IMG/VR virus record: IMGVR_UViG_3300045738_002037
Span: 92,697-156,696 of that record
Direction: 5' to 3' (one strand)
DNA length: 64,000 bases
DNA from: a virus
Each line of letters starts with the position of its first letter. Positions within the stretch are counted from its first letter, which is position 1. The notes under the pieces were generated by a model that saw nothing but the letters and a program-made list of their open reading frames with translations, had not been told where the DNA came from and ran no database searches. Below are positions 1 to 64,000 of the stretch, piece by piece. A program made the position numbers and the translations under genes.

Positions 1-634
1 CCGCATGCGCATACCATGAATACGGATAACGTTGATTATTGATCATATAAATAAATTTACATTTTAATCCATCATACAACATTTTTATATAAGCCCAATC
101 AGAATCAATTATTTTCCTTATAACTGCTTTAGGGGCGTCCCATGTCTTTCTATGATTTTCAAACCATATTGGGATATATGGAGGAGGCGGAGCATTACTA
201 TGCCACGCAAATTCATTTTCATCATTGCCACAAGATTGGCGGAATATTTCTTCTGGCAAAAACACAGAAGGAGTCCTGTTTGGCTCCATTATTTGCAATA
301 TTACAATATCGGGTTTAGCTTTTATATAATCAGATAATCTATACTTATAGTGAACATATGTTCCCCCGCCGCAAAGCCCACAATTCCATACATCATCATT
401 CGGCAATAAAGATCCCAAAATAGATGGATACGCATGTTGCGGCCTTGCTATCTCAGGATTATCAGTTGATGCGGCGCGGCCCACGTCGGCAGTTGTAAAT
501 GAACAACCAATGCATAATATTCTTCTTTCTTTTCTATTTGGAGGCTTTGGATTTTTTATTAATTTAACAAACAAGTCCCCGGATTTTACGTGGGACGGGC
601 CAGAGAATTTAGAGCCAGGGTTAAAGTCTGGCAT
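1..634 (-). CDS. SGNH/GDSL-hydrolase-like protein (partial, C-terminus outside window)
   Basis: Reading the minus strand from an ATG at 634 gives an open frame that runs off the left edge, so at least 211 residues are visible and the C-terminus is missing. Near residue 43 there is an ILCIGCSFT segment. It is followed by a conserved-looking YPSILGSLL stretch, NCGLCGGGT, and KPDIVILQI about 75 residues later. This layout (G-[DC]-S-F-T block, then a glycine-rich block, then a P-D-hydrophobic strand) is that of SGNH/GDSL-type proteins, which are common in large marine and T4-like phages. The canonical Asp of GDSF is Cys here, so esterase activity is uncertain. No strong ribosome-binding site precedes the ATG. 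The next gene upstream ends 23 bases away on the same strand, which suggests one operon. Confidence 0.6.
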   Translation of the reverse strand, partial: MPDFNPGSKFSGPSHVKSGDLFVKLIKNPKPPNRKERRILCIGCSFTTADVGRAASTDNPEIARPQHAYPSILGSLLPNDDVWNCGLCGGGTYVHYKYRLSDYIKAKPDIVILQIMEPNRTPSVFLPEEIFRQSCGNDENEFAWHSNAPPPPYIPIWFENHRKTWDAPKAVIRKIIDSDWAYIKMLYDGLKCKFIYMINNQRYPYSWYAHA

Positions 635-656
635 TATCAACGGATAATAGCAAGAA

Positions 657-1022
657 TCATTCATCCTCTTCGCACAGCCCTTTTATAATATCGTTTATAT
701 CAGCATATTCTATATCATCATCATTCATAACTTCGCTGGGCAACGCCGGGTCTATTAAAACGTCTGTAACACCGCCCAATAAACTAATTGCTTCCAACAC
801 TTCAACCGCTTTACTGGCCTCCGCACAAACTAATAAACTTAGCGTTCTAGATTCACCAAAATTTTCTCTCAAAAGGACATTCATCTGAGTTTGCCATAAC
901 CCAGCTTTTTCGGCATTTGTAAATATCGGCAATATAGCAACGCCATCTTTTTCATACGAAAACAATTTCTGATTCTTCACGAAATTGCCGTATCCAAAGA
1001 CAATCATCGGCATATTTAACAT
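657..1022 (-). CDS. Hypothetical protein, 121 aa
   Basis: The ATG at 1022 follows AAGGTG at a good ribosome-binding distance. The predicted protein is soluble, with a hydrophobic start (MPMIVFGYGNF) and an acidic C-terminus (IKGLCEEDE). The stretch VAILPIFTNAEKAGLW loosely recalls the start of SseB-type domains, which is too weak to name a function. It lies in a run of small minus-strand genes downstream of the giant virion gene and is probably cotranscribed with them. Confidence 0.7.
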   Translation of the reverse strand: MLNMPMIVFGYGNFVKNQKLFSYEKDGVAILPIFTNAEKAGLWQTQMNVLLRENFGESRTLSLLVCAEASKAVEVLEAISLLGGVTDVLIDPALPSEVMNDDDIEYADINDIIKGLCEEDE

Positions 1023-1062
1023 GATGCACCTTAATTAATGCCAAATAACAAAATTGCATAAT

Positions 1063-1488
1063 TTATCTACAATCATCCTGCAAAGCAATAATGCTTACAG
1101 AATAATCTGATACTAACAATACGCCCTGTTGAGTCACCAAAGTCAATTGGCCTTGCACGCCGTTTCTCTTTGTGAATATTAACGGAATACCATAGCGTTC
1201 CAGATCACATTCATGGACTATCTTCCCAGGACCATAAGACACAGCGCCGGTTAACGTAATTCTCTTAAACGGTATGCATCCCGGAACATTTACAGGATAT
1301 CTCTTATGAATAACGATTTTAACATTATAGATATTTGTTATTATTAATTTGTTTCTATGTATAAATGCAAAAGTAAAATCTTCTAAAATATTAGGAACTC
1401 CATGCTTCTCATATTCTTCTGGAGTAATAATTTTAACATCACTAAACGACTGCCCGTCTGTCAACGAAATTAATGCGGCTTTATACAT
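1063..1488 (-). CDS. Hypothetical protein, 141 aa
   Basis: The frame opens with ATG at 1488, preceded by GAGATATAAT. The protein is rich in beta-branched residues, with repeated hydrophobic strands (KLIITNIYNVKIVIHK, LTLVTQQGVLLVSDYSVSIIAL). This suggests a compact beta fold rather than a membrane protein. No recognisable catalytic motif was found. It sits 40 bases upstream of the 121-aa gene in the same direction. Confidence 0.65.
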   Translation of the reverse strand: MYKAALISLTDGQSFSDVKIITPEEYEKHGVPNILEDFTFAFIHRNKLIITNIYNVKIVIHKRYPVNVPGCIPFKRITLTGAVSYGPGKIVHECDLERYGIPLIFTKRNGVQGQLTLVTQQGVLLVSDYSVSIIALQDDCR

Positions 1489-1577
1489 ATTATATCTCGA
1501 AAATTGATTTTAATAACTTTATATTATTTTTATAACAGTAGTTGAAGGCGATTTAGCCAACAAATAAAACGGCAACA

Positions 1578-2258
1578 TTACTCATTAAGCCCTTCTTGAG
1601 CTTTTTCTTCCACATAATCCTTAAAATATTTATGCAATATTGTGTTTAATTCATCAAAATCAACAGCAACAATATCAAATATGCTATGTTTTTCGGCGAT
1701 ACCGGCGGGAATCGTCCCGTCCCGCACGGGGCGATTTGTGCCATCTCGCGGAAGACCTGCCAGAGGACCATTTTTCGCATATAATGGTTCATAATTTATG
1801 GCTGTTACTTTACAGTCAGTTAATTCATTATAATCAGGCGATCCTGGGTAATCATAAGTCGAAGGTTCGCCAGGCTGATGATCCCAGTCCAATTCATACT
1901 CTAGATGATAAATAGCATCGCTAGCGTATTCATCTTCTATATTATCTAACGGGTTAGTCTTATCTTGCTGTGTCTTATCTTGCTGTGTTTTTCTTTTTAA
2001 AGGCACAGGCACAGCAGGATACTCCGGCACATATCCAATTTCTTCAATATCAATAGTATTAGAAGGACGCGTCCAGCCACTTTGTTCGTCTCGACCAGCA
2101 TCTTCGTCTCGATCACCATATTCGTCTCGATCAGACCTCGAAACCGCGAACTCGTCAGCGTCTTCAAGATCTTTATATTCAGAATTAAACTTATCCGGAT
2201 CTTCCGTAATGAACATAGCAAGTTGATCGATAGTCTTCTTATCTATTTTCTTATTCAT
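1578..2258 (-). CDS. Leader-module family protein, 226 aa
   Basis: The N-terminus contains FITEDPDKFN followed by EYKDLEDADEF, and NPLDNIEDEY recurs near residue 103. These are the same short modules found in the gene clusters at 32.6-33.7 and 36.7-41.3 kb. The body between them is very acidic and contains a duplicated KTQQDKTQQDKT. That stretch is encoded by a 15-base direct repeat near 1964-1993. The rest shows no known domain. It carries both module variants, the NIED type and the LEDADEF type, in one protein, so it is a useful link between family subtypes. ITE matches the T4 prohead-protease consensus [I/L]-x-E. A role as a packaged internal protein is inference. Confidence 0.7.
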   Translation of the reverse strand: MNKKIDKKTIDQLAMFITEDPDKFNSEYKDLEDADEFAVSRSDRDEYGDRDEDAGRDEQSGWTRPSNTIDIEEIGYVPEYPAVPVPLKRKTQQDKTQQDKTNPLDNIEDEYASDAIYHLEYELDWDHQPGEPSTYDYPGSPDYNELTDCKVTAINYEPLYAKNGPLAGLPRDGTNRPVRDGTIPAGIAEKHSIFDIVAVDFDELNTILHKYFKDYVEEKAQEGLNE

Positions 2259-2288
2259 TTTATGAAAGCCTCAATAAACACAGCTTCA

Positions 2289-2972
2289 TTAAATTTCCTG
2301 AGCTATAATGTCCCCTTCATATCCCCTATTAATACTTCTACCGGGACGTCCTTCTTTACCTGGCCTCTTAGCACCCTTCGAATAATATGTAGGCTTTAAG
2401 CCTTTTGATCTATGATAAAGTTCATTAGACAAAGCTCTTAAAAGTTTTGCGTAGTCATTGTCCTCGCCATACATCCATGAAGGTTTGTTTCCTAAAGCCT
2501 TTTTTTCTGGGTCCGACAATCTTTTAAGAAGGGCAACTGTCCAATCGTAAACAACTTCGTATTTCTCTTCCCAGTCTCGTTGTTTATCTGTAGTTTCGGG
2601 GTGATGACCCCATTTACCTTGCGTATCAGCAGCAGACATCGTAGCGGGCACATCGTCTTGCGCATCAGCAGCAGACATCGCATCAGCTACTTCTTCAGAA
2701 TCGCCGCTCGGTTCTGCCTCTGCCTCTTTATCCTTTTTACCCCAACCTAACTTTTTCTTTGCCCAGTCTAACGGCCCTTCATTGATCAATGCGTCAGTGT
2801 CTTCAGATAAAACACGAACCACACCTACCATATTATGCCATGCGACGGCCTCAGCAAGCTCGTCAATAGAATCAGAATATTTTACAAGAGTGCACTGAAG
2901 ATGATTAAACTTTGCGGGTTCATCGCTAATCATAGACGCGATAAGACTAGGATCAATCTTTCTGTTTTGCAT
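2289..2972 (-). CDS. Leader-module family protein (diverged), 227 aa
   Basis: AAGGAAAAGAAAA precedes the ATG at 2972. Residues 5-20 read KIDPSLIASMISDEPA, a diverged form of the DPKQIAKMITEDPDE leader. The middle is low-complexity acidic, with a repeat (MSAADAQDD then MSAADTQG). The C-terminal third is basic and aromatic (YDWTVALLKRLSD, YHRSKGLKPTYYSKGAK). No enzyme motif was found. In this copy the glutamate after MIS is Asp, so the [I/L]-x-E signature is not exact. It overlaps the 62-aa gene upstream by 20 bases. Confidence 0.65.
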   Translation of the reverse strand: MQNRKIDPSLIASMISDEPAKFNHLQCTLVKYSDSIDELAEAVAWHNMVGVVRVLSEDTDALINEGPLDWAKKKLGWGKKDKEAEAEPSGDSEEVADAMSAADAQDDVPATMSAADTQGKWGHHPETTDKQRDWEEKYEVVYDWTVALLKRLSDPEKKALGNKPSWMYGEDNDYAKLLRALSNELYHRSKGLKPTYYSKGAKRPGKEGRPGRSINRGYEGDIIAQEI

Positions 2973-3141
2973 TTTTCTTTTCCTTTTTATTGCTTAAACC
3001 CATCTTTTTAATGTATTCGTCCCTTTGTTTAGGGTCCACCAAAAAAGATAAGCGTTCATCATCTCCTTCATCACCAACAATGCTGTTGGGATAATTAGCT
3101 ATTACTTTCCAATGACCTTCCAAAATACGATTTAATTTCAT
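2953..3141 (-). CDS. Short basic protein with MKLNRILEG start, 62 aa
   Basis: This short gene starts with ATG at 3141, touching the TAA of the gene upstream (TAATG arrangement), so translational coupling is likely. Its N-terminus MKLNRILEG closely matches MKLSRILNE, which opens two proteins at 36.7-37.9 kb. The C-terminus is lysine-rich (NKKEKKNAKQKD). It may be a minimal member of the second leader class, with ILE fitting [I/L]-x-E. Function is unknown. Confidence 0.6.
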   Translation of the reverse strand: MKLNRILEGHWKVIANYPNSIVGDEGDDERLSFLVDPKQRDEYIKKMGLSNKKEKKNAKQKD

Positions 3142-3458
3142 TACGATGTAGACAAAGAAACAACTGGGTCAACAGCATGATTGGCGTACCCCGCAGAGCC
3201 AACCTGTAACAGCCCTGGCAATCGTAACCATTCTTGTTGACCATGATTCCAACCAGTTTGCTGGCCGGAACCACTTTCGAGTCGAGTTACAGACTCACCG
3301 GTTAAAGCTGCCTGAGCTTCTGCCGTTGTAACCCTGGCTTTATCATCTTTAACTACAGTAATGTTCGATGGATATGCTATTTTGCCTTCTTTGTTTGGCG
3401 GCACTTGCACAAAACCATTAATAATTGGAAAATCCCTGTATATGTAAATATTAGCCAT
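3141..3458 (-). CDS. Hypothetical protein, 105 aa
   Basis: I chose the ATG at 3458 because AGGGAAAAA lies just upstream. A longer reading from a TTG at 3524 would overlap the giant gene and has a poorer start. The protein begins MANIYIYRDFPIINGFVQVPP and has a Gly/Gln/Ser-rich C-terminal half, which fits a small virion or tail accessory component. It lies 47 bases downstream of the giant virion gene and probably shares its late transcript. No domain was recognised. Confidence 0.65.
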   Translation of the reverse strand: MANIYIYRDFPIINGFVQVPPNKEGKIAYPSNITVVKDDKARVTTAEAQAALTGESVTRLESGSGQQTGWNHGQQEWLRLPGLLQVGSAGYANHAVDPVVSLSTS

Positions 3459-3505
3459 ATTATTTTTCCCTATGTGTTTAAACATCTCCCCATGTGATTC
3501 ATAAT

Positions 3506-6500
3506 TTATGTTTGGTCGGGCCAACGCATACGATCTGGAAGTATTTCTCTAGATGTTATACGGTCCAAAATTAAGCCCTCTCTTCTACTAACATCCATAG
3601 ACTTATCGACCAAAATAATGCTCATGCCCGTGGCCACTACAGTATCATATGATGTAGCCCGTAACCTATTACCTACCCTTAAATAAGGAGCATACTTATT
3701 CACGTCATATCCTTTAGCCCTGGTTAATAATTTAACTGTTGCAAGTGACCCTTCATATGTTCTATTTGGATCAAACAAATCCCTTTCTAACTCCAACCGT
3801 ACGCTTTTATTGGCGGTTAGAACTAACGCACAGGGTTCTACAATAACTTCTTCAAAATCTTTAGGATCAGGCACATATTTCTCGGGATAATCATAAGGCG
3901 GAGGCGGAACAAAATCCAAGCAAATTTCCGTCTGCAATGCCTCTGGTAAACAAGAACTCCCAAACCCAGACCCAGAAATATTACCTAATATAACACCTCC
4001 ATCAGAAGCATTAGTGGATATATCTGGCTCTTCGGTAGTCGTGGATGAAGTAGTTGTCGTATGAGGAACAATCTCATCGCATATTTCTAATTCTAATTCT
4101 AAAGACATAGACAACAATTTCGTGCCATTATATCTAGGCGCTGAGTCTTGCGCCTCCGGATTATCTTCACAATCCGGATAATTAGGACAAACAATACCGC
4201 CTAAAAGTAATGGACGAGCATTGCCATTATTGAAATCAATGGGCACAATCCCACCGTAAAAAACTGTTGAAATTTTATCACAAAGTCTTATTGACCTACC
4301 GGCAAGATCATTCGCATCATATGGGTCAATACCGTCAATAATTGGATGGCCACTTATGGGTCTAGCTTGCCACGTGCCAGCATTTGTAACTCTGTCTTGC
4401 GGGTCTGGCCGCATCTTGGTACCCAATGCTTCCAATATAGCACGTGCGCGGCTAGTGTCAGCAACCTCGTATTCATATACCACAACCACTCTGCGACCTT
4501 CACCTAACAGCATCCAATTTTTAATATTCTGAACATCATCTGGGCTAAGCACTGTAAGTGGATCTATCATGACAAGTTTGGCAAAAGCCAAATCTCTGCC
4601 ATTCGAATCAGTGCCAGATATCGGGCCAACATGCCCGCCTTTAACATACAAACCTTGAGCAGCTGGAAATAAATTCCGTGACCCAAAAACCCGCAGCATA
4701 TTAATCGGATAATTTCTGTCATTTTCAGCAAATGATTTATACCCCACAACATTAACAACACTGGCGCTTGCTCCTACTGTTGGATTGCATTCCGGATAGA
4801 GATTGACCATAAATTGTTGGTTTTCTCGATTATTTGCAAGTCCCGAAAGCCCCGTTTGGCCGCCGCGACTAAAAGATTCATACATCAAAAAGGTAGTATC
4901 CGCTATAAGAACCACTTCGCCTAAAATATCACCGCCGTCAGACAGCGGTATTGTTTCTACTGCCGCAATAATATTATTGGCCCCGCCAACAGATGCCCTA
5001 CTCCAAGATAGCCTTCTAATTCCAACAAATAAACCATTCAACCTATCGCAGCTACCATCAAAAACTTCCGGGCAGACATCTATTTTGTTGTCGTGCGTCA
5101 CGCGGACATCGCGATCTTCCGCCCATGTCGACGGCAATTGTCGCGGGTTAATATCAGAACTTCTTGATATAGTTCTTCTAAAATGTTCAGCCGCAAAGAA
5201 GCTGTGATTTGGGTTTCTACATGGCGATGGATACACTTTGCTAATTTCAAACTGATCTATTGCACACGGCTCCCCATATGGGCTATAATTATGTATATCC
5301 TTATACAATGTTATTTCTGTGCCTATGCCATCGGACGGCAACAAATCAAATTGTTGTTGTTGAATATTGTCAAATTTCAATGTTAATGTTGCTTTGTTAA
5401 TAGCAATAACTTCATTCCAATTCACATCAACATGTGGTCCGGAATTATCTCCAGGATTCATGTCAACACCATTGAAACCAATTATCAATTCACGTTCTGC
5501 AAAAATTTGGCCCCAACTTTGCACAAATTTACCATCATCAGGGTCAATAATATTTGGATAAAACGGACCGATGCCATTATTAACCACTGTGCCATTAGAC
5601 AGTGTATTATATCCACTAAGCCCAGACCAGACTAATCCCGGAACTGTCATTCTTTCATCATTATTATGATCAGCAGCACTTCCAGTCGTGACAATTGGAT
5701 TTATTAAACAACTACCAGCGGGGCTGCATGTTTCAGTGGGCGAATCCCTAAAGAAATCAGCATGCGGTTTAAGAATTACATTGACTACCTCACACACGAA
5801 AGGTAAATAATCACCTTGTCCGCTAAACTCCGCAACTGGCGTTTCTAATACACCAATGCCGTTTCGTGAATTAGAATCAGGAGGCATTGTGGTAGTGGTA
5901 GTAGTAGTACCATCAACCGGGCCAACTAATTGAGCTTCAACCAAATCAATAAGTAAATGGTATCCGGGAACATACGGGCCATAAGGAGCATTTACGTGTG
6001 TCCCGCCTTCTCCGGTCCATGTAGAATTATAAACTAATTTAGTTCCATCTGACGAAACAATTAAATTCGGCTTAGCATAAAACGGATCCGCAAAACTATC
6101 GGTAGAAGGATCATATCCGTCCTTACCAACTATATGATTCCCATTAGGCCCAATCGGTACTGGATCTAATGTACTGGGATCATATATTCTGCTGACCAAA
6201 TCATAAGTTGGGTATCCGCCAACAGCATCTTCCCAGCCTGCTTTTGTTTCACTTCCTTGCTCGAGACCCAACAGTATTCCGCCAGTTAGGTTTAATAATT
6301 CATTTTTAATTCTATCATCAATGCTGTCGCCGCCACTATAAGCTACGCCATTAAATGATGACCTAGAAGTATTGGCACCAACATCATTTAGCAAAATAGA
6401 ATAGTTATCAACTTTAAGCACCGCTGATGTTATTAAATCTAAATCCGTATCTTTATTTAACCAATCATTTAACCCGGTCGCCGCATAACTGTTTACAAAA

Positions 6501-9500
6501 GATGTTACCGGCGTTCCCGAAATTCCGTTCCAAGGAGGATCACTCCTACGAGCATCAATTGACACATCATAATCAAACCCACCATCTCCTGTCAGATGTG
6601 CATTTTTAATCAACTCATTATCATTTAAATAGATAGCAATCGTTTCAGCCGACTGGCTTCTTACATACAATAAACCTGTAAAATCTGTACCGTCATGGCT
6701 ATACTCGTTGCCGCCTTCTAAATTAGATAATCTATTTTTCCTATAAGCCTTCGTGAAAAGACCAGGAACAACTATATTTCCAAGCATGGCAAGTTGTGGT
6801 CCAGACAAGCCTGCGCCAGAAACCGATGCCGCATGGAACTGCGGATTATAAATAATAGAATTAACACATATTGCGCTATTGGCCATTTGACCCTGCGCAC
6901 GGGCTGACGTATTATCGAATGGCCCAGCGACTCCAATGTGGGCATACAAACACCTTTTAACCAATATATGATTTGACCCAGTTTCCGCGTCCGCTGCTGA
7001 CATTAATAAACCCGGTGCCCCGGTCGGGGAACTCAATCCTTCAGAAATTATGCAATTCTGGAACGTTATATAACGACATGTTGAACCCGCAACGGTCGAA
7101 GGCTGTATTTTAGCACAAGCTTGAAGGCCCCATGACAGTGAACAATGGTCAATCAAAATATTTTCTATAGTAGGGTCTGGGCCATGAGCAATAACCCCCA
7201 ACGCTACGCCTTGGCCGGTGGCTTCAATCCCAGTAGATGCTTTATCATGGTCCCCGTGCCTAATATAAATATTTCTAATTAAAACATTAGATGCTCTAAC
7301 AAGCAGCGCAGTTCCAATTATCGTAATGCCGGGGTCTGGAGCAGTTTCACCGGCGACAACACAATTTGGAATGTCAATATTGATCGGCAGGATTACGTCC
7401 CTGCCCGCACTTTCTCCTTGTAATTCATCGGCATTCCTAAAATCAATGACGCCGCCAACTTCAAACACAATTATTCTTGGCCCTTGAGTCGTTAATGCTT
7501 CATATAGCGATCCCGGCCCTGTTGGCGATAAGGTAGTCACTTTCAGAACATTAACATCGCTGACATCAGAAAATTCAGTTGAAATATTACCTTCGGGTTC
7601 AGGCAATACCACTGCTGGTTTACCACCTGACCCAGGAACCCCCTTGGTCCACGCATTCGTTCTAGTGTGCGTTAACCGCACCATGCCGACATTCGGATCT
7701 TCTACATTGTAAGCAACAATTTCATCTCTATATAAACCACCAGTTATGTTAATAGTGTTGTCGGCATTATATTCTCTATCCGGGCCATAGGCTACAAACG
7801 CATACGCGGCGTGAAGTGTGCTAAAATCTCTCCTACCGCCAGACCGCAGTCTAATCGGATTTTGCAAACCGGTTATATCGTAAATTTTAGCTTCGTATTG
7901 TTGAGACTCAAATTTAACACTCGTTGGATTAGACAATGCCGCCCAATTGTCGGGACAACTCCAAAAACCTTTCCTTGGATTTATTTCATAGCTAACGCGA
8001 TCTTCAAATTCACTACTTTTAGTACAATTAAGAACAACTATACGACCAATTCTACCATTAGGATAAATATCATCTTTGCTATCATATAATGGTATAACAC
8101 CGCCAGCAATATGGCGTAAAAGATCAGCATCTTGCAATTGGACATCAAAAGCTGGCATCACAACTTTAGCTAATGCCACACCCGTGGCTGTGGCCGGTGG
8201 GCATACTTGTAACGATAAGATCACGCTGCCATCGCCGCCAAAACCAAATCGCTGGATATGATCCCCTTTGGCTATATCGGCAGTCCTTTCATAGGCCATG
8301 TGGTTAGCAACATAAACATACTGATTGTCTAAATCTAAAATAATATCATTGGGTGATTGTGGGCCAAGGCTATAATGATAATTAAATAGAACCCCGCGAG
8401 GAAGACGAGAACCTACCGTAGAGACATCAGACCCATCAAAGTCTAATTTTAATATTTTCGCAGTTCCATGTTCAGGGTACCGATTGTCGTTGGTTCGCGG
8501 CGGAATTGTCTCTACGGTACTAAGATAAATATGTTGATTTTTAACATCCAGATCAATGCCTCTTACATTATCGATCCCAGTTAAACCATCACGCAATATG
8601 ACCTTGCTGCTTCCACTAAGATTAGCACGGCGCAATCGGCCAGGATAAGGACCATCGGCATCAGCTGTGGCGTATTCAGTCCAATACATATGCCCATTTT
8701 CAAGATCCAGAGCAAGCCTCGATGGGCGATATAGTCCCAAATGCTCAAGCCGACTGGCACCACCATCAACTAACGGATGACCACTAGATCGCTTTGCCCG
8801 CCAGTTGCTGCTCGCTCCTACGTGGACATTTTTCACCGTTATACCAACATCTAATTGTTGAACTAAATCATGGTATGCGCTTCCAGTCTTATGGTTGGCA
8901 AAGTCAGAGTGATGGCCGCCAAGTATTACCAATCTTTTATGGCCCAGTGCCAGCCAATCCTTAAGACCACTTATATGATCTGAAGATAACGGAGTATTAC
9001 CCCATGGGTCTATGAACAACAAATCAATGCTGGCCGGAATTGGCCAAGAGAACACTTTTGTTTGACTGCCCGTCATATTCGGGGCAAATGAGTGAGATTT
9101 TCTATATGCCTCGTACCCAGGGTCACCATAAGAATAATCGAATACCCCAGGACCGTCTTTTACAGGGTCACGTGCAACAGGTGCACCAAAATATCTTAAT
9201 ATGGTTCCTTCATAAACATCATGCTTCCTAGTTTCTCCAGAAGCTGTATCGGCGGACGTGTAAGGAGGGTAGGGGACCCGGTCAACGACGCCTATGCTGT
9301 CATATGCCGGAGCATCATGGGGACGACGCTCACAAACAGGATGTAAATTACGTAAGAATTTTTGGTTGTCAATGTCAAAACCAAAATATCCAGAATCTGC
9401 GATATATTTATCAAGAGCATGATTATTATTAAAACTGCAAGGTGATTGTGACGGATAATAATATTGCCCATTCCGGATGCACCGGTTTTGGCAATCTCGC

Positions 9501-12500
9501 TTATAAGTGCGGAAAGCGGCGGCGGTCATCTGCCTTTTGGCGATCGCGAGTGCCGCATCACTGCAGTAGCCTTTATATATGTGATAACGTAAGCGCGTAT
9601 TGTATTGACCGATCACTGGACTTCGGGGAGGGCGATATATGTCTTGAACCAACCATTGCCTATCAAGCATCACCACTACTTCAGACACTTTATTAACGGG
9701 CATCCAAGATTGTTTACCAACTAGTTGTGACCCAGTAGAATCCTGTATTCCATAAAACAATGATTCAACGGCAGCAAAATGGTAATTGGGTTCAGGCTTG
9801 AATGGAAAAAAGGTAGTTTTTGTCGCAGTATATGTGTATCCCAACGGAGAAAGTTGAGTACCCGTAGAAAATAGCGCCTTAGGACCGGACTGCACATTTT
9901 CAACTAAAATATTAGTAAGATCGACAGAAGCTGGGAAAGTTAATTTTGCAGAACCCCGCGATCCCGTTATCAATCGCAATGCACCGCTATAAACAATGCT
10001 TTCTATTGATGAGCCAAGATTATAAGTTTTAATATCTGATATGATGTTATCAGTTGGGGCCGACTTAGAAGTAAAATAATTCGGAACCTCTTCAAGCGTC
10101 AACGACTTTGATGATTGTAAAGGAGGATCAGTAGTAGTTAAAAGCTGCTCGCCGGAACCATCTAAATTGGCTCTTCTCACTTCCCCGCGTGCAGCGGAGT
10201 CATCCACATGATCTTCAAGCCAATACATCTTACCACGGACAACATCTAATGCTATGCCGTGAGGATTTATGCTTCTTCCTCCCGGCGGCGTTATATCTTC
10301 CACATTTGTGCCGTCCAAGTCAGCACGCATTATCTTGCCAACAGACGGAACAGCACCTGCGGGATTAGGAATTGAAGAATTCTGAACCGACGTAGCAATT
10401 GTCCAATACATCTTTTGATTGATGTTGTCAATTGCTATATCCGTGGCACCATCTTGATCGCTCACTAATATTTCATCGTTTGGAGCATCAAGCCACTTAT
10501 TCTTGCCCAATTCTAATCGTTCCGGGGGCCAACGACGTATAGTGTTGGGTAATCCGTTATTATCCGAGTTAGAAACATAGTAAAGTTTCTGAACTGTAAT
10601 GTCCGGAACAGCAGTGGTAGTGGTAGTGGTAGTAGTCCGAACCAATCCCGTACAATCATAAGAATCCGCTATTGTAACATCGGCCCAACTGTCAGAAGCT
10701 ATCGCTAAAAATTGATCTGGAGCAGCAGTCGTTATGTCTAAAAATTTCTGGCCATATGCAAATGATAAAGCACTAATCTGATTTAACGGTATAACACCTC
10801 TGGTAGCACCTCTGTCTGTTAACAAATGCCCGCCTTGATCAGTGCCTCTGCCATCCAACAGCCCAGTGTCTAAATAAGAAAAATTATGGGGTCTAATTCC
10901 ATAATCTTTATAATCTGCCACAGCATTTCCGCTAGTGCCGGGTCTATAAATAGGACCCACAAGGTTATCAACTACAGTTACTCCAGCGACAACAGCAGCA
11001 ACGAGCGGTATGAGTGTACGGCGAGGTTGACCCGGCTCGCAGTTGTAACCAAAGGCTTTACTCTCAGCGCGATTTAACCATATGTGGGGATTGCAGTATG
11101 TCCCTTCTTGAATAATTTCAACTCTCCCCGTGGGTTCCATGTAGCGTGCGGGACGCGAACCGAAAACTGTTCGCAATCTATCATATGCTGCCAAATAATG
11201 AATAATTTGATTTGTACCAGCAGGCGGTGTATTACCCTTTGTGCCGCTCCACTCAACATCGAAAACTACAGTATACACATCTGGACGACCAGGCCATCCA
11301 CGCTCAACGATCTTGCTGCCAACCGACCGGCGGTAGGTTTCTGGCTTTCCCCGCGCTTTCACGTTGCTAACAAATCGAACCACGCATGCGTCCGGGTTCT
11401 CTGCCCACACACGATTACCATCAGTTGTGCTCCTATGGTAATTCAGCCCAGCTGGCGAGTAATTGTTAAACTGGCGCTCCATGTATTTTTCAAACTTGCT
11501 ACTGGAATAATTATTTTGCCTGTCGTTGCCAGTCAAACCGCCAGCGCTACGAAACACGCTAGCTGGTATTATAGCAGTGCGGTCTGGATGATTTTTGTAA
11601 CGTTTAAAAATCCTAAATGACGCATTCGAAGTATTCGACCAGCTAACTGTAAATCGCTGTATCTCATTTTGACCTACTAGAACGTTCGGTTTGCGGTCAA
11701 CGCTCGGTTTGCGGCTATCATCCGCAAATGGCCGGGACCAAGAAGGATTCGTTGCTTTATAAGCAAAATCACCAACATCAAACATCCGCCATATGTCTCT
11801 ACTTTTACCCTGAACATCAACGCCAGCATATTTTACAAGAACGTGCCTGCCATCTTGTGAAAATTGTAAAGATTCTTCATCCGGGCCGACGAAATAATTT
11901 GTTCCATCAACAGTGACAATATCCTGTCTGACATGAATCGTGCCGGGGTCTGATACTGACGCAAAAAGCTCAGTAGGCCAAAGCCCAGTATCTTGGCCGC
12001 CAATTCCTGTAATGAATGATGTAGCGAAAGCAGGATGGTTATAATAGCTCTCGTATATTTCTCTTTCATTTACTCCTGACAAATTAAACGCAGCAATAAC
12101 TTCTTCACCATAATCACTTGTTGTAGATTCTAGAATTGAATTAAGATTAATAATATAAAGCCATAGATCGCCGTTATATGCGCCATGTGCTGTAACAGGA
12201 CGATTTGTAACATTGTCCGTCCATGTGTCATTGCTGCCAGTGCTGCCCCCAGCAGCATCGCATCGAAGCCCACCGACAGTATCGCACGACCCATATGGCG
12301 TTCCTATAACCGCCATATATGATCTTTCTACACTCTCGCCATTGTCAAGAACCACAGTTTTGTGAACAGGAACACTGCTCGCGCAATTTAAAATATAAAA
12401 AGGAAATCTTTTTCTCTTTTTAACTGGCGTTTCACCATCAGTGTCAAGTTTAATAACTTTTAATATTCTTCTGTCATTTGCATCTATCCCAACAGTAAGA

Positions 12501-15500
12501 TTCTGACCATCAATATAGTCTTCTGAAATTCCCTGTATCCGTGAATGCCCATAATTATCAATAACACAGAAATCACTTGGCATCCATTTAATAGATTTAG
12601 GATCTAAATCATGGCCAGTCAGAAATCCATCTGAACCATCAACATCGTGCTGAAATGCAGCTTCAAGTGCTAAAAGCGGTTCATAATCAAACACTGTGCC
12701 GTCAATGTCGCCGGAATACGCTCCCGGCGGAAGGTTATCTTCAAGAGATCTAACCAATAAACCTTTGGTGTTAGTGTTATCCTTGCCAGGTCCAGAGCCT
12801 TCTTCTATCTTTTTAACTGCTTTTTGCGGGCCAGCGCCATCATAAACAATAACCCCGCCCTCAGCAGTATCATCGGCAAGATAAGCTCGGAATTTTAAAT
12901 CGTATGGAAATATGCCGTCTTGCGTCGACGTTGATTCTTCTTTAAAGCTAATTTTTAATTCTGGGGACCATGGGCTATTTCCCATAGTGTTATAAACTAT
13001 ACTAGCTAAATCGCTAATATATTCATTGTCTGGATCATCAGCAAGATTAAACGGCGAAGTACCGTCAAAATGCTGATGTAACGACGGAGGCACGCCGTTA
13101 ACGCTACCCCATTCCGTATCCGTCCGACTGGGTTGCCGTTTCCTTGCATCAGGGTTAGTATAATGGTCTTTGCCCCATCCCATACTATGGAACGATTTTG
13201 AATTATAAAAACCTGGAGTAAGCAGAGCCTGGTTTCCTGCCGCTTGATCGATCCAAAATAAATTAAAATAATGTAAATTATTCGAATATTTTGATGCCAA
13301 TTCTTTTATCAACGAAGTAACATTAACTTTCACACGTTTTAGGGCATACAGATGGCTCCCCTCGTATTCTTCTCCATCATAGCCATGATGATCTTCATCA
13401 CTTTTTCCAATAACAAATTCAGTAGTACGTTCTCTTTTAGAAATTAATTTGCTGTCATCGCCGGGTTCAACTATAATTCTAAGCCTGGGCGCAAAATCTT
13501 CACCTTTAAGCGAGTGTCGAGAGCCTACAATTGTCCTAAACGCAGCATCTCCATTTAATGTTTCTTCATCTGGCACCCACATATATGACAGAATGGATTT
13601 GCCATCGTCAAGTATTTCTTGAGTGACTTCAGTGACATCGCATTCAAAATTTCGAAATGCTCTTTCAGACCCTGTAAAATTAAAAGTCTTGTAAGCAGTT
13701 GTTCTATTTCTACTGAGAACCGAAACCTCATCGCTCAACGAAGATTCATAAGTGTCAACAAACGGATACGCTTTCACATTAGACCCACTACTCAATTCGC
13801 CATATAATTTGCCATATACATTTTGGTCGCCGCCCTCTATGAATGTTTCATGGTCAGGATCGTAGTCATCTGCGCCATTTAATATTAAAACAGCACTTTT
13901 AATCTTTTTGCCGACCAAATCATCAGAGATTTCTGAACCATGAAACATAAAACCAACTGCTCGCGTTACTAACTGGCCAGAGAAAGCCGTTGGAATTGGG
14001 ATCCCGGAAGCACTAGCGCCTCCATGGGAAGTTACATCAGGATATTTTCCAAATCGCAGTTGCCCATTATCGCCTGGAAAATCCCCAACTTCAATCAACC
14101 CATTGCCAACGCCGTCCATGCGCTGCTCGGCGTCCTGTTTACCAGTGGCTGACTGGTCCAATATTGGATCGACAAAACGAACTTTAAACTCATAGAGATA
14201 AGCGTTCTCTTCCGACCATTCATCAGGTTCATTTGAATCTTCTGCGTACCATTTGCCGTCAAAATCAACCTGCCCAGCATTATTAAGATGAGTATCAATT
14301 GAACCTTGCGTACTATTTTCGGCCAATCGATCAGGCGGCATATACATTATTAATTCTGCAGATTCAATCTCCCTACCGCCGATATCAAATTCGCTATGGA
14401 ATCTAAGACCGACATGTCTGTGTCCACCCATTACACGGGCAACTGAGCCTGATAGCTGTGGGTCCCTAGCCAAAGCATGTTCGTCGTAACCTTTATTGCC
14501 ATGCCCAAATTCTATTGCATCGTTTCTTACAGTAACGATTCCTCGCTGCTGGAAGCCCATGGCAATGGGGATATCGTGCTCGTTCGCTTGCCAATAATTT
14601 TGTGTATAGTAAATAATTTCTTCGGCTGCGTCCTCGGCACGATTCACTTTACATCTAGAGATTGTGTTATTATAACCCTTGCCGGGCAGATGCTCAAAAC
14701 CATGATCGTCAAATGACGCATCTTTAGGAAGCAACACTTCAATATCAGCAACAATTTCTGCCGCGTTAGGATAATACGTATTAACTGTTCGCCAAATTCT
14801 ATCGCCATGGTTTATGATCGCAGAATAACGACGGCCCGAAAGTATGTCGGTCGGATCATATTTGCCTAAAATTTCTGGCCATTCCGATGTACCATTGCCG
14901 ACATTTCCATATGGCGAATTAGCGGTGGCAATACAAAACGGCGATATGGTATTTGTTTGTTCCTGAGTGCGAGCAAGCAAAGAAGTTTTTAAGGTATTCG
15001 CGTCTGGAAATAAAAAATTTCTCGTCGAATGTAAAATAACTGAAACTGTTTGCCCCGCAGCAACAGGAACACCCTTGGGATATAAAGTATTGATTAGATC
15101 TAATGAAACCCATTGGCCATCGCCGGTCACATTCACGTCGATATGGAAAGAAGCTAAACTCGCCCCAGCCGCAGATAGATCATCGCCGTCGATTATCTCC
15201 ACAGACATTGTGCCCGACAGCGATTGCTCGCACGTGGGATCCCATCCAGCGGACCTCGACGTCCCACGCTGCCATAACGAACCTACGTCGGACGCGTGAT
15301 CAGTAGAAATACGTATTGCGTCTGCAAAAACCGGAACTCTCATCTCCGTTTCAGGAAAGACCACCAATCCTTCATGCTGGTACATTATTACTTCAATTGA
15401 CTGACCTTCTTCTACAGTAAGGATACCGTCCGGATTTGGGGTAGAAGCTAAAATTTCCCATGTAGCACTTGTTATCAAAACAAGACCAGGTGGTGGCACA

Positions 15501-18500
15501 CTCCACGGATTGGCGGTTTCATTTAGAGCGGGGTCGTACTCGGATACGGTCTTACCAGATGGCGCTCGAGCTTTAAATGAATTGGGACTGACACTTTGAT
15601 CGACGTATGCATCATAACGACTGCCCACCGGAACATCGTCAGCACTTAGCAATTGATAAGTGAATTTCACGTTGTCATGGCCAGGGACGCTGCCAAGCTG
15701 GTTTCCGTAGCCGCTGCCGCCTCCAGGCATCACAATCGACGGCCATGTGGCAGATATTTGATAATCACCAGCTGGCAGATCACGAAATTTCCAAGTCGCT
15801 GTTAATAGGTCTGGCCCATGTATCGATGGCATATCCTCTGAAGAAAAAGCAATCTCATAGGACCCACCCCAGACTGAGTTTGGATTGCCGCCTTTTCTCC
15901 AATCGACGTCGTCATGCATAATATAGCTCTGATAGCCCCCGCCGTGGGGCATCCTGAGAAATTCTGTCTTCTTTCCTGCGATCCGGGAAGTATAATTCTC
16001 GTCGTAATTGTCAATTATATATGTGTTAACTGTAGGAAGGCGACGCGGGTCAGGGCTTTTTCCATACAAATAAACTTCAAACTTTGAAAAATATCCACTA
16101 TTGTCAAATCTTATTGTCTGACCTATTCTATCCGCGAACCGGCCCGGTAGTGTCGGTTGTGCTACGGAGCTAAAAATAGGAGAATCATTTTGAAGATATG
16201 GAGGATATATTGTCGCTAATGTAGTGTCAGTGTTAAGTTCACTATTCCAAATAATTTGCGGGCTGGACATAGCCCCATAAGGATGCGTTTGTTCCTCAAT
16301 AAGCTGCTTTTGATCTATCACAGAAGTTGAAATATTATCTAATAAGGTTAATTCAAGCGGTATGTGCTCACATAATAACAATGTGCCGTTCGAATTAAAT
16401 GAACTATAAACCGACGTCTTGTGGGTATTATATTGTTTAAACGCTAATTTAGCTTTTGGTATATCGTTATCATCATGAACTCTTACTCCAGTCCCAGAAT
16501 TCTTGCTGATTCTTTTAACTGGAACTTTAGTAACAGGGTCTAAACCGGATTCTAAAAAATCACCTGAATATTTGACATCCGGCAGATCCATACTAGGAAT
16601 CGTACCAACATAGTCATATACTGCGCTTTTTAATTGTTTTGGAACAGTCCACTTAGAAGCAGGGCCACCACTAGGAGGGTCATCTGAATCTCCAGACAAC
16701 TGACCGATAAATAGATCACCGCTTGGCCCAAGTGGAATTGGCAACAATGTTTCAGAATCATACGTTCTTGACGTTCCACTATATGACGGATAAGTCACAA
16801 GCACGTCAGACGTCGCTGACAAAGTTTGACCATTTTGATCACGTCTATATCCAACTTCAAATCGTTTTACATATCCTGTTCCATTTACTATATCATTTTT
16901 AATGCGGTCATCATCCGTATCGCCACTAGAATAAGTTTTAGACGATGTATTAAACGACGATCTGGACGAATTCATTCCGACATTATCTAAAATGGTTCTA
17001 TAATCATTAGACTTCATCGCCGTAGAACTGATTAAATCTAAATCACTTTTAACAACCCAATTTGCCGCATCATCATAAGATGTTACAAACGATGCGCCAG
17101 TTATATTAAATGGTCCAGACCCATTGCCGTCATCCCAAATATGAGCATCAAAACTTACATCTGCGTCATATCCGCCACTAGAATCCGGTACAGGAGAACC
17201 GGGGCGCGGAACAAGATAATCATTTGAAATTAATTCATTGTCTTCTAAATAAACCGCCACTCCATCTTTAGCGCCAGCCCCATCTTTCTTATACACAAAA
17301 AATAGCCCAGTAAAATTCGTGTATGGCGGTTGTCCTTGTGTGGAACCAGTAAGAGCAGTCGGCGGTTCATTTTTAGCCCATGGTCTGGTGTTTCGACCAG
17401 GGACAACAATATTGCCTAACACAGAAACCTTGGGGCCTTCCGTGCCAGCGCCAATCACTTGGAATACTTGTTGCTGAGGATTATAAATGATGGAATTAGT
17501 ACATATAGCACTATTTTCTTTACCAACATAACCATTGGCAATATTAAAAGGATCTCTTTTATTAAAATGGGCAAATACACATTTTTTAATTTGAACTTTG
17601 TTTACACCAGAACCCATCGATAAACCAGCAGATTGACCTTGCGCGCCCTCTAAACCTTCCGCAATTATAGAATTTTGAATTGTTACATAGCTAACTTGCC
17701 CTTCTATATTGGCACTATAGTCCTTTGGTTCTATATCAACTATTTCATCAACACCCCACGACAACGAACAATGATCAATCAAAATATTTTTAAGAACATT
17801 GCCCCAAGGCTTATTGTGCCTATACTTAATTTGCAAAGCATCAGAAGATTCACCATTGGTCTTAGTTGACCGATGCCAGCCGGATCTTATAGCAATATGT
17901 CTTAATAAAACATGGGGCGCTTCAATTGCTATAGACGCGCCGATTACAGTTATTCCAGGTTCAGGTGCAGTCTCGCCAGCAACAACGCAATTTGGTTCCG
18001 TAACGACCATGTTTAACATACGCTTATAAACGTTAGGCTGAGGATTAATCCTAGTGCTTTTTCTAAGATCAATAATACCGCCTACTTCAAACACAATAAT
18101 TCTTTCACCAGGAGTCGATAAGGCATGGTGAAGAGTTATGTCGCCTTCTACATAATCCGGATCAGTATCATCTGCCGCTAGAGAATTAACTTTTATGACT
18201 TTAACACTATCAGAATCTGAATTATCTGGCGAAAATTCACCGCTAATAACTAGTTCTGCGTCTGAAAAGCGGATTTCATTATCACTAATATTGCCGCCAC
18301 TGTATCCAAATAATAATATATGATGGTCTATTGTGTCCGGCGCACTACCGCTAAATATTACTTTCCCAGGAGCAATAGCAGTCATCAATACGTTAAAAAA
18401 TTCAAATTCACTAGGCCCAACTGGCGATAAACCATCCACACCGCCAGCGTGCTCAATGCTTCCTTCTTTAAGATTGCCCGCTTGACCAAAGCCGTCATAC

Positions 18501-19363
18501 GGACTTACATGCCCAATGGTGCCTTTATCTTCTGTTAAATCCTTATTATAAGTGATATTTAAATAGGCAGCGAATATCCCAGATGAATAAGCAGGATTTT
18601 GGTCTTCTCGTAAATCTTGAACAAACGCGCGAATATAATATTCTTCGCCCACGTTTATATTAGATATAGGATTACCACTTGCGTCAGTAGCGGCAATCCT
18701 AATCTGCACTAATTCATGGCCAGACAACGGCGACACCACATTGCCAACAATAGGTACAATGTCTGGCATTGACATTGAAGACGGCACTTCAGGAACAGCG
18801 ACTGCTTCAACAACACCAGGGACCAATGGCTGATCCTCTGGAACAAGCTGCACCAACCTCTTTACATTATTATAATATTCTGTGCCAATAATAGAAACTA
18901 AATTGCCGGATAACACAGTCCCAAATGTACCGCCACTACTGTGATCCCATGCAAACAATTCCCCGCCGGGAGTTATATAATAATATTGCCTACCTATATT
19001 TCGACTATCATAGAACGGCGCTCCAGTAGAATTATATTCTACGAACCAATTGCCGGTTATCCATTTTTCATTTTCGCCACCAAAATTAAGATAATGATTA
19101 GCACTACCACTTAAAGCAAATTCGAATACAGAAGCATCAAAATCACCCAACACTAATACAGAATTCGCTTGCTTTCCTTGCGGCGAATCAGCTGGAAAAG
19201 CTTCGATCTCTTTTTGCGTAACACTGATTAATTCGACAAACGTGGACTGGCCTATTTCATCATTAAAACCAACATTGTCCCACACAGAATTGTCGGAACT
19301 TGGTTGCGCATTATTGCCGCTCTGACCAACGGCTTTCCGCACTGCATCAAATCCATCAGACAT
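3506..19363 (-). CDS. Giant multidomain virion protein with two pectate-lyase-like domains and YWTD propellers, about 5,285 aa
   Basis: This single open frame covers a quarter of the window. I prefer the ATG at 19363 (MSDGFDAVRKAVG) over a TTG 18 bases upstream. Visible layout, with approximate residues: an Ig/cohesin-like beta region (210-380); a pectate-lyase-type beta-helix (about 405-660) with IIVFEVGGIIDLR, CVVAGETAPEPGITVIG and LIDHCSLSWGVD; long beta-rich regions; YWTD repeats (about 2920-3080 and 3540-3730; MYWTEYATAD, RADLDGTN); and a second copy of the pectate-lyase-like block (about 3950-4200; IIVFEVGGVIDFR, LIDHCSLSWGLQ). A further repeated block carries IDP...GLKDWLALG near 3450 and IDP...NIKNWMLLG near 4930. 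Poly-Thr linkers separate domains near residues 2915, 4490 and 5110. It is probably a tail-fibre or surface appendage that binds or cleaves host polysaccharide. That role is inferred from the domains, and catalytic residues were not verified. Confidence 0.85.
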   Translation of the reverse strand: MSDGFDAVRKAVGQSGNNAQPSSDNSVWDNVGFNDEIGQSTFVELISVTQKEIEAFPADSPQGKQANSVLVLGDFDASVFEFALSGSANHYLNFGGENEKWITGNWFVEYNSTGAPFYDSRNIGRQYYYITPGGELFAWDHSSGGTFGTVLSGNLVSIIGTEYYNNVKRLVQLVPEDQPLVPGVVEAVAVPEVPSSMSMPDIVPIVGNVVSPLSGHELVQIRIAATDASGNPISNINVGEEYYIRAFVQDLREDQNPAYSSGIFAAYLNITYNKDLTEDKGTIGHVSPYDGFGQAGNLKEGSIEHAGGVDGLSPVGPSEFEFFNVLMTAIAPGKVIFSGSAPDTIDHHILLFGYSGGNISDNEIRFSDAELVISGEFSPDNSDSDSVKVIKVNSLAADDTDPDYVEGDITLHHALSTPGERIIVFEVGGIIDLRKSTRINPQPNVYKRMLNMVVTEPNCVVAGETAPEPGITVIGASIAIEAPHVLLRHIAIRSGWHRSTKTNGESSDALQIKYRHNKPWGNVLKNILIDHCSLSWGVDEIVDIEPKDYSANIEGQVSYVTIQNSIIAEGLEGAQGQSAGLSMGSGVNKVQIKKCVFAHFNKRDPFNIANGYVGKENSAICTNSIIYNPQQQVFQVIGAGTEGPKVSVLGNIVVPGRNTRPWAKNEPPTALTGSTQGQPPYTNFTGLFFVYKKDGAGAKDGVAVYLEDNELISNDYLVPRPGSPVPDSSGGYDADVSFDAHIWDDGNGSGPFNITGASFVTSYDDAANWVVKSDLDLISSTAMKSNDYRTILDNVGMNSSRSSFNTSSKTYSSGDTDDDRIKNDIVNGTGYVKRFEVGYRRDQNGQTLSATSDVLVTYPSYSGTSRTYDSETLLPIPLGPSGDLFIGQLSGDSDDPPSGGPASKWTVPKQLKSAVYDYVGTIPSMDLPDVKYSGDFLESGLDPVTKVPVKRISKNSGTGVRVHDDNDIPKAKLAFKQYNTHKTSVYSSFNSNGTLLLCEHIPLELTLLDNISTSVIDQKQLIEEQTHPYGAMSSPQIIWNSELNTDTTLATIYPPYLQNDSPIFSSVAQPTLPGRFADRIGQTIRFDNSGYFSKFEVYLYGKSPDPRRLPTVNTYIIDNYDENYTSRIAGKKTEFLRMPHGGGYQSYIMHDDVDWRKGGNPNSVWGGSYEIAFSSEDMPSIHGPDLLTATWKFRDLPAGDYQISATWPSIVMPGGGSGYGNQLGSVPGHDNVKFTYQLLSADDVPVGSRYDAYVDQSVSPNSFKARAPSGKTVSEYDPALNETANPWSVPPPGLVLITSATWEILASTPNPDGILTVEEGQSIEVIMYQHEGLVVFPETEMRVPVFADAIRISTDHASDVGSLWQRGTSRSAGWDPTCEQSLSGTMSVEIIDGDDLSAAGASLASFHIDVNVTGDGQWVSLDLINTLYPKGVPVAAGQTVSVILHSTRNFLFPDANTLKTSLLARTQEQTNTISPFCIATANSPYGNVGNGTSEWPEILGKYDPTDILSGRRYSAIINHGDRIWRTVNTYYPNAAEIVADIEVLLPKDASFDDHGFEHLPGKGYNNTISRCKVNRAEDAAEEIIYYTQNYWQANEHDIPIAMGFQQRGIVTVRNDAIEFGHGNKGYDEHALARDPQLSGSVARVMGGHRHVGLRFHSEFDIGGREIESAELIMYMPPDRLAENSTQGSIDTHLNNAGQVDFDGKWYAEDSNEPDEWSEENAYLYEFKVRFVDPILDQSATGKQDAEQRMDGVGNGLIEVGDFPGDNGQLRFGKYPDVTSHGGASASGIPIPTAFSGQLVTRAVGFMFHGSEISDDLVGKKIKSAVLILNGADDYDPDHETFIEGGDQNVYGKLYGELSSGSNVKAYPFVDTYESSLSDEVSVLSRNRTTAYKTFNFTGSERAFRNFECDVTEVTQEILDDGKSILSYMWVPDEETLNGDAAFRTIVGSRHSLKGEDFAPRLRIIVEPGDDSKLISKRERTTEFVIGKSDEDHHGYDGEEYEGSHLYALKRVKVNVTSLIKELASKYSNNLHYFNLFWIDQAAGNQALLTPGFYNSKSFHSMGWGKDHYTNPDARKRQPSRTDTEWGSVNGVPPSLHQHFDGTSPFNLADDPDNEYISDLASIVYNTMGNSPWSPELKISFKEESTSTQDGIFPYDLKFRAYLADDTAEGGVIVYDGAGPQKAVKKIEEGSGPGKDNTNTKGLLVRSLEDNLPPGAYSGDIDGTVFDYEPLLALEAAFQHDVDGSDGFLTGHDLDPKSIKWMPSDFCVIDNYGHSRIQGISEDYIDGQNLTVGIDANDRRILKVIKLDTDGETPVKKRKRFPFYILNCASSVPVHKTVVLDNGESVERSYMAVIGTPYGSCDTVGGLRCDAAGGSTGSNDTWTDNVTNRPVTAHGAYNGDLWLYIINLNSILESTTSDYGEEVIAAFNLSGVNEREIYESYYNHPAFATSFITGIGGQDTGLWPTELFASVSDPGTIHVRQDIVTVDGTNYFVGPDEESLQFSQDGRHVLVKYAGVDVQGKSRDIWRMFDVGDFAYKATNPSWSRPFADDSRKPSVDRKPNVLVGQNEIQRFTVSWSNTSNASFRIFKRYKNHPDRTAIIPASVFRSAGGLTGNDRQNNYSSSKFEKYMERQFNNYSPAGLNYHRSTTDGNRVWAENPDACVVRFVSNVKARGKPETYRRSVGSKIVERGWPGRPDVYTVVFDVEWSGTKGNTPPAGTNQIIHYLAAYDRLRTVFGSRPARYMEPTGRVEIIQEGTYCNPHIWLNRAESKAFGYNCEPGQPRRTLIPLVAAVVAGVTVVDNLVGPIYRPGTSGNAVADYKDYGIRPHNFSYLDTGLLDGRGTDQGGHLLTDRGATRGVIPLNQISALSFAYGQKFLDITTAAPDQFLAIASDSWADVTIADSYDCTGLVRTTTTTTTTAVPDITVQKLYYVSNSDNNGLPNTIRRWPPERLELGKNKWLDAPNDEILVSDQDGATDIAIDNINQKMYWTIATSVQNSSIPNPAGAVPSVGKIMRADLDGTNVEDITPPGGRSINPHGIALDVVRGKMYWLEDHVDDSAARGEVRRANLDGSGEQLLTTTDPPLQSSKSLTLEEVPNYFTSKSAPTDNIISDIKTYNLGSSIESIVYSGALRLITGSRGSAKLTFPASVDLTNILVENVQSGPKALFSTGTQLSPLGYTYTATKTTFFPFKPEPNYHFAAVESLFYGIQDSTGSQLVGKQSWMPVNKVSEVVVMLDRQWLVQDIYRPPRSPVIGQYNTRLRYHIYKGYCSDAALAIAKRQMTAAAFRTYKRDCQNRCIRNGQYYYPSQSPCSFNNNHALDKYIADSGYFGFDIDNQKFLRNLHPVCERRPHDAPAYDSIGVVDRVPYPPYTSADTASGETRKHDVYEGTILRYFGAPVARDPVKDGPGVFDYSYGDPGYEAYRKSHSFAPNMTGSQTKVFSWPIPASIDLLFIDPWGNTPLSSDHISGLKDWLALGHKRLVILGGHHSDFANHKTGSAYHDLVQQLDVGITVKNVHVGASSNWRAKRSSGHPLVDGGASRLEHLGLYRPSRLALDLENGHMYWTEYATADADGPYPGRLRRANLSGSSKVILRDGLTGIDNVRGIDLDVKNQHIYLSTVETIPPRTNDNRYPEHGTAKILKLDFDGSDVSTVGSRLPRGVLFNYHYSLGPQSPNDIILDLDNQYVYVANHMAYERTADIAKGDHIQRFGFGGDGSVILSLQVCPPATATGVALAKVVMPAFDVQLQDADLLRHIAGGVIPLYDSKDDIYPNGRIGRIVVLNCTKSSEFEDRVSYEINPRKGFWSCPDNWAALSNPTSVKFESQQYEAKIYDITGLQNPIRLRSGGRRDFSTLHAAYAFVAYGPDREYNADNTINITGGLYRDEIVAYNVEDPNVGMVRLTHTRTNAWTKGVPGSGGKPAVVLPEPEGNISTEFSDVSDVNVLKVTTLSPTGPGSLYEALTTQGPRIIVFEVGGVIDFRNADELQGESAGRDVILPINIDIPNCVVAGETAPDPGITIIGTALLVRASNVLIRNIYIRHGDHDKASTGIEATGQGVALGVIAHGPDPTIENILIDHCSLSWGLQACAKIQPSTVAGSTCRYITFQNCIISEGLSSPTGAPGLLMSAADAETGSNHILVKRCLYAHIGVAGPFDNTSARAQGQMANSAICVNSIIYNPQFHAASVSGAGLSGPQLAMLGNIVVPGLFTKAYRKNRLSNLEGGNEYSHDGTDFTGLLYVRSQSAETIAIYLNDNELIKNAHLTGDGGFDYDVSIDARRSDPPWNGISGTPVTSFVNSYAATGLNDWLNKDTDLDLITSAVLKVDNYSILLNDVGANTSRSSFNGVAYSGGDSIDDRIKNELLNLTGGILLGLEQGSETKAGWEDAVGGYPTYDLVSRIYDPSTLDPVPIGPNGNHIVGKDGYDPSTDSFADPFYAKPNLIVSSDGTKLVYNSTWTGEGGTHVNAPYGPYVPGYHLLIDLVEAQLVGPVDGTTTTTTTMPPDSNSRNGIGVLETPVAEFSGQGDYLPFVCEVVNVILKPHADFFRDSPTETCSPAGSCLINPIVTTGSAADHNNDERMTVPGLVWSGLSGYNTLSNGTVVNNGIGPFYPNIIDPDDGKFVQSWGQIFAERELIIGFNGVDMNPGDNSGPHVDVNWNEVIAINKATLTLKFDNIQQQQFDLLPSDGIGTEITLYKDIHNYSPYGEPCAIDQFEISKVYPSPCRNPNHSFFAAEHFRRTISRSSDINPRQLPSTWAEDRDVRVTHDNKIDVCPEVFDGSCDRLNGLFVGIRRLSWSRASVGGANNIIAAVETIPLSDGGDILGEVVLIADTTFLMYESFSRGGQTGLSGLANNRENQQFMVNLYPECNPTVGASASVVNVVGYKSFAENDRNYPINMLRVFGSRNLFPAAQGLYVKGGHVGPISGTDSNGRDLAFAKLVMIDPLTVLSPDDVQNIKNWMLLGEGRRVVVVYEYEVADTSRARAILEALGTKMRPDPQDRVTNAGTWQARPISGHPIIDGIDPYDANDLAGRSIRLCDKISTVFYGGIVPIDFNNGNARPLLLGGIVCPNYPDCEDNPEAQDSAPRYNGTKLLSMSLELELEICDEIVPHTTTTSSTTTEEPDISTNASDGGVILGNISGSGFGSSCLPEALQTEICLDFVPPPPYDYPEKYVPDPKDFEEVIVEPCALVLTANKSVRLELERDLFDPNRTYEGSLATVKLLTRAKGYDVNKYAPYLRVGNRLRATSYDTVVATGMSIILVDKSMDVSRREGLILDRITSREILPDRMRWPDQT

Positions 19364-19416
19364 AAATATACCGTCTTTCAATAGTTTAAAATATAATGCT
19401 ACTAATAGATTTGAAT

Positions 19417-19821
19417 TTAGAGATCAGACACTTCTGATCTCTTGGAATTTTTAAGGTCCTTGATAACATTCTTAACAAGTTCATTCATACTGTCAGCGCC
19501 ATCTTTCATTTTAACCGTGTAAATCTTTTTAAGTTTTTTTTCATTGACACTACTGGCCAATATTGGATCTAATTTCTTCATTGCTGACACTGATTCGGCC
19601 AGCCCAACAATAAATTGGTCGTCATCGTCATCCCATTTTTCACCCAGAAGCGGCATCCCAGTCCTTTTCAAACATTTAAGAAACACTTTATAGGAAATTG
19701 TTTCATTTATAATTTGTTCCCATTCATTGTCAGACAGTTGACATTGTAGTCCCATAATACTACCTTCAAATTCTCTAATACTGCCTTCAAACACAAAATA
19801 AACAGTGTCAGTGCCTTCCAT
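19417..19821 (-). CDS. Hypothetical protein upstream of the giant gene, 134 aa
   Basis: GGAGGG lies 7 bases before the ATG at 19821. A TATAAATA late-promoter match lies 34-41 bases upstream. The protein is soluble and acidic in the middle (GEKWDDDDDQF), with a basic C-terminal part (KVKNVIKDLKNSKR-like). No domain was recognised. Its position as first gene of the late transcript leading into the giant virion gene suggests an assembly chaperone or a small virion partner, but this is only context. Confidence 0.7.
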   Translation of the reverse strand: MEGTDTVYFVFEGSIREFEGSIMGLQCQLSDNEWEQIINETISYKVFLKCLKRTGMPLLGEKWDDDDDQFIVGLAESVSAMKKLDPILASSVNEKKLKKIYTVKMKDGADSMNELVKNVIKDLKNSKRSEVSDL

Positions 19822-19854
19822 ACTTAACCCTCCAAATTGGTAAGTAATTTAAAC

Positions 19855-19862
19855 TATTTATA
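19855..19862 (-). promoter_or_regulatory. Late promoter (TATAAATA) for the giant virion gene operon
   Basis: The minus strand reads TATAAATA exactly, the T4-family late promoter recognised by gp55-type sigma factors. It is 34 bases upstream of the ATG at 19821, in the intergenic space between divergent genes. The window also encodes a gp55-like candidate, which fits. Confidence 0.6.
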
Positions 19863-19876
19863 GTTAGGAAACCATC

Positions 19877-20707
19877 ATGCTTACATTAAAAATTTCCGAC
19901 TCAATAACTATCGGCAATAATGAATTAGCAATAATAACCGGGCCGTGTGTCATCGAATCTAGAGACATGGTGCTGACAATAGCTGAAAAAATAAAAGAAA
20001 TCAGCGAAGAATTGTCTATTCCAATAATATTTAAAGCATCATTTGACAAGGCCAATAGAAGCTCTATAAAATCCTATAGAGGGCCAGGAATAGATGATGG
20101 ACTAAAAATATTAGACGAAGTTAAAAGCCAATTCGGTCTATCTGTAACAACTGATATCCACGAGCCATCGCAAGCTGCTAAAACAGCAGAAGTATGTGAT
20201 ATTTTACAAATACCAGCCTTTTTATGCAGACAAACAGACCTGTTAGCAGCTGCCGCTAGCACTGGCAAAACAATAAATGTTAAAAAAGGTCAATTTATGG
20301 CACCATGGGATATGAGCAACGTTATTAACAAATTATTAGAATGTAACAATCCTAAAATTATGCTTACAGAAAGAGGCACGACATTCGGATACGGTAGACT
20401 AGTAAATGATATGCGGTCAATACCGTTAATGCGCAAATTTGGATACCCAGTAGTGTTTGACGCAACACATAGCGTACAGCTTCCAGGTACTGGCGGCGAT
20501 AAAACTGAAGGCGAAAGGCATATGGTTCCGACACTTGCTAAAGCAGCTATCGCATGTGGAATTGATGCTTTGTTTCTTGAAACCCACCCAGACCCAGATA
20601 ATGCTAAAAGCGATGGACCAAACATGATCGAATTGCACAAACTACGCAATTTACTCACCGATTGCCTAAAAATACATAAAGTAATCAGGGAATGCCGCGA
20701 AAGATAA
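19877..20707 (+). CDS. kdsA: 3-deoxy-D-manno-octulosonate 8-phosphate synthase (metal-dependent class)
   Basis: This 276-aa protein matches KdsA along its length. Motifs include TGPCVIESRD (22-31), KASFDKANRSS (53-63), the SYRGPG block, TDIHEPSQA, PAFLCRQTDLL and NVKKGQF. KdsA condenses arabinose-5-phosphate with phosphoenolpyruvate to make Kdo-8-phosphate for lipopolysaccharide. Cys24 in GPC, His198 in ATHSVQ, Glu235 in LETHPDP and Asp246 in KSDGPN correspond to the four metal ligands of the Aquifex-type class II enzyme. The E. coli class I enzyme has Asn at the first site. It is full length for the family. It stands alone on the plus strand, divergent from the giant-gene operon, with AGGAAACC before the ATG. 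It would supply sugar for host LPS or a phage-made glycan. Confidence 0.95.
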   Translation: MLTLKISDSITIGNNELAIITGPCVIESRDMVLTIAEKIKEISEELSIPIIFKASFDKANRSSIKSYRGPGIDDGLKILDEVKSQFGLSVTTDIHEPSQAAKTAEVCDILQIPAFLCRQTDLLAAAASTGKTINVKKGQFMAPWDMSNVINKLLECNNPKIMLTERGTTFGYGRLVNDMRSIPLMRKFGYPVVFDATHSVQLPGTGGDKTEGERHMVPTLAKAAIACGIDALFLETHPDPDNAKSDGPNMIELHKLRNLLTDCLKIHKVIRECRER

Positions 20708-20737
20708 ATTAGTGATGACAAATGCGAAGCCGAAATC

Positions 20738-21244
20738 TCAGAATAACAATTTCTTTATTTCCGCCATTCTACTATCCATCCACGCTAATGGATTAGAATA
20801 TTTAACTAGACCAACATTGCTAAGATCAGCAATGTTTATAGATTTAGACCAATCTTCATCATCCATCAACATTGATGCTTCATCACTTTTTATAGAATAA
20901 TAAACAACTCTTGAAATATGATTCGCAGCAATATTTAACATGCATGACGAGCATGGCCTACCAGTAACGTATATCGTGGACCTGCTCAGATCACCATAAG
21001 AATGCCTAATCGCATTGGCTTCGGCATGAACAATATATTTATATTTTGCGGGCCGCGACCAATCTATTTTATCATCTGGTATTTGTTCAGGCGGGCCATT
21101 ATAACCCCACCCTCTGGGCCTATTGTCTCTGTCTATTATAATAGAGCCACATTGTGTATGCGGGTCTTTGCTTTTAGATGCTACCCAAAAAGCAAGCCCC
21201 ATATAAAATGAATCCCTGTCGGGAACCAACCTAAATTCAACCAT
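20738..21244 (-). CDS. Deoxycytidylate (dCMP) deaminase family protein
   Basis: The 168-aa protein has the zinc-dependent deaminase motifs: His73-Ala-Glu75 (VHAEANAIRH) and Pro97-Cys98-Ser-Ser-Cys101. An N-terminal SKDPHTQCGSIII block is typical of phage and bacterial dCMP deaminases. The enzyme converts dCMP to dUMP, feeding thymidylate synthesis in phage-infected cells. Length agrees with the family. It is the last gene of a minus-strand nucleotide-metabolism run that includes the PurZ-like enzyme. The upstream neighbour ends 3 bases before its start. Confidence 0.85.
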   Translation of the reverse strand: MVEFRLVPDRDSFYMGLAFWVASKSKDPHTQCGSIIIDRDNRPRGWGYNGPPEQIPDDKIDWSRPAKYKYIVHAEANAIRHSYGDLSRSTIYVTGRPCSSCMLNIAANHISRVVYYSIKSDEASMLMDDEDWSKSINIADLSNVGLVKYSNPLAWMDSRMAEIKKLLF

Positions 21245-21247
21245 TGC

Positions 21248-21676
21248 TTATTTATCTGCCCACTTTTTAACCATGCGCAATATACGGCCTTGTTCTTTTT
21301 TTGCCGCTGTAGATGAATCGAACAAATAAGATTCCGGCATCCATTCCTCTTCATTGCTAATATAAAAGAATTCACCTGTGTCTTCGCTCCTAGCAACATC
21401 GCAAATCTCGAACTGTTCTACTTCAAGCTTGGAAGTTAAAAACATAACTATTGCTTGAAAATCTATGTGATTTAATTTAGGCAAATGTGCCCTTGAATTC
21501 CATACATTTTTAGCTATTCTTCTGTCATAGAAAACTTTAGGATGATGCTCAAGCATCCACTCATCGCCAACAGGCACCATCACATTAGTAGCACCAACCG
21601 GTCTTAATGTTACCCACCAAACCGATTCGCCTACTTTATATCTTGATAATTCTAGTACTGATCTTATCGGGGGCAT
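21248..21676 (-). CDS. Hypothetical protein, 142 aa
   Basis: ATG at 21676 follows AAAGGATT. The protein is of mixed charge, with tryptophan-rich patches (GESVWWVTLRPVG, DEWMLEHHPKVFYD) and a basic end (GRILRMVKKWADK). No motif was recognised. It lies in the nucleotide-metabolism operon between a 71-aa protein and the dCMP deaminase, with almost no spacing. It could be an accessory of that operon, but nothing in the sequence shows it. Confidence 0.7.
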   Translation of the reverse strand: MPPIRSVLELSRYKVGESVWWVTLRPVGATNVMVPVGDEWMLEHHPKVFYDRRIAKNVWNSRAHLPKLNHIDFQAIVMFLTSKLEVEQFEICDVARSEDTGEFFYISNEEEWMPESYLFDSSTAAKKEQGRILRMVKKWADK

Positions 21677-21688
21677 AATCCTTTGCCC

Positions 21689-21904
21689 TTAGCCGCATAT
21701 CACCCTGTTAATAGCTTGATTAATAATGTTTTCAGCTATAGTTTTGGTGACGCCAACAGCTACTGGGATCCATTCTTCGTTTTCTTGAACTTCAATTTGA
21801 TATTGACCAGTGTGAATGTTTTGTCCTTCCATCGGCACGGCACGAACCTTACCGGGGCCAGCTTTCTTTATTCTCACAATAGCTTCATTGATATTTACCG
21901 CCAT
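21689..21904 (-). CDS. Hypothetical protein, 71 aa
   Basis: GGAG stands 8 bases before the ATG at 21904. The short protein (MAVNINEAIVRIKKAGPGK start, ENIINQAINRVICG end) resembles the small uncharacterised proteins often found in T4-like phages, with a central beta part (QYQIEVQENEEWIPVAVG). No function can be assigned. Confidence 0.65.
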   Translation of the reverse strand: MAVNINEAIVRIKKAGPGKVRAVPMEGQNIHTGQYQIEVQENEEWIPVAVGVTKTIAENIINQAINRVICG

Positions 21905-21953
21905 AATCGCGCTCCATGATGATGATTTGTATTAATTTTGACCCATTACCTAA

Positions 21954-22739
21954 TCATTCTGCTATTTTTAAAAATTGTTCATAACTTTCTTTAAAAATAT
22001 CCTGTTTATTCAGTCCATCAGAAATTCTTTTTCCAAGACCAAACTCCATAAAGTACCAACCATTATAGCCAATTCCTTTAGAATCATCAATGGTTTGTTT
22101 TATCATAGAGTCGCCAACGCCAACAACTTTAAACCCATATCCTATTTTATAGTCCCTAACATCAATCGCTGCGACGAATTTTCTAATATTTTTCCAATAT
22201 TTATCAAAGGGATTTATGTTTCTTTTAGTAATTAATTGCACTGGGTCATATAATAGCCGCCAGTGCCTATTATTGCCCAACAATTCTAATATAATTGGAA
22301 TATCATGGCTATATGGAAAATCATCGGTTATTTCAAACAATGGAATAATACCAGCTTTAGCGCATTCGGAGGCAATCAACGCCATCCAATCATTTATAAT
22401 GTCTTTATTTCTACTGGCGTTTTTTATTCCACCGAATATTCTAACATAATTAGCTTTGAAATATCTTGTAATAGATAAAGTTCTATCAATTGTTTCTGAA
22501 GATATATTTCCTAAATCATTACAATCAATAAGACCGAGGTTAGACGCAACCATCGGGACAGATAAGGAATACTTATCAATTATTCCTTTAAGCTTTTGAC
22601 ACGTAGAATCGCTAAGATCGCAAATATTGCCGGTCCAAACTTGGCGAATTACAACATGTTTAATATCACATTCCTGCAAAGTTTGACATGCTACATCTGG
22701 GGTATCGCCTGCGTCATTTAAATAGGCTGCTATTTTCAT
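21954..22739 (-). CDS. Sugar-phosphate isomerase/epimerase-like TIM-barrel protein, 261 aa
   Basis: The sequence has the alternating pattern of a xylose-isomerase-like / AP-endonuclease-2 TIM barrel. Strand ends carry acidic or basic residues: HVVIRQVW, VPMVASNLG, YVRIFGG, IPLFEITDD, WRLLYDPVQL, AIDVRDYK, GWYFMEFG. The Glu in FEITDD, Asp in YDPVQ, Asp in IDVRD and Glu in MEFG are plausible metal ligands. The family isomerises or epimerises small sugars and sugar phosphates, or acts on nucleic-acid sugars, so the substrate cannot be read here. Its ATG overlaps the TGA of the PurZ-like gene (ATGA), so the two are translationally coupled and may act in one pathway. Confidence 0.6.
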   Translation of the reverse strand: MKIAAYLNDAGDTPDVACQTLQECDIKHVVIRQVWTGNICDLSDSTCQKLKGIIDKYSLSVPMVASNLGLIDCNDLGNISSETIDRTLSITRYFKANYVRIFGGIKNASRNKDIINDWMALIASECAKAGIIPLFEITDDFPYSHDIPIILELLGNNRHWRLLYDPVQLITKRNINPFDKYWKNIRKFVAAIDVRDYKIGYGFKVVGVGDSMIKQTIDDSKGIGYNGWYFMEFGLGKRISDGLNKQDIFKESYEQFLKIAE

Positions 22740-23851
22740 AAATACGCCACATGGTCAATTTGTGGCCCAGTGCCCACAATAGTCACTGGCAACAACACCA
22801 AATCTTCGATCATTTCGATGAATTCTTGAACTTTTGCCGGTAATTTTCCGTAATCGTTGGTCCCATAACATGACCAATCAATATAATTAGCAAAATTTAA
22901 CGCGATCTTTGTCGCACCATTTACTACAACAGCTTCTTGTAATTGAATTTTAGAAAGCGAAAACACTCGGCGTAACCTTTTGGTCACTGTGGTAAGTTCA
23001 CCTTTCATTACTTCTGGAGGCGCGCCTGCGGTTTCAGCAACTTCGGCCCATGTGATCTCTTGATGGTCATCATAACAATCACCCGAATACCCAACAGTTT
23101 CTCCATTTTCCACCACATTGCCGACCCTAATGGGATATGGCCTAATTACTAAATATACGTCTCCAACTTTATAAGGCGAAACGCCCATATCGGCTAAATT
23201 GTAAACAGCAGTTGTGCCTCTGCTAGTACAATGGGGATAGTGGGATCCGTGATTTATATCTAACGAAAACCCCTGCGCGCCTTCATGCAATATCGTGTTG
23301 CCATCATTCATTAGCTTATTTAAATGTGTTGGCATGTAATAATCTTTAACGTTTGGAACATATGGCAATAATTCTTTATAGTCTCTAGCAAGCTTCAGTC
23401 CCGGTTTTCTCATTGCTTTATCTGCTAAAAAGGCACCACAGCCTTGCATCGTGCTAGCAACACTTTTCGTTCCAGTTTTTAAATTCTCCTCTGCTTCTTT
23501 ATGCTCATGCGTGATCACACCGGCTCTGGGGTGTATCACAGTATTTTCAGCCACATCGCATTCATCTATTTCTTTTAGCATCTGGTCAATGGTGAACGCG
23601 GCTGAAGGCCCAACTAGTATAGATGGGCTATATTCTCCATCGGTCCATTTTTTTAAAATGGCAGCGGAGGGCAGCGCTTTAGCCACAAACGCATCGCCGT
23701 TGATATTGATCGCCGTATGGCCAGCATTGGCCATGTTCGTGGTAGAAAGGACTTCTGGTTTATACCGGTCAGCCAACGCAGAAGTAATTAAGCCCTTCCC
23801 ACAGCTTCCCCATTGCCCATCTGTTATAATATTAAATTTCCCTGCTTGCAT
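22736..23851 (-). CDS. purZ: PurZ-like adenylosuccinate synthetase (candidate 2-aminoadenine pathway enzyme)
   Basis: This 371-aa enzyme is clearly of the adenylosuccinate synthetase family: GQWGSCGKG (12-20), NAGHT (42-46, keeping the catalytic His), HEGAQGFSLDINHG, TSRGTT, TKRLRR and a C-terminal VGTGPQ. In PurA the P-loop is GDEGKG and its Asp is the catalytic base. Here that residue is Ser16, as reported for phage PurZ, which condenses dGMP with aspartate on the way to 2-amino-dATP. The PurA guanine-specificity block TKLD reads TKIA here, so the GTP-recognising Asp is missing, in line with ATP use by PurZ. The length (371, against about 430 for PurA) also fits PurZ. GGAG precedes the ATG. 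No DatZ or MazZ was recognised in this window. A diverged IMP-using PurA remains possible. Confidence 0.75.
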   Translation of the reverse strand: MQAGKFNIITDGQWGSCGKGLITSALADRYKPEVLSTTNMANAGHTAININGDAFVAKALPSAAILKKWTDGEYSPSILVGPSAAFTIDQMLKEIDECDVAENTVIHPRAGVITHEHKEAEENLKTGTKSVASTMQGCGAFLADKAMRKPGLKLARDYKELLPYVPNVKDYYMPTHLNKLMNDGNTILHEGAQGFSLDINHGSHYPHCTSRGTTAVYNLADMGVSPYKVGDVYLVIRPYPIRVGNVVENGETVGYSGDCYDDHQEITWAEVAETAGAPPEVMKGELTTVTKRLRRVFSLSKIQLQEAVVVNGATKIALNFANYIDWSCYGTNDYGKLPAKVQEFIEMIEDLVLLPVTIVGTGPQIDHVAYL

Positions 23852-23912
23852 TATATAGTCTCCATAAATAAATCAGCATAAATTAAATACGCACTAAATA
23901 TTATAAATAGCG

Positions 23913-24278
23913 TTATCTAAGAGAAGAAGAAACTTGGACATCATATCCATCGTCTTCCCAATTTTTATGTTGCGCTTCTTTATTTAATTTGCCAACTGAA
24001 GACGTAGATTTGTCCAATTGACTAATAGCGTCGGGCAAAGGCATAACTTTGACCACTGCGTCAATTACATCATCTTCTTCCATTTCAATAATAGCCACAA
24101 GATTTTTCTCTTGTAACTTAATTTTATATTTTTGGGCTATTAATATAGCACCTAATTCATCAGCTAATTTAGACATTTGTACTGAGATATAGCGACGTTG
24201 CGAATCAAGCCATTCATCAGATCTGGTTAAAAGATCGGCATCTTCGCCTATTTCATGAATCATGCTTAATATGTTCAT
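23913..24278 (-). CDS. Hypothetical protein, 121 aa
   Basis: The frame starts either at ATG 24278 or at ATG 24263 (MIHEIGEDADLL); both overlap the zinc-ribbon gene upstream. The protein has a helical N-terminal half with many charged residues and a middle stretch, NLVAIIEMEEDDVIDAVVKV. The C-terminus is polar (YDVQVSSSLR). No domain was recognised. It belongs to the same minus-strand operon as the PurZ-like gene. Confidence 0.6.
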   Translation of the reverse strand: MNILSMIHEIGEDADLLTRSDEWLDSQRRYISVQMSKLADELGAILIAQKYKIKLQEKNLVAIIEMEEDDVIDAVVKVMPLPDAISQLDKSTSSVGKLNKEAQHKNWEDDGYDVQVSSSLR

Positions 24279-24579
24279 CAATTTTTACCCAAGTGTCAGG
24301 AACCCAAGTCATCATCCCATGAAGTTCAATTCTAACTAGTTTGTGCTTCCTATCACGAACTATCGCAATTTCATCATGCCAAGGATGTTCTTTATTATTT
24401 ATTTTTACAATTGTGCCCTCTTCTATTTCTGGAATTTCTACTTTTAAATGTTTTGAACCACCTATTTCCACATGTTCAATAATTATATTTACTAATTCTC
24501 CACAAATTTTGCATCTATTGGCATCATCTTTATTTATTATGTTACTTGTTCCACATTTCTGGCAAGTTATAGTATTCAA
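24253..24579 (-). CDS. Zinc-ribbon protein, 108 aa
   Basis: The N-terminus has two cysteine pairs, ITCQKCGTSN and NRCKICGELV, forming a zinc ribbon over residues 5-27. The rest is a small beta-rich domain (EEGTIVKINNKEHPWHDEIAIV, VRIELHGMMTWVPDTWVKI) of a kind seen in SH3-like or KOW-like barrels. It could bind nucleic acid or a protein partner, but the target is unknown. The ATG overlaps the stop of the upstream gene (ATGA). Confidence 0.65.
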   Translation of the reverse strand: MNTITCQKCGTSNIINKDDANRCKICGELVNIIIEHVEIGGSKHLKVEIPEIEEGTIVKINNKEHPWHDEIAIVRDRKHKLVRIELHGMMTWVPDTWVKIDEHIKHDS

Positions 24580-25265
24580 CTTAAAATCTCTTTTAATTGA
24601 TCAGGCTGTCTTTGCACTTCTTTAATTATGTTTTTAATCTGAGCTAAACTAACAGCATATTTATAAGCATCTTTACATAACATTATAGATTTTACATCTT
24701 TTATATTACCACTAACTTTTATCGGCACACTTATAATTTCTTTTATTTTGCTAATCATCTCATTGTGTATATCTGGATTAGCTTTACTAACTTGCAATTT
24801 TAATTGATGATTTGTTCGTAAACAACTTGGAGACGGCACAAATTTCATTGCTTCGCAGATATCTGTAATATTTTCATCAGAATGGTGCATGCCAAGAACA
24901 AATCTTATCTCAACAGTTGGCGAAATATGGTTTCTAACAAAATCAGTTAAAACAGACATTTCGTTTTGACAATCCGCTTGAGACCTGCCCCCGGATAATA
25001 AAAACTCAAATCCATCACAACTTAAAGAATCTATGGTCAATCCTCGTAATTTAGTATCACCATAGCATTCCCCTTTAGGCCAGTCAACCGGAGTCAATAT
25101 TTTAAATTTACCCTGCCATTTGATCCTTTGCAACAAAGCATCAGCAGATATTTCTGGGTGAACAATTATAGACGGAATCGCATATTTCACGGCTAACTCT
25201 GCAACATCCGCTAATTCATTAGACTGCATAACATCTATTTCAATATTATTGAACAAAGCATTCAT
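24576..25265 (-). CDS. DeoC/aldolase-like TIM-barrel protein, 229 aa
   Basis: The protein alternates strands and helices like a class I aldolase barrel. Near the C-terminus, PIKVSGNIKD resembles the VKxSGGI segment around the second lysine of deoxyribose-phosphate aldolase (DeoC). The Schiff-base KTSTG motif expected before it is not evident; LRTNHQLKL stands near that place. The enzyme may therefore be diverged or inactive. AAAGGTGTAAC precedes the ATG. Its upstream neighbour is a deoxyribosyltransferase-like protein, and the two together would fit deoxynucleoside breakdown or salvage. That pathway is inference. Confidence 0.4.
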   Translation of the reverse strand: MNALFNNIEIDVMQSNELADVAELAVKYAIPSIIVHPEISADALLQRIKWQGKFKILTPVDWPKGECYGDTKLRGLTIDSLSCDGFEFLLSGGRSQADCQNEMSVLTDFVRNHISPTVEIRFVLGMHHSDENITDICEAMKFVPSPSCLRTNHQLKLQVSKANPDIHNEMISKIKEIISVPIKVSGNIKDVKSIMLCKDAYKYAVSLAQIKNIIKEVQRQPDQLKEILS

Positions 25266-25279
25266 GTTACACCTTTATA

Positions 25280-25675
25280 TCACTTAGAAGATAATTCTAT
25301 AACTTTTTTGATAGCTTCGGAACTATCACAAGTTTTAAATACTATAGGATTATTTTCATCAGTCAAATAATGAAATGATGTGGGTACATAGTCCTCTTCT
25401 TCCATTAAAATAACTATTGGTATATTTTTAGCATATGCATAGCCAAATTCAAAGTGTGATCCTTTTCTTGCTGGCGTAACCATTAAGATACAGTCAGAAT
25501 CATCCACCCCCCTAACCTCTGCCAAAGCGATATTCATCAATTCACTTTCGTCATCACAAAAACCGTGGAGCGTCCAATCATAAGTTATAGTAACGCCATG
25601 TTCTATTAACTGATCTCTCAGTTGGCGAACTCTATCTTTATTATTAAGGCTAGACGCTATATAAACGTTTTTCAT
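25280..25675 (-). CDS. Nucleoside 2-deoxyribosyltransferase-like protein, 131 aa
   Basis: The start NVYIASSLNNKDRVRQLRDQL, then a conserved Asp pair near the middle (VDDSDCILMV), and GSHFEFGYAYAKNIPIVIL match the nucleoside 2-deoxyribosyltransferase / deoxynucleotide N-hydrolase superfamily. In that family the Glu in G-x-x-x-E-x-G is the nucleophile (here GSHFEFG). Such enzymes transfer or hydrolyse deoxyribose from nucleosides or nucleotides. The 131-aa length fits. It is one of several nucleotide enzymes in this operon, and may adjust base or nucleoside pools for the PurZ-like pathway. Confidence 0.65.
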   Translation of the reverse strand: MKNVYIASSLNNKDRVRQLRDQLIEHGVTITYDWTLHGFCDDESELMNIALAEVRGVDDSDCILMVTPARKGSHFEFGYAYAKNIPIVILMEEEDYVPTSFHYLTDENNPIVFKTCDSSEAIKKVIELSSK

Positions 25676-25695
25676 ATTACGTGAAATACGTATCG

Positions 25696-25920
25696 TCAGT
25701 TTTTCTTGCGTACAGCCGGAACTTCAATATTGATTTGCTGGGTATGACCCTGAATCGGTTTTACAATATTAAAAGACCCATTTATGCCATTGTCAATACC
25801 AGAATTATACTGTAATTGATGGTGTTGATTATTCCCACCATGCGGTCCATCAAAGGTATTGGCACTTTTCGCGCCTTTCATTACATGCGGCTTTTGATTT
25901 CCGTAAGCATTATCGGCCAT
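25696..25920 (-). CDS. Hypothetical protein, 74 aa
   Basis: A good AGGAGA precedes the ATG at 25920. The protein is hydrophilic and rich in Gly, Asn and His (GPHGGNNQHHQLQYNSGIDN), with a C-terminal IEVPAVRKKN. It looks unstructured or partly so and may be a minor virion or regulatory peptide. No homology was recognised. Confidence 0.6.
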   Translation of the reverse strand: MADNAYGNQKPHVMKGAKSANTFDGPHGGNNQHHQLQYNSGIDNGINGSFNIVKPIQGHTQQINIEVPAVRKKN

Positions 25921-25947
25921 TTTAATTCTCCTGTAATTTTACCCAAT

Positions 25948-26928
25948 TCATTTTTGAACACGATCTATTATCATTGAAATAGCATCTTTATGGCCAACTT
26001 TATTAAATTGACCCACAAAATCCCAATTGTTATAGTCAGAACAGAATGTAAATTTGTTTTTTTCCTCGTCAGTTAAAATTGTTGCGGCATAATCATAATA
26101 TTCCGCTTCATTTTTGAATCTTATTTTTCTAATGTCTGGATTCACATCTGGGTTTGTCCCATAAAAATGCAGCCGACCATTTAAACCATCTGGGTCCATA
26201 TCACACCCAAATATATAAGTGTGCTGATATCCGATCCACATAGCAATTTGCATGCTCGCAAAAACCGTGGATCTGCCAATATGAAATCCTTGTGTTAAGT
26301 CTCTACTAAAACCCTTGCCGGGTATATTCTTTATCTGAAACGAATTTGATTTATTATGCCTTATCGCAGTGCTGTTTATTATTATGCCATCATATTCTTT
26401 CCAAAGATCTTCATGTCGAGCATATTGTGATGAATCACAAAATGTCCAATAAGTAGTCGGCCATAAACGAGGATCTGGTTTATTTATAGACATAATGTCA
26501 ATATGTTCAACGCCAACTAATTTCTCTAGAGAAACTTCCGTAATAGACGGCCCATTGCCAATAACAACTAATATCCTATTAATGCCGATACCACGAATTT
26601 CTACTATCTTATTTCGAGATTTTTGCGTTATTTCCGGATCATCAACGTAGTTTACTCTAACTTTCTTCTTAACCTTCTGTGGATGTTTTACAACAACATA
26701 TTGCGCGGCTAAATCTTTAGCAGGATTCTCAGAAATAACAGGTGCAGACGGCAATTGTTGAATTTCTCTCACGCCTATTTTATTCAAATTCTGCCGGTTT
26801 ATTTCATCTAATTTTACAACTTTTGCTTTTGATGGTTGAATAATTACTTTAGCAGTACTCGGTACTCGAATAGCCTTTGGAAAATTAACAATTTTATGTT
26901 GGCGTATTATTGGATGCTTTTCTGGCAT
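25948..26928 (-). CDS. MptE-like (DUF115) Rossmann protein, 326 aa
   Basis: Residues 1-110 are basic and probably disordered. The rest contains RILVVIGNGPSITEVSLEKL, then SINKPDPRLWPTTYW and a conserved GFHIGRSTVFASMQIAMWIG followed by YIFGCDMD. This series (GPS loop, later G-x-S-x-x-x-A plus YLFG-D) is that of the MptE-like / DUF115 domain found in pterin kinases and in many glycan-related proteins of bacteria and large phages. It may act on sugar nucleotides; no substrate is visible. The glycosyltransferase at 43.5-45.0 kb ends in a related domain. Confidence 0.6.
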   Translation of the reverse strand: MPEKHPIIRQHKIVNFPKAIRVPSTAKVIIQPSKAKVVKLDEINRQNLNKIGVREIQQLPSAPVISENPAKDLAAQYVVVKHPQKVKKKVRVNYVDDPEITQKSRNKIVEIRGIGINRILVVIGNGPSITEVSLEKLVGVEHIDIMSINKPDPRLWPTTYWTFCDSSQYARHEDLWKEYDGIIINSTAIRHNKSNSFQIKNIPGKGFSRDLTQGFHIGRSTVFASMQIAMWIGYQHTYIFGCDMDPDGLNGRLHFYGTNPDVNPDIRKIRFKNEAEYYDYAATILTDEEKNKFTFCSDYNNWDFVGQFNKVGHKDAISMIIDRVQK

Positions 26929-26970
26929 AATATAACTTTAACTTTACAATAGCAAGAATGTATTTTTATC

Positions 26971-27020
26971 TTCGATTAGATAAGGTAAGAAATTTATCTT
27001 ACTCTTACTTACAAATCGAA
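26971..27020. promoter_or_regulatory. Nested inverted repeat between operons
   Basis: TTCGATT (26971-26977) pairs with AATCGAA (27014-27020). Inside it GTAAGA (26985-26990) pairs with TCTTAC (26997-27002) around an AATTTA loop. It lies between the sigma-like gene and the MptE-like gene, both on the minus strand. It could be a processing hairpin or terminator of the upstream gene, but no clear T-run follows. A nine-G run sits at about 27048-27056. Confidence 0.35.
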
Positions 27021-27074
27021 AATACTAAAGCCAAGGGCAGAAAATAAGGGGGGGGGATTGACAAAGAAATCTTT

Positions 27075-27830
27075 TTATGTTCTAATAGTTTTCTTGCCGC
27101 CGAGTACCCTAAGGCTTCTCATTGATTTAGGCAATATACCAGATTGTAAATCAGAAGCCAATTTAAAAATATTTTGCTTCTGTTTATTACGTTTGTTCAT
27201 AATCGAGTACATGCACCTATGGATAGTGGTAGTCAATAAATTGAATACCGGTGCCCGACCTGGAGTATAAACCAATTTTCTAGCTATGAGTTTGTTAACA
27301 ACCTGCAATAAAGCATCTTCGGCTAAATCTATCTGTTCCTCTTCTGACGGAAGGTTAAATTTAGTAGAAATACCGCGACATATTTTACTGACATCCTCTA
27401 ACATAGCGTGCCAAGTCTTTTCACTAGGCAATTCTTTAATATATCCATTGCTTTCAAGATCAGGAATTATCTTGTCTTGTTGTATAAAAAGATCGCTCAA
27501 ATCATATACTTTAGTGTTAGACTTTAAATCTAATGATTTTCGTATTTTTCCCAGTGACCACTTAACTTTTTTGCCGCCGACAGTGGCACTTAATGTAGCG
27601 GCCACTTTCCCATTGTAACTGTTGAAATAAAAAGGATTTGGCAAAGCTATACAATGTACTCGAACAGGATGTAACGGGTCGAGATATTTCGGATTATCGT
27701 CTACTCTACCAATCACTTTGGTCCACAATAATCCACGTTCCCGAAAATCTTCAAGTTCTAGAACAGAAGTAGAAATCAACCAAAGGAACCAATTCCGTTC
27801 GAGAACTTTACTATCGCAATATTGAGGCAT
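27075..27830 (-). CDS. T4 gp55-like late sigma factor candidate, 251 aa
   Basis: AAAGGAAATAAT precedes the ATG at 27830. Residues about 165-220 resemble sigma region 2: acidic helix PSEEEQIDLAEDALLQVV, then APVFNLLTTTIHRCMYSIMN and a basic KRNKQKQN. This follows the order in T4 gp55, an acidic helix then an F-x-Y/L-L-T-x-I core helix ending in basic residues. gp55-type factors direct host RNA polymerase to TATAAATA promoters, two of which lie in intergenic gaps here. The N-terminal 150 residues are not recognised. The C-terminus is basic (LRVLGGKKTIRT), where gp55 carries its clamp-binding tail, though the usual hydrophobic tail is not obvious. Confidence 0.5.
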   Translation of the reverse strand: MPQYCDSKVLERNWFLWLISTSVLELEDFRERGLLWTKVIGRVDDNPKYLDPLHPVRVHCIALPNPFYFNSYNGKVAATLSATVGGKKVKWSLGKIRKSLDLKSNTKVYDLSDLFIQQDKIIPDLESNGYIKELPSEKTWHAMLEDVSKICRGISTKFNLPSEEEQIDLAEDALLQVVNKLIARKLVYTPGRAPVFNLLTTTIHRCMYSIMNKRNKQKQNIFKLASDLQSGILPKSMRSLRVLGGKKTIRT

Positions 27831-27856
27831 ATTATTTCCTTTGCCACAAAATTTTT

Positions 27857-27866
27857 TTTAGTATTT
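27857..27866 (+). promoter_or_regulatory. TTTAGTATTT intergenic element
   Basis: TTTAGTATTT lies 83 bases before the ATG at 27949 in the 118-base divergent space. The same core, or a near match, occurs on the gene-sense strand at 27029-27020, 61013-61003 and 61034-61043, and in the palindrome at 35502-35518. It may be a phage promoter or operator element; this is inferred from recurrence only. Confidence 0.3.
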
Positions 27867-27948
27867 GATAAAGAGAGGTTAACTCCCTTTCCCCCTTGAA
27901 AGTAAAATACAGCCTGTAAAGTTTGAAAAGCATGAAGGAGCATGAAAA

Positions 27949-29310
27949 ATGACAATTCTTAGACAAATGCCTAGTTTGCACTTAAGGGGATCATTAGTTA
28001 ACCAAACAATGAAAAACCTCACGTCAGAAGAAAAAAAGACCGTAGAAAAACTTTTAGAAAAAATCACAAGGCACCCGGAGCTAGCCCCTCATCGAACAGA
28101 ATTCGCAAACACGCTATCACATACGATACGTGGGGATTATTATGACGATTCAAAGGCTGCCGACCAGGAATTCCAAATTTCCATTTTCCGCGCAATAGTA
28201 GAATTATTATATCACAGAAAATATAGCTATAAATGCAATTCGTGCCAAAGCAGCACATATATTACTCAACGCGGTAAACCAACTCCAATTAATCGGCAAA
28301 CTGATCATTGCCCTAATTGTAATAAAATCGAAGTAGAGAATCCCGGCGACACTGATTGGAAAATTGGCGAATTTGTAGATCAAGATGAATTTCAAGCATC
28401 ATATGCTAATTTCACAGATTTAGATAAGTCACCAAAAGCCAAATCACCAATCTTGGTAATCCCCGGAGAAAAGAAATACTCAGACCCTCAAAAAATTTTA
28501 AATGATGACAAGCAACTACAAAGATTCTTCAAAGAATTCATCTGGAACTACCATAGACAAATCCTGAATGAAAACAAACGAAAAAAACACAAACAAAAAC
28601 CAACAGAAATCAAAGGACCAGCTGATCTTATTATCATTGAAGAAATACTGTCTGCGATTGAAAAATTAAAAATCGAATGTCTATTTGATAGCAATGAAAA
28701 ACCTACAAACGGCTGGTATATCATAAGAGCGTTATTGTTAAAGACGCCACCAGAATTCAGTATTTCACTTCAAGAAATAGTAAACAAATCCGAAAATTAT
28801 GGAGTCCACGCTAAGATAACTCACAATGAGATTTGGATCCAAGCAACTTCAGACGCACCAATCATAAAGGCTACTATTTCAAAACCAGAATACGTGAAAT
28901 TTCAGGATGGTAAATCTGATGATGACAGCACAGATGTTGTCAGTCAGATTAGTAAAACACTCACAGGAGGAGTAATCATGTATCCGGAACACCATGTAAC
29001 CGTCATTGATGGACAAGACCAATTCGATGCCGTTAGACAACGATTACCAGAAGGCGATTGTAAAAAGGTATTCGATATTTATGCCGGGCGCGGTAAAATC
29101 TACTATGAATTTAGCCAGCCAAAAGTCCCAAAAGACGGCATGAATGAAAATGAAAATTATGGATTTGGCGATGGAGACCCTAAAATATCACACATCGCAA
29201 GATTTTTAAAAATTCAACCAAGAGCAGTTAAGAAATATCGAGAAACTATTAAAATCGTAATGATGGCGCTCGGGATGACACCAATCGCGGTCGAATCCGA
29301 GTACCATTAA
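27949..29310 (+). CDS. Putative sigma-like transcription factor with zinc ribbon and C-terminal HTH, 453 aa
   Basis: AAGGAG lies 9 bases before the ATG. Around residue 65 an acidic helix, DSKAADQEFQISIFRAIVEL, resembles sigma region 2.1. CNSC and CPNC pairs (about 96-124) form a zinc ribbon. LQRFFKEFIWNYHRQILNENK resembles the basic helix of region 2.4. ISHIARFLKIQPRAVKKYRE near the C-terminus looks like a helix-turn-helix. The order fits a large, interrupted sigma-like factor or another DNA-binding regulator. It is divergent from the gp55-like candidate, sharing a 118-base intergenic region, so the two may be co-regulated. Confidence in the sigma assignment is low; a DNA-binding protein is more secure. 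Confidence 0.45.
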   Translation: MTILRQMPSLHLRGSLVNQTMKNLTSEEKKTVEKLLEKITRHPELAPHRTEFANTLSHTIRGDYYDDSKAADQEFQISIFRAIVELLYHRKYSYKCNSCQSSTYITQRGKPTPINRQTDHCPNCNKIEVENPGDTDWKIGEFVDQDEFQASYANFTDLDKSPKAKSPILVIPGEKKYSDPQKILNDDKQLQRFFKEFIWNYHRQILNENKRKKHKQKPTEIKGPADLIIIEEILSAIEKLKIECLFDSNEKPTNGWYIIRALLLKTPPEFSISLQEIVNKSENYGVHAKITHNEIWIQATSDAPIIKATISKPEYVKFQDGKSDDDSTDVVSQISKTLTGGVIMYPEHHVTVIDGQDQFDAVRQRLPEGDCKKVFDIYAGRGKIYYEFSQPKVPKDGMNENENYGFGDGDPKISHIARFLKIQPRAVKKYRETIKIVMMALGMTPIAVESEYH

Positions 29311-29315
29311 CTTGA

Positions 29316-29732
29316 TCACACTTGGTCTAAATTGAATTTCCCGTATATATCCCGCTTAGCATTAAAATCTTCAACATCATGGTATAACTGCGGGTTTTCT
29401 TGTTTTAATTTTTTTAAAACATCTAATCTAAGACCAGCGCCTATCTTGCTTATTTCTATAGCCTTTTCTTCTATAATAATAGGCGTAATAATGTCTGAAT
29501 ATTTTTCAACTTGAGGCATTGTCTCTTCAAAATTTTCTGTTTCAAAAGGAGTATAATCTTTCCCAATAACAGTTTCTATAACCGGATATCTTCTTTTGTC
29601 ATTGCCAACGCCAGCTCTACTTTTTTTTATTTTCGGCGTATTTTCTGAATATAATTCTCGAAGTTTCTCAACTCTATCTTTCATATATCCGGCAATATCA
29701 ACTTTATTGTTTTTGCGCAACATCGTTATCAT
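29316..29732 (-). CDS. Hypothetical protein, 138 aa
   Basis: The start codon overlaps the TGA of the upstream gene (ATGA at 29729-29732). The protein is strongly charged and probably helical, opening MITMLRKNNKVDIAGYMKDR and ending KRDIYGKFNLDQV. No domain was recognised. It is cotranscribed with the 180-aa gene and runs towards the convergent transcription-factor candidate, ending 5 bases from it. Confidence 0.65.
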   Translation of the reverse strand: MITMLRKNNKVDIAGYMKDRVEKLRELYSENTPKIKKSRAGVGNDKRRYPVIETVIGKDYTPFETENFEETMPQVEKYSDIITPIIIEEKAIEISKIGAGLRLDVLKKLKQENPQLYHDVEDFNAKRDIYGKFNLDQV

Positions 29733-30271
29733 GTGCCATAGCCGGATTTAGTAAAGAATTGATTAGCTTGGCCCATCATTAATCCTTTTGCTCTATGCGG
29801 GTATTCTATATTATTTCCCGTAGAACCAGTTAAATTAACATAGCCATTAATATGGTTAGACAAAACTCTAATTATAAACGCTACAACTCTTCTAGGAGTA
29901 GATTGTCTTCTAGCGCCACCATAACCATGCTGAGGCGATTCTATTATACCATTATTGATTTGCCTAGACAAATCAATTAAATCATCATGATGTGACTCAC
30001 CAAGATACATTCGATGGTTGCTGAGAGCAAATAAATTCCAACCAAGAATTGCCTTGCCAACAGCGGGGTCAAGCTCTACAACATGCGGTTTAATCTCTAT
30101 TTTATTTGCCAATTGAGGAATCATCATTGGCAAATCTTGCATTAAAGAAGGATGTAACATGCGATCGAAACTCTCGCTAAAGCCCTTCTCCATAAAATAA
30201 TGTATTAATAGCCTACGAACAACCTCTGAATTCGTAGCGTGCTTAATATTGTCAACCGTGCGCGAGTCCAT
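29729..30271 (-). CDS. Hypothetical protein, 180 aa
   Basis: AGGAGAAATT precedes the ATG at 30271. The protein has a helical N-terminal half (NSEVVRRLLIHYFMEKG) and a central GWNLFALSNHRMYLGESHHDD. The Gly/Arg-rich region GYGGARRQSTPRRVVAFIIR is followed by a polar tail. It is not similar to a family I know. It is downstream of gp46, and in T4-like phages this neighbourhood holds replication and transcription accessory genes. That is the only hint of function. Confidence 0.65.
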   Translation of the reverse strand: MDSRTVDNIKHATNSEVVRRLLIHYFMEKGFSESFDRMLHPSLMQDLPMMIPQLANKIEIKPHVVELDPAVGKAILGWNLFALSNHRMYLGESHHDDLIDLSRQINNGIIESPQHGYGGARRQSTPRRVVAFIIRVLSNHINGYVNLTGSTGNNIEYPHRAKGLMMGQANQFFTKSGYGT

Positions 30272-30305
30272 AATTTCTCCTACACTATTTACAATATTTT
30301 TGAAC

Positions 30306-32123
30306 TTATATAGATTCTACCACTGAAAATCTGTTAGATCGTTTTACCAACAATTCTTTCGGAAAGACATCTTGCATCATATTACGATGAGATATAATCA
30401 ATATTGATTCAATCCTACTAGATAAATCATTCTTAATGATATTGATTAATGATTCAATGCCATCATCATCCATCCTACCGTCAACTTCATCTAAAACAAG
30501 AACATTACACTGACGACCATACATTTGTTCATGAAGGTCAAACATCGCAAGCATAAAAGCTACATCGGTCCTTTTTCTCTCTCCCCCCGATTGAAATTCA
30601 TAACCCCACATGTTACTAGACACACTTAATGATTTAGTCAAACTAATTTGGATGTCCAGCCCAAAAACACCTAAATAATGTTTCAGCCTATCATTAATAT
30701 AAGGAATATGCTCTTCAAACACATGGCTTTTAATTTTGTTTCTGTCATTATAAACTCTATAGATGTAATTATAATGAGAATACAATATAGCATTGCGCCC
30801 CATGTCTTTTTTAATTTCCTTTTTTTCTTCCTTTAAATTGTTGATTTGTTCCTGCATCGAATTTATCGTGCTAGTATGGGGATTATCCTCAGATTGAATA
30901 TCTTCAAGTTGCTTTTTAAGCCTATTAATCTCTTTATCATGTCGCTCATATTGATCATGTAAAGATTTGGCCTCTATCATATTAGTATCTGGTTTTTTAT
31001 TTTCCAACAATTCTTGCGCATTAGATATTGTCTTCTTAAATTTATCGATCTCCACATTAACAGACTTAATGTTCAAATTATAGTCATTTAATTGTTGTCG
31101 TAATACAACAATTTTATCATTAGTGTGAGAATGCGGGATTTCTTGTTCACATTCCATACACACATTTCCAGACTTTTCTTCCCATAATTCGATCTTACTA
31201 TTGATAACACCGGCTTCAGCAGCAATGGCCGATAATTCTGCGATTTTAGAATTAACTTGCTCTTGCAATATATTGATCTTATCACTAATCTTAGCGATAA
31301 GATCCCATCTTTTTTGTAACTTATCTAAGTCTAATAAATTGATAGAATCTCTACTTAATATTTCCTGTTTAATTAAATCATTGCAACTATCGATTCGCTG
31401 TTTCCTTTTATCCTCATAGCTTTCTGTTGATTCTTTAATCTTCAAAATTTCTAATTCAAAGCTTTGTATATTATTGTTTATTATTTCCAATTTTTTATTA
31501 TTAACAATAGAATCATTGTCAATAACGGCACATTTATCCTTAGCGATAGCAGCATAGTAGCTAAAACGATCAACATGCAATGTCCGCTCTATAGCCTTTT
31601 TCCTAGTATTATCCGCCATTTCCAACCATGGTCGACCATACTGTGTGAAAAATACTGAACCACAAAATAGCTCCCAATCTAAATTAAACGCCCTCTCTAA
31701 TTCAGACTGTTGATTTCTGGCAGTTGATAATGTTGCGCCAATGGTCTGGTTCTCATCGCCATCCTTAACATAAATAAGTTCATTTTTGCCATCTGTATTG
31801 CGTGTGCGAGTGACACTATCACCATTCTTAAATTTCACAGTGACAGCACAATCTTTCCCAGAATAATAATTAACAACCTTATCGCCTGGACTGGCGGAAT
31901 GCATGGTCTTACCGAACAAGCACCATAATATCGCATTGGGTATACATGATTTTCCAGCGCCGTTGGATCTATTCTTGTTAATATCTTCAGCGTATGGAGA
32001 CTCTAATTCTTCTTGAATCTCCCCTACTATTAAGCACTGGCCAAGATTAGATAATTCTATGGTGGTCTGGTAATCACCATATGACATAAAATTCTTAAAA
32101 GTAACTGAGTCTAATTCTATCAT
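30306..32123 (-). CDS. 46: Rad50/SbcC-like ATPase, T4 gp46 homolog (recombination endonuclease subunit)
   Basis: All family motifs are visible in 605 residues: N-terminal FKNFMSYG; Walker A NRSNGAGKS (51-59); a long charged coiled coil with a CMEC zinc hook near 322; the ABC signature QSGGERKRTDVA near 509; Walker B NVLVLDEVDGRMD near 540; and the ISHR switch near the end. With gp47 it forms the Mre11-Rad50-type complex that resects DNA ends for recombination-dependent replication, and in T4 also degrades host DNA. Length matches phage gp46 (about 560-610). Its partner gene lies 3.4 kb away on the opposite strand, separated by two leader-family genes and a helicase, instead of side by side as in T4. 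Confidence 0.93.
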   Translation of the reverse strand: MIELDSVTFKNFMSYGDYQTTIELSNLGQCLIVGEIQEELESPYAEDINKNRSNGAGKSCIPNAILWCLFGKTMHSASPGDKVVNYYSGKDCAVTVKFKNGDSVTRTRNTDGKNELIYVKDGDENQTIGATLSTARNQQSELERAFNLDWELFCGSVFFTQYGRPWLEMADNTRKKAIERTLHVDRFSYYAAIAKDKCAVIDNDSIVNNKKLEIINNNIQSFELEILKIKESTESYEDKRKQRIDSCNDLIKQEILSRDSINLLDLDKLQKRWDLIAKISDKINILQEQVNSKIAELSAIAAEAGVINSKIELWEEKSGNVCMECEQEIPHSHTNDKIVVLRQQLNDYNLNIKSVNVEIDKFKKTISNAQELLENKKPDTNMIEAKSLHDQYERHDKEINRLKKQLEDIQSEDNPHTSTINSMQEQINNLKEEKKEIKKDMGRNAILYSHYNYIYRVYNDRNKIKSHVFEEHIPYINDRLKHYLGVFGLDIQISLTKSLSVSSNMWGYEFQSGGERKRTDVAFMLAMFDLHEQMYGRQCNVLVLDEVDGRMDDDGIESLINIIKNDLSSRIESILIISHRNMMQDVFPKELLVKRSNRFSVVESI

Positions 32124-32221
32124 TATTATTCATACATGAATGTGCTAGCTAATATTTTATAAAATACAACCAACTATTGAAATTAAAGATATTATAAAAG
32201 AATACTCTATGGGACAACATA

Positions 32222-32629
32222 ATGCCATATATAAAAAACGAAGATAGAAAAGAATTAAACGATAAAATTTACGCATTAGTCGATTCTATAAATGATACCT
32301 CTGAAGACAATATTGAAGGTGTTCTCAATTACGTAATAACAACCTTACTGACAAGCTCTGTACGGCCAAATGATAAAAAATGGAGATATAAAATCTTTAA
32401 CAGGGCTATCGGGATCCTCGAATGCGCAAAACTAGAATTTTATCGTCGATTAATTAGTCAATATGAAGAAAAATGCATCGATGACAATGGTGATGTCAAA
32501 GCATACAAAGAATGCTTGAAAGATATTAAATCACAAAAAAGAGAAACAAATGTGCCAGAAGAAGGCGGGATATGGGTAGCATACGGCGAATTTGGATACC
32601 CAAAATTCCAAAATAACCATGAAAATTGA
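32222..32629 (+). CDS. DUF6899-like phage protein, 135 aa
   Basis: The N-terminus PYIKNEDRKELNDKIYAL, then LNYVITTLL, IFNRAIGILECAKLEFYRRL and CIDDNGDV, form the pattern of a small uncharacterised family common in phages (DUF6899, from memory). The function is unknown. The gene ends inside the next gene (stop 32627-32629, next ATG at 32619), so the leader-module genes that follow are probably translated from the same message. Confidence 0.7.
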   Translation: MPYIKNEDRKELNDKIYALVDSINDTSEDNIEGVLNYVITTLLTSSVRPNDKKWRYKIFNRAIGILECAKLEFYRRLISQYEEKCIDDNGDVKAYKECLKDIKSQKRETNVPEEGGIWVAYGEFGYPKFQNNHEN

Positions 32630-32999
32630 CCCTAAACAAATCGCTAAGATGATAACGGAAGACCCGGATGAGGTTAATCCGTTAGACAATATAATAGACA
32701 CATTTGAAAAAGGTCTAGGCGAGCACGACAGGGACGTTGGCTCTGATGAAATGCATGCTTTCGGTGAAATTATAACAGATCATCTTAATTATAATCATCA
32801 TTCTCCAGCAGACTTCAGAGATTTTGAATTTATGACAATACGCGGAGGCCCAGATGACGCAATGTGGAGTGTCGGCAATCAAAATTTTAGCTATGGCCAC
32901 CCCGAGGAAACATTTGCAGAATTTATGGGAGTTGTTTATTACGACGATGACCGCATATGGAAATATGAATGGCATGATCGATCCCAAACAAATCGCTAG
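32619..32999 (+). CDS. Leader-module family protein, tandem copy 1, 126 aa
   Basis: I chose the ATG at 32619 because it places the conserved leader IDPKQIAKMITEDPDE at the N-terminus, as in the other copies. Then comes NPLDNIIDTF and an acidic body with DEMHAFGEII, YNHHSPADF, GGPDDAMWSV and YYDDDRIWKYEW. The neighbour starting at 32974 has nearly the same body, so the two arose by tandem duplication. No cysteine pairs occur here, unlike in most relatives. If ITE is cleaved by a prohead protease the mature protein would start at DPDE. Function is otherwise unknown. Confidence 0.75.
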   Translation: MKIDPKQIAKMITEDPDEVNPLDNIIDTFEKGLGEHDRDVGSDEMHAFGEIITDHLNYNHHSPADFRDFEFMTIRGGPDDAMWSVGNQNFSYGHPEETFAEFMGVVYYDDDRIWKYEWHDRSQTNR

Positions 33000-33345
33000 A
33001 ATGATAACGGAAGATCCGGATGAGATCAATCCGTTAGATGATATAGAAGATACGTACTTTCCCTCCCAAGATAATCCAGACGAACATGCCCCGATGAATG
33101 TTGCCTTTGATGAAATGCACGCCTTTGGTGAAATTATAGCAGATTATCTTAATTATAACCATCATTCTCCAGCAGACTTCACAGATTTTGAAGATATGAC
33201 AATACACGGAGGCCCAGATGACGCAATGTGGAGTGTTGATAATCAAAATTTTAGCTATGGCCACCCCGTGTATCAAGAATTTATGGGAGCTGTTTATTAC
33301 GACGATGACCGCATATGGAAATATGAATGGCAAGACCACGCATGA
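32974..33345 (+). CDS. Leader-module family protein, tandem copy 2, 123 aa
   Basis: It starts at an ATG 26 bases inside the previous gene and carries IDPKQIARMITEDPDE, then NPLDDIEDTYFPS. The body repeats copy 1 almost residue for residue (DEMHAFGEIIADYLNYNHH; GGPDDAMWSVDNQNFSYGHP), differing mainly by an inserted acidic linker (QDNPDEHAPMN) and a shortened tail. The high similarity at DNA level points to recent duplication. Its TGA overlaps the ATG of the next family member (ATGA). Confidence 0.75.
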   Translation: MIDPKQIARMITEDPDEINPLDDIEDTYFPSQDNPDEHAPMNVAFDEMHAFGEIIADYLNYNHHSPADFTDFEDMTIHGGPDDAMWSVDNQNFSYGHPVYQEFMGAVYYDDDRIWKYEWQDHA

Positions 33346-33701
33346 AAATTGATCCCAAACAAATAGCCAAGATGATAACGGAAGATCCGAATGAGATCAA
33401 TCCGTTAGATGATATAGAAGATATGTACTTTCCCTCCCAGCAAGGAATTCGTTTCGTGCTTTGTCCCGAATGCGGTAGGGAAATCACAGACGAAGACGAC
33501 ATGGCATATTGTGATGCTGGCCATTTTCCGGACCCTGTCACAGGCACATATTGCCATAATAAAATTTGCAAAATTTCCTGTTTAGATGTTCACAAGACAG
33601 GAATGTCGCCATCTGGGTGGTTTACAGATGTTGACATGGGTGAATGGTACTGCCCCGATCATGCTGCAGAAGCTCAACAAGAAAGATTCGACCGGGGTTA
33701 A
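33342..33701 (+). CDS. Leader-module family protein with cysteine-rich body, 119 aa
   Basis: The leader is IDPKQIAKMITEDPNE then NPLDDIEDMYFPSQQ, matching copy 2 closely up to the point where the body changes. The body is a zinc-binding type: CPECGREI, YCDAGHF, YCHNKICKISCLDVH and YCPDH give at least eight Cys/His positions, like a treble-clef or RING/PHD-like fold. The same leader on two unrelated bodies in adjacent genes is the clearest evidence that the leader is an independent module. It ends 20 bases from the convergent helicase gene. Confidence 0.75.
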   Translation: MKIDPKQIAKMITEDPNEINPLDDIEDMYFPSQQGIRFVLCPECGREITDEDDMAYCDAGHFPDPVTGTYCHNKICKISCLDVHKTGMSPSGWFTDVDMGEWYCPDHAAEAQQERFDRG

Positions 33702-33720
33702 TCAAACTTTACGTCGGCTC

Positions 33721-35478
33721 TTAACCTTCGTCTATTAAGGCTTCTTTAAACCAATCCGGAAGCATCTTATCGGCATCTCGCAAAAATTTGTATATCGCCT
33801 CGTCAATAATATAAGTCTTCGCCCAATCGTCAACACTTCTGACGCTACGGCCATATGATTGCACAAGCTTTAAAGCCGTCAACCATACGTAATATTTTCT
33901 ATCAACTTCAACCCTAGCAGCAAGTTGCTTATCATCAAAGCAATTAGCATATGGAATTTTACAAATAATCTGAAATCTACTTAAATCATCATATAAATCC
34001 ACACCTTCATGCATGGCTGGCGCTATAATAACACCATTGTGACTTTTAGCATGCTCTTCTAACATATACTTCTTGTTGTTATAGTAATCACGCTGAAAGA
34101 AAAATCGATTTCTAATATACGGATCGCATTTTTCCTTCAACAAGTTCGCTATTGCAAAATTGTGAGTGTGAACTATGCCGCGCTCCTCACTGTGTTCTGC
34201 CATTATGTCATTTACTGCGGCTACTAATTTGTCTCCCCATTCGCTATGCATCTTCTTTACACCACCAACCATTCTCGCAGCGGGCCTAATAAAAATCGGC
34301 CTATTTTCAACAGGAAATCTGTTCTTCATCCGGTAAGCAGCTATTTCATCCCTGTTCAATCCTAAAGACTTACACATCACACCGACATCAAGAACAGTAG
34401 CGCTCATCATGAGTATTCTATCAGCATACTTAAACAACAAACTATCAGCATAATTCTGAATGAAAATCGGTTTTAATGTTACTGACTTATGAGAAGGTTG
34501 GCCATATTCGCCGCCGGTTTCCTTATATTCCACTATCCAGTTGCTACCCGACTCTTCAACGTGATCTACAAACATTTGAAACTTATGGTGAAGCCTCTTA
34601 ATTTCATCTTCAAGAGCAGTATCTTCTGATTCACGAGCTTGCATGATAATCTGATTTAAGACATTTGGAATATCACAATCAGCATACCATTCGGCATACT
34701 TATAGGCATTATCATACTCTGGAATTTCAACACCATGTTTTTGCAATTGAACGTCGTTCAATGTTACTGACACAAAATCCAATAATTGCGGTTCTACATT
34801 ATGACATTCATCAATAATCAGCATGCCTCTTGGCTCATCAAACCTTTTCGTCATTTGAGTTTGATATAAAAAGCTTGAAAAATTCATAACCACATTGTGA
34901 TTATTAATAGCTTGATAAACCTGTTCATAATAAGGGCATGCGCTATATTGAGACCCAGCAGGTAATACTTCCAAATATCCCGCTACTGGCCCGCTTGGAG
35001 TAAAACAATCAAGACATTTATAACCTTGTTTCCGTTTTCTACAAAATCCGGCATCACAACTTGATCTTTCAGATAGTGCTTTAGATAATGACTTCTTAGT
35101 CATCAATTTTCTATCAATAAGCTTATCGCCCATTCTCTCATAAAACGTGCATGGATAAGCATTGCGGCCTTTTAATTCGGTAACATCGTCAAAGTCGCTA
35201 GCCAACTGATCTTGCAATATTTTAGTGATGGTTAAATAGTAAGCGTTTCTGGAAAGATTGGCCATCGCCATCCCTATAGGCGACTTGCCGCTGCCAGTCG
35301 GGCATTCTAAAATAACTAATTTTTTACCATCTAAAAATGCCTTTACCGCAAACTCTATAACTTCTTTTTGTCCATCCCGATAGTTTTCTTTTGGGAAACA
35401 ATCATCAATATGCGAAAGCGGGTCGTCGGCGTATCGATGATCCCAAAATTTCTGTCGAATTTCTGTCTTCACAAGCAT
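33721..35478 (-). CDS. XPD/DinG-like superfamily 2 DNA helicase, 585 aa
   Basis: AAGGATA precedes the ATG. Motif I is CPTGSGKS (59-66) and motif II is the DEAH variant DECH (223-226). Between them Cys110, Cys141, Cys146, Cys155, Cys158 and Cys181 give the four ligands expected for the iron-sulfur cluster of XPD/DinG/FANCJ helicases, with extras. C-terminal motifs include MMSATVLDVG, APAMHEGVDLYDD and QSYGRSVRS. The family unwinds DNA 5' to 3' in repair and recombination. Length is normal for DinG-like proteins. It sits between gp46 and gp47, suggesting a role in recombination or replication. Residues 19-28 (DPLSHIDDCF) faintly resemble the NPLDNIEDTF module. Confidence 0.85.
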   Translation of the reverse strand: MLVKTEIRQKFWDHRYADDPLSHIDDCFPKENYRDGQKEVIEFAVKAFLDGKKLVILECPTGSGKSPIGMAMANLSRNAYYLTITKILQDQLASDFDDVTELKGRNAYPCTFYERMGDKLIDRKLMTKKSLSKALSERSSCDAGFCRKRKQGYKCLDCFTPSGPVAGYLEVLPAGSQYSACPYYEQVYQAINNHNVVMNFSSFLYQTQMTKRFDEPRGMLIIDECHNVEPQLLDFVSVTLNDVQLQKHGVEIPEYDNAYKYAEWYADCDIPNVLNQIIMQARESEDTALEDEIKRLHHKFQMFVDHVEESGSNWIVEYKETGGEYGQPSHKSVTLKPIFIQNYADSLLFKYADRILMMSATVLDVGVMCKSLGLNRDEIAAYRMKNRFPVENRPIFIRPAARMVGGVKKMHSEWGDKLVAAVNDIMAEHSEERGIVHTHNFAIANLLKEKCDPYIRNRFFFQRDYYNNKKYMLEEHAKSHNGVIIAPAMHEGVDLYDDLSRFQIICKIPYANCFDDKQLAARVEVDRKYYVWLTALKLVQSYGRSVRSVDDWAKTYIIDEAIYKFLRDADKMLPDWFKEALIDEG

Positions 35479-35501
35479 TATCCTTATATTAAATAGTTCT
35501 C

Positions 35502-35518
35502 AAATACTAGTAGTATTT
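35502..35518. promoter_or_regulatory. 17-bp palindrome in the helicase/gp47 divergent region
   Basis: AAATACTA and TAGTATTT (8-base arms around one G) form a perfect inverted repeat within the 60-base gap between divergent start codons. Its position is that of an operator able to affect both genes. Half of it matches the TTTAGTATTT element seen elsewhere in this window. Confidence 0.4.
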
Positions 35519-35538
35519 AAAAGAATTAAGGAGACAAT

Positions 35539-36633
35539 ATGTCAAATAAAATCATAATCGCGGCTGACACGCACTTCGGTGTACAAGGAAGACTTGACGA
35601 TATTTTATGGTCAGTCAGAGTAATAAGGGAATATTGCCGCCTGGCAGACATTAATACGGTGATAATAGCTGGCGATTTATTCCACGACAGAAAATCAATT
35701 GATATTGAAGTAATGAGTAAAACTTGTGATTTCTTCGAAGAAACACAAGAAAAATTTAACCAACAGTGGATTGCGTTCCCAGGCAACCACGATATGTTCT
35801 TGCGCCATTCGTGGGACATCAACAGCCTGCGCGCAATGAGCAAGCATATGACAATCATAGAAGATGTCAAAATACTAAAAATAAATGACACAAGATTTTG
35901 GATATTGCCTTTCATCACATATGAAAAATCTTATATGCGGGTATTGGATAAAATTAATGAACAATACCAAGAAGGAGATATCCTCCTTACCCATATTGGC
36001 GTAAAAGGAGCCGTATTAAACTCATGCTTTTTACTTAAAGATTGGTCAACGGTATCGTTCGAAGACAGTCCGTTTCATCGAGTTTATACTGGACATTTTC
36101 ACTGTCAACAACAAGTTGGAGAAAATGTATGGTACCCCGGCTCACTAATACCATTTAAATTCGATGAAGGAAACATTTCCCACGGTTTTTATGTTTATGA
36201 TCTAGACGAAGATTCTCATAAATTTATTAATATATGGAAAGCTGGAGCGAAATTCTTCCCAGACGAACCAGCACCACCACAATTTTTAACAATCACTGAT
36301 GACAGCATTGAGAAGATAACAAGTGAAGACGTATCTGGTAATCTTGTTAGAATAGCTCTATCACGCGATTACGCCCATAGCGACAAACAAGAATTTAAAG
36401 ATTATATAATGAACTTAGGAGCTAAAGCCGTCAGGTGGATGCAACTAAAAGAAAAACAAATTGACATAAAACCACAAGAAACAGCACTTAATAATAAAGA
36501 CCTTTTCGTAACGTATATCGAATCCGACGATAAAGGCACTAAGGAATTAAATTTAAAAATTCTAAAAAAATTAAATGAAGACGTTATGAAAGAAGGCGAT
36601 GAAAAATACGCCGTAGACAGCCAGAATTATTAA
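35539..36633 (+). CDS. 47: Mre11/SbcD-like nuclease, T4 gp47 homolog
   Basis: The five phosphoesterase motifs are in order: ADTHFG (9-14), GDLFHDR (45-51), GNHDMF (82-87), a THIG near 153 and GHFHC near 184. This is the Mre11-type metallophosphatase domain that forms the nuclease of the gp46/gp47 complex. It processes double-strand ends for recombination-dependent replication. The 364-aa length agrees with T4 gp47 (about 340). AAGGAG is 8 bases before the ATG. It is divergent from the helicase and separated from gp46 by 3.4 kb. Confidence 0.93.
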   Translation: MSNKIIIAADTHFGVQGRLDDILWSVRVIREYCRLADINTVIIAGDLFHDRKSIDIEVMSKTCDFFEETQEKFNQQWIAFPGNHDMFLRHSWDINSLRAMSKHMTIIEDVKILKINDTRFWILPFITYEKSYMRVLDKINEQYQEGDILLTHIGVKGAVLNSCFLLKDWSTVSFEDSPFHRVYTGHFHCQQQVGENVWYPGSLIPFKFDEGNISHGFYVYDLDEDSHKFINIWKAGAKFFPDEPAPPQFLTITDDSIEKITSEDVSGNLVRIALSRDYAHSDKQEFKDYIMNLGAKAVRWMQLKEKQIDIKPQETALNNKDLFVTYIESDDKGTKELNLKILKKLNEDVMKEGDEKYAVDSQNY

Positions 36634-36684
36634 CCAAGTTACTGAAAATAATTTCTAACGTGGCAAGCGATTCCCTCGCGAATA

Positions 36685-37245
36685 TTATGGGAGAGGCGTA
36701 TCTGGATATCTTTGAAAAAGCCAGAAAATAACAGCATTCACAATATTTTGCGAATCATATAAAAACAATTTTTTCATGGGACCCTGCCAGCAGTTGCCTG
36801 GTTCATCCCATCGACCGGGCTTCGACCAAAGAAACCCACTTCCCCCACTTCTTGCCACCGAAACAACACCGTGATTACGACGGTTTAAAATGAATTTTCC
36901 GTAAAATTCTCTCCATGGATAGCCAGATTTTAATTGTCCTTCGACACCACCTTTGTCAAGATGTCCATAAATTGCTTCTCCTCGAATTAAGCATTTTATG
37001 TCTGGAATTCCAAATGTATCTTCTATATTATCTAACGGATTATCTAAAACAGAAATTTCTTCTTCTTCACGTTCAATTTCAACATTTCTAACAAATATGA
37101 TCCGACGTTTTAATGGACGAGGGTCATTTGGATAGTTCGGGGAAATATAGTTACCATGTACTTTTGGGCTGCCCATAACGGAAATTATGTCATTGAACAG
37201 GGGATGCTGAAAGCTTCCCTCATTTAGTATTCGCGAAAGTTTCAT
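36685..37245 (-). CDS. MKLSRILNE-leader protein with NPLDNIED module, 186 aa
   Basis: The N-terminus is MKLSRILNEGS, encoded by the same 26 bases as the next gene upstream (37867-37892). Around residue 70 NPLDNIEDTFG appears without the DPKQ leader, so the two modules can travel separately. The remaining body (YPWREFYGKFILNRRNHG, VSVARSGGSGFLWSKPGRW) is aromatic and basic, of no known family. The LNE of the leader fits the [I/L]-x-E prohead-protease consensus. The start overlaps the stop of the upstream gene (ATGA). Confidence 0.7.
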   Translation of the reverse strand: MKLSRILNEGSFQHPLFNDIISVMGSPKVHGNYISPNYPNDPRPLKRRIIFVRNVEIEREEEEISVLDNPLDNIEDTFGIPDIKCLIRGEAIYGHLDKGGVEGQLKSGYPWREFYGKFILNRRNHGVVSVARSGGSGFLWSKPGRWDEPGNCWQGPMKKLFLYDSQNIVNAVIFWLFQRYPDTPLP

Positions 37246-37892
37246 TTATATTTTTCATAATGTCTATTAAAGACCGGGAACACAATTATATCTATTATAT
37301 TGCCAATCGCATTGGTTGACACGCTCGGCGAATAACCAGCTTCAATTTGCACATCTTTCTCGTCTGCACCAATCCTTGGTTCGGGAGTAAGATGTGCTTC
37401 AAACTCTCCGTAAAACGGTTGGTACGCACCCGACTGGAAACGACGTTGCCGGAGGTCCTTTTTGGGGAGCGCATCGATGTTTCGCCGCTGGGGTAATAAA
37501 TCCGTTGGAATAGGAACTGTAGTAGAAAATTGTCCATAAATCTTACAGGGAATTATTTCTATATCACCCTCAAATTCATCGGCATCTTCAAGATCCGCAT
37601 ATTCACCGTTTAGTGGGTTTTCGGATGTTTGAGGGTCAAATGATATAGAATGATCGGCAGGCAAAGCACTAAGATCGGGCAAAGCACTAAGATCGGGCAA
37701 AATAACAATATCCTTGATTTTTATGTCATACCCAACAGCAAACATCCAGTGGTCAACCACATTAATAGGCCCAGGTATATCAAATTTATAAGCAGCCCAA
37801 TGATCATAATCTGGATATGGCGTGGTTTTGAATTGTACACGTTCCCATTCTTTGCGAGCCGTTTCTTCATTTAGTATTCGCGAAAGTTTCAT
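37242..37892 (-). CDS. MKLSRILNE-leader protein with LEDADEF module, 216 aa
   Basis: It begins MKLSRILNEETARKEW, with the leader identical at DNA level to the following gene. It has an internal duplication LPDLSALPDLSALP, encoded by an 18-base tandem repeat. It then carries NPLNGEYADLEDADEFEGD, the second module type of the family. The C-terminal half (YGQFSTTVPIPTDLL, GAYQPFYGEFEAHLTPEPR) may share the YGxF...FYGxF pattern with its neighbour, which suggests related bodies. The function is unknown. It is the gene closest to the noncoding region at 37.9-38.6 kb. Confidence 0.7.
   Translation of the reverse strand: MKLSRILNEETARKEWERVQFKTTPYPDYDHWAAYKFDIPGPINVVDHWMFAVGYDIKIKDIVILPDLSALPDLSALPADHSISFDPQTSENPLNGEYADLEDADEFEGDIEIIPCKIYGQFSTTVPIPTDLLPQRRNIDALPKKDLRQRRFQSGAYQPFYGEFEAHLTPEPRIGADEKDVQIEAGYSPSVSTNAIGNIIDIIVFPVFNRHYEKYK
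37663..37698 (-). repeat. 18-bp tandem repeat within the 216-aa leader protein
   Basis: AAAGCACTAAGATCGGGC occurs twice in direct succession (37663-37680, 37681-37698), giving the duplicated LPDLSA peptide. Slipped-strand duplication is the simplest explanation. Confidence 0.8.
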
Positions 37893-37928
37893 ATTCTATT
37901 TTTGATACTCCAATAAGTATTTAATTAA

Positions 37929-38580
37929 TGACGGTTCCCAACAACCGTTAACAGAGAAAGTTTCTGTTACATAGCGGAACAATTATCCGCTGAGTTTTCA
38001 TTATGTTTGGGATGATCGAATCGGTTTTTAGAGTGTTCTTTCCAGTTCGATCAAGCAATCACAGGAAGTGGTTAGTAAAAAGCAACACTTGGACGCGCAC
38101 ATGCTGATAAAGATTATCAGTGTCCGAATTTTCCCAAACCTCTAATGAGCTGTTCAATAATTTTGTTGGGACTGATCGATATAATGACGACAGAAGTTTG
38201 ACAACGCCTGAATACTAAAAGATTGCACGGAAGCTTGATTCGGTCCCTCTCTTGACCATCTCTAAAACATTTGCCAATATCTTGAATTTGCCAATCTTAT
38301 TTCTGTCGGTGGGTATCGACAATCACTTAGTAATTATTGACGGCAAATCGACACTTCCGAGACACCAAAGGATTGATAGAGTGTACGGCTCCGTTGGCGC
38401 GGAGTGATAACGGCGGAAGTACGGCGTAAGGTTCGACCAACAACTAAGCTCTCCCCCCTAACTGGCTAATGTTGGTGCTCCCTTGCGATCCATCTTGGCA
38501 TCAGTGTGATACCGAAATCATATTAGTCGCAAGATCGTTTTTCGTTTTTAAAGTTTTTTACTAACGGGAACGGGGGGAGC
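37929..38580 (+). ncRNA. Candidate large structured RNA, about 650 nt
   Basis: The 704-base stretch 37893-38596 has no plausible gene but many complementary segments. On the plus strand the helices are: 37931-37936/37943-37948; 37951-37957/37961-37967; 37973-37978/37986-37991; long-range 38005-38012/38132-38139 enclosing 38013-38020/38046-38053 and 38104-38110/38114-38120; 38168-38174/38241-38247; 38304-38310/38315-38321; 38353-38359/38414-38420 enclosing 38389-38393/38400-38404; and 38451-38458/38572-38579 enclosing 38482-38488/38527-38533 and a 38495-38515 hairpin. About ten G.U pairs extend these helices only if the plus strand is the RNA; one C-A mismatch favours the other strand. The flanking genes are on the minus strand. 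Size and many-stem design recall the ornate phage RNAs GOLLD and ROOL, but I cannot assign a family. Promoter and ends are not defined. Confidence 0.65.
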
Positions 38581-38596
38581 CAAAATATATTAACTA

Positions 38597-39028
38597 TCAA
38601 TTTCCATGAGTTATGCGTATATCCAACGGGGGTTCACCGGGGATCCATCCGTCATCGGTATACCAAGCGTGACCGGCCATGCCTTTGACCACAATGGCCC
38701 ATTCATTTTCATTATTAATTTCTATTTCATAAGTGTCGTCGATCCCCCAATGTTCGTTTTTAGGATCATCTATTGTTGTTATATAATCCAGCGACTCACC
38801 GTCGTCTATATATAATGTTCCAAGCTTGCCATGGCCCGCCGCAGTATATCCAGCTTCAACATTGTAATAATTGAGTGTGCCTGCGAGGTCGGCTTCCACC
38901 GTGTCGGCAAAGACGTTTTTCTCGAACTCATCGGCATCTTCAAGATCCTCATACTCATCGTCTAACGGATTAACTTCATCCGGATCTTCCGTTATCATCT
39001 TAGCTATTTGTTTAGGGTCAACATTCAT
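38597..39028 (-). CDS. Leader-module family protein, 143 aa
   Basis: The ATG at 39028 gives MNVDPKQIAKMITEDPDE directly, then NPLDDEYEDLEDADEFEK. The body is acidic with beta-like strands (TLNYYNVEAGYTAAGHGKLG, YEIEINNENEWAIVVKGMAG) and no cysteines, ending in PPLDIRITHGN. It is preceded by three related genes on the same strand at spacings of 4-13 bases. Probable packaged or accessory protein; the cargo function is unknown. Confidence 0.75.
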   Translation of the reverse strand: MNVDPKQIAKMITEDPDEVNPLDDEYEDLEDADEFEKNVFADTVEADLAGTLNYYNVEAGYTAAGHGKLGTLYIDDGESLDYITTIDDPKNEHWGIDDTYEIEINNENEWAIVVKGMAGHAWYTDDGWIPGEPPLDIRITHGN

Positions 39029-39041
39029 GCAATATAACTGT

Positions 39042-39362
39042 TTAATAATCCCAAGATCCTGTCCCACATGTCGGACACTCGATCATTCTTGTCAAATCCG
39101 TTTGCATAGCATCTTCTGGGTCAGACCAATTAAATGATTCATATCCTTCTACGTCGAATCGATCACTTTTATCCACACATTTATCACACCAAGGAGAATC
39201 GCATCTACAATAAAACATTTCCCCTGACCAATAGCTTTTAGCACAACCACTACAAAAATCATGTCCTTCCGGAACAAATGTATCTTCTATATTATCTAGC
39301 GGATTGATCTCATCCGGATCTTCCGAAATCATTCTGGCTATTTTTTTGGGGTCAATTTTCAT
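39042..39362 (-). CDS. Leader-module family protein with zinc-finger-like body, 106 aa
   Basis: From ATG 39362 the leader is MKIDPKKIARMISEDPDE then NPLDNIEDTFVPEG. The body has FCSGCAKSYW, FYCRCDSPWCDKCVD and IECPTCG: four Cys pairs arranged like a RING or rubredoxin-like zinc fold. ISE keeps the [I/L]-x-E signature despite the T-to-S change. A longer reading upstream to 39455 would overlap the neighbouring gene and lacks support. Confidence 0.75.
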   Translation of the reverse strand: MKIDPKKIARMISEDPDEINPLDNIEDTFVPEGHDFCSGCAKSYWSGEMFYCRCDSPWCDKCVDKSDRFDVEGYESFNWSDPEDAMQTDLTRMIECPTCGTGSWDY

Positions 39363-39369
39363 TTGTTTG

Positions 39370-39600
39370 CTAACTGCAATTCGGGCACTGTCTTGGAAAT
39401 TTATAAAAAAACTCTGGCGCAGCACTTCCACACTCATCGCACCAACTAGACCCACATCTCTGACAATGGTTCACGAAGTCCCGATGATATCCACAACCGA
39501 CACACTCTTCGCCATATATATCTATTATATTGTCTAACGGATTAACCTCATCCGGATCTTCCGTTATCATTCTAGCGATTTGTCTGGGATCAACAGTCAT
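39370..39600 (-). CDS. Leader-module family protein with zinc-finger-like body, 76 aa
   Basis: This is the shortest full member. MTVDPRQIARMITEDPDE is followed by NPLDNIIDIYGEE and then CVGCGYH, HCQRCGSSWCDECG and a terminal CPNCS. The cysteine spacing mirrors the preceding protein, so the bodies are paralogous though shortened. I chose the ATG at 39600 to agree with the leader. It is separated by 4 bases from the fused family member upstream. Confidence 0.75.
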   Translation of the reverse strand: MTVDPRQIARMITEDPDEVNPLDNIIDIYGEECVGCGYHRDFVNHCQRCGSSWCDECGSAAPEFFYKFPRQCPNCS

Positions 39601-39604
39601 ACGG

Positions 39605-41263
39605 CTAGTCCGATTCATAAGGAGTGGGACGACGAATTCGATCAAGATCCTCTGGTTCCCAAAAATCTGGTCTATTTACCCAACTGTGGCTGCGCCTTGA
39701 AGCTGTTCTGGATGGCAGTCCCTTCGCCTTAGCACAATTTGGGCATTCGGTATGAACACCGTTTCCGTAATGATCATCAAAACTCAATCTCGTTTGCACC
39801 ACAGCATCCTTCGCGCAGTCACCGCACCACATTGTGTCGCAAAATTCGCAATATTGCCCAACACCCGATTCGCGAGTTAACCCTCCTTCAAACACCGGCG
39901 TCCCACATTTATTACATGGCCGACTGTCGCCGTAATGATCATCAAATTCATCGGCATCTTCAAGATCCGCATACTCATCATCTAACGGATTAACCTCATC
40001 CGGATCTTCCGTTATCATCTTAGCAATTTTATTGGGGTCGACGGCCATTTCATTATATTCTTCAGCACGCCACCTCGCCAAAGCTATTCTCTCCTGAGCG
40101 TACCCTCCCAGGTCCTGCACAGCATCCCATGCCTGACATTCATCGCAATCGCATGGACCCCATACGGGATGTTCCCCGTGGGGTCGATCAATTATATATT
40201 CATCTTCTATATTGTCTAACGGATTGACCTCATCCGGATCTTCCGATAGTAAAGACCCAGCTTTTCGATTTAGACTTTCTGTGTAGTTTTCACATTCCCA
40301 TTTTCCTTTATTGTCAAAGTGCCCACACATCTGAGGAATACACAAAACTGCTTCGACAAATTTTTCACCTACTTCTGGGCCATCCCATTTCCAACCAGTT
40401 CGAACTGCTGTCGCCAGCCAGCCATGACCGCGTTCATAAAATATGTGCAAGTTGCCGCTGAAAGATTTAAAATCTAAGCTTGGCCAACCCATGCGCTCCT
40501 CGCCCCATTCTTTGTTATGGAGTGTAGAACCGGGAGGACCTGCACACTCAACAACAATATGTAGGACGATCTCGCCTGCCCCACCTACCATTATTATCTC
40601 TTGGGGAACATCTCCTACATATTGGTGCCCAGGGAGACGATCTTCTGGAATTTCCCAAAAGTCGACTTGTACCCATCGACCATCACGGAAGATAGAAGAA
40701 TCTGAATCGGGTTTGACCTGAATAATGTACAACGTATTCAAGCAATTATCATAATCATTTTCTTCAAATTCATCGGCATCTTCAAGATTCGCATACTCAT
40801 CTGAGGACTCTAGTTGGGTGGGCCGTGGCGGAATATCTCCAGGTTGCCAGCTTTTATCACCCCTCGTTGGCAGATTGGGACAGCGTGGACAGGTAAGAAT
40901 GCGTTTACACCAATAGTGCCCGCGATTGGATAATGTTTGACGCCTGTCGTGGTATATTCTAAATGGAGGCTCTGTTGTCAAGCTAGGGTATCCCGGTCCT
41001 CCTATATCTTCTGGTGTTGACATACAATTTTCGCAATATGTGCTGCCACAATTCTCACACCGTAAGTTCAAATCTGTATACAGTAACGTCTCTCCGCGCC
41101 ACGCCACAGTGTACCACTCTTCACAATTCGAACACTGTGTTTTGTCTTTGTCATATTCAAATTCATCGGCATCTTCAAGATCCGAATATTCATCGTCCAA
41201 CGGATTGATCTCATCCGGATCTTCCGTTATCATCTTGGCAATTTTATTGGGGTCAACAGTCAT
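39605..41263 (-). CDS. Fused leader-module family protein with three modules, 552 aa
   Basis: This frame holds several family members in one chain. It opens with MTVDPNKIAKMITEDPDE, NPLDDEYSDLEDADEF and a Cys-rich region (CSNCEEW, CENCGSTYCENC, CPRCP). A second LEDADEF module near residue 175 leads into a beta-rich region with no cysteine pairs. LLSEDPDEVNPLDNIEDEY near 340 comes next. A complete internal leader, MAVDPNKIAKMITEDPDE, near 405 is followed by another LEDADEF module and zinc-finger body (CNKCGT, CEFCDTMWCGDC, CPNCAK). The internal copies still begin with Met, so loss of stop codons between former tandem genes is likely. Two internal [I/L]-x-E sites would let a prohead protease cut it into units (inference). 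Confidence 0.75.
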   Translation of the reverse strand: MTVDPNKIAKMITEDPDEINPLDDEYSDLEDADEFEYDKDKTQCSNCEEWYTVAWRGETLLYTDLNLRCENCGSTYCENCMSTPEDIGGPGYPSLTTEPPFRIYHDRRQTLSNRGHYWCKRILTCPRCPNLPTRGDKSWQPGDIPPRPTQLESSDEYANLEDADEFEENDYDNCLNTLYIIQVKPDSDSSIFRDGRWVQVDFWEIPEDRLPGHQYVGDVPQEIIMVGGAGEIVLHIVVECAGPPGSTLHNKEWGEERMGWPSLDFKSFSGNLHIFYERGHGWLATAVRTGWKWDGPEVGEKFVEAVLCIPQMCGHFDNKGKWECENYTESLNRKAGSLLSEDPDEVNPLDNIEDEYIIDRPHGEHPVWGPCDCDECQAWDAVQDLGGYAQERIALARWRAEEYNEMAVDPNKIAKMITEDPDEVNPLDDEYADLEDADEFDDHYGDSRPCNKCGTPVFEGGLTRESGVGQYCEFCDTMWCGDCAKDAVVQTRLSFDDHYGNGVHTECPNCAKAKGLPSRTASRRSHSWVNRPDFWEPEDLDRIRRPTPYESD

Positions 41264-41356
41264 ATTATATCTTTGACAATGTTTTCAAACTAAATATACT
41301 TAGAATTTTCAAAATTAAAAATAAAATAATGCCCTAATCATAATATTGAAATAATT

Positions 41357-43459
41357 ATGGCTGATGAAATCAAAATACAAGGTCTTACGTCATTAAATTG
41401 TGATCTGGCTAAAAGACTACCAATAAATCCCGAAAACGGGGATGAAATATGCGATAGTTATGGCAATAGATATAGATTTAATGGCAAGACTAACACGTGG
41501 ATTTTTATTGGCGCTGTGCTTGTTCCGCCAACAGTTACAGAATCCATCGACGGTGTTATTACTCCAAAAATATTTGAAAAATTAAGGCATGTTGAAAATA
41601 TTCTGGCAAACGGCGTTGATTTTTCACAATTTAAAATATTTCCGGGTATAGAAGGTTATTGGTATTATTTTCGCAGCAGCGATAAATTAATAAAATTCGA
41701 TGTGGAAGGTGAGGATCAATTACGAATTGAAATTGATTCTGGAAGATTTCATCAGATAATAGCTAAAAGAAGTTGTAAAGGCCAATTTGGCGATAAAGGA
41801 ACGACCGGCGAAGATGGAGATCCGGGAGACAGTTCTCCATTAGAAAAATTTTATATTCCGTCTAATATAGATGAAGACAAGATTGATTTCGCGATCTTTA
41901 CCCCAAGCCCATTAGACACTCCAATATCACTCAGGTTAATAAAATGCGAAGACTCTAGCATTACCAACAATTGCGGTAGTGGCGAACTAATTAAAATTGT
42001 TAATGATGAATATCAAGCATTGCCAAAGAGTCAGACTGAATATTTTACAGAATTAATAAGAGATTTTAAATCTAGCGTTGACAATCGCACCATAGACCAA
42101 TTAGATAATCTTAAAAGATTCATTGCTGACAAATCATTGGGGTCATTTGCCGACGTAGATTTAAATATACCTTTAAGTAAAATAAGGTATATGGCAGAAG
42201 ATGATCCACGTTGCCGTGTTTCGACTACCGCAGAAGAACCAGATATAATAATATTAATAGATCCTAAAAACAATGTGCCGCCCACAGTAACAATAAAAGA
42301 AGAAGAATTTGAAATAGATGAAGAAAGAACATTTGCGGCATTAAAATATGACAAAGATATTGGCGTTCTAAGTGGAACGGTTTATTTAAAGAGGAAAACT
42401 TGGGTAGAACTCGGCAAATGGTGCATAAAATCCAAGCAAAAAGGTCCCGTAGGATCGGACGGCATAGACGGCCTTTGCACGCTTGAAATAATTAAAGACA
42501 CCATAGACCCTACAAGTATCTTCACTTTATGTCCTATTGTAAATGTTAGATATGATAATGATAAAGATATAATTTATACATTATGCAGTGACATTGGAAC
42601 TGCTACTTGCGCAGAATATATAATATTGGTGGCTGACTCAGCTGATACTACCAACGAAAATGCTATCAAAAGCAGATTTGCGGCTGTGATTCGTTCTCTT
42701 GATGAATGTAAAGATGTTACTGAATATAGAATATCATTTGAAGACGACGATATTCCAGCATTAACGTTTTCACATTGGGACCCACAACCCGGCTGCCAGA
42801 CTTCAAGACATTATGACAGGCATAAATTTGATTGGTTTGTTGACACAGAAAGCAGAATAAAAGAAGGGCAAGAAAAACCACAATGGTATAGCCCAACTGA
42901 ATGTTTAACGATTGACTATCCGCATAAGATCATCGCTGCGTCAAAACCAGAAGAACAATGCTGCACTGAAGAATTTTTTTATTGCCCAAATATTCAAGAA
43001 GCACCTGCCGAATGTGGAGAAGACGGCGAATTCACTATTGAAGTCAATACAACACCTCCGCCGACCACCACCACCACCACAACTACAACTGGCGCACCTT
43101 CGGGAGGGCAATTAGACATAGTAGCTTTTTGTCTTGCCAACGATGCAGCCTGCGCGCCCTATCCTTCGTGTACACCTGGTTCGATTATAGCAGATTGGGG
43201 TACGGCTGTTCCTGGGCAAAAGTGTTATGATGGTTTCATTTGGAACGTCACAAAAGATGAAGCTCATCGCAATCTTTTGGGCAATCTCCCCCCCGGCGGT
43301 TATAACCAAATTTTCTACGGGTCTTCCGCTATTACTGACAATGATGAATATCAAGTTAGAATGCGGTTTTATGATGGTTTATTGACACTGAGCAGTCCGC
43401 GCTCTTGCACTGGAAACCTGATTACCTACGGAGAAAGCAATATATTTTCATGTGAGTAG
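41357..43459 (+). CDS. Virion structural protein with collagen-like segments and poly-Thr linker, 700 aa
   Basis: The protein begins MADEIKIQGLTSLNCDLAKR. Collagen-like Gly-x-y runs occur near residue 145 (GQFGDKGTTGEDGDPGD) and near 360 (KGPVGSDGIDG). These short triple-helix segments are typical of phage fibre and tail proteins. Near residue 565 a poly-Thr run of nine follows TTPPP, and then a Cys-rich C-terminal domain of about 120 residues (SCTPG, KCYDGF, SCTGN). This linker type also separates domains in the giant virion protein, so the two probably belong to the same structure. No enzymatic motif was found. The ribosome-binding site is weak. Confidence 0.65.
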   Translation: MADEIKIQGLTSLNCDLAKRLPINPENGDEICDSYGNRYRFNGKTNTWIFIGAVLVPPTVTESIDGVITPKIFEKLRHVENILANGVDFSQFKIFPGIEGYWYYFRSSDKLIKFDVEGEDQLRIEIDSGRFHQIIAKRSCKGQFGDKGTTGEDGDPGDSSPLEKFYIPSNIDEDKIDFAIFTPSPLDTPISLRLIKCEDSSITNNCGSGELIKIVNDEYQALPKSQTEYFTELIRDFKSSVDNRTIDQLDNLKRFIADKSLGSFADVDLNIPLSKIRYMAEDDPRCRVSTTAEEPDIIILIDPKNNVPPTVTIKEEEFEIDEERTFAALKYDKDIGVLSGTVYLKRKTWVELGKWCIKSKQKGPVGSDGIDGLCTLEIIKDTIDPTSIFTLCPIVNVRYDNDKDIIYTLCSDIGTATCAEYIILVADSADTTNENAIKSRFAAVIRSLDECKDVTEYRISFEDDDIPALTFSHWDPQPGCQTSRHYDRHKFDWFVDTESRIKEGQEKPQWYSPTECLTIDYPHKIIAASKPEEQCCTEEFFYCPNIQEAPAECGEDGEFTIEVNTTPPPTTTTTTTTTGAPSGGQLDIVAFCLANDAACAPYPSCTPGSIIADWGTAVPGQKCYDGFIWNVTKDEAHRNLLGNLPPGGYNQIFYGSSAITDNDEYQVRMRFYDGLLTLSSPRSCTGNLITYGESNIFSCE
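43056..43096 (+). repeat. Poly-threonine coding tract (ACC/ACA/ACT)n
   Basis: About nine successive Thr codons follow a Pro-rich stretch and join two domains of the virion protein. Similar tracts occur near 4030-4060, 5885-5915 and 10610-10640 in the giant gene and near 45634-45666 in the actin-like gene. Confidence 0.7.
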
Positions 43460-43538
43460 ATAAACCAGATGAATAACATTCGATTTCATCGATAAGAATA
43501 AATAATAGTGACCAGCTTTATTAACTAGGCGGCACTAT

Positions 43539-44951
43539 ATGATATCAATAATAATTTATTGCTATAATAATGAACACATTCAGCATACTATTGACGGTAT
43601 ACTGAACACTGTTCCAGAAGATTTATTGTCTGAGATTTTAATATGTAACGATGGCGCTGGCGAAATAAATAGCAAATTTGACCAATTAATTAATGATAAA
43701 AGAATCGGCCGCGCCAAATCGTGGAATAAAGCTATAAACAAAACATCGTCTGACACACTAATATTTATAAACCAATGTTCTAAATTTAGTGATAGCTGGG
43801 TATTCGATGTTATAAAAGAATTAGATGAAAACCCAAATTCGATTGTTTCACCTGCCGGGCACAAATTAAACACGCAATTGTGGTCTTCAAACGGCAATAA
43901 AGTAGAATCGTATAAAATAGATTGGGGTTTGACCCCAATTGAATCTAACTATGATGACACAGTATTGGCTAACCCAACTTGTTTTGCAATAAAAAAAGAT
44001 AGATTGTTGGAAATAGGAGGGTTTGACAATGGTATGGAGCACGGCGCTGGTGTTATAACCGACGCATCATTAAAAAACATTTTATTGGGCGGCAGCGTTA
44101 AAATATTAAAATCATGTAGTGTGTCATCTGAAAGTGTGCCGTACCAGCCAAATCATAAAAACACTATTGCAAACAATGCCAGAATTGCCGAAACATGGCT
44201 AGACGAATATGCATATAGATTTTATGATTTTATAGAAATCGATAAAAATACCATTGATACTGGCAGCATTGCTGTTTGTTTAGATTTAAAACAACAACAG
44301 CAATATGATATTAAATGGTTAATCTCAAAATATATTCCCGAATTAAGTGGAATTTACGACTTACAAAATATTGCCGACAATAAATCAATAGCAATAATAT
44401 GCGATGGTCCTTCAATAGATTATATTGACAAAAATTTAATATTCAGAAACCATTTAGTTATCGGCATTGATTATATGGGTTTACATTATGACTGCGATTA
44501 TGTCATAACATTGGCGGCTAATGTGGTCAATGATTTACTTGAAAAATATTCAAGTGACCAAATCATAGTTCCTAATATAATGTATTCTGGCAGCGGCATG
44601 TGTTTAGCTTCTCATATAGATGACGGCCTAATACAATTTAATATAGATGAAGAAGGATCATTGCCGGAGAAAATTCGCCCGCCTTTTTGCAATTTTAAAT
44701 CTCCGGTTCATTGTGCTGTTCATATTGCAGCATTTATGGGCGCTGATAATATAATGTTATATGGATTTGACAACAAAATTATCAATGATAAAAGTCATAC
44801 TACAAAAATAGAGTTTTACAATGATGGCCATTATTGGCCAAATAATGAAAACACATCTAAGATATTCACATTTTATGAACAAGGATTAGATTCACTAGGA
44901 AAATTGTTAATAAAAAACAATATTAAATTGTTGAGAATGAATTATGTCTGA
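43539..44951 (+). CDS. Glycosyltransferase family 2 fused to MptE-like domain, 470 aa
   Basis: Residues 1-220 form a GT-A fold glycosyltransferase: MISIIIYCYNNE start, CNDGAGE, RIGRAKSWNKAI and the LIFINQC segment where DxD would stand. FDNGMEHGAG is followed by a later acidic pair. The C-terminal half (from about 275) contains SIAIICDGPSIDYIDKNL and VHCAVHIAAFMGADNIMLYGFD, a MptE-like/DUF115 domain similar to the protein at 25.9-26.9 kb. It probably transfers sugars onto an envelope or virion glycan; the exact donor is not visible. It overlaps the next gene by 8 bases. Confidence 0.65.
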   Translation: MISIIIYCYNNEHIQHTIDGILNTVPEDLLSEILICNDGAGEINSKFDQLINDKRIGRAKSWNKAINKTSSDTLIFINQCSKFSDSWVFDVIKELDENPNSIVSPAGHKLNTQLWSSNGNKVESYKIDWGLTPIESNYDDTVLANPTCFAIKKDRLLEIGGFDNGMEHGAGVITDASLKNILLGGSVKILKSCSVSSESVPYQPNHKNTIANNARIAETWLDEYAYRFYDFIEIDKNTIDTGSIAVCLDLKQQQQYDIKWLISKYIPELSGIYDLQNIADNKSIAIICDGPSIDYIDKNLIFRNHLVIGIDYMGLHYDCDYVITLAANVVNDLLEKYSSDQIIVPNIMYSGSGMCLASHIDDGLIQFNIDEEGSLPEKIRPPFCNFKSPVHCAVHIAAFMGADNIMLYGFDNKIINDKSHTTKIEFYNDGHYWPNNENTSKIFTFYEQGLDSLGKLLIKNNIKLLRMNYV

Positions 44952-45315
44952 GATTATGGCTATTAGTTTATTGGTGACGAGTATAATTGGGCTGGTAGTT
45001 TTAACAACTCATTGTGTTATCATAACAATTAATTTAAACAAAGTTTTAAAATTACTAAAGAAATGTAATAATAAAAAACGAATAAATAAAATAATAAATT
45101 TATTGGAAGAATGTGATGAACGAGGACAATTTACATCGCCACGACAAAAAACAAAATATTCAGGGGCAACTGCGTCATCAAGTGAAAAACAATTCGTCAA
45201 GACTAAAGAAGTTGATGAATTACCGCCAGAAGTCATCGCGCCAAGCCTCAAAAATCCCCCAAGACCAACTGGAGGCTTCGGGTCTAGAGTGGATAAAGAT
45301 AAACGTGATTCATAA
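44944..45315 (+). CDS. Small membrane protein, 123 aa
   Basis: One hydrophobic segment (ISLLVTSIIGLVVLTTHCVII, residues about 7-27) is followed by a highly basic stretch (LKLLKKCNNKKRINKII). A long polar tail rich in Ser, Pro and charged residues comes next. This is a type of N-terminally anchored membrane protein. The 3' part overlaps, in another frame, the possible upstream extension of the actin-like gene. No functional family was recognised. Confidence 0.6.
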   Translation: MSEIMAISLLVTSIIGLVVLTTHCVIITINLNKVLKLLKKCNNKKRINKIINLLEECDERGQFTSPRQKTKYSGATASSSEKQFVKTKEVDELPPEVIAPSLKNPPRPTGGFGSRVDKDKRDS

Positions 45316-46903
45316 TTTTAGTAAAAAAACCATAGTTGATGAGGAAGAGCTAAAATTAATAAATCCGGGCACAGGCAGCACTGGAAGAACAGCCCATAAA
45401 CCTGTTACTACAAAAAGAGCAAACAATTTAGAAATTCCGACAAAACCGGCGACTTCTATACCGCATAAAGATCATATAGTAAAACCTATAACCGCCAAAA
45501 ATATAATAATTACTTCTAAGACGTCTAAAAATACGTCAGAGACAGTTGAAAAACATAAAACTGACAAAACAGAATTAATTATTCCAACGCCGATTAAAGC
45601 GATTGAATTAGAAGCACTTGAATCTGTAATAATTACTACTACTTCTACTACAACCACAAAACCAACAACATATAACGAATTTAAAAAAGTAGAAAATTTA
45701 GAAATCAGAGAAGTTTCTGACAATGCAAAAAGAATTGCAGTTAGAAATGCAAGTGACAACTATGATTGTAAAGTATATAAACTAGGTGACGTTTTTACAG
45801 GTAGGAGAGTATTGATGACTAACATTGGCATAGACGTCGGCACTATGAACATCGTCATAGCTTATAAAAACAGCGAAGGCGAGGTTGATTATCTATCCGA
45901 AGTAAATGGGTATTGGATATTCGAAAGAGCCACGCCATTTATTGAAAATATGTTAAACGACGCAAATAAAGTTCGGTCAGACGGGACTGAGCGGTCTGCT
46001 AAATGGATCAAAATGCCGGAAACCAATCAAATATGCGTTCTTGGCAAAGATGCTGAAGAATTCGCATATGCTAAAAATGACACTCTTTTAAGACCTATGG
46101 CCGAAGGTGGGATCGCAGCTGAAGAAGAAGCCATGACAGTATTGGCCAGCATTGTCCAAGGTCTTCTTGAAATGGCCGAAAATGAAGTTGGTAAATTTGA
46201 TAAAGAAGTAAAAATTGTTTATTGCACAACTGCTCCGGCTATTAATAAAGAATCTAACATTGATTACCATAAACGAGTAGTTGATATTATTATCAGCGGA
46301 TATGAAACTACGTCTAATATTGACATGAATACTATTAAAGAATCGCATGCCATCGTGGTTAATGATAGTCCTGATGGAACCGGCATCGGAATTTCATGGG
46401 GCGCAGGCACCGTAACTGTTAGTTATGTAAAATATGGCATTGAAATTTATTCTTTTAGCTGGGTCGGAGCTGGAGATTGGATTGACACTCAAGTCGCAAT
46501 GCGCCATGGTTATAATCCTGAAGCTTTAAAAACTAGGAAAAAGACAGCTAAAGAAACCCCAACCACAGTTGCAAAAAGAAAACTGCAAATTGATCTTAGC
46601 CCAAATATTGAAGCTAAAGACCGAATCGAAATGGATATTAAATTGCATTATGATGTGTTGATCAACCAAGTTATTGACGGTATTGTGCAAGGTTTTACAG
46701 AGCATGAATCAGAAGCTCGCATTGATGAAGCTATCAACATTTACATGGCTGGCGGAACATCGTCTCCGAATGGATTCGAACAACGTGTGGCAATATTATT
46801 CGAAGAAAGAGATCCACCGTTTGAAATAGCAGAAGTTAATAAATCAGCTAAACCTTTATATGCAGTAGCTGAAGGATGTTTAAAAGCAGCAGAAATGTTC
46901 TAA
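45305..46903 (+). CDS. Actin-like ATPase (ParM/MreB/Hsp70 fold), with low-complexity N-terminal extension
   Basis: The ATPase core has NIGIDVGTMNIVIAY (phosphate 1), a SWGAGTVTVSYV block (phosphate 2), SFSWVGAGDWID and a C-terminal IYMAGGTSSPNGF (adenosine loop), the signature of the actin superfamily. Phage members form filaments that position or segregate DNA. The core starts at ATG 45815, with AGGAG 8 bases upstream. The same frame stays open for 500 bases before that, encoding a Lys/Thr/Pro-rich segment with a poly-Thr run (TTTSTTTTKPTTY). I therefore place the outer boundary at a GTG at 45305. Both products may be made. If only the internal start is used, the protein is 362 residues, normal for actin-like phage proteins. 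Confidence 0.7.
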   Translation: MIHNFSKKTIVDEEELKLINPGTGSTGRTAHKPVTTKRANNLEIPTKPATSIPHKDHIVKPITAKNIIITSKTSKNTSETVEKHKTDKTELIIPTPIKAIELEALESVIITTTSTTTTKPTTYNEFKKVENLEIREVSDNAKRIAVRNASDNYDCKVYKLGDVFTGRRVLMTNIGIDVGTMNIVIAYKNSEGEVDYLSEVNGYWIFERATPFIENMLNDANKVRSDGTERSAKWIKMPETNQICVLGKDAEEFAYAKNDTLLRPMAEGGIAAEEEAMTVLASIVQGLLEMAENEVGKFDKEVKIVYCTTAPAINKESNIDYHKRVVDIIISGYETTSNIDMNTIKESHAIVVNDSPDGTGIGISWGAGTVTVSYVKYGIEIYSFSWVGAGDWIDTQVAMRHGYNPEALKTRKKTAKETPTTVAKRKLQIDLSPNIEAKDRIEMDIKLHYDVLINQVIDGIVQGFTEHESEARIDEAINIYMAGGTSSPNGFEQRVAILFEERDPPFEIAEVNKSAKPLYAVAEGCLKAAEMF

Positions 46904-47334
46904 TGCCAGATGACTTAAATATTATAGCAGTAAGTGGTGGTTTTGACCCCGTTCACGTTGGCCATCTTCGAATGTTTAAAGATGCTGCTAAATATGGCAA
47001 AGTTGTAGTAATAGCCAACAGCGATGATTGGCTTATGAGAAAGAAAAATCACGTCTTTATGCCATTTGAAGAAAGAAAAGAAATCATCGAAGCATTCGAA
47101 TGTGTCTATAAGGTTGAGCATGTAGATGATTCTGACGGTACTGTATGTGAAGCTCTTACCAGAATTAAACCAGCATTTTTCGCAAATGGCGGAGATAGAA
47201 AATCCGATAATGTTCCAGAAATTGCGTTGTGTAACAATTTAGGAATCAAACTGCTCTGGAATATTGGCGGCGATAAAATTCAAAGCAGCAGTGATTTAGT
47301 TAAACTAGCAGACAATAATGCGAAAGAAGCATGA
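46903..47334 (+). CDS. Cytidylyltransferase-fold nucleotidyltransferase, HldE C-terminal-like, 143 aa
   Basis: The start is TAATG with the actin-like gene (ATG 46903). SGGFDPVHVGHLRMF (11-25) carries the HxGH nucleotidyltransferase motif. VVIANSDDWLMRKK, FMPFEERKEII and FFANGGDRKSD match the adenylyltransferase domain of HldE, which makes ADP-heptose from heptose-1-phosphate. Glycerol-3-phosphate cytidylyltransferases share the fold, so the substrate is not certain. With KdsA and the GT9 heptosyltransferase-like gene it fits an LPS-core-type sugar pathway. Confidence 0.7.
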   Translation: MPDDLNIIAVSGGFDPVHVGHLRMFKDAAKYGKVVVIANSDDWLMRKKNHVFMPFEERKEIIEAFECVYKVEHVDDSDGTVCEALTRIKPAFFANGGDRKSDNVPEIALCNNLGIKLLWNIGGDKIQSSSDLVKLADNNAKEA

Positions 47335-47340
47335 ATCCAT

Positions 47341-48099
47341 ATGAAGTGTAGAGCATGTGGGCATGGCAAACTCAAAATTTTTCATGCTCAAGTGGAGAAA
47401 AATTCCCGCCCAGATCGGGAGACCAATTCATGGGATTGGCACAAATGCCAAAATTGTGGGTCTGACACGTCTACTGAACCTGACCCAGATGCCACCAAAA
47501 TATATGACGCAAATTATCCTAAAATTCGTTTAACTACGTTGGCCCAAACGTCGGATTTATTAAATACTCCTTTAGAAAACATTCGATCCGCAGTTGAATG
47601 GTCAATAACCGAATATACTACTAATGTTGATTATATAAATTCTGTTAGAGATTCTTTGCCAGACAATACAGTATTAGAAATTGGCAGTTGTGAAGGATCT
47701 GGAATAATAGCATTTGAACGCCAAGATTATGAAGCACATGGCTGGGATTTAATGCCCCCCAACATATGTGATAAATCTAAAGTTACAATTGGAAAATGTT
47801 TTTCAGCTGACCAAATGGGGAAACAATTTTCCATTGTGATATTGCGAGAAGTTATTGAACATGTGGCAGATTGGGAATCATTGTTAAAAGAAATACACGC
47901 TGTTTTATTGCCCGAAGGAGTATTGCAGGTCCAAACTCCTTTGCCATGTTCTAGACGTGACGCAACTCCATATCAACAAGATCATATTATAATATTTTCG
48001 GCCAATGAATTGCAAAGGCAACTGATCAAGCATAAATTTATCATACTTTCTTCCCTTTATTGGGAATGTGGCCAAATGGTAATGGTCAAAAAAATTTAG
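47341..48099 (+). CDS. SAM-dependent methyltransferase with N-terminal zinc ribbon, 252 aa
   Basis: MKCRACGHG and KCQNCGSD form an N-terminal zinc-binding part. The Rossmann core shows VLEIGSCEGSGIIAFE (SAM-binding motif I), AHGWDLMP, VILREVIEHVADWESLL (motif of class I methyltransferases) and LLPEGVLQVQTPLP. The arrangement is that of sugar or small-molecule methyltransferases in O-antigen clusters. The N-terminal ribbon resembles that of C-methyltransferases, but the chemistry is unproven. It ends in convergent overlap with the dioxygenase fusion gene. Confidence 0.75.
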   Translation: MKCRACGHGKLKIFHAQVEKNSRPDRETNSWDWHKCQNCGSDTSTEPDPDATKIYDANYPKIRLTTLAQTSDLLNTPLENIRSAVEWSITEYTTNVDYINSVRDSLPDNTVLEIGSCEGSGIIAFERQDYEAHGWDLMPPNICDKSKVTIGKCFSADQMGKQFSIVILREVIEHVADWESLLKEIHAVLLPEGVLQVQTPLPCSRRDATPYQQDHIIIFSANELQRQLIKHKFIILSSLYWECGQMVMVKKI

Positions 48100-50426
48100 C
48101 CGTCTGACCGCGTTGGCAATAATTTGGGGTTAGCAATTGGAAAATACCACCCTTTTTGCTTATATTGTTTGGCATCCGGCATATCACCACGATGATTAAC
48201 GCCCGAATAATGTAATATAACTGCCTCACGCCATAGATCAGCATTTTTAGGCTCTGATCCTCGATGTAACAATCGCGCATGCCAAAATAGAACGTCTCCT
48301 TTTTTAGGCACGAATTTTTCTATATTTAATTCAGCTTTATCGATAAGACCATTTAAAAGTGGAGTTAAAAGCTCTTCTGATTTTTTAGGCCAAGCGGCGT
48401 CGTTTTTATCTAACTCAAATTCTGTTATTATTTTGTTTTGCTCAATAGGCGGCAATATATGAGATCCTCTAATAAATTCAAATGGTCCGGAATCTTCGTG
48501 TATATCGTTTAAAGCAATCCAAACAGCAACATACCAATCTTTAACATGGCTCGGATTTAAATAACTATCTTGATGCCAATTGCGTTCCGTTGATTTCCAG
48601 CCGGTGAGAGCCAAATGCACTCCCATTGGCTCTCCTATTAAACTTTTCAGCATGTTTTGAATTGGGTCGCAAGTTGCTAATTCTAAAAGAGAAGGAATCT
48701 GCATGTAGGGGCATGGGCTTTGATAACCATCGGGATTATCGCTATTTTGCCTATTGTCGCGGACCCATTCTTTTTTATAATTGTCTATAACACCATTTGG
48801 CAATAAATTACTTTTTACAATTAAACCGTTATCTTTCCAATATTTCTGGTCATCGGTCAATGTGTCATTTACATTTGTTTTATCGAGCCAAGGCAATTCT
48901 GGGTCAGTAATATTTCCTAGTATATTTTGCAGTGGTTTTAATAATTCTTGTTTGTCATCCAAAAGGCATTTGATTTTTTGCGTTTCTGGTTCGATCGCTA
49001 TTTTAATTGGGCTATGGCCGTATAATTCGCCTATCGCAAAATATATTTCTTTTTCTTCAAACATAGCAGTGGTTGTTGCGATGCGCGGGAATTTTTCTTT
49101 CCAATGCTCGTAAAATTTTTTGCTTTGCTCAACGTAATGTTTATATCCGCCATCTTTAAGATTATCACTCCCATTAGAGCAATGTTTAAATGATAGTTTA
49201 GCCACATAGTTCTTTAATTTTTTACTTTTTGCTGTTAAACATATATCAGCGCCATAAAAATGAAAATGATCTAAATATTCGCCAAATTTTAATTCATTGT
49301 CTCTGTCTGCAATCATCAAAAATTCATCTAGTGTTTGAACCTCCATTAAATTAAAGGGATATTTTCCTATTGAAAAGTCTGCGCCAGTTCTTTTGTTTTT
49401 ACAATCTTTTAGCCAATAAAAATCAAAAACAATGGGCTTCATGCCCGCTATTCCAATTAACCCGAATTTTTTAATCGGCGAAATATTTTGCTCAAATTCC
49501 AATAAAAAATCGCTGGATTCAGATACTACGTCTTGATGTGAATAAAAAATATACTTCCCTGTTGTAGCGTCTGTTAATTTATTTAAAGATTCTGAAGATG
49601 GCATATTAAAAACATTATTATTTAAATATACAAAATTAAACCTTTTTTTTGATTTAAGAGTATATTGCAATTTTTGCAGTCTATCAAGCTTGGTTGCACA
49701 TACAACATATGAATAATTAAAAGGGCCATTGGGCGAAATTAATTTTGGTTTTATATGTAAGTCTAAATTGCTTATGTCTTTTATGGATTTTGATATTGTG
49801 TTATTCTTTTCCACATTTTTACGATATAAAAATTTGTTACGTGCATATAACAAAGATCTATTGCGTATGCATAAGTTCGTATAGCCCAATTTATTGATTT
49901 TTAGGCCAAATTCAAAATCAATTTTGTTAATCTTATCTGCTAATTTTTTGCGAATTAATAAACACGATACGGTTATTTCATCGATTTTAGTATTTTGAGC
50001 ATTATTAATTTGTTTATTATCATACCAAATTAAACGGTGGCTTACGCACCCGATGTTAGATATACAAGCATATTTTGTCATTTCCGTTATAGCATCATAA
50101 GTAAACAAAACATTGTCATCTAAGAATAATATAAAATCTCCATCGCAATTGCCGCGTTCATACTTTTCATAAACATGAATTTTTTTAATGAATTCTTTAT
50201 TGGTTTTATCTGCTAATTCTGTTAAATCGCCGCCATGCGATTTTGCGATAACATGCACATTATAATTGGGATATTTAACATGGTTAAATATGCTTTCTAA
50301 ACAATTGTTAAGAAATCCATCTTTGTCTTTTGATATTATGCAAACATTAATTTTCACATTGCCGTTAAGTGTCATTACGTCCCAATCGACAAAAGGATAT
50401 TTGGGCCGTTTTTTAATCAAAAACAT
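48096..50426 (-). CDS. Two glycosyltransferase-fold domains fused to a phytanoyl-CoA-dioxygenase-like domain, 776 aa
   Basis: AGGATTAAATAC precedes the ATG at 50426. Residues about 25-240 form a GT-A domain (INVCIISKDKDGFLNNCLES; FILFLDDNVLF with a DD pair). Residues about 250-480 form a second GT-A or StrF-like domain (YSYVVCATKLDRLQKLQ; YIFYSHQDVV; YGADICLTAK). Residues 520-770 form a PhyH-type iron and 2-oxoglutarate dioxygenase with WHQDSYL (HxD, near 618), a distal His in ARLLHRGSEP (near 717) and the following Arg. It probably transfers and then oxidises sugar residues. Fusion of two transferases with an oxygenase is unusual. The function in the island is inferred from the domains. Confidence 0.75.
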   Translation of the reverse strand: MFLIKKRPKYPFVDWDVMTLNGNVKINVCIISKDKDGFLNNCLESIFNHVKYPNYNVHVIAKSHGGDLTELADKTNKEFIKKIHVYEKYERGNCDGDFILFLDDNVLFTYDAITEMTKYACISNIGCVSHRLIWYDNKQINNAQNTKIDEITVSCLLIRKKLADKINKIDFEFGLKINKLGYTNLCIRNRSLLYARNKFLYRKNVEKNNTISKSIKDISNLDLHIKPKLISPNGPFNYSYVVCATKLDRLQKLQYTLKSKKRFNFVYLNNNVFNMPSSESLNKLTDATTGKYIFYSHQDVVSESSDFLLEFEQNISPIKKFGLIGIAGMKPIVFDFYWLKDCKNKRTGADFSIGKYPFNLMEVQTLDEFLMIADRDNELKFGEYLDHFHFYGADICLTAKSKKLKNYVAKLSFKHCSNGSDNLKDGGYKHYVEQSKKFYEHWKEKFPRIATTTAMFEEKEIYFAIGELYGHSPIKIAIEPETQKIKCLLDDKQELLKPLQNILGNITDPELPWLDKTNVNDTLTDDQKYWKDNGLIVKSNLLPNGVIDNYKKEWVRDNRQNSDNPDGYQSPCPYMQIPSLLELATCDPIQNMLKSLIGEPMGVHLALTGWKSTERNWHQDSYLNPSHVKDWYVAVWIALNDIHEDSGPFEFIRGSHILPPIEQNKIITEFELDKNDAAWPKKSEELLTPLLNGLIDKAELNIEKFVPKKGDVLFWHARLLHRGSEPKNADLWREAVILHYSGVNHRGDMPDAKQYKQKGWYFPIANPKLLPTRSDG

Positions 50427-50450
50427 GTATTTAATCCTAAAAGACTAAAC

Positions 50451-51146
50451 ATGAACAATATAATCATTAGATATGTTACGCCAGAAGCGATAATATTTGA
50501 ATTAGAAAAACCCCATGATATTTACTTGCTATGCGAAATCAATGGAGTTTTTAAAATTTACGATGATAAATTAAATAAAATAATTACCCCAAATGCAAAC
50601 GAATGGGTTAAATCTCATTCTAACAGCTCATTAGAATTACTTTTAAATTTAGCAAGAACATTTCGAGATGGAATGCAGTGTTCTTATAATGGTGGCGATA
50701 TTTTAGAATATCTAGTGTTATTTAGCATATTAATTAAAAACTCTATATTCCATAGCGAATTGGCAAGTAAATATGCAAGCGTTTATTTTATAGAAATATG
50801 CGACCCAGATGATGTGCCAGAAGTAATTGATGGAATCAGAAATAATTGGGATGAATTGCTAGATAAATTTGGCGAAAAAGAACTGTTAAACAATCTTCAT
50901 AGATGGGTACGATTTTGCAATTATAACTGCCCGGACAATACTATAATTTTTGAAAAATTCGTGAATAGATTGGGCGAAGGTGTTTCGCCGCCGTCTTATC
51001 CAAACACAGCTGAACACGATGAAAAATTGGCAAGTGATGTTTTAAAAAGTGTTGGCAAAGATTTAAAAGAATATAAAAATGTTCCCAATGAAATACTAGA
51101 ATTAGCGCATGAATTTAAAGCCAAAAGATTACAAAGGACCACTTGA
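50451..51146 (+). CDS. Hypothetical protein, 231 aa
   Basis: It starts 24 bases from the divergent dioxygenase-fusion gene. The protein is mostly helical and acidic (CDPDDVPEVIDGIRNNWDELLDKFGE; LNNLHRWVRFCNYNCPD), with two Cys near residue 160. No domain was recognised. It overlaps the DnaE-like gene by 38 bases in another frame, so both are probably on the same transcript and it may belong to the replication machinery. Confidence 0.65.
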   Translation: MNNIIIRYVTPEAIIFELEKPHDIYLLCEINGVFKIYDDKLNKIITPNANEWVKSHSNSSLELLLNLARTFRDGMQCSYNGGDILEYLVLFSILIKNSIFHSELASKYASVYFIEICDPDDVPEVIDGIRNNWDELLDKFGEKELLNNLHRWVRFCNYNCPDNTIIFEKFVNRLGEGVSPPSYPNTAEHDEKLASDVLKSVGKDLKEYKNVPNEILELAHEFKAKRLQRTT

Positions 51147-52578
51147 GTTCTGTCATCTTCACAATCACACCCTTTTTTCAGTTCTTGATGGGGTTGCTTC
51201 GCCCGAGCAATATGCTGAGCAATGTTATAAACGTGGCTATCCGGCAATGAGCGCCACAGAACATGGGCATATGGCATCTGTTCCAGATATGTATTTGGCA
51301 TTCCAGAAATATGGGGTTAAGTACATTCCGGGGTGTGAAATTTATTTTAATGATTATGAATATGGCACTAATTTTGAAAATGTAGAAAATCGTCAAAATT
51401 TTATTAAAAATGATGGTAAAATTAGACAGCTTAGAATAGATAACCCCTATTTATACGAACGATATGCACGAAACCGCCATTTAACAATATTAGCAAAAAA
51501 TCAAATTGGATTTGAAAATTTATTAAAACTGACAACTCAAGCACACAATGATCAATACGGCGCGGGGCGAACAAAATTTCCAAGAATTGGCTTTGAAAGA
51601 CTTTGCAAATTCAAAGAAGGATTAATAATATTATCAGGATGTTTAAACGGGCCAGTGGCTCATGAACTTAGACTAAAGCAAATTAAATCATTCGGAAAAG
51701 ACGAAGAAGGAAATAGAACATCCGAAATAGTGTGGGACAGCGATGAAGATCATTGGGGCGAAGTTGGTAGATTTAAAGCCGCTGCTAAATGGGTAAAAGC
51801 ATTCCACGACGAATTTGGCGAGGATTATTTCATAGAACTGCAAATGCCTGGGCTTCCAGAATTGCATGATGACGAAGTATTTCAAAAACTCATAGCGTTG
51901 GCCGATCATTATAAAATAAAGACAATTTTGGCGAATGATTGCCATTATTTAAACAGAGAAGATTTTATTTTACAAAAAATTATGATGGCTGTAGTTCAAG
52001 ACACCACCATAGATGACCCAAATTTGTTTCATGTGAACAGCGACGAACAATTCATGAAAACAAGAGCTGAATTGTGGGCGATGTTTAAAAACAATGGTTA
52101 CAGCAAAGGCATGGGCGACAGTGTGTTTGAAAACATGTGTGATAATACTCTATTAATAGCTGACAAATGCGAAGCATTTTCTATTGACACATCCCCTAAA
52201 ATTCCAGAAGTTGATGATGCTGTTGTAAAACTAAAAAGCATAGTGGCTAAAAAACTCTATAAATTGGGACTGCATAAATCCACTGAAAAGTTTTTTATCG
52301 ACGGCAAGGAAGTCACTTACGTTGAACAAGCGTCTATTGAATTAAAAAGATTCATTGACAAAGGATTTGCAAGTTACTTTTTGATTACAAGAGAACTGGT
52401 GCAATATGGAAAAAAGAGAGGCTGGCCGTTTAGTCCAAGAGGAAGCGCCGGTGGATCGTTAGTTTGTTATTTATTAGATATACATGTTATTGATCCGATG
52501 AAGTGGGGGCTGTCTTTTGATAGATTTTTATCGCCATCTCGCGGTGGATATATGCTAGATATTTCTATGCCAGCTTAA
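51109..52578 (+). CDS. DnaE-type DNA polymerase III alpha subunit, N-terminal half (PHP plus partial palm)
   Basis: The first 250 residues are a PHP domain: CHLHNHTLFSVLDG (15-28), AMSATEHGHM, YIPGCEIYFNDYE and ILANDCHYL. In DnaE this carries a pyrophosphatase or proofreading function. Then come the palm-proximal motifs, ending in SPRGSAGGSLVCYLLDIHVI and SFDRFLSPSRGGYMLDISMPA. In complete DnaE this is followed by the P-D-x-D-x-D-F catalytic motif, which is absent because the frame stops at 52576. At 489 residues it is less than half of a normal DnaE (over 1,000). The last bases are shared with the convergent 95-aa gene. No intein start was seen. It may be one part of a split polymerase whose other half lies outside the window, or a relic. 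Confidence 0.8.
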   Translation: MNLKPKDYKGPLEFCHLHNHTLFSVLDGVASPEQYAEQCYKRGYPAMSATEHGHMASVPDMYLAFQKYGVKYIPGCEIYFNDYEYGTNFENVENRQNFIKNDGKIRQLRIDNPYLYERYARNRHLTILAKNQIGFENLLKLTTQAHNDQYGAGRTKFPRIGFERLCKFKEGLIILSGCLNGPVAHELRLKQIKSFGKDEEGNRTSEIVWDSDEDHWGEVGRFKAAAKWVKAFHDEFGEDYFIELQMPGLPELHDDEVFQKLIALADHYKIKTILANDCHYLNREDFILQKIMMAVVQDTTIDDPNLFHVNSDEQFMKTRAELWAMFKNNGYSKGMGDSVFENMCDNTLLIADKCEAFSIDTSPKIPEVDDAVVKLKSIVAKKLYKLGLHKSTEKFFIDGKEVTYVEQASIELKRFIDKGFASYFLITRELVQYGKKRGWPFSPRGSAGGSLVCYLLDIHVIDPMKWGLSFDRFLSPSRGGYMLDISMPA

Positions 52579-52862
52579 TATTCATCCTCTTCTAAATCTT
52601 CTAAATCTTCTAAATCATCTAAATCTTCCATAGTAATACCGTATGATTCAAATAATTCTTTATTCGTATAATAATCATCTGTAAATATTGTGTCATAACT
52701 TATTTCCATGGCCACATGCTTACTACATCCGGCACATATTTCACTAGATTTCATGCCAACATCGTCTACTGGTTTTTCATAAAACATTGATGATTCGCAA
52801 ATACAACATGGCCCCGATATTAATGCTAAACCATTGTTAATCGCTATTATTGTTTCTGACAT
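52575..52862 (-). CDS. Cysteine-rich protein with acidic repeat tail, 95 aa
   Basis: GAGGATAAAA precedes the ATG. CCICESSMF and ICAGCSKH give two Cys pairs of a small zinc ribbon. The tail is an acidic repeat (DLDDLEDLEDLEEDEY) encoded by a 9-base tandem repeat. The gene's 3' end overlaps the truncated polymerase by 4 bases in convergent orientation. No family was recognised. Confidence 0.65.
   Translation of the reverse strand: MSETIIAINNGLALISGPCCICESSMFYEKPVDDVGMKSSEICAGCSKHVAMEISYDTIFTDDYYTNKELFESYGITMEDLDDLEDLEDLEEDEY
52587..52632 (-). repeat. 9-bp tandem repeat (tcttctaaa)n
   Basis: Four to five copies, some with one change (tcatctaaa), encode the DLE repeat at the acidic end of the small zinc-ribbon protein. 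Slippage could change its length among relatives. Confidence 0.75.
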
Positions 52863-52864
52863 TT

Positions 52865-53227
52865 TTATCCTCTATTATACGGATCTTCTAATCGTACGAT
52901 GTCGTCCTCGCTACAACCTCCAAATTGCATTTCCATAATATGCAATATAGAATCGGTTGCGCGCACTTGATGTTTATCCTGAGGGTTAATAAGGAATGAT
53001 TGGCCTGGGAAAACCGGTTCCCAAGCAGCATCGTTAAGCTTTATTTCACCTTTGCCATCTTTTATAAACCATAATTCTGATCTATTAAGATGATATTGAT
53101 ATGATATTGCGTGCCCAGGATTTATAGAAATACACTTAAACACAGTATTGTCGTCTCTATAATAGTCTATATATTGCCCCCATGGCTTTTTAACAATTGT
53201 CTGATTTAATGCTTTTATTTTGTTCAT
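52865..53227 (-). CDS. Cupin protein, mannose-6-phosphate isomerase type II-like, 120 aa
   Basis: KKPWGQYIDYYRDD, YQYHLNRSELWFIKDGKGEI, PGQSFLINPQDKHQVRA and the final VRLEDPYNRG are the conserved segments of the C-terminal cupin of type II phosphomannose isomerase / GDP-mannose pyrophosphorylase. His residues in YHLNRSE and KHQV are the metal ligands; the E of RSE is also conserved. It converts fructose-6-phosphate to mannose-6-phosphate at the head of GDP-mannose and GDP-fucose synthesis. It lies next to, and divergent from, a GDP-fucose synthase-like gene, a fitting pathway partner. Confidence 0.8.
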   Translation of the reverse strand: MNKIKALNQTIVKKPWGQYIDYYRDDNTVFKCISINPGHAISYQYHLNRSELWFIKDGKGEIKLNDAAWEPVFPGQSFLINPQDKHQVRATDSILHIMEMQFGGCSEDDIVRLEDPYNRG

Positions 53228-53320
53228 AAAACTTTCATAAAACTTTTATCTTAAGTACTAAATGTCATACCTTATTTTCACGGTAAATAATGCGTAAGAA
53301 ATAATATAAGGAAAACCATA

Positions 53321-54301
53321 GTGGATTTACTAAATAAAAAAATTATTGTGACTGGCGGCGCTGGATTTCTTGGCTCTCATGTTGTCGAGAATCTTGAAAA
53401 TAATGGATGCCACATTATCCCGCGTAGGTCATCATTGGTTGACGGTAAACCCGGAGTGTTTATTGTAAGATCACATAATTTTAATTTGATATGTGAAGAC
53501 GATGTTAAAAGATTATACCAACAATGCAAGCCAGATATTGTGATTCATTTGGCAGCAACAGTTGGCGGAATAGGCATTAATCGTGAGAAGCCAGGAACTT
53601 TTTACTATAATAATCTTATGATGGGCACAATGCTCATAGAGCAAGCACGGCAATTTGGCGTTGACAAATTTGTGACAGTCGGCACAATATGTGCTTATCC
53701 CAAACACACTCCCGTACCATTTAAAGAAGAAAATTTGTGGGATGGTTATCCTGAAGAAACAAATGCCCCATATGGGATAGCCAAAAAAGCGTTATTAGTG
53801 CAAACACAAGCATATGCCGCCGAATTCGGATTTAATGGAATATATTTATTGCCGGTTAATTTATACGGCCCGCATGACAATTTTAACCCAAAATCATCGC
53901 ATGTAATACCCGCATTAATTAAAAAATGCATTGATGCTAGGGAAAATAAAGACGATCATATTACCGTATGGGGATCAGGCGCTGCCACAAGAGAATTTTT
54001 ATATGCAAAAGATGCTGCTAGAGCCATAGTGTTAGCGACTCAAAAGTATGAAAGCCCAGACCCAATTAATGTTGGAAACGGCAGAGAAATATCGATTAAA
54101 AATTTAGTGGAAATGATTGTTAAATTTACTAATTTTAAAGGTAGTGTTAATTGGGACGACAATTATCCAGATGGACAACCTAGGCGAGCGTTAGATTGCA
54201 GCAAAGCCAAAGCGGAATTTGGCTTTAAAGCTGAAGTTGATTTAGAAGAAGGACTTCAATCAACTATTGATTGGTATGAAGGGGTTCGCGATGCTAATTA
54301 A
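53321..54301 (+). CDS. NAD-dependent epimerase/dehydratase, GDP-L-fucose synthase-like, 326 aa
   Basis: The start codon is GTG with AAGGAAAA before it. TGGAGFLGSH (11-20) is the Rossmann glycine motif. VHLAATVGGIGINREKPG, GTICAYPKHTPVPFKE and YGIAKKALL (catalytic Tyr-x-x-x-Lys) are characteristic of GDP-fucose synthases (WcaG). So is the downstream VNLYGPHDNFNP. The enzyme epimerises and reduces GDP-4-keto-6-deoxymannose. The length is full for the family. It probably cooperates with the cupin at 52.9 kb. The required GDP-mannose dehydratase (Gmd) is not in this window. Confidence 0.85.
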   Translation: MDLLNKKIIVTGGAGFLGSHVVENLENNGCHIIPRRSSLVDGKPGVFIVRSHNFNLICEDDVKRLYQQCKPDIVIHLAATVGGIGINREKPGTFYYNNLMMGTMLIEQARQFGVDKFVTVGTICAYPKHTPVPFKEENLWDGYPEETNAPYGIAKKALLVQTQAYAAEFGFNGIYLLPVNLYGPHDNFNPKSSHVIPALIKKCIDARENKDDHITVWGSGAATREFLYAKDAARAIVLATQKYESPDPINVGNGREISIKNLVEMIVKFTNFKGSVNWDDNYPDGQPRRALDCSKAKAEFGFKAEVDLEEGLQSTIDWYEGVRDAN

Positions 54302-54710
54302 AGCACCAATATCTGTTGGCGAACTCATTGATAAAATAACCATACTTGAGATAAAACAAGAAAAGATTAACAATAAACAAAAACTAGAAAACATTAATAA
54401 AGAATTAGACTTATTAATGATAGAATTTGAAAAAATTAACACGTCCAAATCACTATTAGTTAATACTGAGATTGTAAAATTTAACACGCTAAAATGTGAC
54501 TTAAAACTTGTGAATAAAAATTTGTGGGATATTGAGGACGCTATAAGAGACTGCGAAAGGTGTAAAGAATTTAGTGAAAAATTTATAGATTTTGCAAGAT
54601 CAGTGTATTATTACAATGATGAAAGATCAGAAATTAAAAAATCTATCAATGGCCTATTAGGGTCGCATATTACAGAAGAAAAATCATATACAAAGTACAG
54701 TAATGGTTAA
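54291..54710 (+). CDS. DUF6165-like protein, 139 aa
   Basis: From ATG 54291 it begins MLIKAPISVGELIDKITILE, the hallmark of a conserved family (DUF6165, from memory) found beside LPS and glycosyltransferase genes. The rest is a helical, charged protein with repeated KINNKQKLENINKEL and VNKNLWDIEDAIRDCE. The function is unknown; such proteins are often called LPS-cluster accessory. It overlaps the epimerase by 11 bases and the next gene by 8. Confidence 0.7.
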   Translation: MLIKAPISVGELIDKITILEIKQEKINNKQKLENINKELDLLMIEFEKINTSKSLLVNTEIVKFNTLKCDLKLVNKNLWDIEDAIRDCERCKEFSEKFIDFARSVYYYNDERSEIKKSINGLLGSHITEEKSYTKYSNG

Positions 54711-55482
54711 AATAAAAAAATACAAATTAACCGTTATGGTGTCTATTTATGAAAGCGGGGATTGGATAGAAAACAGAATAAACAATTTGTTAAATTCAAC
54801 AATAATAGATGATATTGAGATATATTGCGTAAATGCTAATAGCCCAGATAAAAGAGACCACAAAATACCTAAAAAATTTGGAAATAAAATTAGATATGAA
54901 AAACTTAATAAAAGAATACCAGTATATGCCACGTGGAATTATATAATTAAAAATTCTAACAGCGATTATATCACAAACGCAAACACTGATGACATCATAG
55001 CCCCAGAGTGTTATGAAAAATTAACAACGCTGCTGGATAAACATTCTAATCTTGATTTCGTATATCCAAGTTGGATAGTTACCAAAATCGCGAATCAGAA
55101 ATGGCCGCCGAAAAAGAAAATGACTAAAGACGGCCTTCCCGGTAATTACAATGGAGACATAACTCAAGCTGGTGTTGGGCATTTTCCAATGTGGCGCAGA
55201 AAATTACACAATGAATTGGGGTATTTTGACGAAGAGTTTGAAGCACTATCTGATGCGGAATGGTGGGCACGTTGTTATTATTTAGCCGGATCTAAGTTTC
55301 AATGGGTAAGCAAGTTTTATGCGGGTTATTTATGGAGGAACGGCCAAAATTTATGGACCCAAAAAATATCAAAAGCTGAATGGAAATTATATTTTGAAAA
55401 AGTTCGACAACATAAAAAAACTAAAGATAAAAAAGACGGAAAACTCCCTAAAGGATTAATACTGCCAAGAATAGTAAAATGA
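54703..55482 (+). CDS. Glycosyltransferase family 2, 259 aa
   Basis: KLTVMVSIYESGDWIENRI, IYCVNANSPD, IPVYATWNYIIKNSNSDYI and NANTDDII (DxD-like) mark a GT-A domain. GHFPMWRRKLHNELGYFDE and EALSDAEWWARCYY match the C-terminal part where the catalytic base sits. A paralog follows directly. It probably adds sugars to envelope or virion glycan. Translationally coupled to the next gene (ATGA). Confidence 0.8.
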   Translation: MVKIKKYKLTVMVSIYESGDWIENRINNLLNSTIIDDIEIYCVNANSPDKRDHKIPKKFGNKIRYEKLNKRIPVYATWNYIIKNSNSDYITNANTDDIIAPECYEKLTTLLDKHSNLDFVYPSWIVTKIANQKWPPKKKMTKDGLPGNYNGDITQAGVGHFPMWRRKLHNELGYFDEEFEALSDAEWWARCYYLAGSKFQWVSKFYAGYLWRNGQNLWTQKISKAEWKLYFEKVRQHKKTKDKKDGKLPKGLILPRIVK

Positions 55483-56270
55483 AAAAAGTAACAATATTAA
55501 TATCATTGTATAAAGCCAGCGAATTTTTATCTGCTAAATTAGAAAATTTATTGAAACAGACATATTTTAACAAATGCTGTGTAGTTTTATTAAATTGCCA
55601 AAATTTAGAAAATGAGTCATTGATATATGCAGAATATACTAAAAAATATAAAAACATAATATCAAAAGATTATACAAAATTTATTAAATTATATTCTAGT
55701 TGGAATGACGGCATAAAAATGACAAAATCGAAATATATCATGAACTCTAATGTAGACGACATGCTCCATCCGGATTACGTGAAAACGTGCTGTGAATATT
55801 TAGATAACAATCCGGAAACCGGCTGTGTTACAACGCAAGTAGCAACGACTTATAGATCGTGCCAGAAGTATTTTGGGGCAGTTGCTCCTACTACCAATAA
55901 AAAAAGCAAATTTGCAGCTCTGTGGGATATCAATTCAAGGCTGCGCATTCAATATCCAAAAGGCACAATGGGTCCATGCCCAATGTGGCGAAGATCTTTG
56001 CATGATAAACATGGATATTTCGGAGATTATTTGGCAATTGGCGATGCCGTTATGTGGGAAACATGGCATAATAACAATGTAAAATTCGGTGTAATAAATA
56101 AAAATATGGTTCTTTATTATAATAACCGGCTATCATTAGAAAGAAGATTTGATAAAAATAAAACACCGTATATTCAACTTGATTTAAAATCTAAAGAATA
56201 TAAAAAGCATAAGAAACAAATTAAATCTCGTATGGATATGAGAAATGAAAACGGAAAATGCGCAAAATGA
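55479..56270 (+). CDS. Glycosyltransferase family 2, 263 aa (paralog)
   Basis: The order of motifs copies the previous protein: TILISLYKASEFLSAKLENL, LNCQNLENES, LYSSWNDGIKMTKSKYI, SNVDDMLH, CPMWRRSLHDKHGYFGDYLA, IGDAVMWETW. The two arose by duplication and then diverged, so they may act on successive glycan positions. It overlaps the small zinc-ribbon gene at its 3' end. The tail is basic (KEYKKHKKQIKSRMD). Confidence 0.8.
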   Translation: MKKVTILISLYKASEFLSAKLENLLKQTYFNKCCVVLLNCQNLENESLIYAEYTKKYKNIISKDYTKFIKLYSSWNDGIKMTKSKYIMNSNVDDMLHPDYVKTCCEYLDNNPETGCVTTQVATTYRSCQKYFGAVAPTTNKKSKFAALWDINSRLRIQYPKGTMGPCPMWRRSLHDKHGYFGDYLAIGDAVMWETWHNNNVKFGVINKNMVLYYNNRLSLERRFDKNKTPYIQLDLKSKEYKKHKKQIKSRMDMRNENGKCAK

Positions 56271-56436
56271 ATATCGCAAAGAAAGAGCATGTCTTAAATG
56301 CGGCAAGCCGTTTATATCTAATGGTGCTGGTAATAGGTTATGCGGCGGATGCAATTCCAACAATCTTAAATTGAGTAAACAACAAAGCAATTTTGGTGCT
56401 AAACCAGTGCCTGGTCATCGTGGATATACAGAATAA
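56245..56436 (+). CDS. Small zinc-ribbon protein, 63 aa
   Basis: CLKCGKPFISNGAGNRLCGGC has the CxxC...CxxC arrangement of a small zinc ribbon seen in many proteobacterial and phage proteins. The polar tail (GAKPVPGHRGYTE) is disordered. No function is known. It overlaps the genes on both sides (TAATG with the next gene). Confidence 0.65.
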   Translation: MKTENAQNEYRKERACLKCGKPFISNGAGNRLCGGCNSNNLKLSKQQSNFGAKPVPGHRGYTE

Positions 56437-57482
56437 TGAAATCACAAAAAATAGCAAAATCTAAACAGCCCAAAATTATTAAAATAAATGCTATGGGTCA
56501 AGAGTCATTGTCTGATAAATTAATATTAACAGAAATCATACATGTTAATCAAGAAGAAAATCACATAGTTGAAAAATTCGGCATATCTTACAAACCATCG
56601 GAAAAACAAAGAATAGCAATTATTCAAACTGGATCATGGGGCGATTGTGTCAACAGTACATTAATGTTTAAACCAATCAAAGAAAAATTTGACGTCCCTA
56701 CCATTGATATTTATACATCAACATTTTATAGCAGTGCTTTTTATAATAACCCACATGTCAGTAATGTTATAAAATTCGACGCTCATAAAAAAGAAGCAGC
56801 ATTGCATCTTATGGATCTTATTCCTAATAAAATAATGAAGTATGGATATGATATGATTTTAAACCCACATCCGGTAATCAATCCCGGAAGATGGTCAAGT
56901 GAAAAATATCCTCAATTAGGTGAAAATCTGATATGTTCATGGGTTCGTGCTTTAGAAGACCAAAATATTGAATTTAGTTTGCCACTTGAAACAACTATGG
57001 AATTAACTGAAGACGAAATTAAAAAAGTAGATGAATTTTGTTCATCAATTAATATGGATTGTAGAAATATTATAATGGAAGTTCATGGTGAATCCGGGCA
57101 AACTTTTTGGGATCATCATTGGACACAAAGAGTAGGCGAGCATTTATTAGACCATAACACTAATTTGTTTATAAGTCGTAAGCATACTGGCGATGACATA
57201 GACAATCTTAAAGAAATTGCCAGAAACAGAATAATATTCGTTGGTGATTTGTCAATACGTGAATGCGCAGAATTATTTAACAGATGCGACATATTTTTTA
57301 GTATATCAAGCGGTTTATCTAATGCGTGTAACACAAATTGGTGTAAAAAAGATATTATATGGATAGAAACTGTTAATAGTTTAGCATGCAGTAGTAGCCC
57401 AATAAGATCAAAAGGTAAAATCTTTTGGCATGAAAAGGATATTGATAAATTTATAGACATGCTTAAAAGGAATAATATATGA
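56436..57482 (+). CDS. Glycosyltransferase family 9 (heptosyltransferase-like), 348 aa
   Basis: After a basic N-terminus, IAIIQTGSWGDCVNSTLMFKP corresponds to the N-terminal Rossmann motif of ADP-heptose:LPS heptosyltransferases. FYNNPHVSNVIKFD, MEVHGESGQTFWDHHW, FISRKHTGDDIDNLKEIA and FFSISSGLSNACNTNW match the C-terminal donor-binding domain. Family GT9 adds heptose (or similar) to LPS core. It is coupled to the following dehydrogenase by ATGA. Confidence 0.75.
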   Translation: MKSQKIAKSKQPKIIKINAMGQESLSDKLILTEIIHVNQEENHIVEKFGISYKPSEKQRIAIIQTGSWGDCVNSTLMFKPIKEKFDVPTIDIYTSTFYSSAFYNNPHVSNVIKFDAHKKEAALHLMDLIPNKIMKYGYDMILNPHPVINPGRWSSEKYPQLGENLICSWVRALEDQNIEFSLPLETTMELTEDEIKKVDEFCSSINMDCRNIIMEVHGESGQTFWDHHWTQRVGEHLLDHNTNLFISRKHTGDDIDNLKEIARNRIIFVGDLSIRECAELFNRCDIFFSISSGLSNACNTNWCKKDIIWIETVNSLACSSSPIRSKGKIFWHEKDIDKFIDMLKRNNI

Positions 57483-58591
57483 AAAAAATAATTCACGTAG
57501 TCGGTGTTGGAACCATTGGCGAACCGTTAATAGGTTTACTGTGCGATTTTAAAGATCAACTTGGCATAGACGACATAACATTTCACAAAAATACGCCATT
57601 GACTAGAGATAGGGCGAAAGTAATAAGTTTGATAGATCGCGGTGCACGTTTAACAACGCATAAAGATAAAATAAAAGATTTTGCCGACATTGGGCTAGAT
57701 GTTAAATATGACATTGATAGCGCGATCAACAGAGCATCGGTAGTTATAGACTGCACGCCTAAAGGAAAGGGACACGCAAATAAAAAAGAATATTACGAAA
57801 AATATTCACATAATACTTTGGGGTTTATAGCACAGGGAAGTGAATTCGGATTTGGCAAAATGTATGCTAGAGGCATAAACGATTCAGCGCTAAAACCGGA
57901 GGAAGACCAATTTATTCAAGTAGTTTCATGTAATACGCATAATATCGCAGTCATGGTTAAAACATTGGGCATGATCAATGACTGGGAATATGATAGTAAC
58001 GGCGCGCGGTTGCCATCTAATGTAATTGTTGAATCTAACCTACAAGAAGGAAGGTTTATTTTAATCAGACGCGCAAATGATATTAGCCAAAATGCCGGAT
58101 TTATTCCTGCCCCGTCTGTAGACACTCATAAAGATGAAATTTACGGCACGCATCATGCAAAGGATGCGTCATTACTATTTGATACTATTGACATAAATTT
58201 AAACTTGTTTTCCTCATCTATGAAAATAAATTCACAATATATGCACGTGTTGCATTTTTATATGAAATTAAAGACGCCAACAACATTCGACAAGATAAAA
58301 GAATCTTTATTCGAAAATGATAAAATAGCAGTTACAGATAAAATTGATGTAAATGAAGTATTTTCATTTGGAAGAGATCATGGACATTACGGCAGAATAT
58401 TAAATCAAACAGTGGTATCAATGCCATCGTTAAACTTATTAAACGGGACAGATATCACTGGATTTTGCTTTACACCGCAAGATGGGAATTCACTGTTAAG
58501 TTCAGTGTCAGCGGCAATGTGGTTTATAAACCCAAAAAATTATGAAAAAAAGATACAATGCCTGGATAAGTGTTTTTACGATGAAGTATGA
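57479..58591 (+). CDS. Type II (archaeal-like) glyceraldehyde-3-phosphate dehydrogenase homolog, 370 aa
   Basis: HVVGVGTIGEPLIGLL (Rossmann), VVIDCTPKGKGHANKKEYYE, FIAQGSEFGFG (QGGE block), VVSCNTHNIAVMVK with catalytic Cys151, LIRRANDIS and GTHHAKDAS match the series of archaeal type II GAPDH (CTP-G, QGGE, SCNT, RRxxDP, HHGPD). The distance between motifs is also the same. Archaeal enzymes oxidise glyceraldehyde-3-phosphate. Bacteria use the unrelated-looking type I GapA, so this is unusual in a phage of a bacterium. It may act on an activated sugar aldehyde in the glycan island. Some residues differ from the consensus, such as His following SCNT, so substrate shift is possible. Confidence 0.7.
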   Translation: MKKIIHVVGVGTIGEPLIGLLCDFKDQLGIDDITFHKNTPLTRDRAKVISLIDRGARLTTHKDKIKDFADIGLDVKYDIDSAINRASVVIDCTPKGKGHANKKEYYEKYSHNTLGFIAQGSEFGFGKMYARGINDSALKPEEDQFIQVVSCNTHNIAVMVKTLGMINDWEYDSNGARLPSNVIVESNLQEGRFILIRRANDISQNAGFIPAPSVDTHKDEIYGTHHAKDASLLFDTIDINLNLFSSSMKINSQYMHVLHFYMKLKTPTTFDKIKESLFENDKIAVTDKIDVNEVFSFGRDHGHYGRILNQTVVSMPSLNLLNGTDITGFCFTPQDGNSLLSSVSAAMWFINPKNYEKKIQCLDKCFYDEV

Positions 58592-58593
58592 TC

Positions 58594-59892
58594 TTACATT
58601 TGTGTTGGTCTTGGTTTAGGATCTTCCGAATTTATTAATGCTGTTATCATTTTATATCTAATATCACTAAGCACATTGGAATATGTAGGATTATTAGATA
58701 AATTATGGTTTTCACTCGGATCTTTGTTTAAATCATATAAAAATTCTTCTTGCCCTTTAATCCAGTATTTCCAATGATTAATTCTAATCATTCTTAACTT
58801 ATCTTGTTCGTATCCTATCATGCTCATGGCATAATCATTGGCCGATGTATTATTCTTAAAATGTTTCGTTAAATCAGACCCTTGTATAAAATCGTATTCT
58901 ACCCCTGTTATTCTTAACAAAGTTGGCATTATATCAATAGACTGCACAAGATGTTCATATATATATGGTTCATAATTTGGAATTTTAAATAGCAAAGGAA
59001 CACGCGTATTACCTTCATATGCATAAAGACCTTTGCTAAATAAGCCGTGATCTCCTAATATATCACCATGATCTGCTGTAAAAACAATTATTGTGTTGTC
59101 GTCTATCACTTTTAATATTTTTCCAATATTATCGTCGATCCAAGATATCGAACCATAATACTGTGATTTTAATTCTTTCCAATTGTCAGCAGTTATATTA
59201 TAATCATCTAAAATTGGTAATAGCTTATCGGGCGGAACCATGTTAGTCGCATTATACATTAAATTATATGGTGGGGGAGACGCATACGGCGGATGTGGTC
59301 CATAATATCCAACCATTATAAAATATGGTTGTTTTGCATTTTTTATAAAATCGATCGCTTTTTTTGTTATTACATCTTCGTGATGGTGTTGTCTGTCTTG
59401 GAATATTCCGGTCCACTGCTGGCCATTCATTGTATCGTGAAATTCGTCAAGTGCTTTTTGTCCTTCATTAGTCAATTTAGCATTTTCTGCCCATTCCCAA
59501 AATATAAAATGATCTTGAAATCCAAAATGGCTTAACAACGCGTCCCAGCCATCATTTTCAATATCTGTCAAGTGTATTTTGCCAAAATAGCCTGTTGCAT
59601 AGCCAGCTTCTTTTAAATAATTTGCTATGGTTTTTTCAGATTTAGGTAATGGTGTCTGATTCCACCATACCCTATGAGCAGTTGGATATCTGCCGGTTAA
59701 TATAGAAGCCCTGCTGGGCTGGCATTGTGGGCTTTGAACGTAAGAATTAGCACAAATAATGCTTTGTTTAGAAAGAGAATCAATATTTGGCGTGGAAATT
59801 ATTTTATTAACATAACCAACAGCGTCATATCTTTGCTGATCGGTTATTAAAAATATGATGTTCTTTTTATTGCTTTTACCATGAACTAACAT
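58594..59892 (-). CDS. Formylglycine-dependent sulfatase, 432 aa
   Basis: Starting at ATG 59892, the motif QCQPSRASILTGRYP (56-70) is the C-x-P-S-R-x-x-x-L/I-T-G sulfatase signature. Its Cys is oxidised to formylglycine by a host enzyme. Asp18 (LITDQQRYD), DHGDILGDHG and RYPTAHRV also fit. The C-terminus has the usual KDPSENHNL block. Phage sulfatases are rare; this one may remove sulfate from marine-type polysaccharides or from sugars in the same island. No signal peptide was seen, so it probably stays in the cell or is packaged. Start overlaps the stop of the upstream gene (TGATG). Confidence 0.85.
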   Translation of the reverse strand: MLVHGKSNKKNIIFLITDQQRYDAVGYVNKIISTPNIDSLSKQSIICANSYVQSPQCQPSRASILTGRYPTAHRVWWNQTPLPKSEKTIANYLKEAGYATGYFGKIHLTDIENDGWDALLSHFGFQDHFIFWEWAENAKLTNEGQKALDEFHDTMNGQQWTGIFQDRQHHHEDVITKKAIDFIKNAKQPYFIMVGYYGPHPPYASPPPYNLMYNATNMVPPDKLLPILDDYNITADNWKELKSQYYGSISWIDDNIGKILKVIDDNTIIVFTADHGDILGDHGLFSKGLYAYEGNTRVPLLFKIPNYEPYIYEHLVQSIDIMPTLLRITGVEYDFIQGSDLTKHFKNNTSANDYAMSMIGYEQDKLRMIRINHWKYWIKGQEEFLYDLNKDPSENHNLSNNPTYSNVLSDIRYKMITALINSEDPKPRPTQM

Positions 59893-60293
59893 CAAAGATA
59901 TTTTTCAACGAATGCCGTAGTTTTTTCGGCCAATATTTCTATGCAGTTTGGGTTTAAAAGATCAACATTATAAACTTTTTCAACATAACCCGGCTCTGCA
60001 GTACAAGATGCAGTTATAACATTTGCATTATACATGATATTTACAATTACCATGTCAGAAGCACGCATAGCTGTTTTAATCTTTTGTTTTCTTAACACTT
60101 CAATATAAGGAAGTGCATCAGAATATTGATTCGAATGTTTTGTTATAATAATGATATTAAATTTATCGCCAAGACATTTTATAAATTCTTCATAGAACCC
60201 ATAAATTAAGCCTTGCGCGATATTATCATTTAAACAAGGATAATGTTGTCCAGTGCCATTTATAATCATTTCTTCTTGTACGCTAATGCTCAT
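59892..60293 (-). CDS. Hypothetical Rossmann-like protein, 133 aa
   Basis: GAGGAG precedes the ATG at 60293. The protein shows alternating hydrophobic strands (FNIIIITKHSNQYS, DMVIVNIMYNANVITAS). Conserved-looking Gly/Pro points (NGTGQHYPCLNDN at the start, CTAEPGYVEKV) suggest a small Rossmann-like domain. It lies just upstream of the sulfatase with overlapping stop and start and is probably co-expressed. It could be part of sugar handling, but nothing is proven. Confidence 0.65.
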   Translation of the reverse strand: MSISVQEEMIINGTGQHYPCLNDNIAQGLIYGFYEEFIKCLGDKFNIIIITKHSNQYSDALPYIEVLRKQKIKTAMRASDMVIVNIMYNANVITASCTAEPGYVEKVYNVDLLNPNCIEILAEKTTAFVEKYL

Positions 60294-60542
60294 ATTGCTC
60301 CTCTATAAATATGTTAACTAAGGCGACAATATGATGTGACATTTGTGAATATTTTTGTTAATTATTTTATTTTTAATTATACCCCCTATTCGGTTTATGT
60401 TGTTAAATTATAAAAATCATAAAATTCTATTATTAATTATTATAAAAAGATTTATTAGCAAAGCATTATGTAATATTAATACGATACTACTTATGGTAGT
60501 TTTTTGTCTGCAGCCGAATCCTTCTAAATTAGGGAGTTTGTA
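60294..60542. other. AT-rich intergenic region with late-promoter match
   Basis: No convincing gene was found in this 249-base gap; an open frame at 60355-60543 starts with TTG, lacks a ribosome-binding site and looks like random AT-rich DNA. A small hairpin ACTAC/GTAGT followed by six T lies at 60486-60505, possibly an attenuator in the leader of the next gene. Confidence 0.5.
60304..60311 (+). promoter_or_regulatory. Late promoter match TATAAATA
   Basis: TATAAATA on the plus strand lies 232 bases before the small membrane-protein gene at 60543, in an intergenic region. The long distance makes the link uncertain. Confidence 0.4.
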
Positions 60543-60761
60543 ATGAAAAAGGCGAAAGTGAAAAAAGTGAAAGTGAAAAAGGAATCTGTTGAGCGATCTA
60601 AACCTAAAAGAACCTTGCTCGTCACCGGAGTTGCCGGTATTCTTAAAGAATGGGCAAATGAAAAACCTATTCTATTCTTAGGGTTAGTTGGCTCCGCTGC
60701 TTATTTTATTGGAGTATGGCAAGGTTGGTGGCCAAACATTTTAATGAACATTTTTAACTAA
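60543..60761 (+). CDS. Small membrane protein with basic N-terminus, 72 aa
   Basis: AGGGAG lies 6 bases before the ATG. The first 25 residues are almost all Lys, Val and Arg (KKAKVKKVKVKKE). Then comes a hydrophobic stretch, ILFLGLVGSAAYFIGVW, that can span the membrane once, followed by QGWWPN. A single-span protein with its basic end in the cytoplasm is likely. A strong terminator follows 18 bases later. Confidence 0.65.
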   Translation: MKKAKVKKVKVKKESVERSKPKRTLLVTGVAGILKEWANEKPILFLGLVGSAAYFIGVWQGWWPNILMNIFN

Positions 60762-60779
60762 TTATTATATTATTATACA

Positions 60780-60821
60780 AAAATGCCCCCCGATCTATTA
60801 AGAACGGGGGGCATTTTATTT
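60780..60821. terminator. Bidirectional intrinsic terminator
   Basis: AAAATGCCCCCCG (60780-60792) pairs with CGGGGGGCATTTT (60805-60817) over 13 bases around a 12-base loop. A T-rich tract follows on the plus strand and the minus strand ends in TTTTTGT. It closes the gene at 60543 and serves the small convergent gene at 60844-60984. Confidence 0.9.
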
Positions 60822-60843
60822 ATGTGTATCTAGTGGTATTAAA

Positions 60844-60984
60844 TTACGGCATACAACATGTGCAAATGTCGGCTAGCCATGGACATAACTCCATTATTCT
60901 GCAATGAAGCAGAACACCGGCAACAAAGCCAAGGCCAATCTGCACAACACGATGGCCGAGTACTCTTCGAACCATATGAACCAT
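60844..60984 (-). CDS. Small hydrophobic protein, 46 aa
   Basis: A minus-strand frame from ATG 60984 to TAA 60844, with AAGGGAT 8 bases before the start, encodes MVHMVRRVLGHRVVQ followed by IGLGFVAGVLLHCRI. This forms a short membrane span, and a Cys-rich end (CPWLADICTCCMP) follows. It faces the strong bidirectional terminator and so has its own 3' end. It is too short for certainty, and a plus-strand frame exists in the same place, but that has no ribosome-binding site. Confidence 0.45.
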   Translation of the reverse strand: MVHMVRRVLGHRVVQIGLGFVAGVLLHCRIMELCPWLADICTCCMP

Positions 60985-61135
60985 TTATAAGATCCCTTCA
61001 AAAAATACTAAAATATCCTTTATAAATTTGTTATATAGTATTTTATTAATAATCTTTTAACATATAATTAACAACGTTTTTTCTAATGTCACAAAATATT
61101 TGAAACTATATTTCAAAAATTCAAGGAGGAAAAGT
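60985..61135. other. AT-rich intergenic region with two TAGTATTT-type elements
   Basis: AAATACTAAAA at 61003-61013 (gene-sense TTTTAGTATTT for the minus-strand small gene) and TATAGTATTT at 61034-61043 (gene-sense for 61136) lie here. No further gene was seen. Confidence 0.35.
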
Positions 61136-61360
61136 ATGAAATTTTATTTCATAAATGACAAGAATAACATGTATTGTAAAATTTCTGGTCCTGCTGGACT
61201 CCAAATGTTGGAGATAGCCAACAAAATGACAGAACTTGGTTATCGGCCAACAAATAGAATAAAATATTTAGGATTTACATTTAAAAAGAAATCAAAAGTA
61301 GAACAACAAGACCAAACAGAATCGCAAGTTCTGATGGAAGAATATGTTGATGAACAATAG
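61136..61360 (+). CDS. Hypothetical protein, 74 aa
   Basis: A near-perfect AGGAGG 7 bases before the ATG fixes the start. The protein is basic in the first half (MKFYFINDKNNMYCKISGPAG) and has a helix, LQMLEIANKMTELG. The acidic Gln-rich tail is QQDQTESQVLMEEYVDEQ. No domain was recognised. The strong ribosome-binding site suggests high expression. Confidence 0.65.
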   Translation: MKFYFINDKNNMYCKISGPAGLQMLEIANKMTELGYRPTNRIKYLGFTFKKKSKVEQQDQTESQVLMEEYVDEQ

Positions 61361-61455
61361 GCAACTTGGGATTTCAAACTAACACTATAATGTTTAATTT
61401 AATACGATAAGTAAGTAAAATCGTCAACATTGGGTATTCTGTTTAAGGAGAGAAG

Positions 61456-61854
61456 ATGAATTACAAAGTCACAACCATCATACTGGCGGTCACGCTATTG
61501 ACAGTGGTGAATTACGCAATTTGGCAAAATGCTGAAAATAGTAATTTAGAATTGTTAATTGAAGCATCGGACACGCGTAACAACATTAATTTAGATGAAA
61601 ATCGCGAATTACATAAAATTCTTCTACACAATATAAGCACAAAAAATGATGAAATCATTAAAAATCAAGGCCGAATTGAAGGTATTGTTGATTTTATTAA
61701 TAAGCCAGACGATTATTTTGAATTTTGGCATCAAGGATATCAACAAGGTTTAGATCAAAATAAAGATATGGAAGAGATTGAAAACAAGATTAAAAATGAA
61801 ATTGAAAAGACACCGCAAGATATAAAACCTAAAAATACTGAAGGGGCATCTTAA
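61456..61854 (+). CDS. Membrane-anchored coiled-coil protein, 132 aa
   Basis: AAGGAG precedes the ATG. The N-terminus VTTIILAVTLLTVVNYAIW is a signal anchor, and the rest is a long charged helix (LLIEASDTRNNINLDENREL; EEIENKIKNEIEKTPQD), likely a coiled coil outside the membrane. Such small proteins occur in phage lysis or superinfection-exclusion regions, though no spanin lipobox was seen. The function is unknown. Confidence 0.65.
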   Translation: MNYKVTTIILAVTLLTVVNYAIWQNAENSNLELLIEASDTRNNINLDENRELHKILLHNISTKNDEIIKNQGRIEGIVDFINKPDDYFEFWHQGYQQGLDQNKDMEEIENKIKNEIEKTPQDIKPKNTEGAS

Positions 61855-61861
61855 TAAGATA

Positions 61862-61935
<74 letters not shown>

Positions 61936-61951
61936 TTCTCAAATATACACT

Positions 61952-62392
61952 ATGACTATTGATCCCAAACAAATAGCTAAGATGATAACGGAAGACCCAG
62001 ATGAGATCAATCCGCTAGACAATATTAAAGATACGTATGGCTATCAATGCGATGTTTGCGAGAAAAAGAGAGATTTTCAAGAATCCTTGCCATGTGATAT
62101 CTGTCAGGACGTTTATGGCCTTATAGGACCAGAGGTTTCAAGAATTTGTAGTAGGTGTAACGACATCAAATACGAAAACGGCGTAGGAGAAGATAGCATG
62201 ATGTTTTGGGATTCGGAGATCAACGGATCCGACTGGTATGTGAACTTCAATGTGGGGGAGAGTTACCCCGGCAGAGGGCCAAATGTTGTTTGTCCTGGCT
62301 GTTTATCTAAAAGAAAAGTATGGCAGAATCCTCAAGCAAATCGTGCCGATCGCCGCTACAATCTATATGATCTTGACGGTAATTTAATATAA
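61952..62392 (+). CDS. Leader-module family protein with zinc-finger-like body, 146 aa
   Basis: MTIDPKQIAKMITEDPDE, then NPLDNIKDTYGYQ, matches the leaders 20-30 kb away almost exactly. The body has CDVCEKK, CDICQDV, CSRCND and CPGCLSK, giving four Cys pairs like the proteins at 39.0-39.6 kb. It lies 16 bases after tRNA-Arg. Its TAA overlaps the next ATG (TAATG). It shows that the family is dispersed, not only tandem. Confidence 0.75.
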   Translation: MTIDPKQIAKMITEDPDEINPLDNIKDTYGYQCDVCEKKRDFQESLPCDICQDVYGLIGPEVSRICSRCNDIKYENGVGEDSMMFWDSEINGSDWYVNFNVGESYPGRGPNVVCPGCLSKRKVWQNPQANRADRRYNLYDLDGNLI

Positions 62393-62622
62393 TGACTAAT
62401 ATACCAGACCCAATCTTTAAAGTTGCCAACCCCAAACTATATGAAGGTATTGGGAATCCGCTGAACCATATTGAAGATAAATTCGAAAATATACACAATA
62501 ATCTAGAAAACGGTTGGTATTTTTGGGACGAGGCATGGAGTGATCACCATGGCCCATATAATACAGAAGATATAGCTCGCGAACATCTAAACAAATATTG
62601 CAAAAAGTTAAATATTATTTAG
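62392..62622 (+). CDS. Protein with diverged NPLDNIED module, 76 aa
   Basis: NPLNHIEDKFENIHNNLENG at residues 22-41 corresponds to NPLDNIEDTF of the family, but the DPKQIAKMITEDPDE leader is missing (the start is MTNIPDPIFKVANPKLYEG). The end is aromatic (YFWDEAWSDHHGPYNTEDI). It shares a start/stop overlap with the full leader gene before it. The role is unknown. Confidence 0.6.
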   Translation: MTNIPDPIFKVANPKLYEGIGNPLNHIEDKFENIHNNLENGWYFWDEAWSDHHGPYNTEDIAREHLNKYCKKLNII

Positions 62623-62827
62623 GCGAGCCATTGCTAAAATCGGCGTCTAATGATTCAAGGCAGTCTTCGGCATTCGCTAGAATCTCAGTCCACTTTGTGA
62701 TTTCTTCTAACAAATCCGAATGTTCGCCGATGCCCACAGTTTTATTAAAATAAATATCAAGTGTAGCAATTGCCTCTAATTTTTTGGCTTTAAAGTGGGC
62801 TATTGCCGCGTCATATAAAAGATTCAT
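62615..62827 (-). CDS. Hypothetical protein, 70 aa
   Basis: GGGAG precedes the ATG at 62827. The protein is a helical bundle type: AHFKAKKLEAIATLDIYF, VGIGEHSDLLEEITKWTE, LANAEDCLESLD. It is likely a member of a small family found widely in phages, without known function. It overlaps the convergent plus-strand gene by 8 bases and follows the cold-shock gene. Confidence 0.6.
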   Translation of the reverse strand: MNLLYDAAIAHFKAKKLEAIATLDIYFNKTVGIGEHSDLLEEITKWTEILANAEDCLESLDADFSNGSPK

Positions 62828-62839
62828 TTTTACTCCCAC

Positions 62840-63040
62840 TTAATCAATAATTTGTACGTTTTCAGCACGTGGTCCCTTTGGACCCATGCCTTCTTCATAC
62901 GTAACTCGCTGGCCTTCTTGTAATTCCTCATACTGCACGCCATTCAATGCTGTAAGATGGAAGAACATGTCTTTACCAGTACCGTTGTCAATAAATCCAA
63001 AACCCTTGTCAGTCAGTCTCTTAATTGTGCCTTCAGCCAT
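62840..63040 (-). CDS. Cold-shock domain protein, 66 aa
   Basis: The start at 63040 gives MAEGTIKRLTDKGFGFID with the RNP1 motif KGFGFID, then DMFFHLTA (RNP2), and the end EGMGPKGPRAENVQI, the full cold-shock domain. These proteins bind single-stranded nucleic acid and act as RNA chaperones. The length is exact for the CspA family. The upstream region carries a TATAAT and an inverted repeat, so it has its own promoter. Confidence 0.92.
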   Translation of the reverse strand: MAEGTIKRLTDKGFGFIDNGTGKDMFFHLTALNGVQYEELQEGQRVTYEEGMGPKGPRAENVQIID

Positions 63041-63091
63041 TAATCTTGCTACCTGTAAAAATTGTCGTAATTTAAAACCCACAATGGTTTT

Positions 63092-63119
63092 AATGTATTT
63101 ACTAAAATACATTATTATA
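63092..63119 (-). promoter_or_regulatory. Promoter and inverted repeat upstream of the cold-shock gene
   Basis: On the minus strand TATAAT (63119-63114) is directly followed by AATGTATTT and AAATACATT (63113-63092; 9-base arms, 4-base spacer). The start site would fall inside the repeat, which may be an operator or a 5' mRNA hairpin. Confidence 0.4.
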
Positions 63120-63140
63120 AACGCACATATTATATAAAAT

Positions 63141-63180
63141 AAAAGGCTCTTCCAAAAATTATTGGAAGAGCCTTTATTCG
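63141..63180. terminator. Intrinsic terminator
   Basis: AAAGGCTCTTCCAA (63142-63155) pairs with TTGGAAGAGCCTTT (63162-63175), 14 bases with a 6-base loop, followed on the minus strand by TTTTATTTTA. It ends the transcript of the Ser/Thr/Glu/Ala-repeat gene before the cold-shock gene. Confidence 0.9.
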
Positions 63181-63274
63181 CGGCGTCCCGCGTAATCTAA
63201 GTTACTATCTAAGTTACTAATGCGTTCCCTCTGTTCTGGGAGTAGGAACTGCCGAAAAACTCCCGAAACCACAC

Positions 63275-63535
63275 TTACTCAGTGGTTTCTTCCGTAGCTT
63301 CAGCCGATTCCTCTGTAGCTTCAGCCGATTCCTCTGTAGCTTCAGCCGATTCCGTCGTAGCGGTTTCTTCTGTAGTAGTCTCAGAGCATGCTTCAGTTGA
63401 TTCTGCAGTGGCAGAACCACAAGCTTCAGTAGACTCTGTGGTGGCGGTTTCGGAACATGCTGACTCCGTAGTGGAAGACTCTGCTGCGACATCTTCTTCT
63501 GTAGCTGCAGTGGTTTCCGGTGTTTGGTCGTTCAT
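63275..63535 (-). CDS. Low-complexity Thr/Glu/Ala/Ser repeat protein, 86 aa
   Basis: The minus-strand frame starts MNDQTPETTAATEED, with GGAG 9 bases upstream. It consists almost only of T, E, A and S. The C-terminal part is a 7-residue repeat (EESAEAT) three times over, encoded by a 21-base tandem repeat. It is disordered and strongly acidic. A plus-strand frame across it is a mirror of the repeat and lacks a start signal. It is followed by a good terminator, so it is likely expressed. Confidence 0.6.
   Translation of the reverse strand: MNDQTPETTAATEEDVAAESSTTESACSETATTESTEACGSATAESTEACSETTTEETATTESAEATEESAEATEESAEATEETTE
63294..63350 (-). repeat. 21-bp tandem repeat
   Basis: About two and a half copies of a 21-base unit (gtagcttcagccgattcctc plus one base) encode the EESAEAT heptad at the end of the acidic repeat protein. 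Confidence 0.8.
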
Positions 63536-63632
63536 TCGATGTTACTCCGTCTTAAAAATGTGAAATGGAAGACAACATGTCTCCTCTTTAAATTAAATAC
63601 ATTTTGAAATATTTTTTGCAATAATATCATAA

Positions 63633-63770
63633 TCAATCTTTATTATCAATAATATATGCAAAATATAAAAACCAACATACACAAACAAGCACACCAAACA
63701 AAGGAAAAACGAATAATGACAAAGTAATCACGATATTATCTAAAATATTGTCTTTATCTGCTGGTTTCAT
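63633..63770 (-). CDS. Small single-span membrane protein, 45 aa
   Basis: From ATG 63770 to TGA 63633: MKPADKDNILDNI, followed by a hydrophobic stretch VITLSLFVFPLFGVLVCVC and WFLYFAYIIDNKD. It is a clear transmembrane segment with charged ends. The gene lies 19 bases after the upstream minus-strand gene. The ribosome-binding site is weak, so the call is moderate. Confidence 0.55.
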   Translation of the reverse strand: MKPADKDNILDNIVITLSLFVFPLFGVLVCVCWFLYFAYIIDNKD

Positions 63771-63789
63771 AAAATTTCATCTTTTATAC

Positions 63790-64000
63790 TCACCCGTACT
63801 TTTCCGTTGCGGATTGCTTGTTCACCAGCGGCGGTCTTCCTTTTTCCCAATATAATCCCGCCTGGTGACCGCGATTGTCGATCCGTGAAAAGACCAGCGG
63901 CCGAATTTGTCTATAAGAGGTTAAATCTTCATTATACCATGCGAATTGTCCTTCAAATTCGCCGAATCCTTCTATCACTGCTGCGAACATAGCTTGATCT
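63790..64000 (-). CDS. Hypothetical protein (5' end may lie beyond the window)
   Basis: The frame is open to the right edge, with an in-frame ATG at 63990 (MFAAVIEGFGEFEGQFAWYNED). Upstream codons in the window contain no stop, so the true start may be outside. The visible 66 residues include YRQIRPLVFSRIDNRGHQ and end QSATEKYG. No family was recognised. Confidence 0.5.
   Translation of the reverse strand, partial: DQAMFAAVIEGFGEFEGQFAWYNEDLTSYRQIRPLVFSRIDNRGHQAGLYWEKGRPPLVNKQSATEKYG

Follow-up and report, generated by a model that had tools for sequence, protein, structure and literature searches.

Few RNAs as large and complex as the one described here are known in bacteria or phages, and those of phages have no proven function. 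GOLLD forms a 14-mer cage and often contains or adjoins tRNA genes, and ROOL forms an octameric cage. The solved example of ROOL is 659 nt long and has several pseudoknots, a variable linker and loop-to-loop contacts; in both ROOL and GOLLD the covarying loop contacts proved to be intermolecular, between copies, and pull-downs have reportedly recovered GOLLD bound to ribosomes (PMC12286853). A large ornate RNA can also be a monomer, as the raiA motif is; protein binding is known for OLE and HEARO (PMC12286853). Phages ICP1 (an RNA of about 800 nt) and K (lnc001 and lnc002) make abundant large RNAs that are unclassified (PMC7567579, PMC9241854). Another such class, in a phage lineage unrelated to theirs, would mean that large phages have evolved giant ornate RNAs repeatedly.

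Genome context

The window analyzed here is the final 64 kb of a phage record of 156,696 bases, and all coordinates are those of the window unless stated otherwise. An earlier note, made from the letters of the DNA, had pointed to a 704-base gap in otherwise packed coding sequence, and the gap is real: ORFs stop at 37892 and restart at 38597, the flanking ORFs (37242–37892 and 38597–39067) are both on the minus strand, and the ORF list contains none of at least 60 aa between them (37893–38596). The ends proposed in that note for a structured RNA, 37929 and 38580, agree with the ends derived here. The RNA had also been called antisense, which holds for its orientation, opposite to that of the flanking genes, but not for any overlap, since it sits between genes and overlaps none. 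The principal features are as follows.

35539–36633, plus strand: sbcD-like gene (phrog_100, 1e-42; syntenic, usually directly 5′ of the RNA and on the same strand)
37917–37923, plus strand: promoter-like motif GTATTTA, with a putative transcription start at about 37930 (position before P1, intergenic enrichment)
37930–38579, plus strand: large structured non-coding RNA of about 650 nt (homologs, covariation in the core and the 5′ domain, promoter-like motif, no conserved ORF)
37930–37949, plus strand: hairpin P1, with loop CCCAAC (37937–37942) as one side of contact KL1 (stem exchanged in relatives; loop pairing tested)
37969–37991, plus strand: hairpin P2, a conserved ACAUAG, then a 5-bp stem and a 7-nt loop (fixed-geometry rule, covariation)
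38014–38052, plus strand: helix P3, 38014–38020 with 38046–38052 (covariation; window strands set by eye)
38032–38089, plus strand: pseudoknot PKb, AGUGUU 38032–38037 with AACACU 38084–38089 (covariation)
38057–38073, plus strand: hairpin P4, AAUCAC aggaa GUGGUU (double changes in five of six pairs; 75% of cells paired)
38165–38170, plus strand: GUUGGG, the KL1 partner of the P1 loop (loop/site complementarity above all 20,000 between-sequence permutations)
38183–38302, boundaries approximate, plus strand: variable linker (18 to 203 nt in homologs)
38343–38480, plus strand: conserved 3′ core domain, 30 bp in six helices (cmsearch 119 bits; 23 of 30 pairs with double changes in 14 sequences)
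38451–38458 with 38572–38579, plus strand: 3′ terminal pseudoknot PK3, CUCCCCCC with GGGGGGAG (compensated in relatives)
41357–43459, plus strand: conserved 600-aa gene, which most relatives have on the same strand 3′ of the RNA (synteny; no Pfam match)

Homologs and distribution

Relatives were collected from IMG/VR by alignment of the nearby helicase (33721–35478) with distant phage helicases. An nhmmer search with the gap matched six of them (E-values 5e-15 to 5e-5), all at the same position and in the same orientation relative to the helicase. Profile and covariance models, together with one final pattern, added L014, L017–L019, L104, L107, L224 (the same record as L109), L016 and L264, the last being a near copy of L018 that came from the final pattern. 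At least 16 IMG/VR records, of about 13 distinct lineages, carry the RNA in a syntenic place, and its length ranges from 467 to 794 nt, a spread mostly due to the linker. Four matches were absent from the set used to build the core model R1, and therefore provide independent confirmation: L104 (120 bits), L107 (110), L224 (74) and L016 (52), with E-values of 2e-22 to 1e-7 in the searches that discovered them.

All of the placed carriers fall into one clade of the helicase tree (16 rows, support 95/89), within which L105 (a fragment) and L020 gave no match to the RNA. The phage has a T4 gp23-type capsid protein, nearest to that of an uncultured 595-kb phage record (39%), in which model R3 found no such RNA; nor did R1 and R3 find one in about 60 further related-phage records and four named phages, with carriers recovered as a control in one run. 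The core pattern gave 30 matches in cellular genomes, the best of 17 bits, which is chance level. No match was obtained by blastn of the gap against phage records, no kin with the protein encoded at 37242–37892 as bait, and no relatives with a single-protein helicase bait. A first DNA pattern for the core was rejected after returning seven already-known carriers and four chance matches in coding sequence from IMG/VR, a stricter one matched nothing there, and the automatically built model R2, whose structure is poorer, was left unused.

Comparison with known RNA families

The window and the related loci were searched against the 4,227 families of Rfam at gathering and relaxed thresholds, and none matched. 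In the window gap the only hits were MtlS at 20.6 bits (cut-off 80) and CrcZ at 9.2 (cut-off 95), both at chance level, and the related loci likewise gave only chance matches; no other family of Rfam 15, OLE, HEARO, introns, tmRNA and RNase P included, yielded a covariance-model match. The models for GOLLD (RF02032, gathering cut-off 150 bits, for the conserved 3′ region) and ROOL (RF03087, 99.1 bits) matched none of eight carrier records at E-values up to 10. The known ROOL on pMP118, the one positive control, scored 130 bits with the same library. Conversely, R1 found no match in the known ROOL of L. salivarius, and its scores stayed at noise level (12 bits or less) in the stretches of ICP1 and phage K where the abundant large RNAs are encoded. 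The earlier note had left open whether the RNA was a GOLLD, a ROOL or something new; with GOLLD, ROOL, HEARO and OLE all checked and no family matched, it falls into a separate class of comparable general size and style. A literature search, in which preprints and subscription papers were partly covered, found no publication describing it.

The likenesses are considerable. As with ROOL, this is a phage RNA of similar size with pseudoknots (PKb and PK3), a variable linker of 18–203 nt and a loop contact; as with GOLLD, it is large, has a conserved 3′ and a variable 5′ region and a linker, and has a loop contact of the kind that was first detected in GOLLD by covariation. The variation of the linker and of total length is also like that reported for both. 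It resembles the ICP1 and phage K RNAs in being large, intergenic, phage-made and without an ORF. There are also differences: many GOLLD RNAs exceed 800 nt, compared with 467–794 nt here, and whereas ROOL is often near tRNA islands, the present RNA is not, and no tRNA lies inside or beside it, the sole tRNA of the window (61862–61935) being 23 kb away. A highly diverged GOLLD or ROOL, beyond the reach of the Rfam models, would account for the size, the phage home, the GOLLD-like division into a conserved 3′ and a less conserved 5′ domain, the linker, the loop contacts and the pseudoknots; we regard this as very improbable, as neither model matches the eight carriers even at E-values up to 10, the relaxed cmscan is empty and R1 is silent on a real ROOL. 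The resemblance to ROOL in pseudoknots and linker is a matter of common style, not descent. Almost certainly, this is a real structured RNA that acts in trans and belongs to a class absent from Rfam.

Secondary structure and covariation

The fold of the RNA comprises several domains and is conserved within one clade; it has covarying helices, two pseudoknots, the contact KL1 and a variable linker. In the 14-sequence alignment of the core, which was fitted to R1 and is biased toward the structure, 94.6% of cells are paired, compared with 31–42% in controls with slid partners, and 23 of the 30 base pairs have changed on both sides with pairing kept. The covariation score is 0.560, against 0.222 for shuffled alignments (none of 500 as high) and 0.06–0.11 (maximum 0.109) with partners slid by one to three columns, a control that preserves the relatedness among the sequences. 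An unfitted MAFFT alignment of 10 sequences shows double changes in 20 of the 30 pairs. Compensatory changes among the homologs thus exceed both the shuffled and the slid controls.

Pseudoknot PK3 pairs the extreme 3′ end of the RNA with the loop of the last core hairpin, and corresponds exactly to one of two long-range closures noted earlier (38451/38572). It covaries in relatives, with compensated pairs in L104 (CUCCACC/GGUGGAG), L107 (CCCCAC/GUGGGG), L018 (CCCCGC/GCGGGG) and L014 (CCUUCCCC/GGGGAAGG). For P1, P3, PKb and PK3 the strands were picked for complementarity; their full pairing is therefore by construction, and the information comes from comparing them with swapped partners. The other closure (38005/38132) exists in the window, between UUUGGGA and UCCCAAA, but its conservation was not found in the relatives.

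Within the 5′ domain, the P1 stem is exchanged among relatives, for example GGCGAC/GTCGCC and CGGTGG/CCACCG (strands picked by eye). A fixed rule for P2 (AUA, 5 bp and a 7-nt loop, with 6 bp in L014) gives full pairing in 13 of 13 sequences, with double-sided changes in four of its five pairs. Double changes are seen in relatives at six of nine pairs of P3. PKb crosses P3, its 5′ strand lying within that helix, and four of its six pairs are altered on both sides (in L107, for example, GGGCCGTT/AACGGCCC). Taken together, P2, P3, PKb and P4, which were drawn by eye before counting, have 87.1% of cells paired in an unfitted MAFFT alignment of 10 sequences that misaligns W and L107 in this domain; 19 of 26 pairs have changed on both sides, and the score is 0.600, against 0.292 for shuffled and at most 0.167 for slid partners.

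The long-range contact KL1

In the window the P1 loop has a complementary site about 220 nt further downstream, and the contact recurs in conserved context in 11 of 12 sequences, being absent at the expected place in L012. Its letters are fully replaced between relatives, from CCCAAC/GUUGGG in the window to UUCCAGG/CCUGGAA in L107 and UUCCAAUC/GGUUGGAA in L224, and none of 20,000 permutations of partners among sequences was as good as the sequences' own partners. The sites were first spotted by eye, and position nulls for single sequences are modest (0.01 to 0.13).

By analogy with ROOL and GOLLD, KL1 is a candidate contact between copies, the linker may be unstructured cargo or a tether, and the RNA might accumulate to a high level and function as an assembled particle. 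Homo-oligomeric assembly, which this analogy suggests, is plausible though short of probable. KL1 can equally be contained in a single molecule, and no symmetric self-complementary loop of the ROOL or GOLLD kind was identified in the present RNA. It is likewise possible, if somewhat doubtful, that the RNA is a monomer, or forms a ribonucleoprotein together with a protein of the phage or the host, with KL1 and the pseudoknots all intramolecular. One chain can satisfy every contact found, there is precedent in the monomeric raiA motif and in protein binding by OLE and HEARO (PMC12286853), and sbcD and the 600-aa protein are constant neighbors; yet no gene is strictly adjacent in every carrier, opposite-strand genes precede the 600-aa gene in the window, and no particular protein partner is pointed to. 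That the RNA is a decoy or sponge, acting in trans against host defense or host RNA metabolism by titrating an RNA-binding host factor, we consider improbable: the sequence indicates no target and the conserved positions are mostly paired internally, although GOLLD bound ribosomes in pull-downs (PMC12286853) and other large abundant phage RNAs have no assigned function.

The best explanation of the whole, which we judge to be modestly probable, is that large phages of one clade, which have a T4 gp23-type capsid protein, carry a gene of about 650 nt for a trans-acting non-coding structural RNA; it would have its own promoter, and its product may form a ROOL- or GOLLD-like particle. A bolder form of this explanation, a third class of phage RNA, of independent origin, that forms an RNA-only particle through a loop contact kept through complete sequence exchange, and that is expressed alongside recombination nuclease genes, is rather unlikely. 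With its covarying pseudoknots and testable loop contact, the RNA offers a definite target for studies by probing, cryo-EM and deletion.

Strand, putative promoter and neighboring genes

The folding energy of the plus strand beats that of 20 of 20 shuffled sequences (z of −3.1 to −3.5), and the minus strand folds equally unusually (z of −3.5). Because both strands fold well, the energy shows unusual structure and not strand, and it was rejected as strand evidence; the comparison with shuffled sequence that had been suggested for the plus strand thus succeeds there but does not discriminate between strands. The aligned helices contain 49 G-U cells against 11 A-C cells, which, with the conserved promoter-like motif 5′ of the RNA on the plus strand, bears out the earlier assignment of the RNA to that strand; homologs, compensatory base changes and the motif together support a large structured plus-strand RNA.

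All ten close members that were inspected have the motif GTATTTA (GTATTTG in L025) 6–9 nt upstream of hairpin P1, and its exact form is missing in the more distant L016 and L017/L018. There are eight intergenic sites across the whole contig, compared with 1.1 expected, and 17 in the related loci, compared with 2.6 expected, of which several are 28–38 nt before sbcC; in this phage a site is found 26 nt upstream of sbcD. Besides 37917, the motif is also intergenic at 35513, at 50427 and elsewhere. It looks like a promoter element in general use in this phage clade, where the genes that it precedes include sbcC and sbcD. A scan for sigma-70 promoters and intrinsic terminators found no more than in shuffled sequences. 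Position and motif support well a predicted plus-strand transcription from the RNA's own GTATTTA-type phage promoter, and as promoters of this type would also precede sbcD or sbcC, expression alongside replication and recombination genes is likely.

Synteny also bears on whether the RNA acts in cis, as a long leader or an attenuator, on a downstream operon comprising the 600-aa gene and a glycosyltransferase. In several relatives the next same-strand gene does begin about 50–100 nt past the RNA. In the window, however, the next gene (38597–39067) is on the minus strand, and the 600-aa gene, the next conserved plus-strand gene, starts 2.8 kb from the RNA with opposite-strand genes between, which argues that the RNA is not a leader; with its 3′ end also tied up in a pseudoknot, this role is extremely improbable.

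Other features of the window

Adjoining the gap, two neighboring ORFs at 36685–37892 both start with the peptide MKLSRILNE. Many of the small ORFs at 32854–41263, 61952–62392 and 1578–2258 have in common a short tag (DPKQIAKMITEDPDEINPLD, then IED or EYEDLEDADEFE), which occurs up to three times in the ORF at 39605–41263 and resembles a repeated peptide for targeting or processing. DNA polymerase III alpha is apparently divided between two distant opposite-strand genes, 51109–52578 and contig bases 85316–88006 (L011:5316–8006), with the PHP and N-terminal part in one and the polymerase body in the other. The ORF at 45113–46903 encodes a viral actin-like protein (Pfam Volactin, 1.4e-40), and a single ORF of 5,291 aa occupies 3506–19381. 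Two genes are unusual among phages: a glycosyltransferase fused to a PhyH dioxygenase domain (48096–50426) and a sulfatase (58594–59895). The product of 22736–23851 is related to the 2-aminoadenylosuccinate synthetase family of phages (phrog_1211) and might indicate that the genome contains modified adenine.
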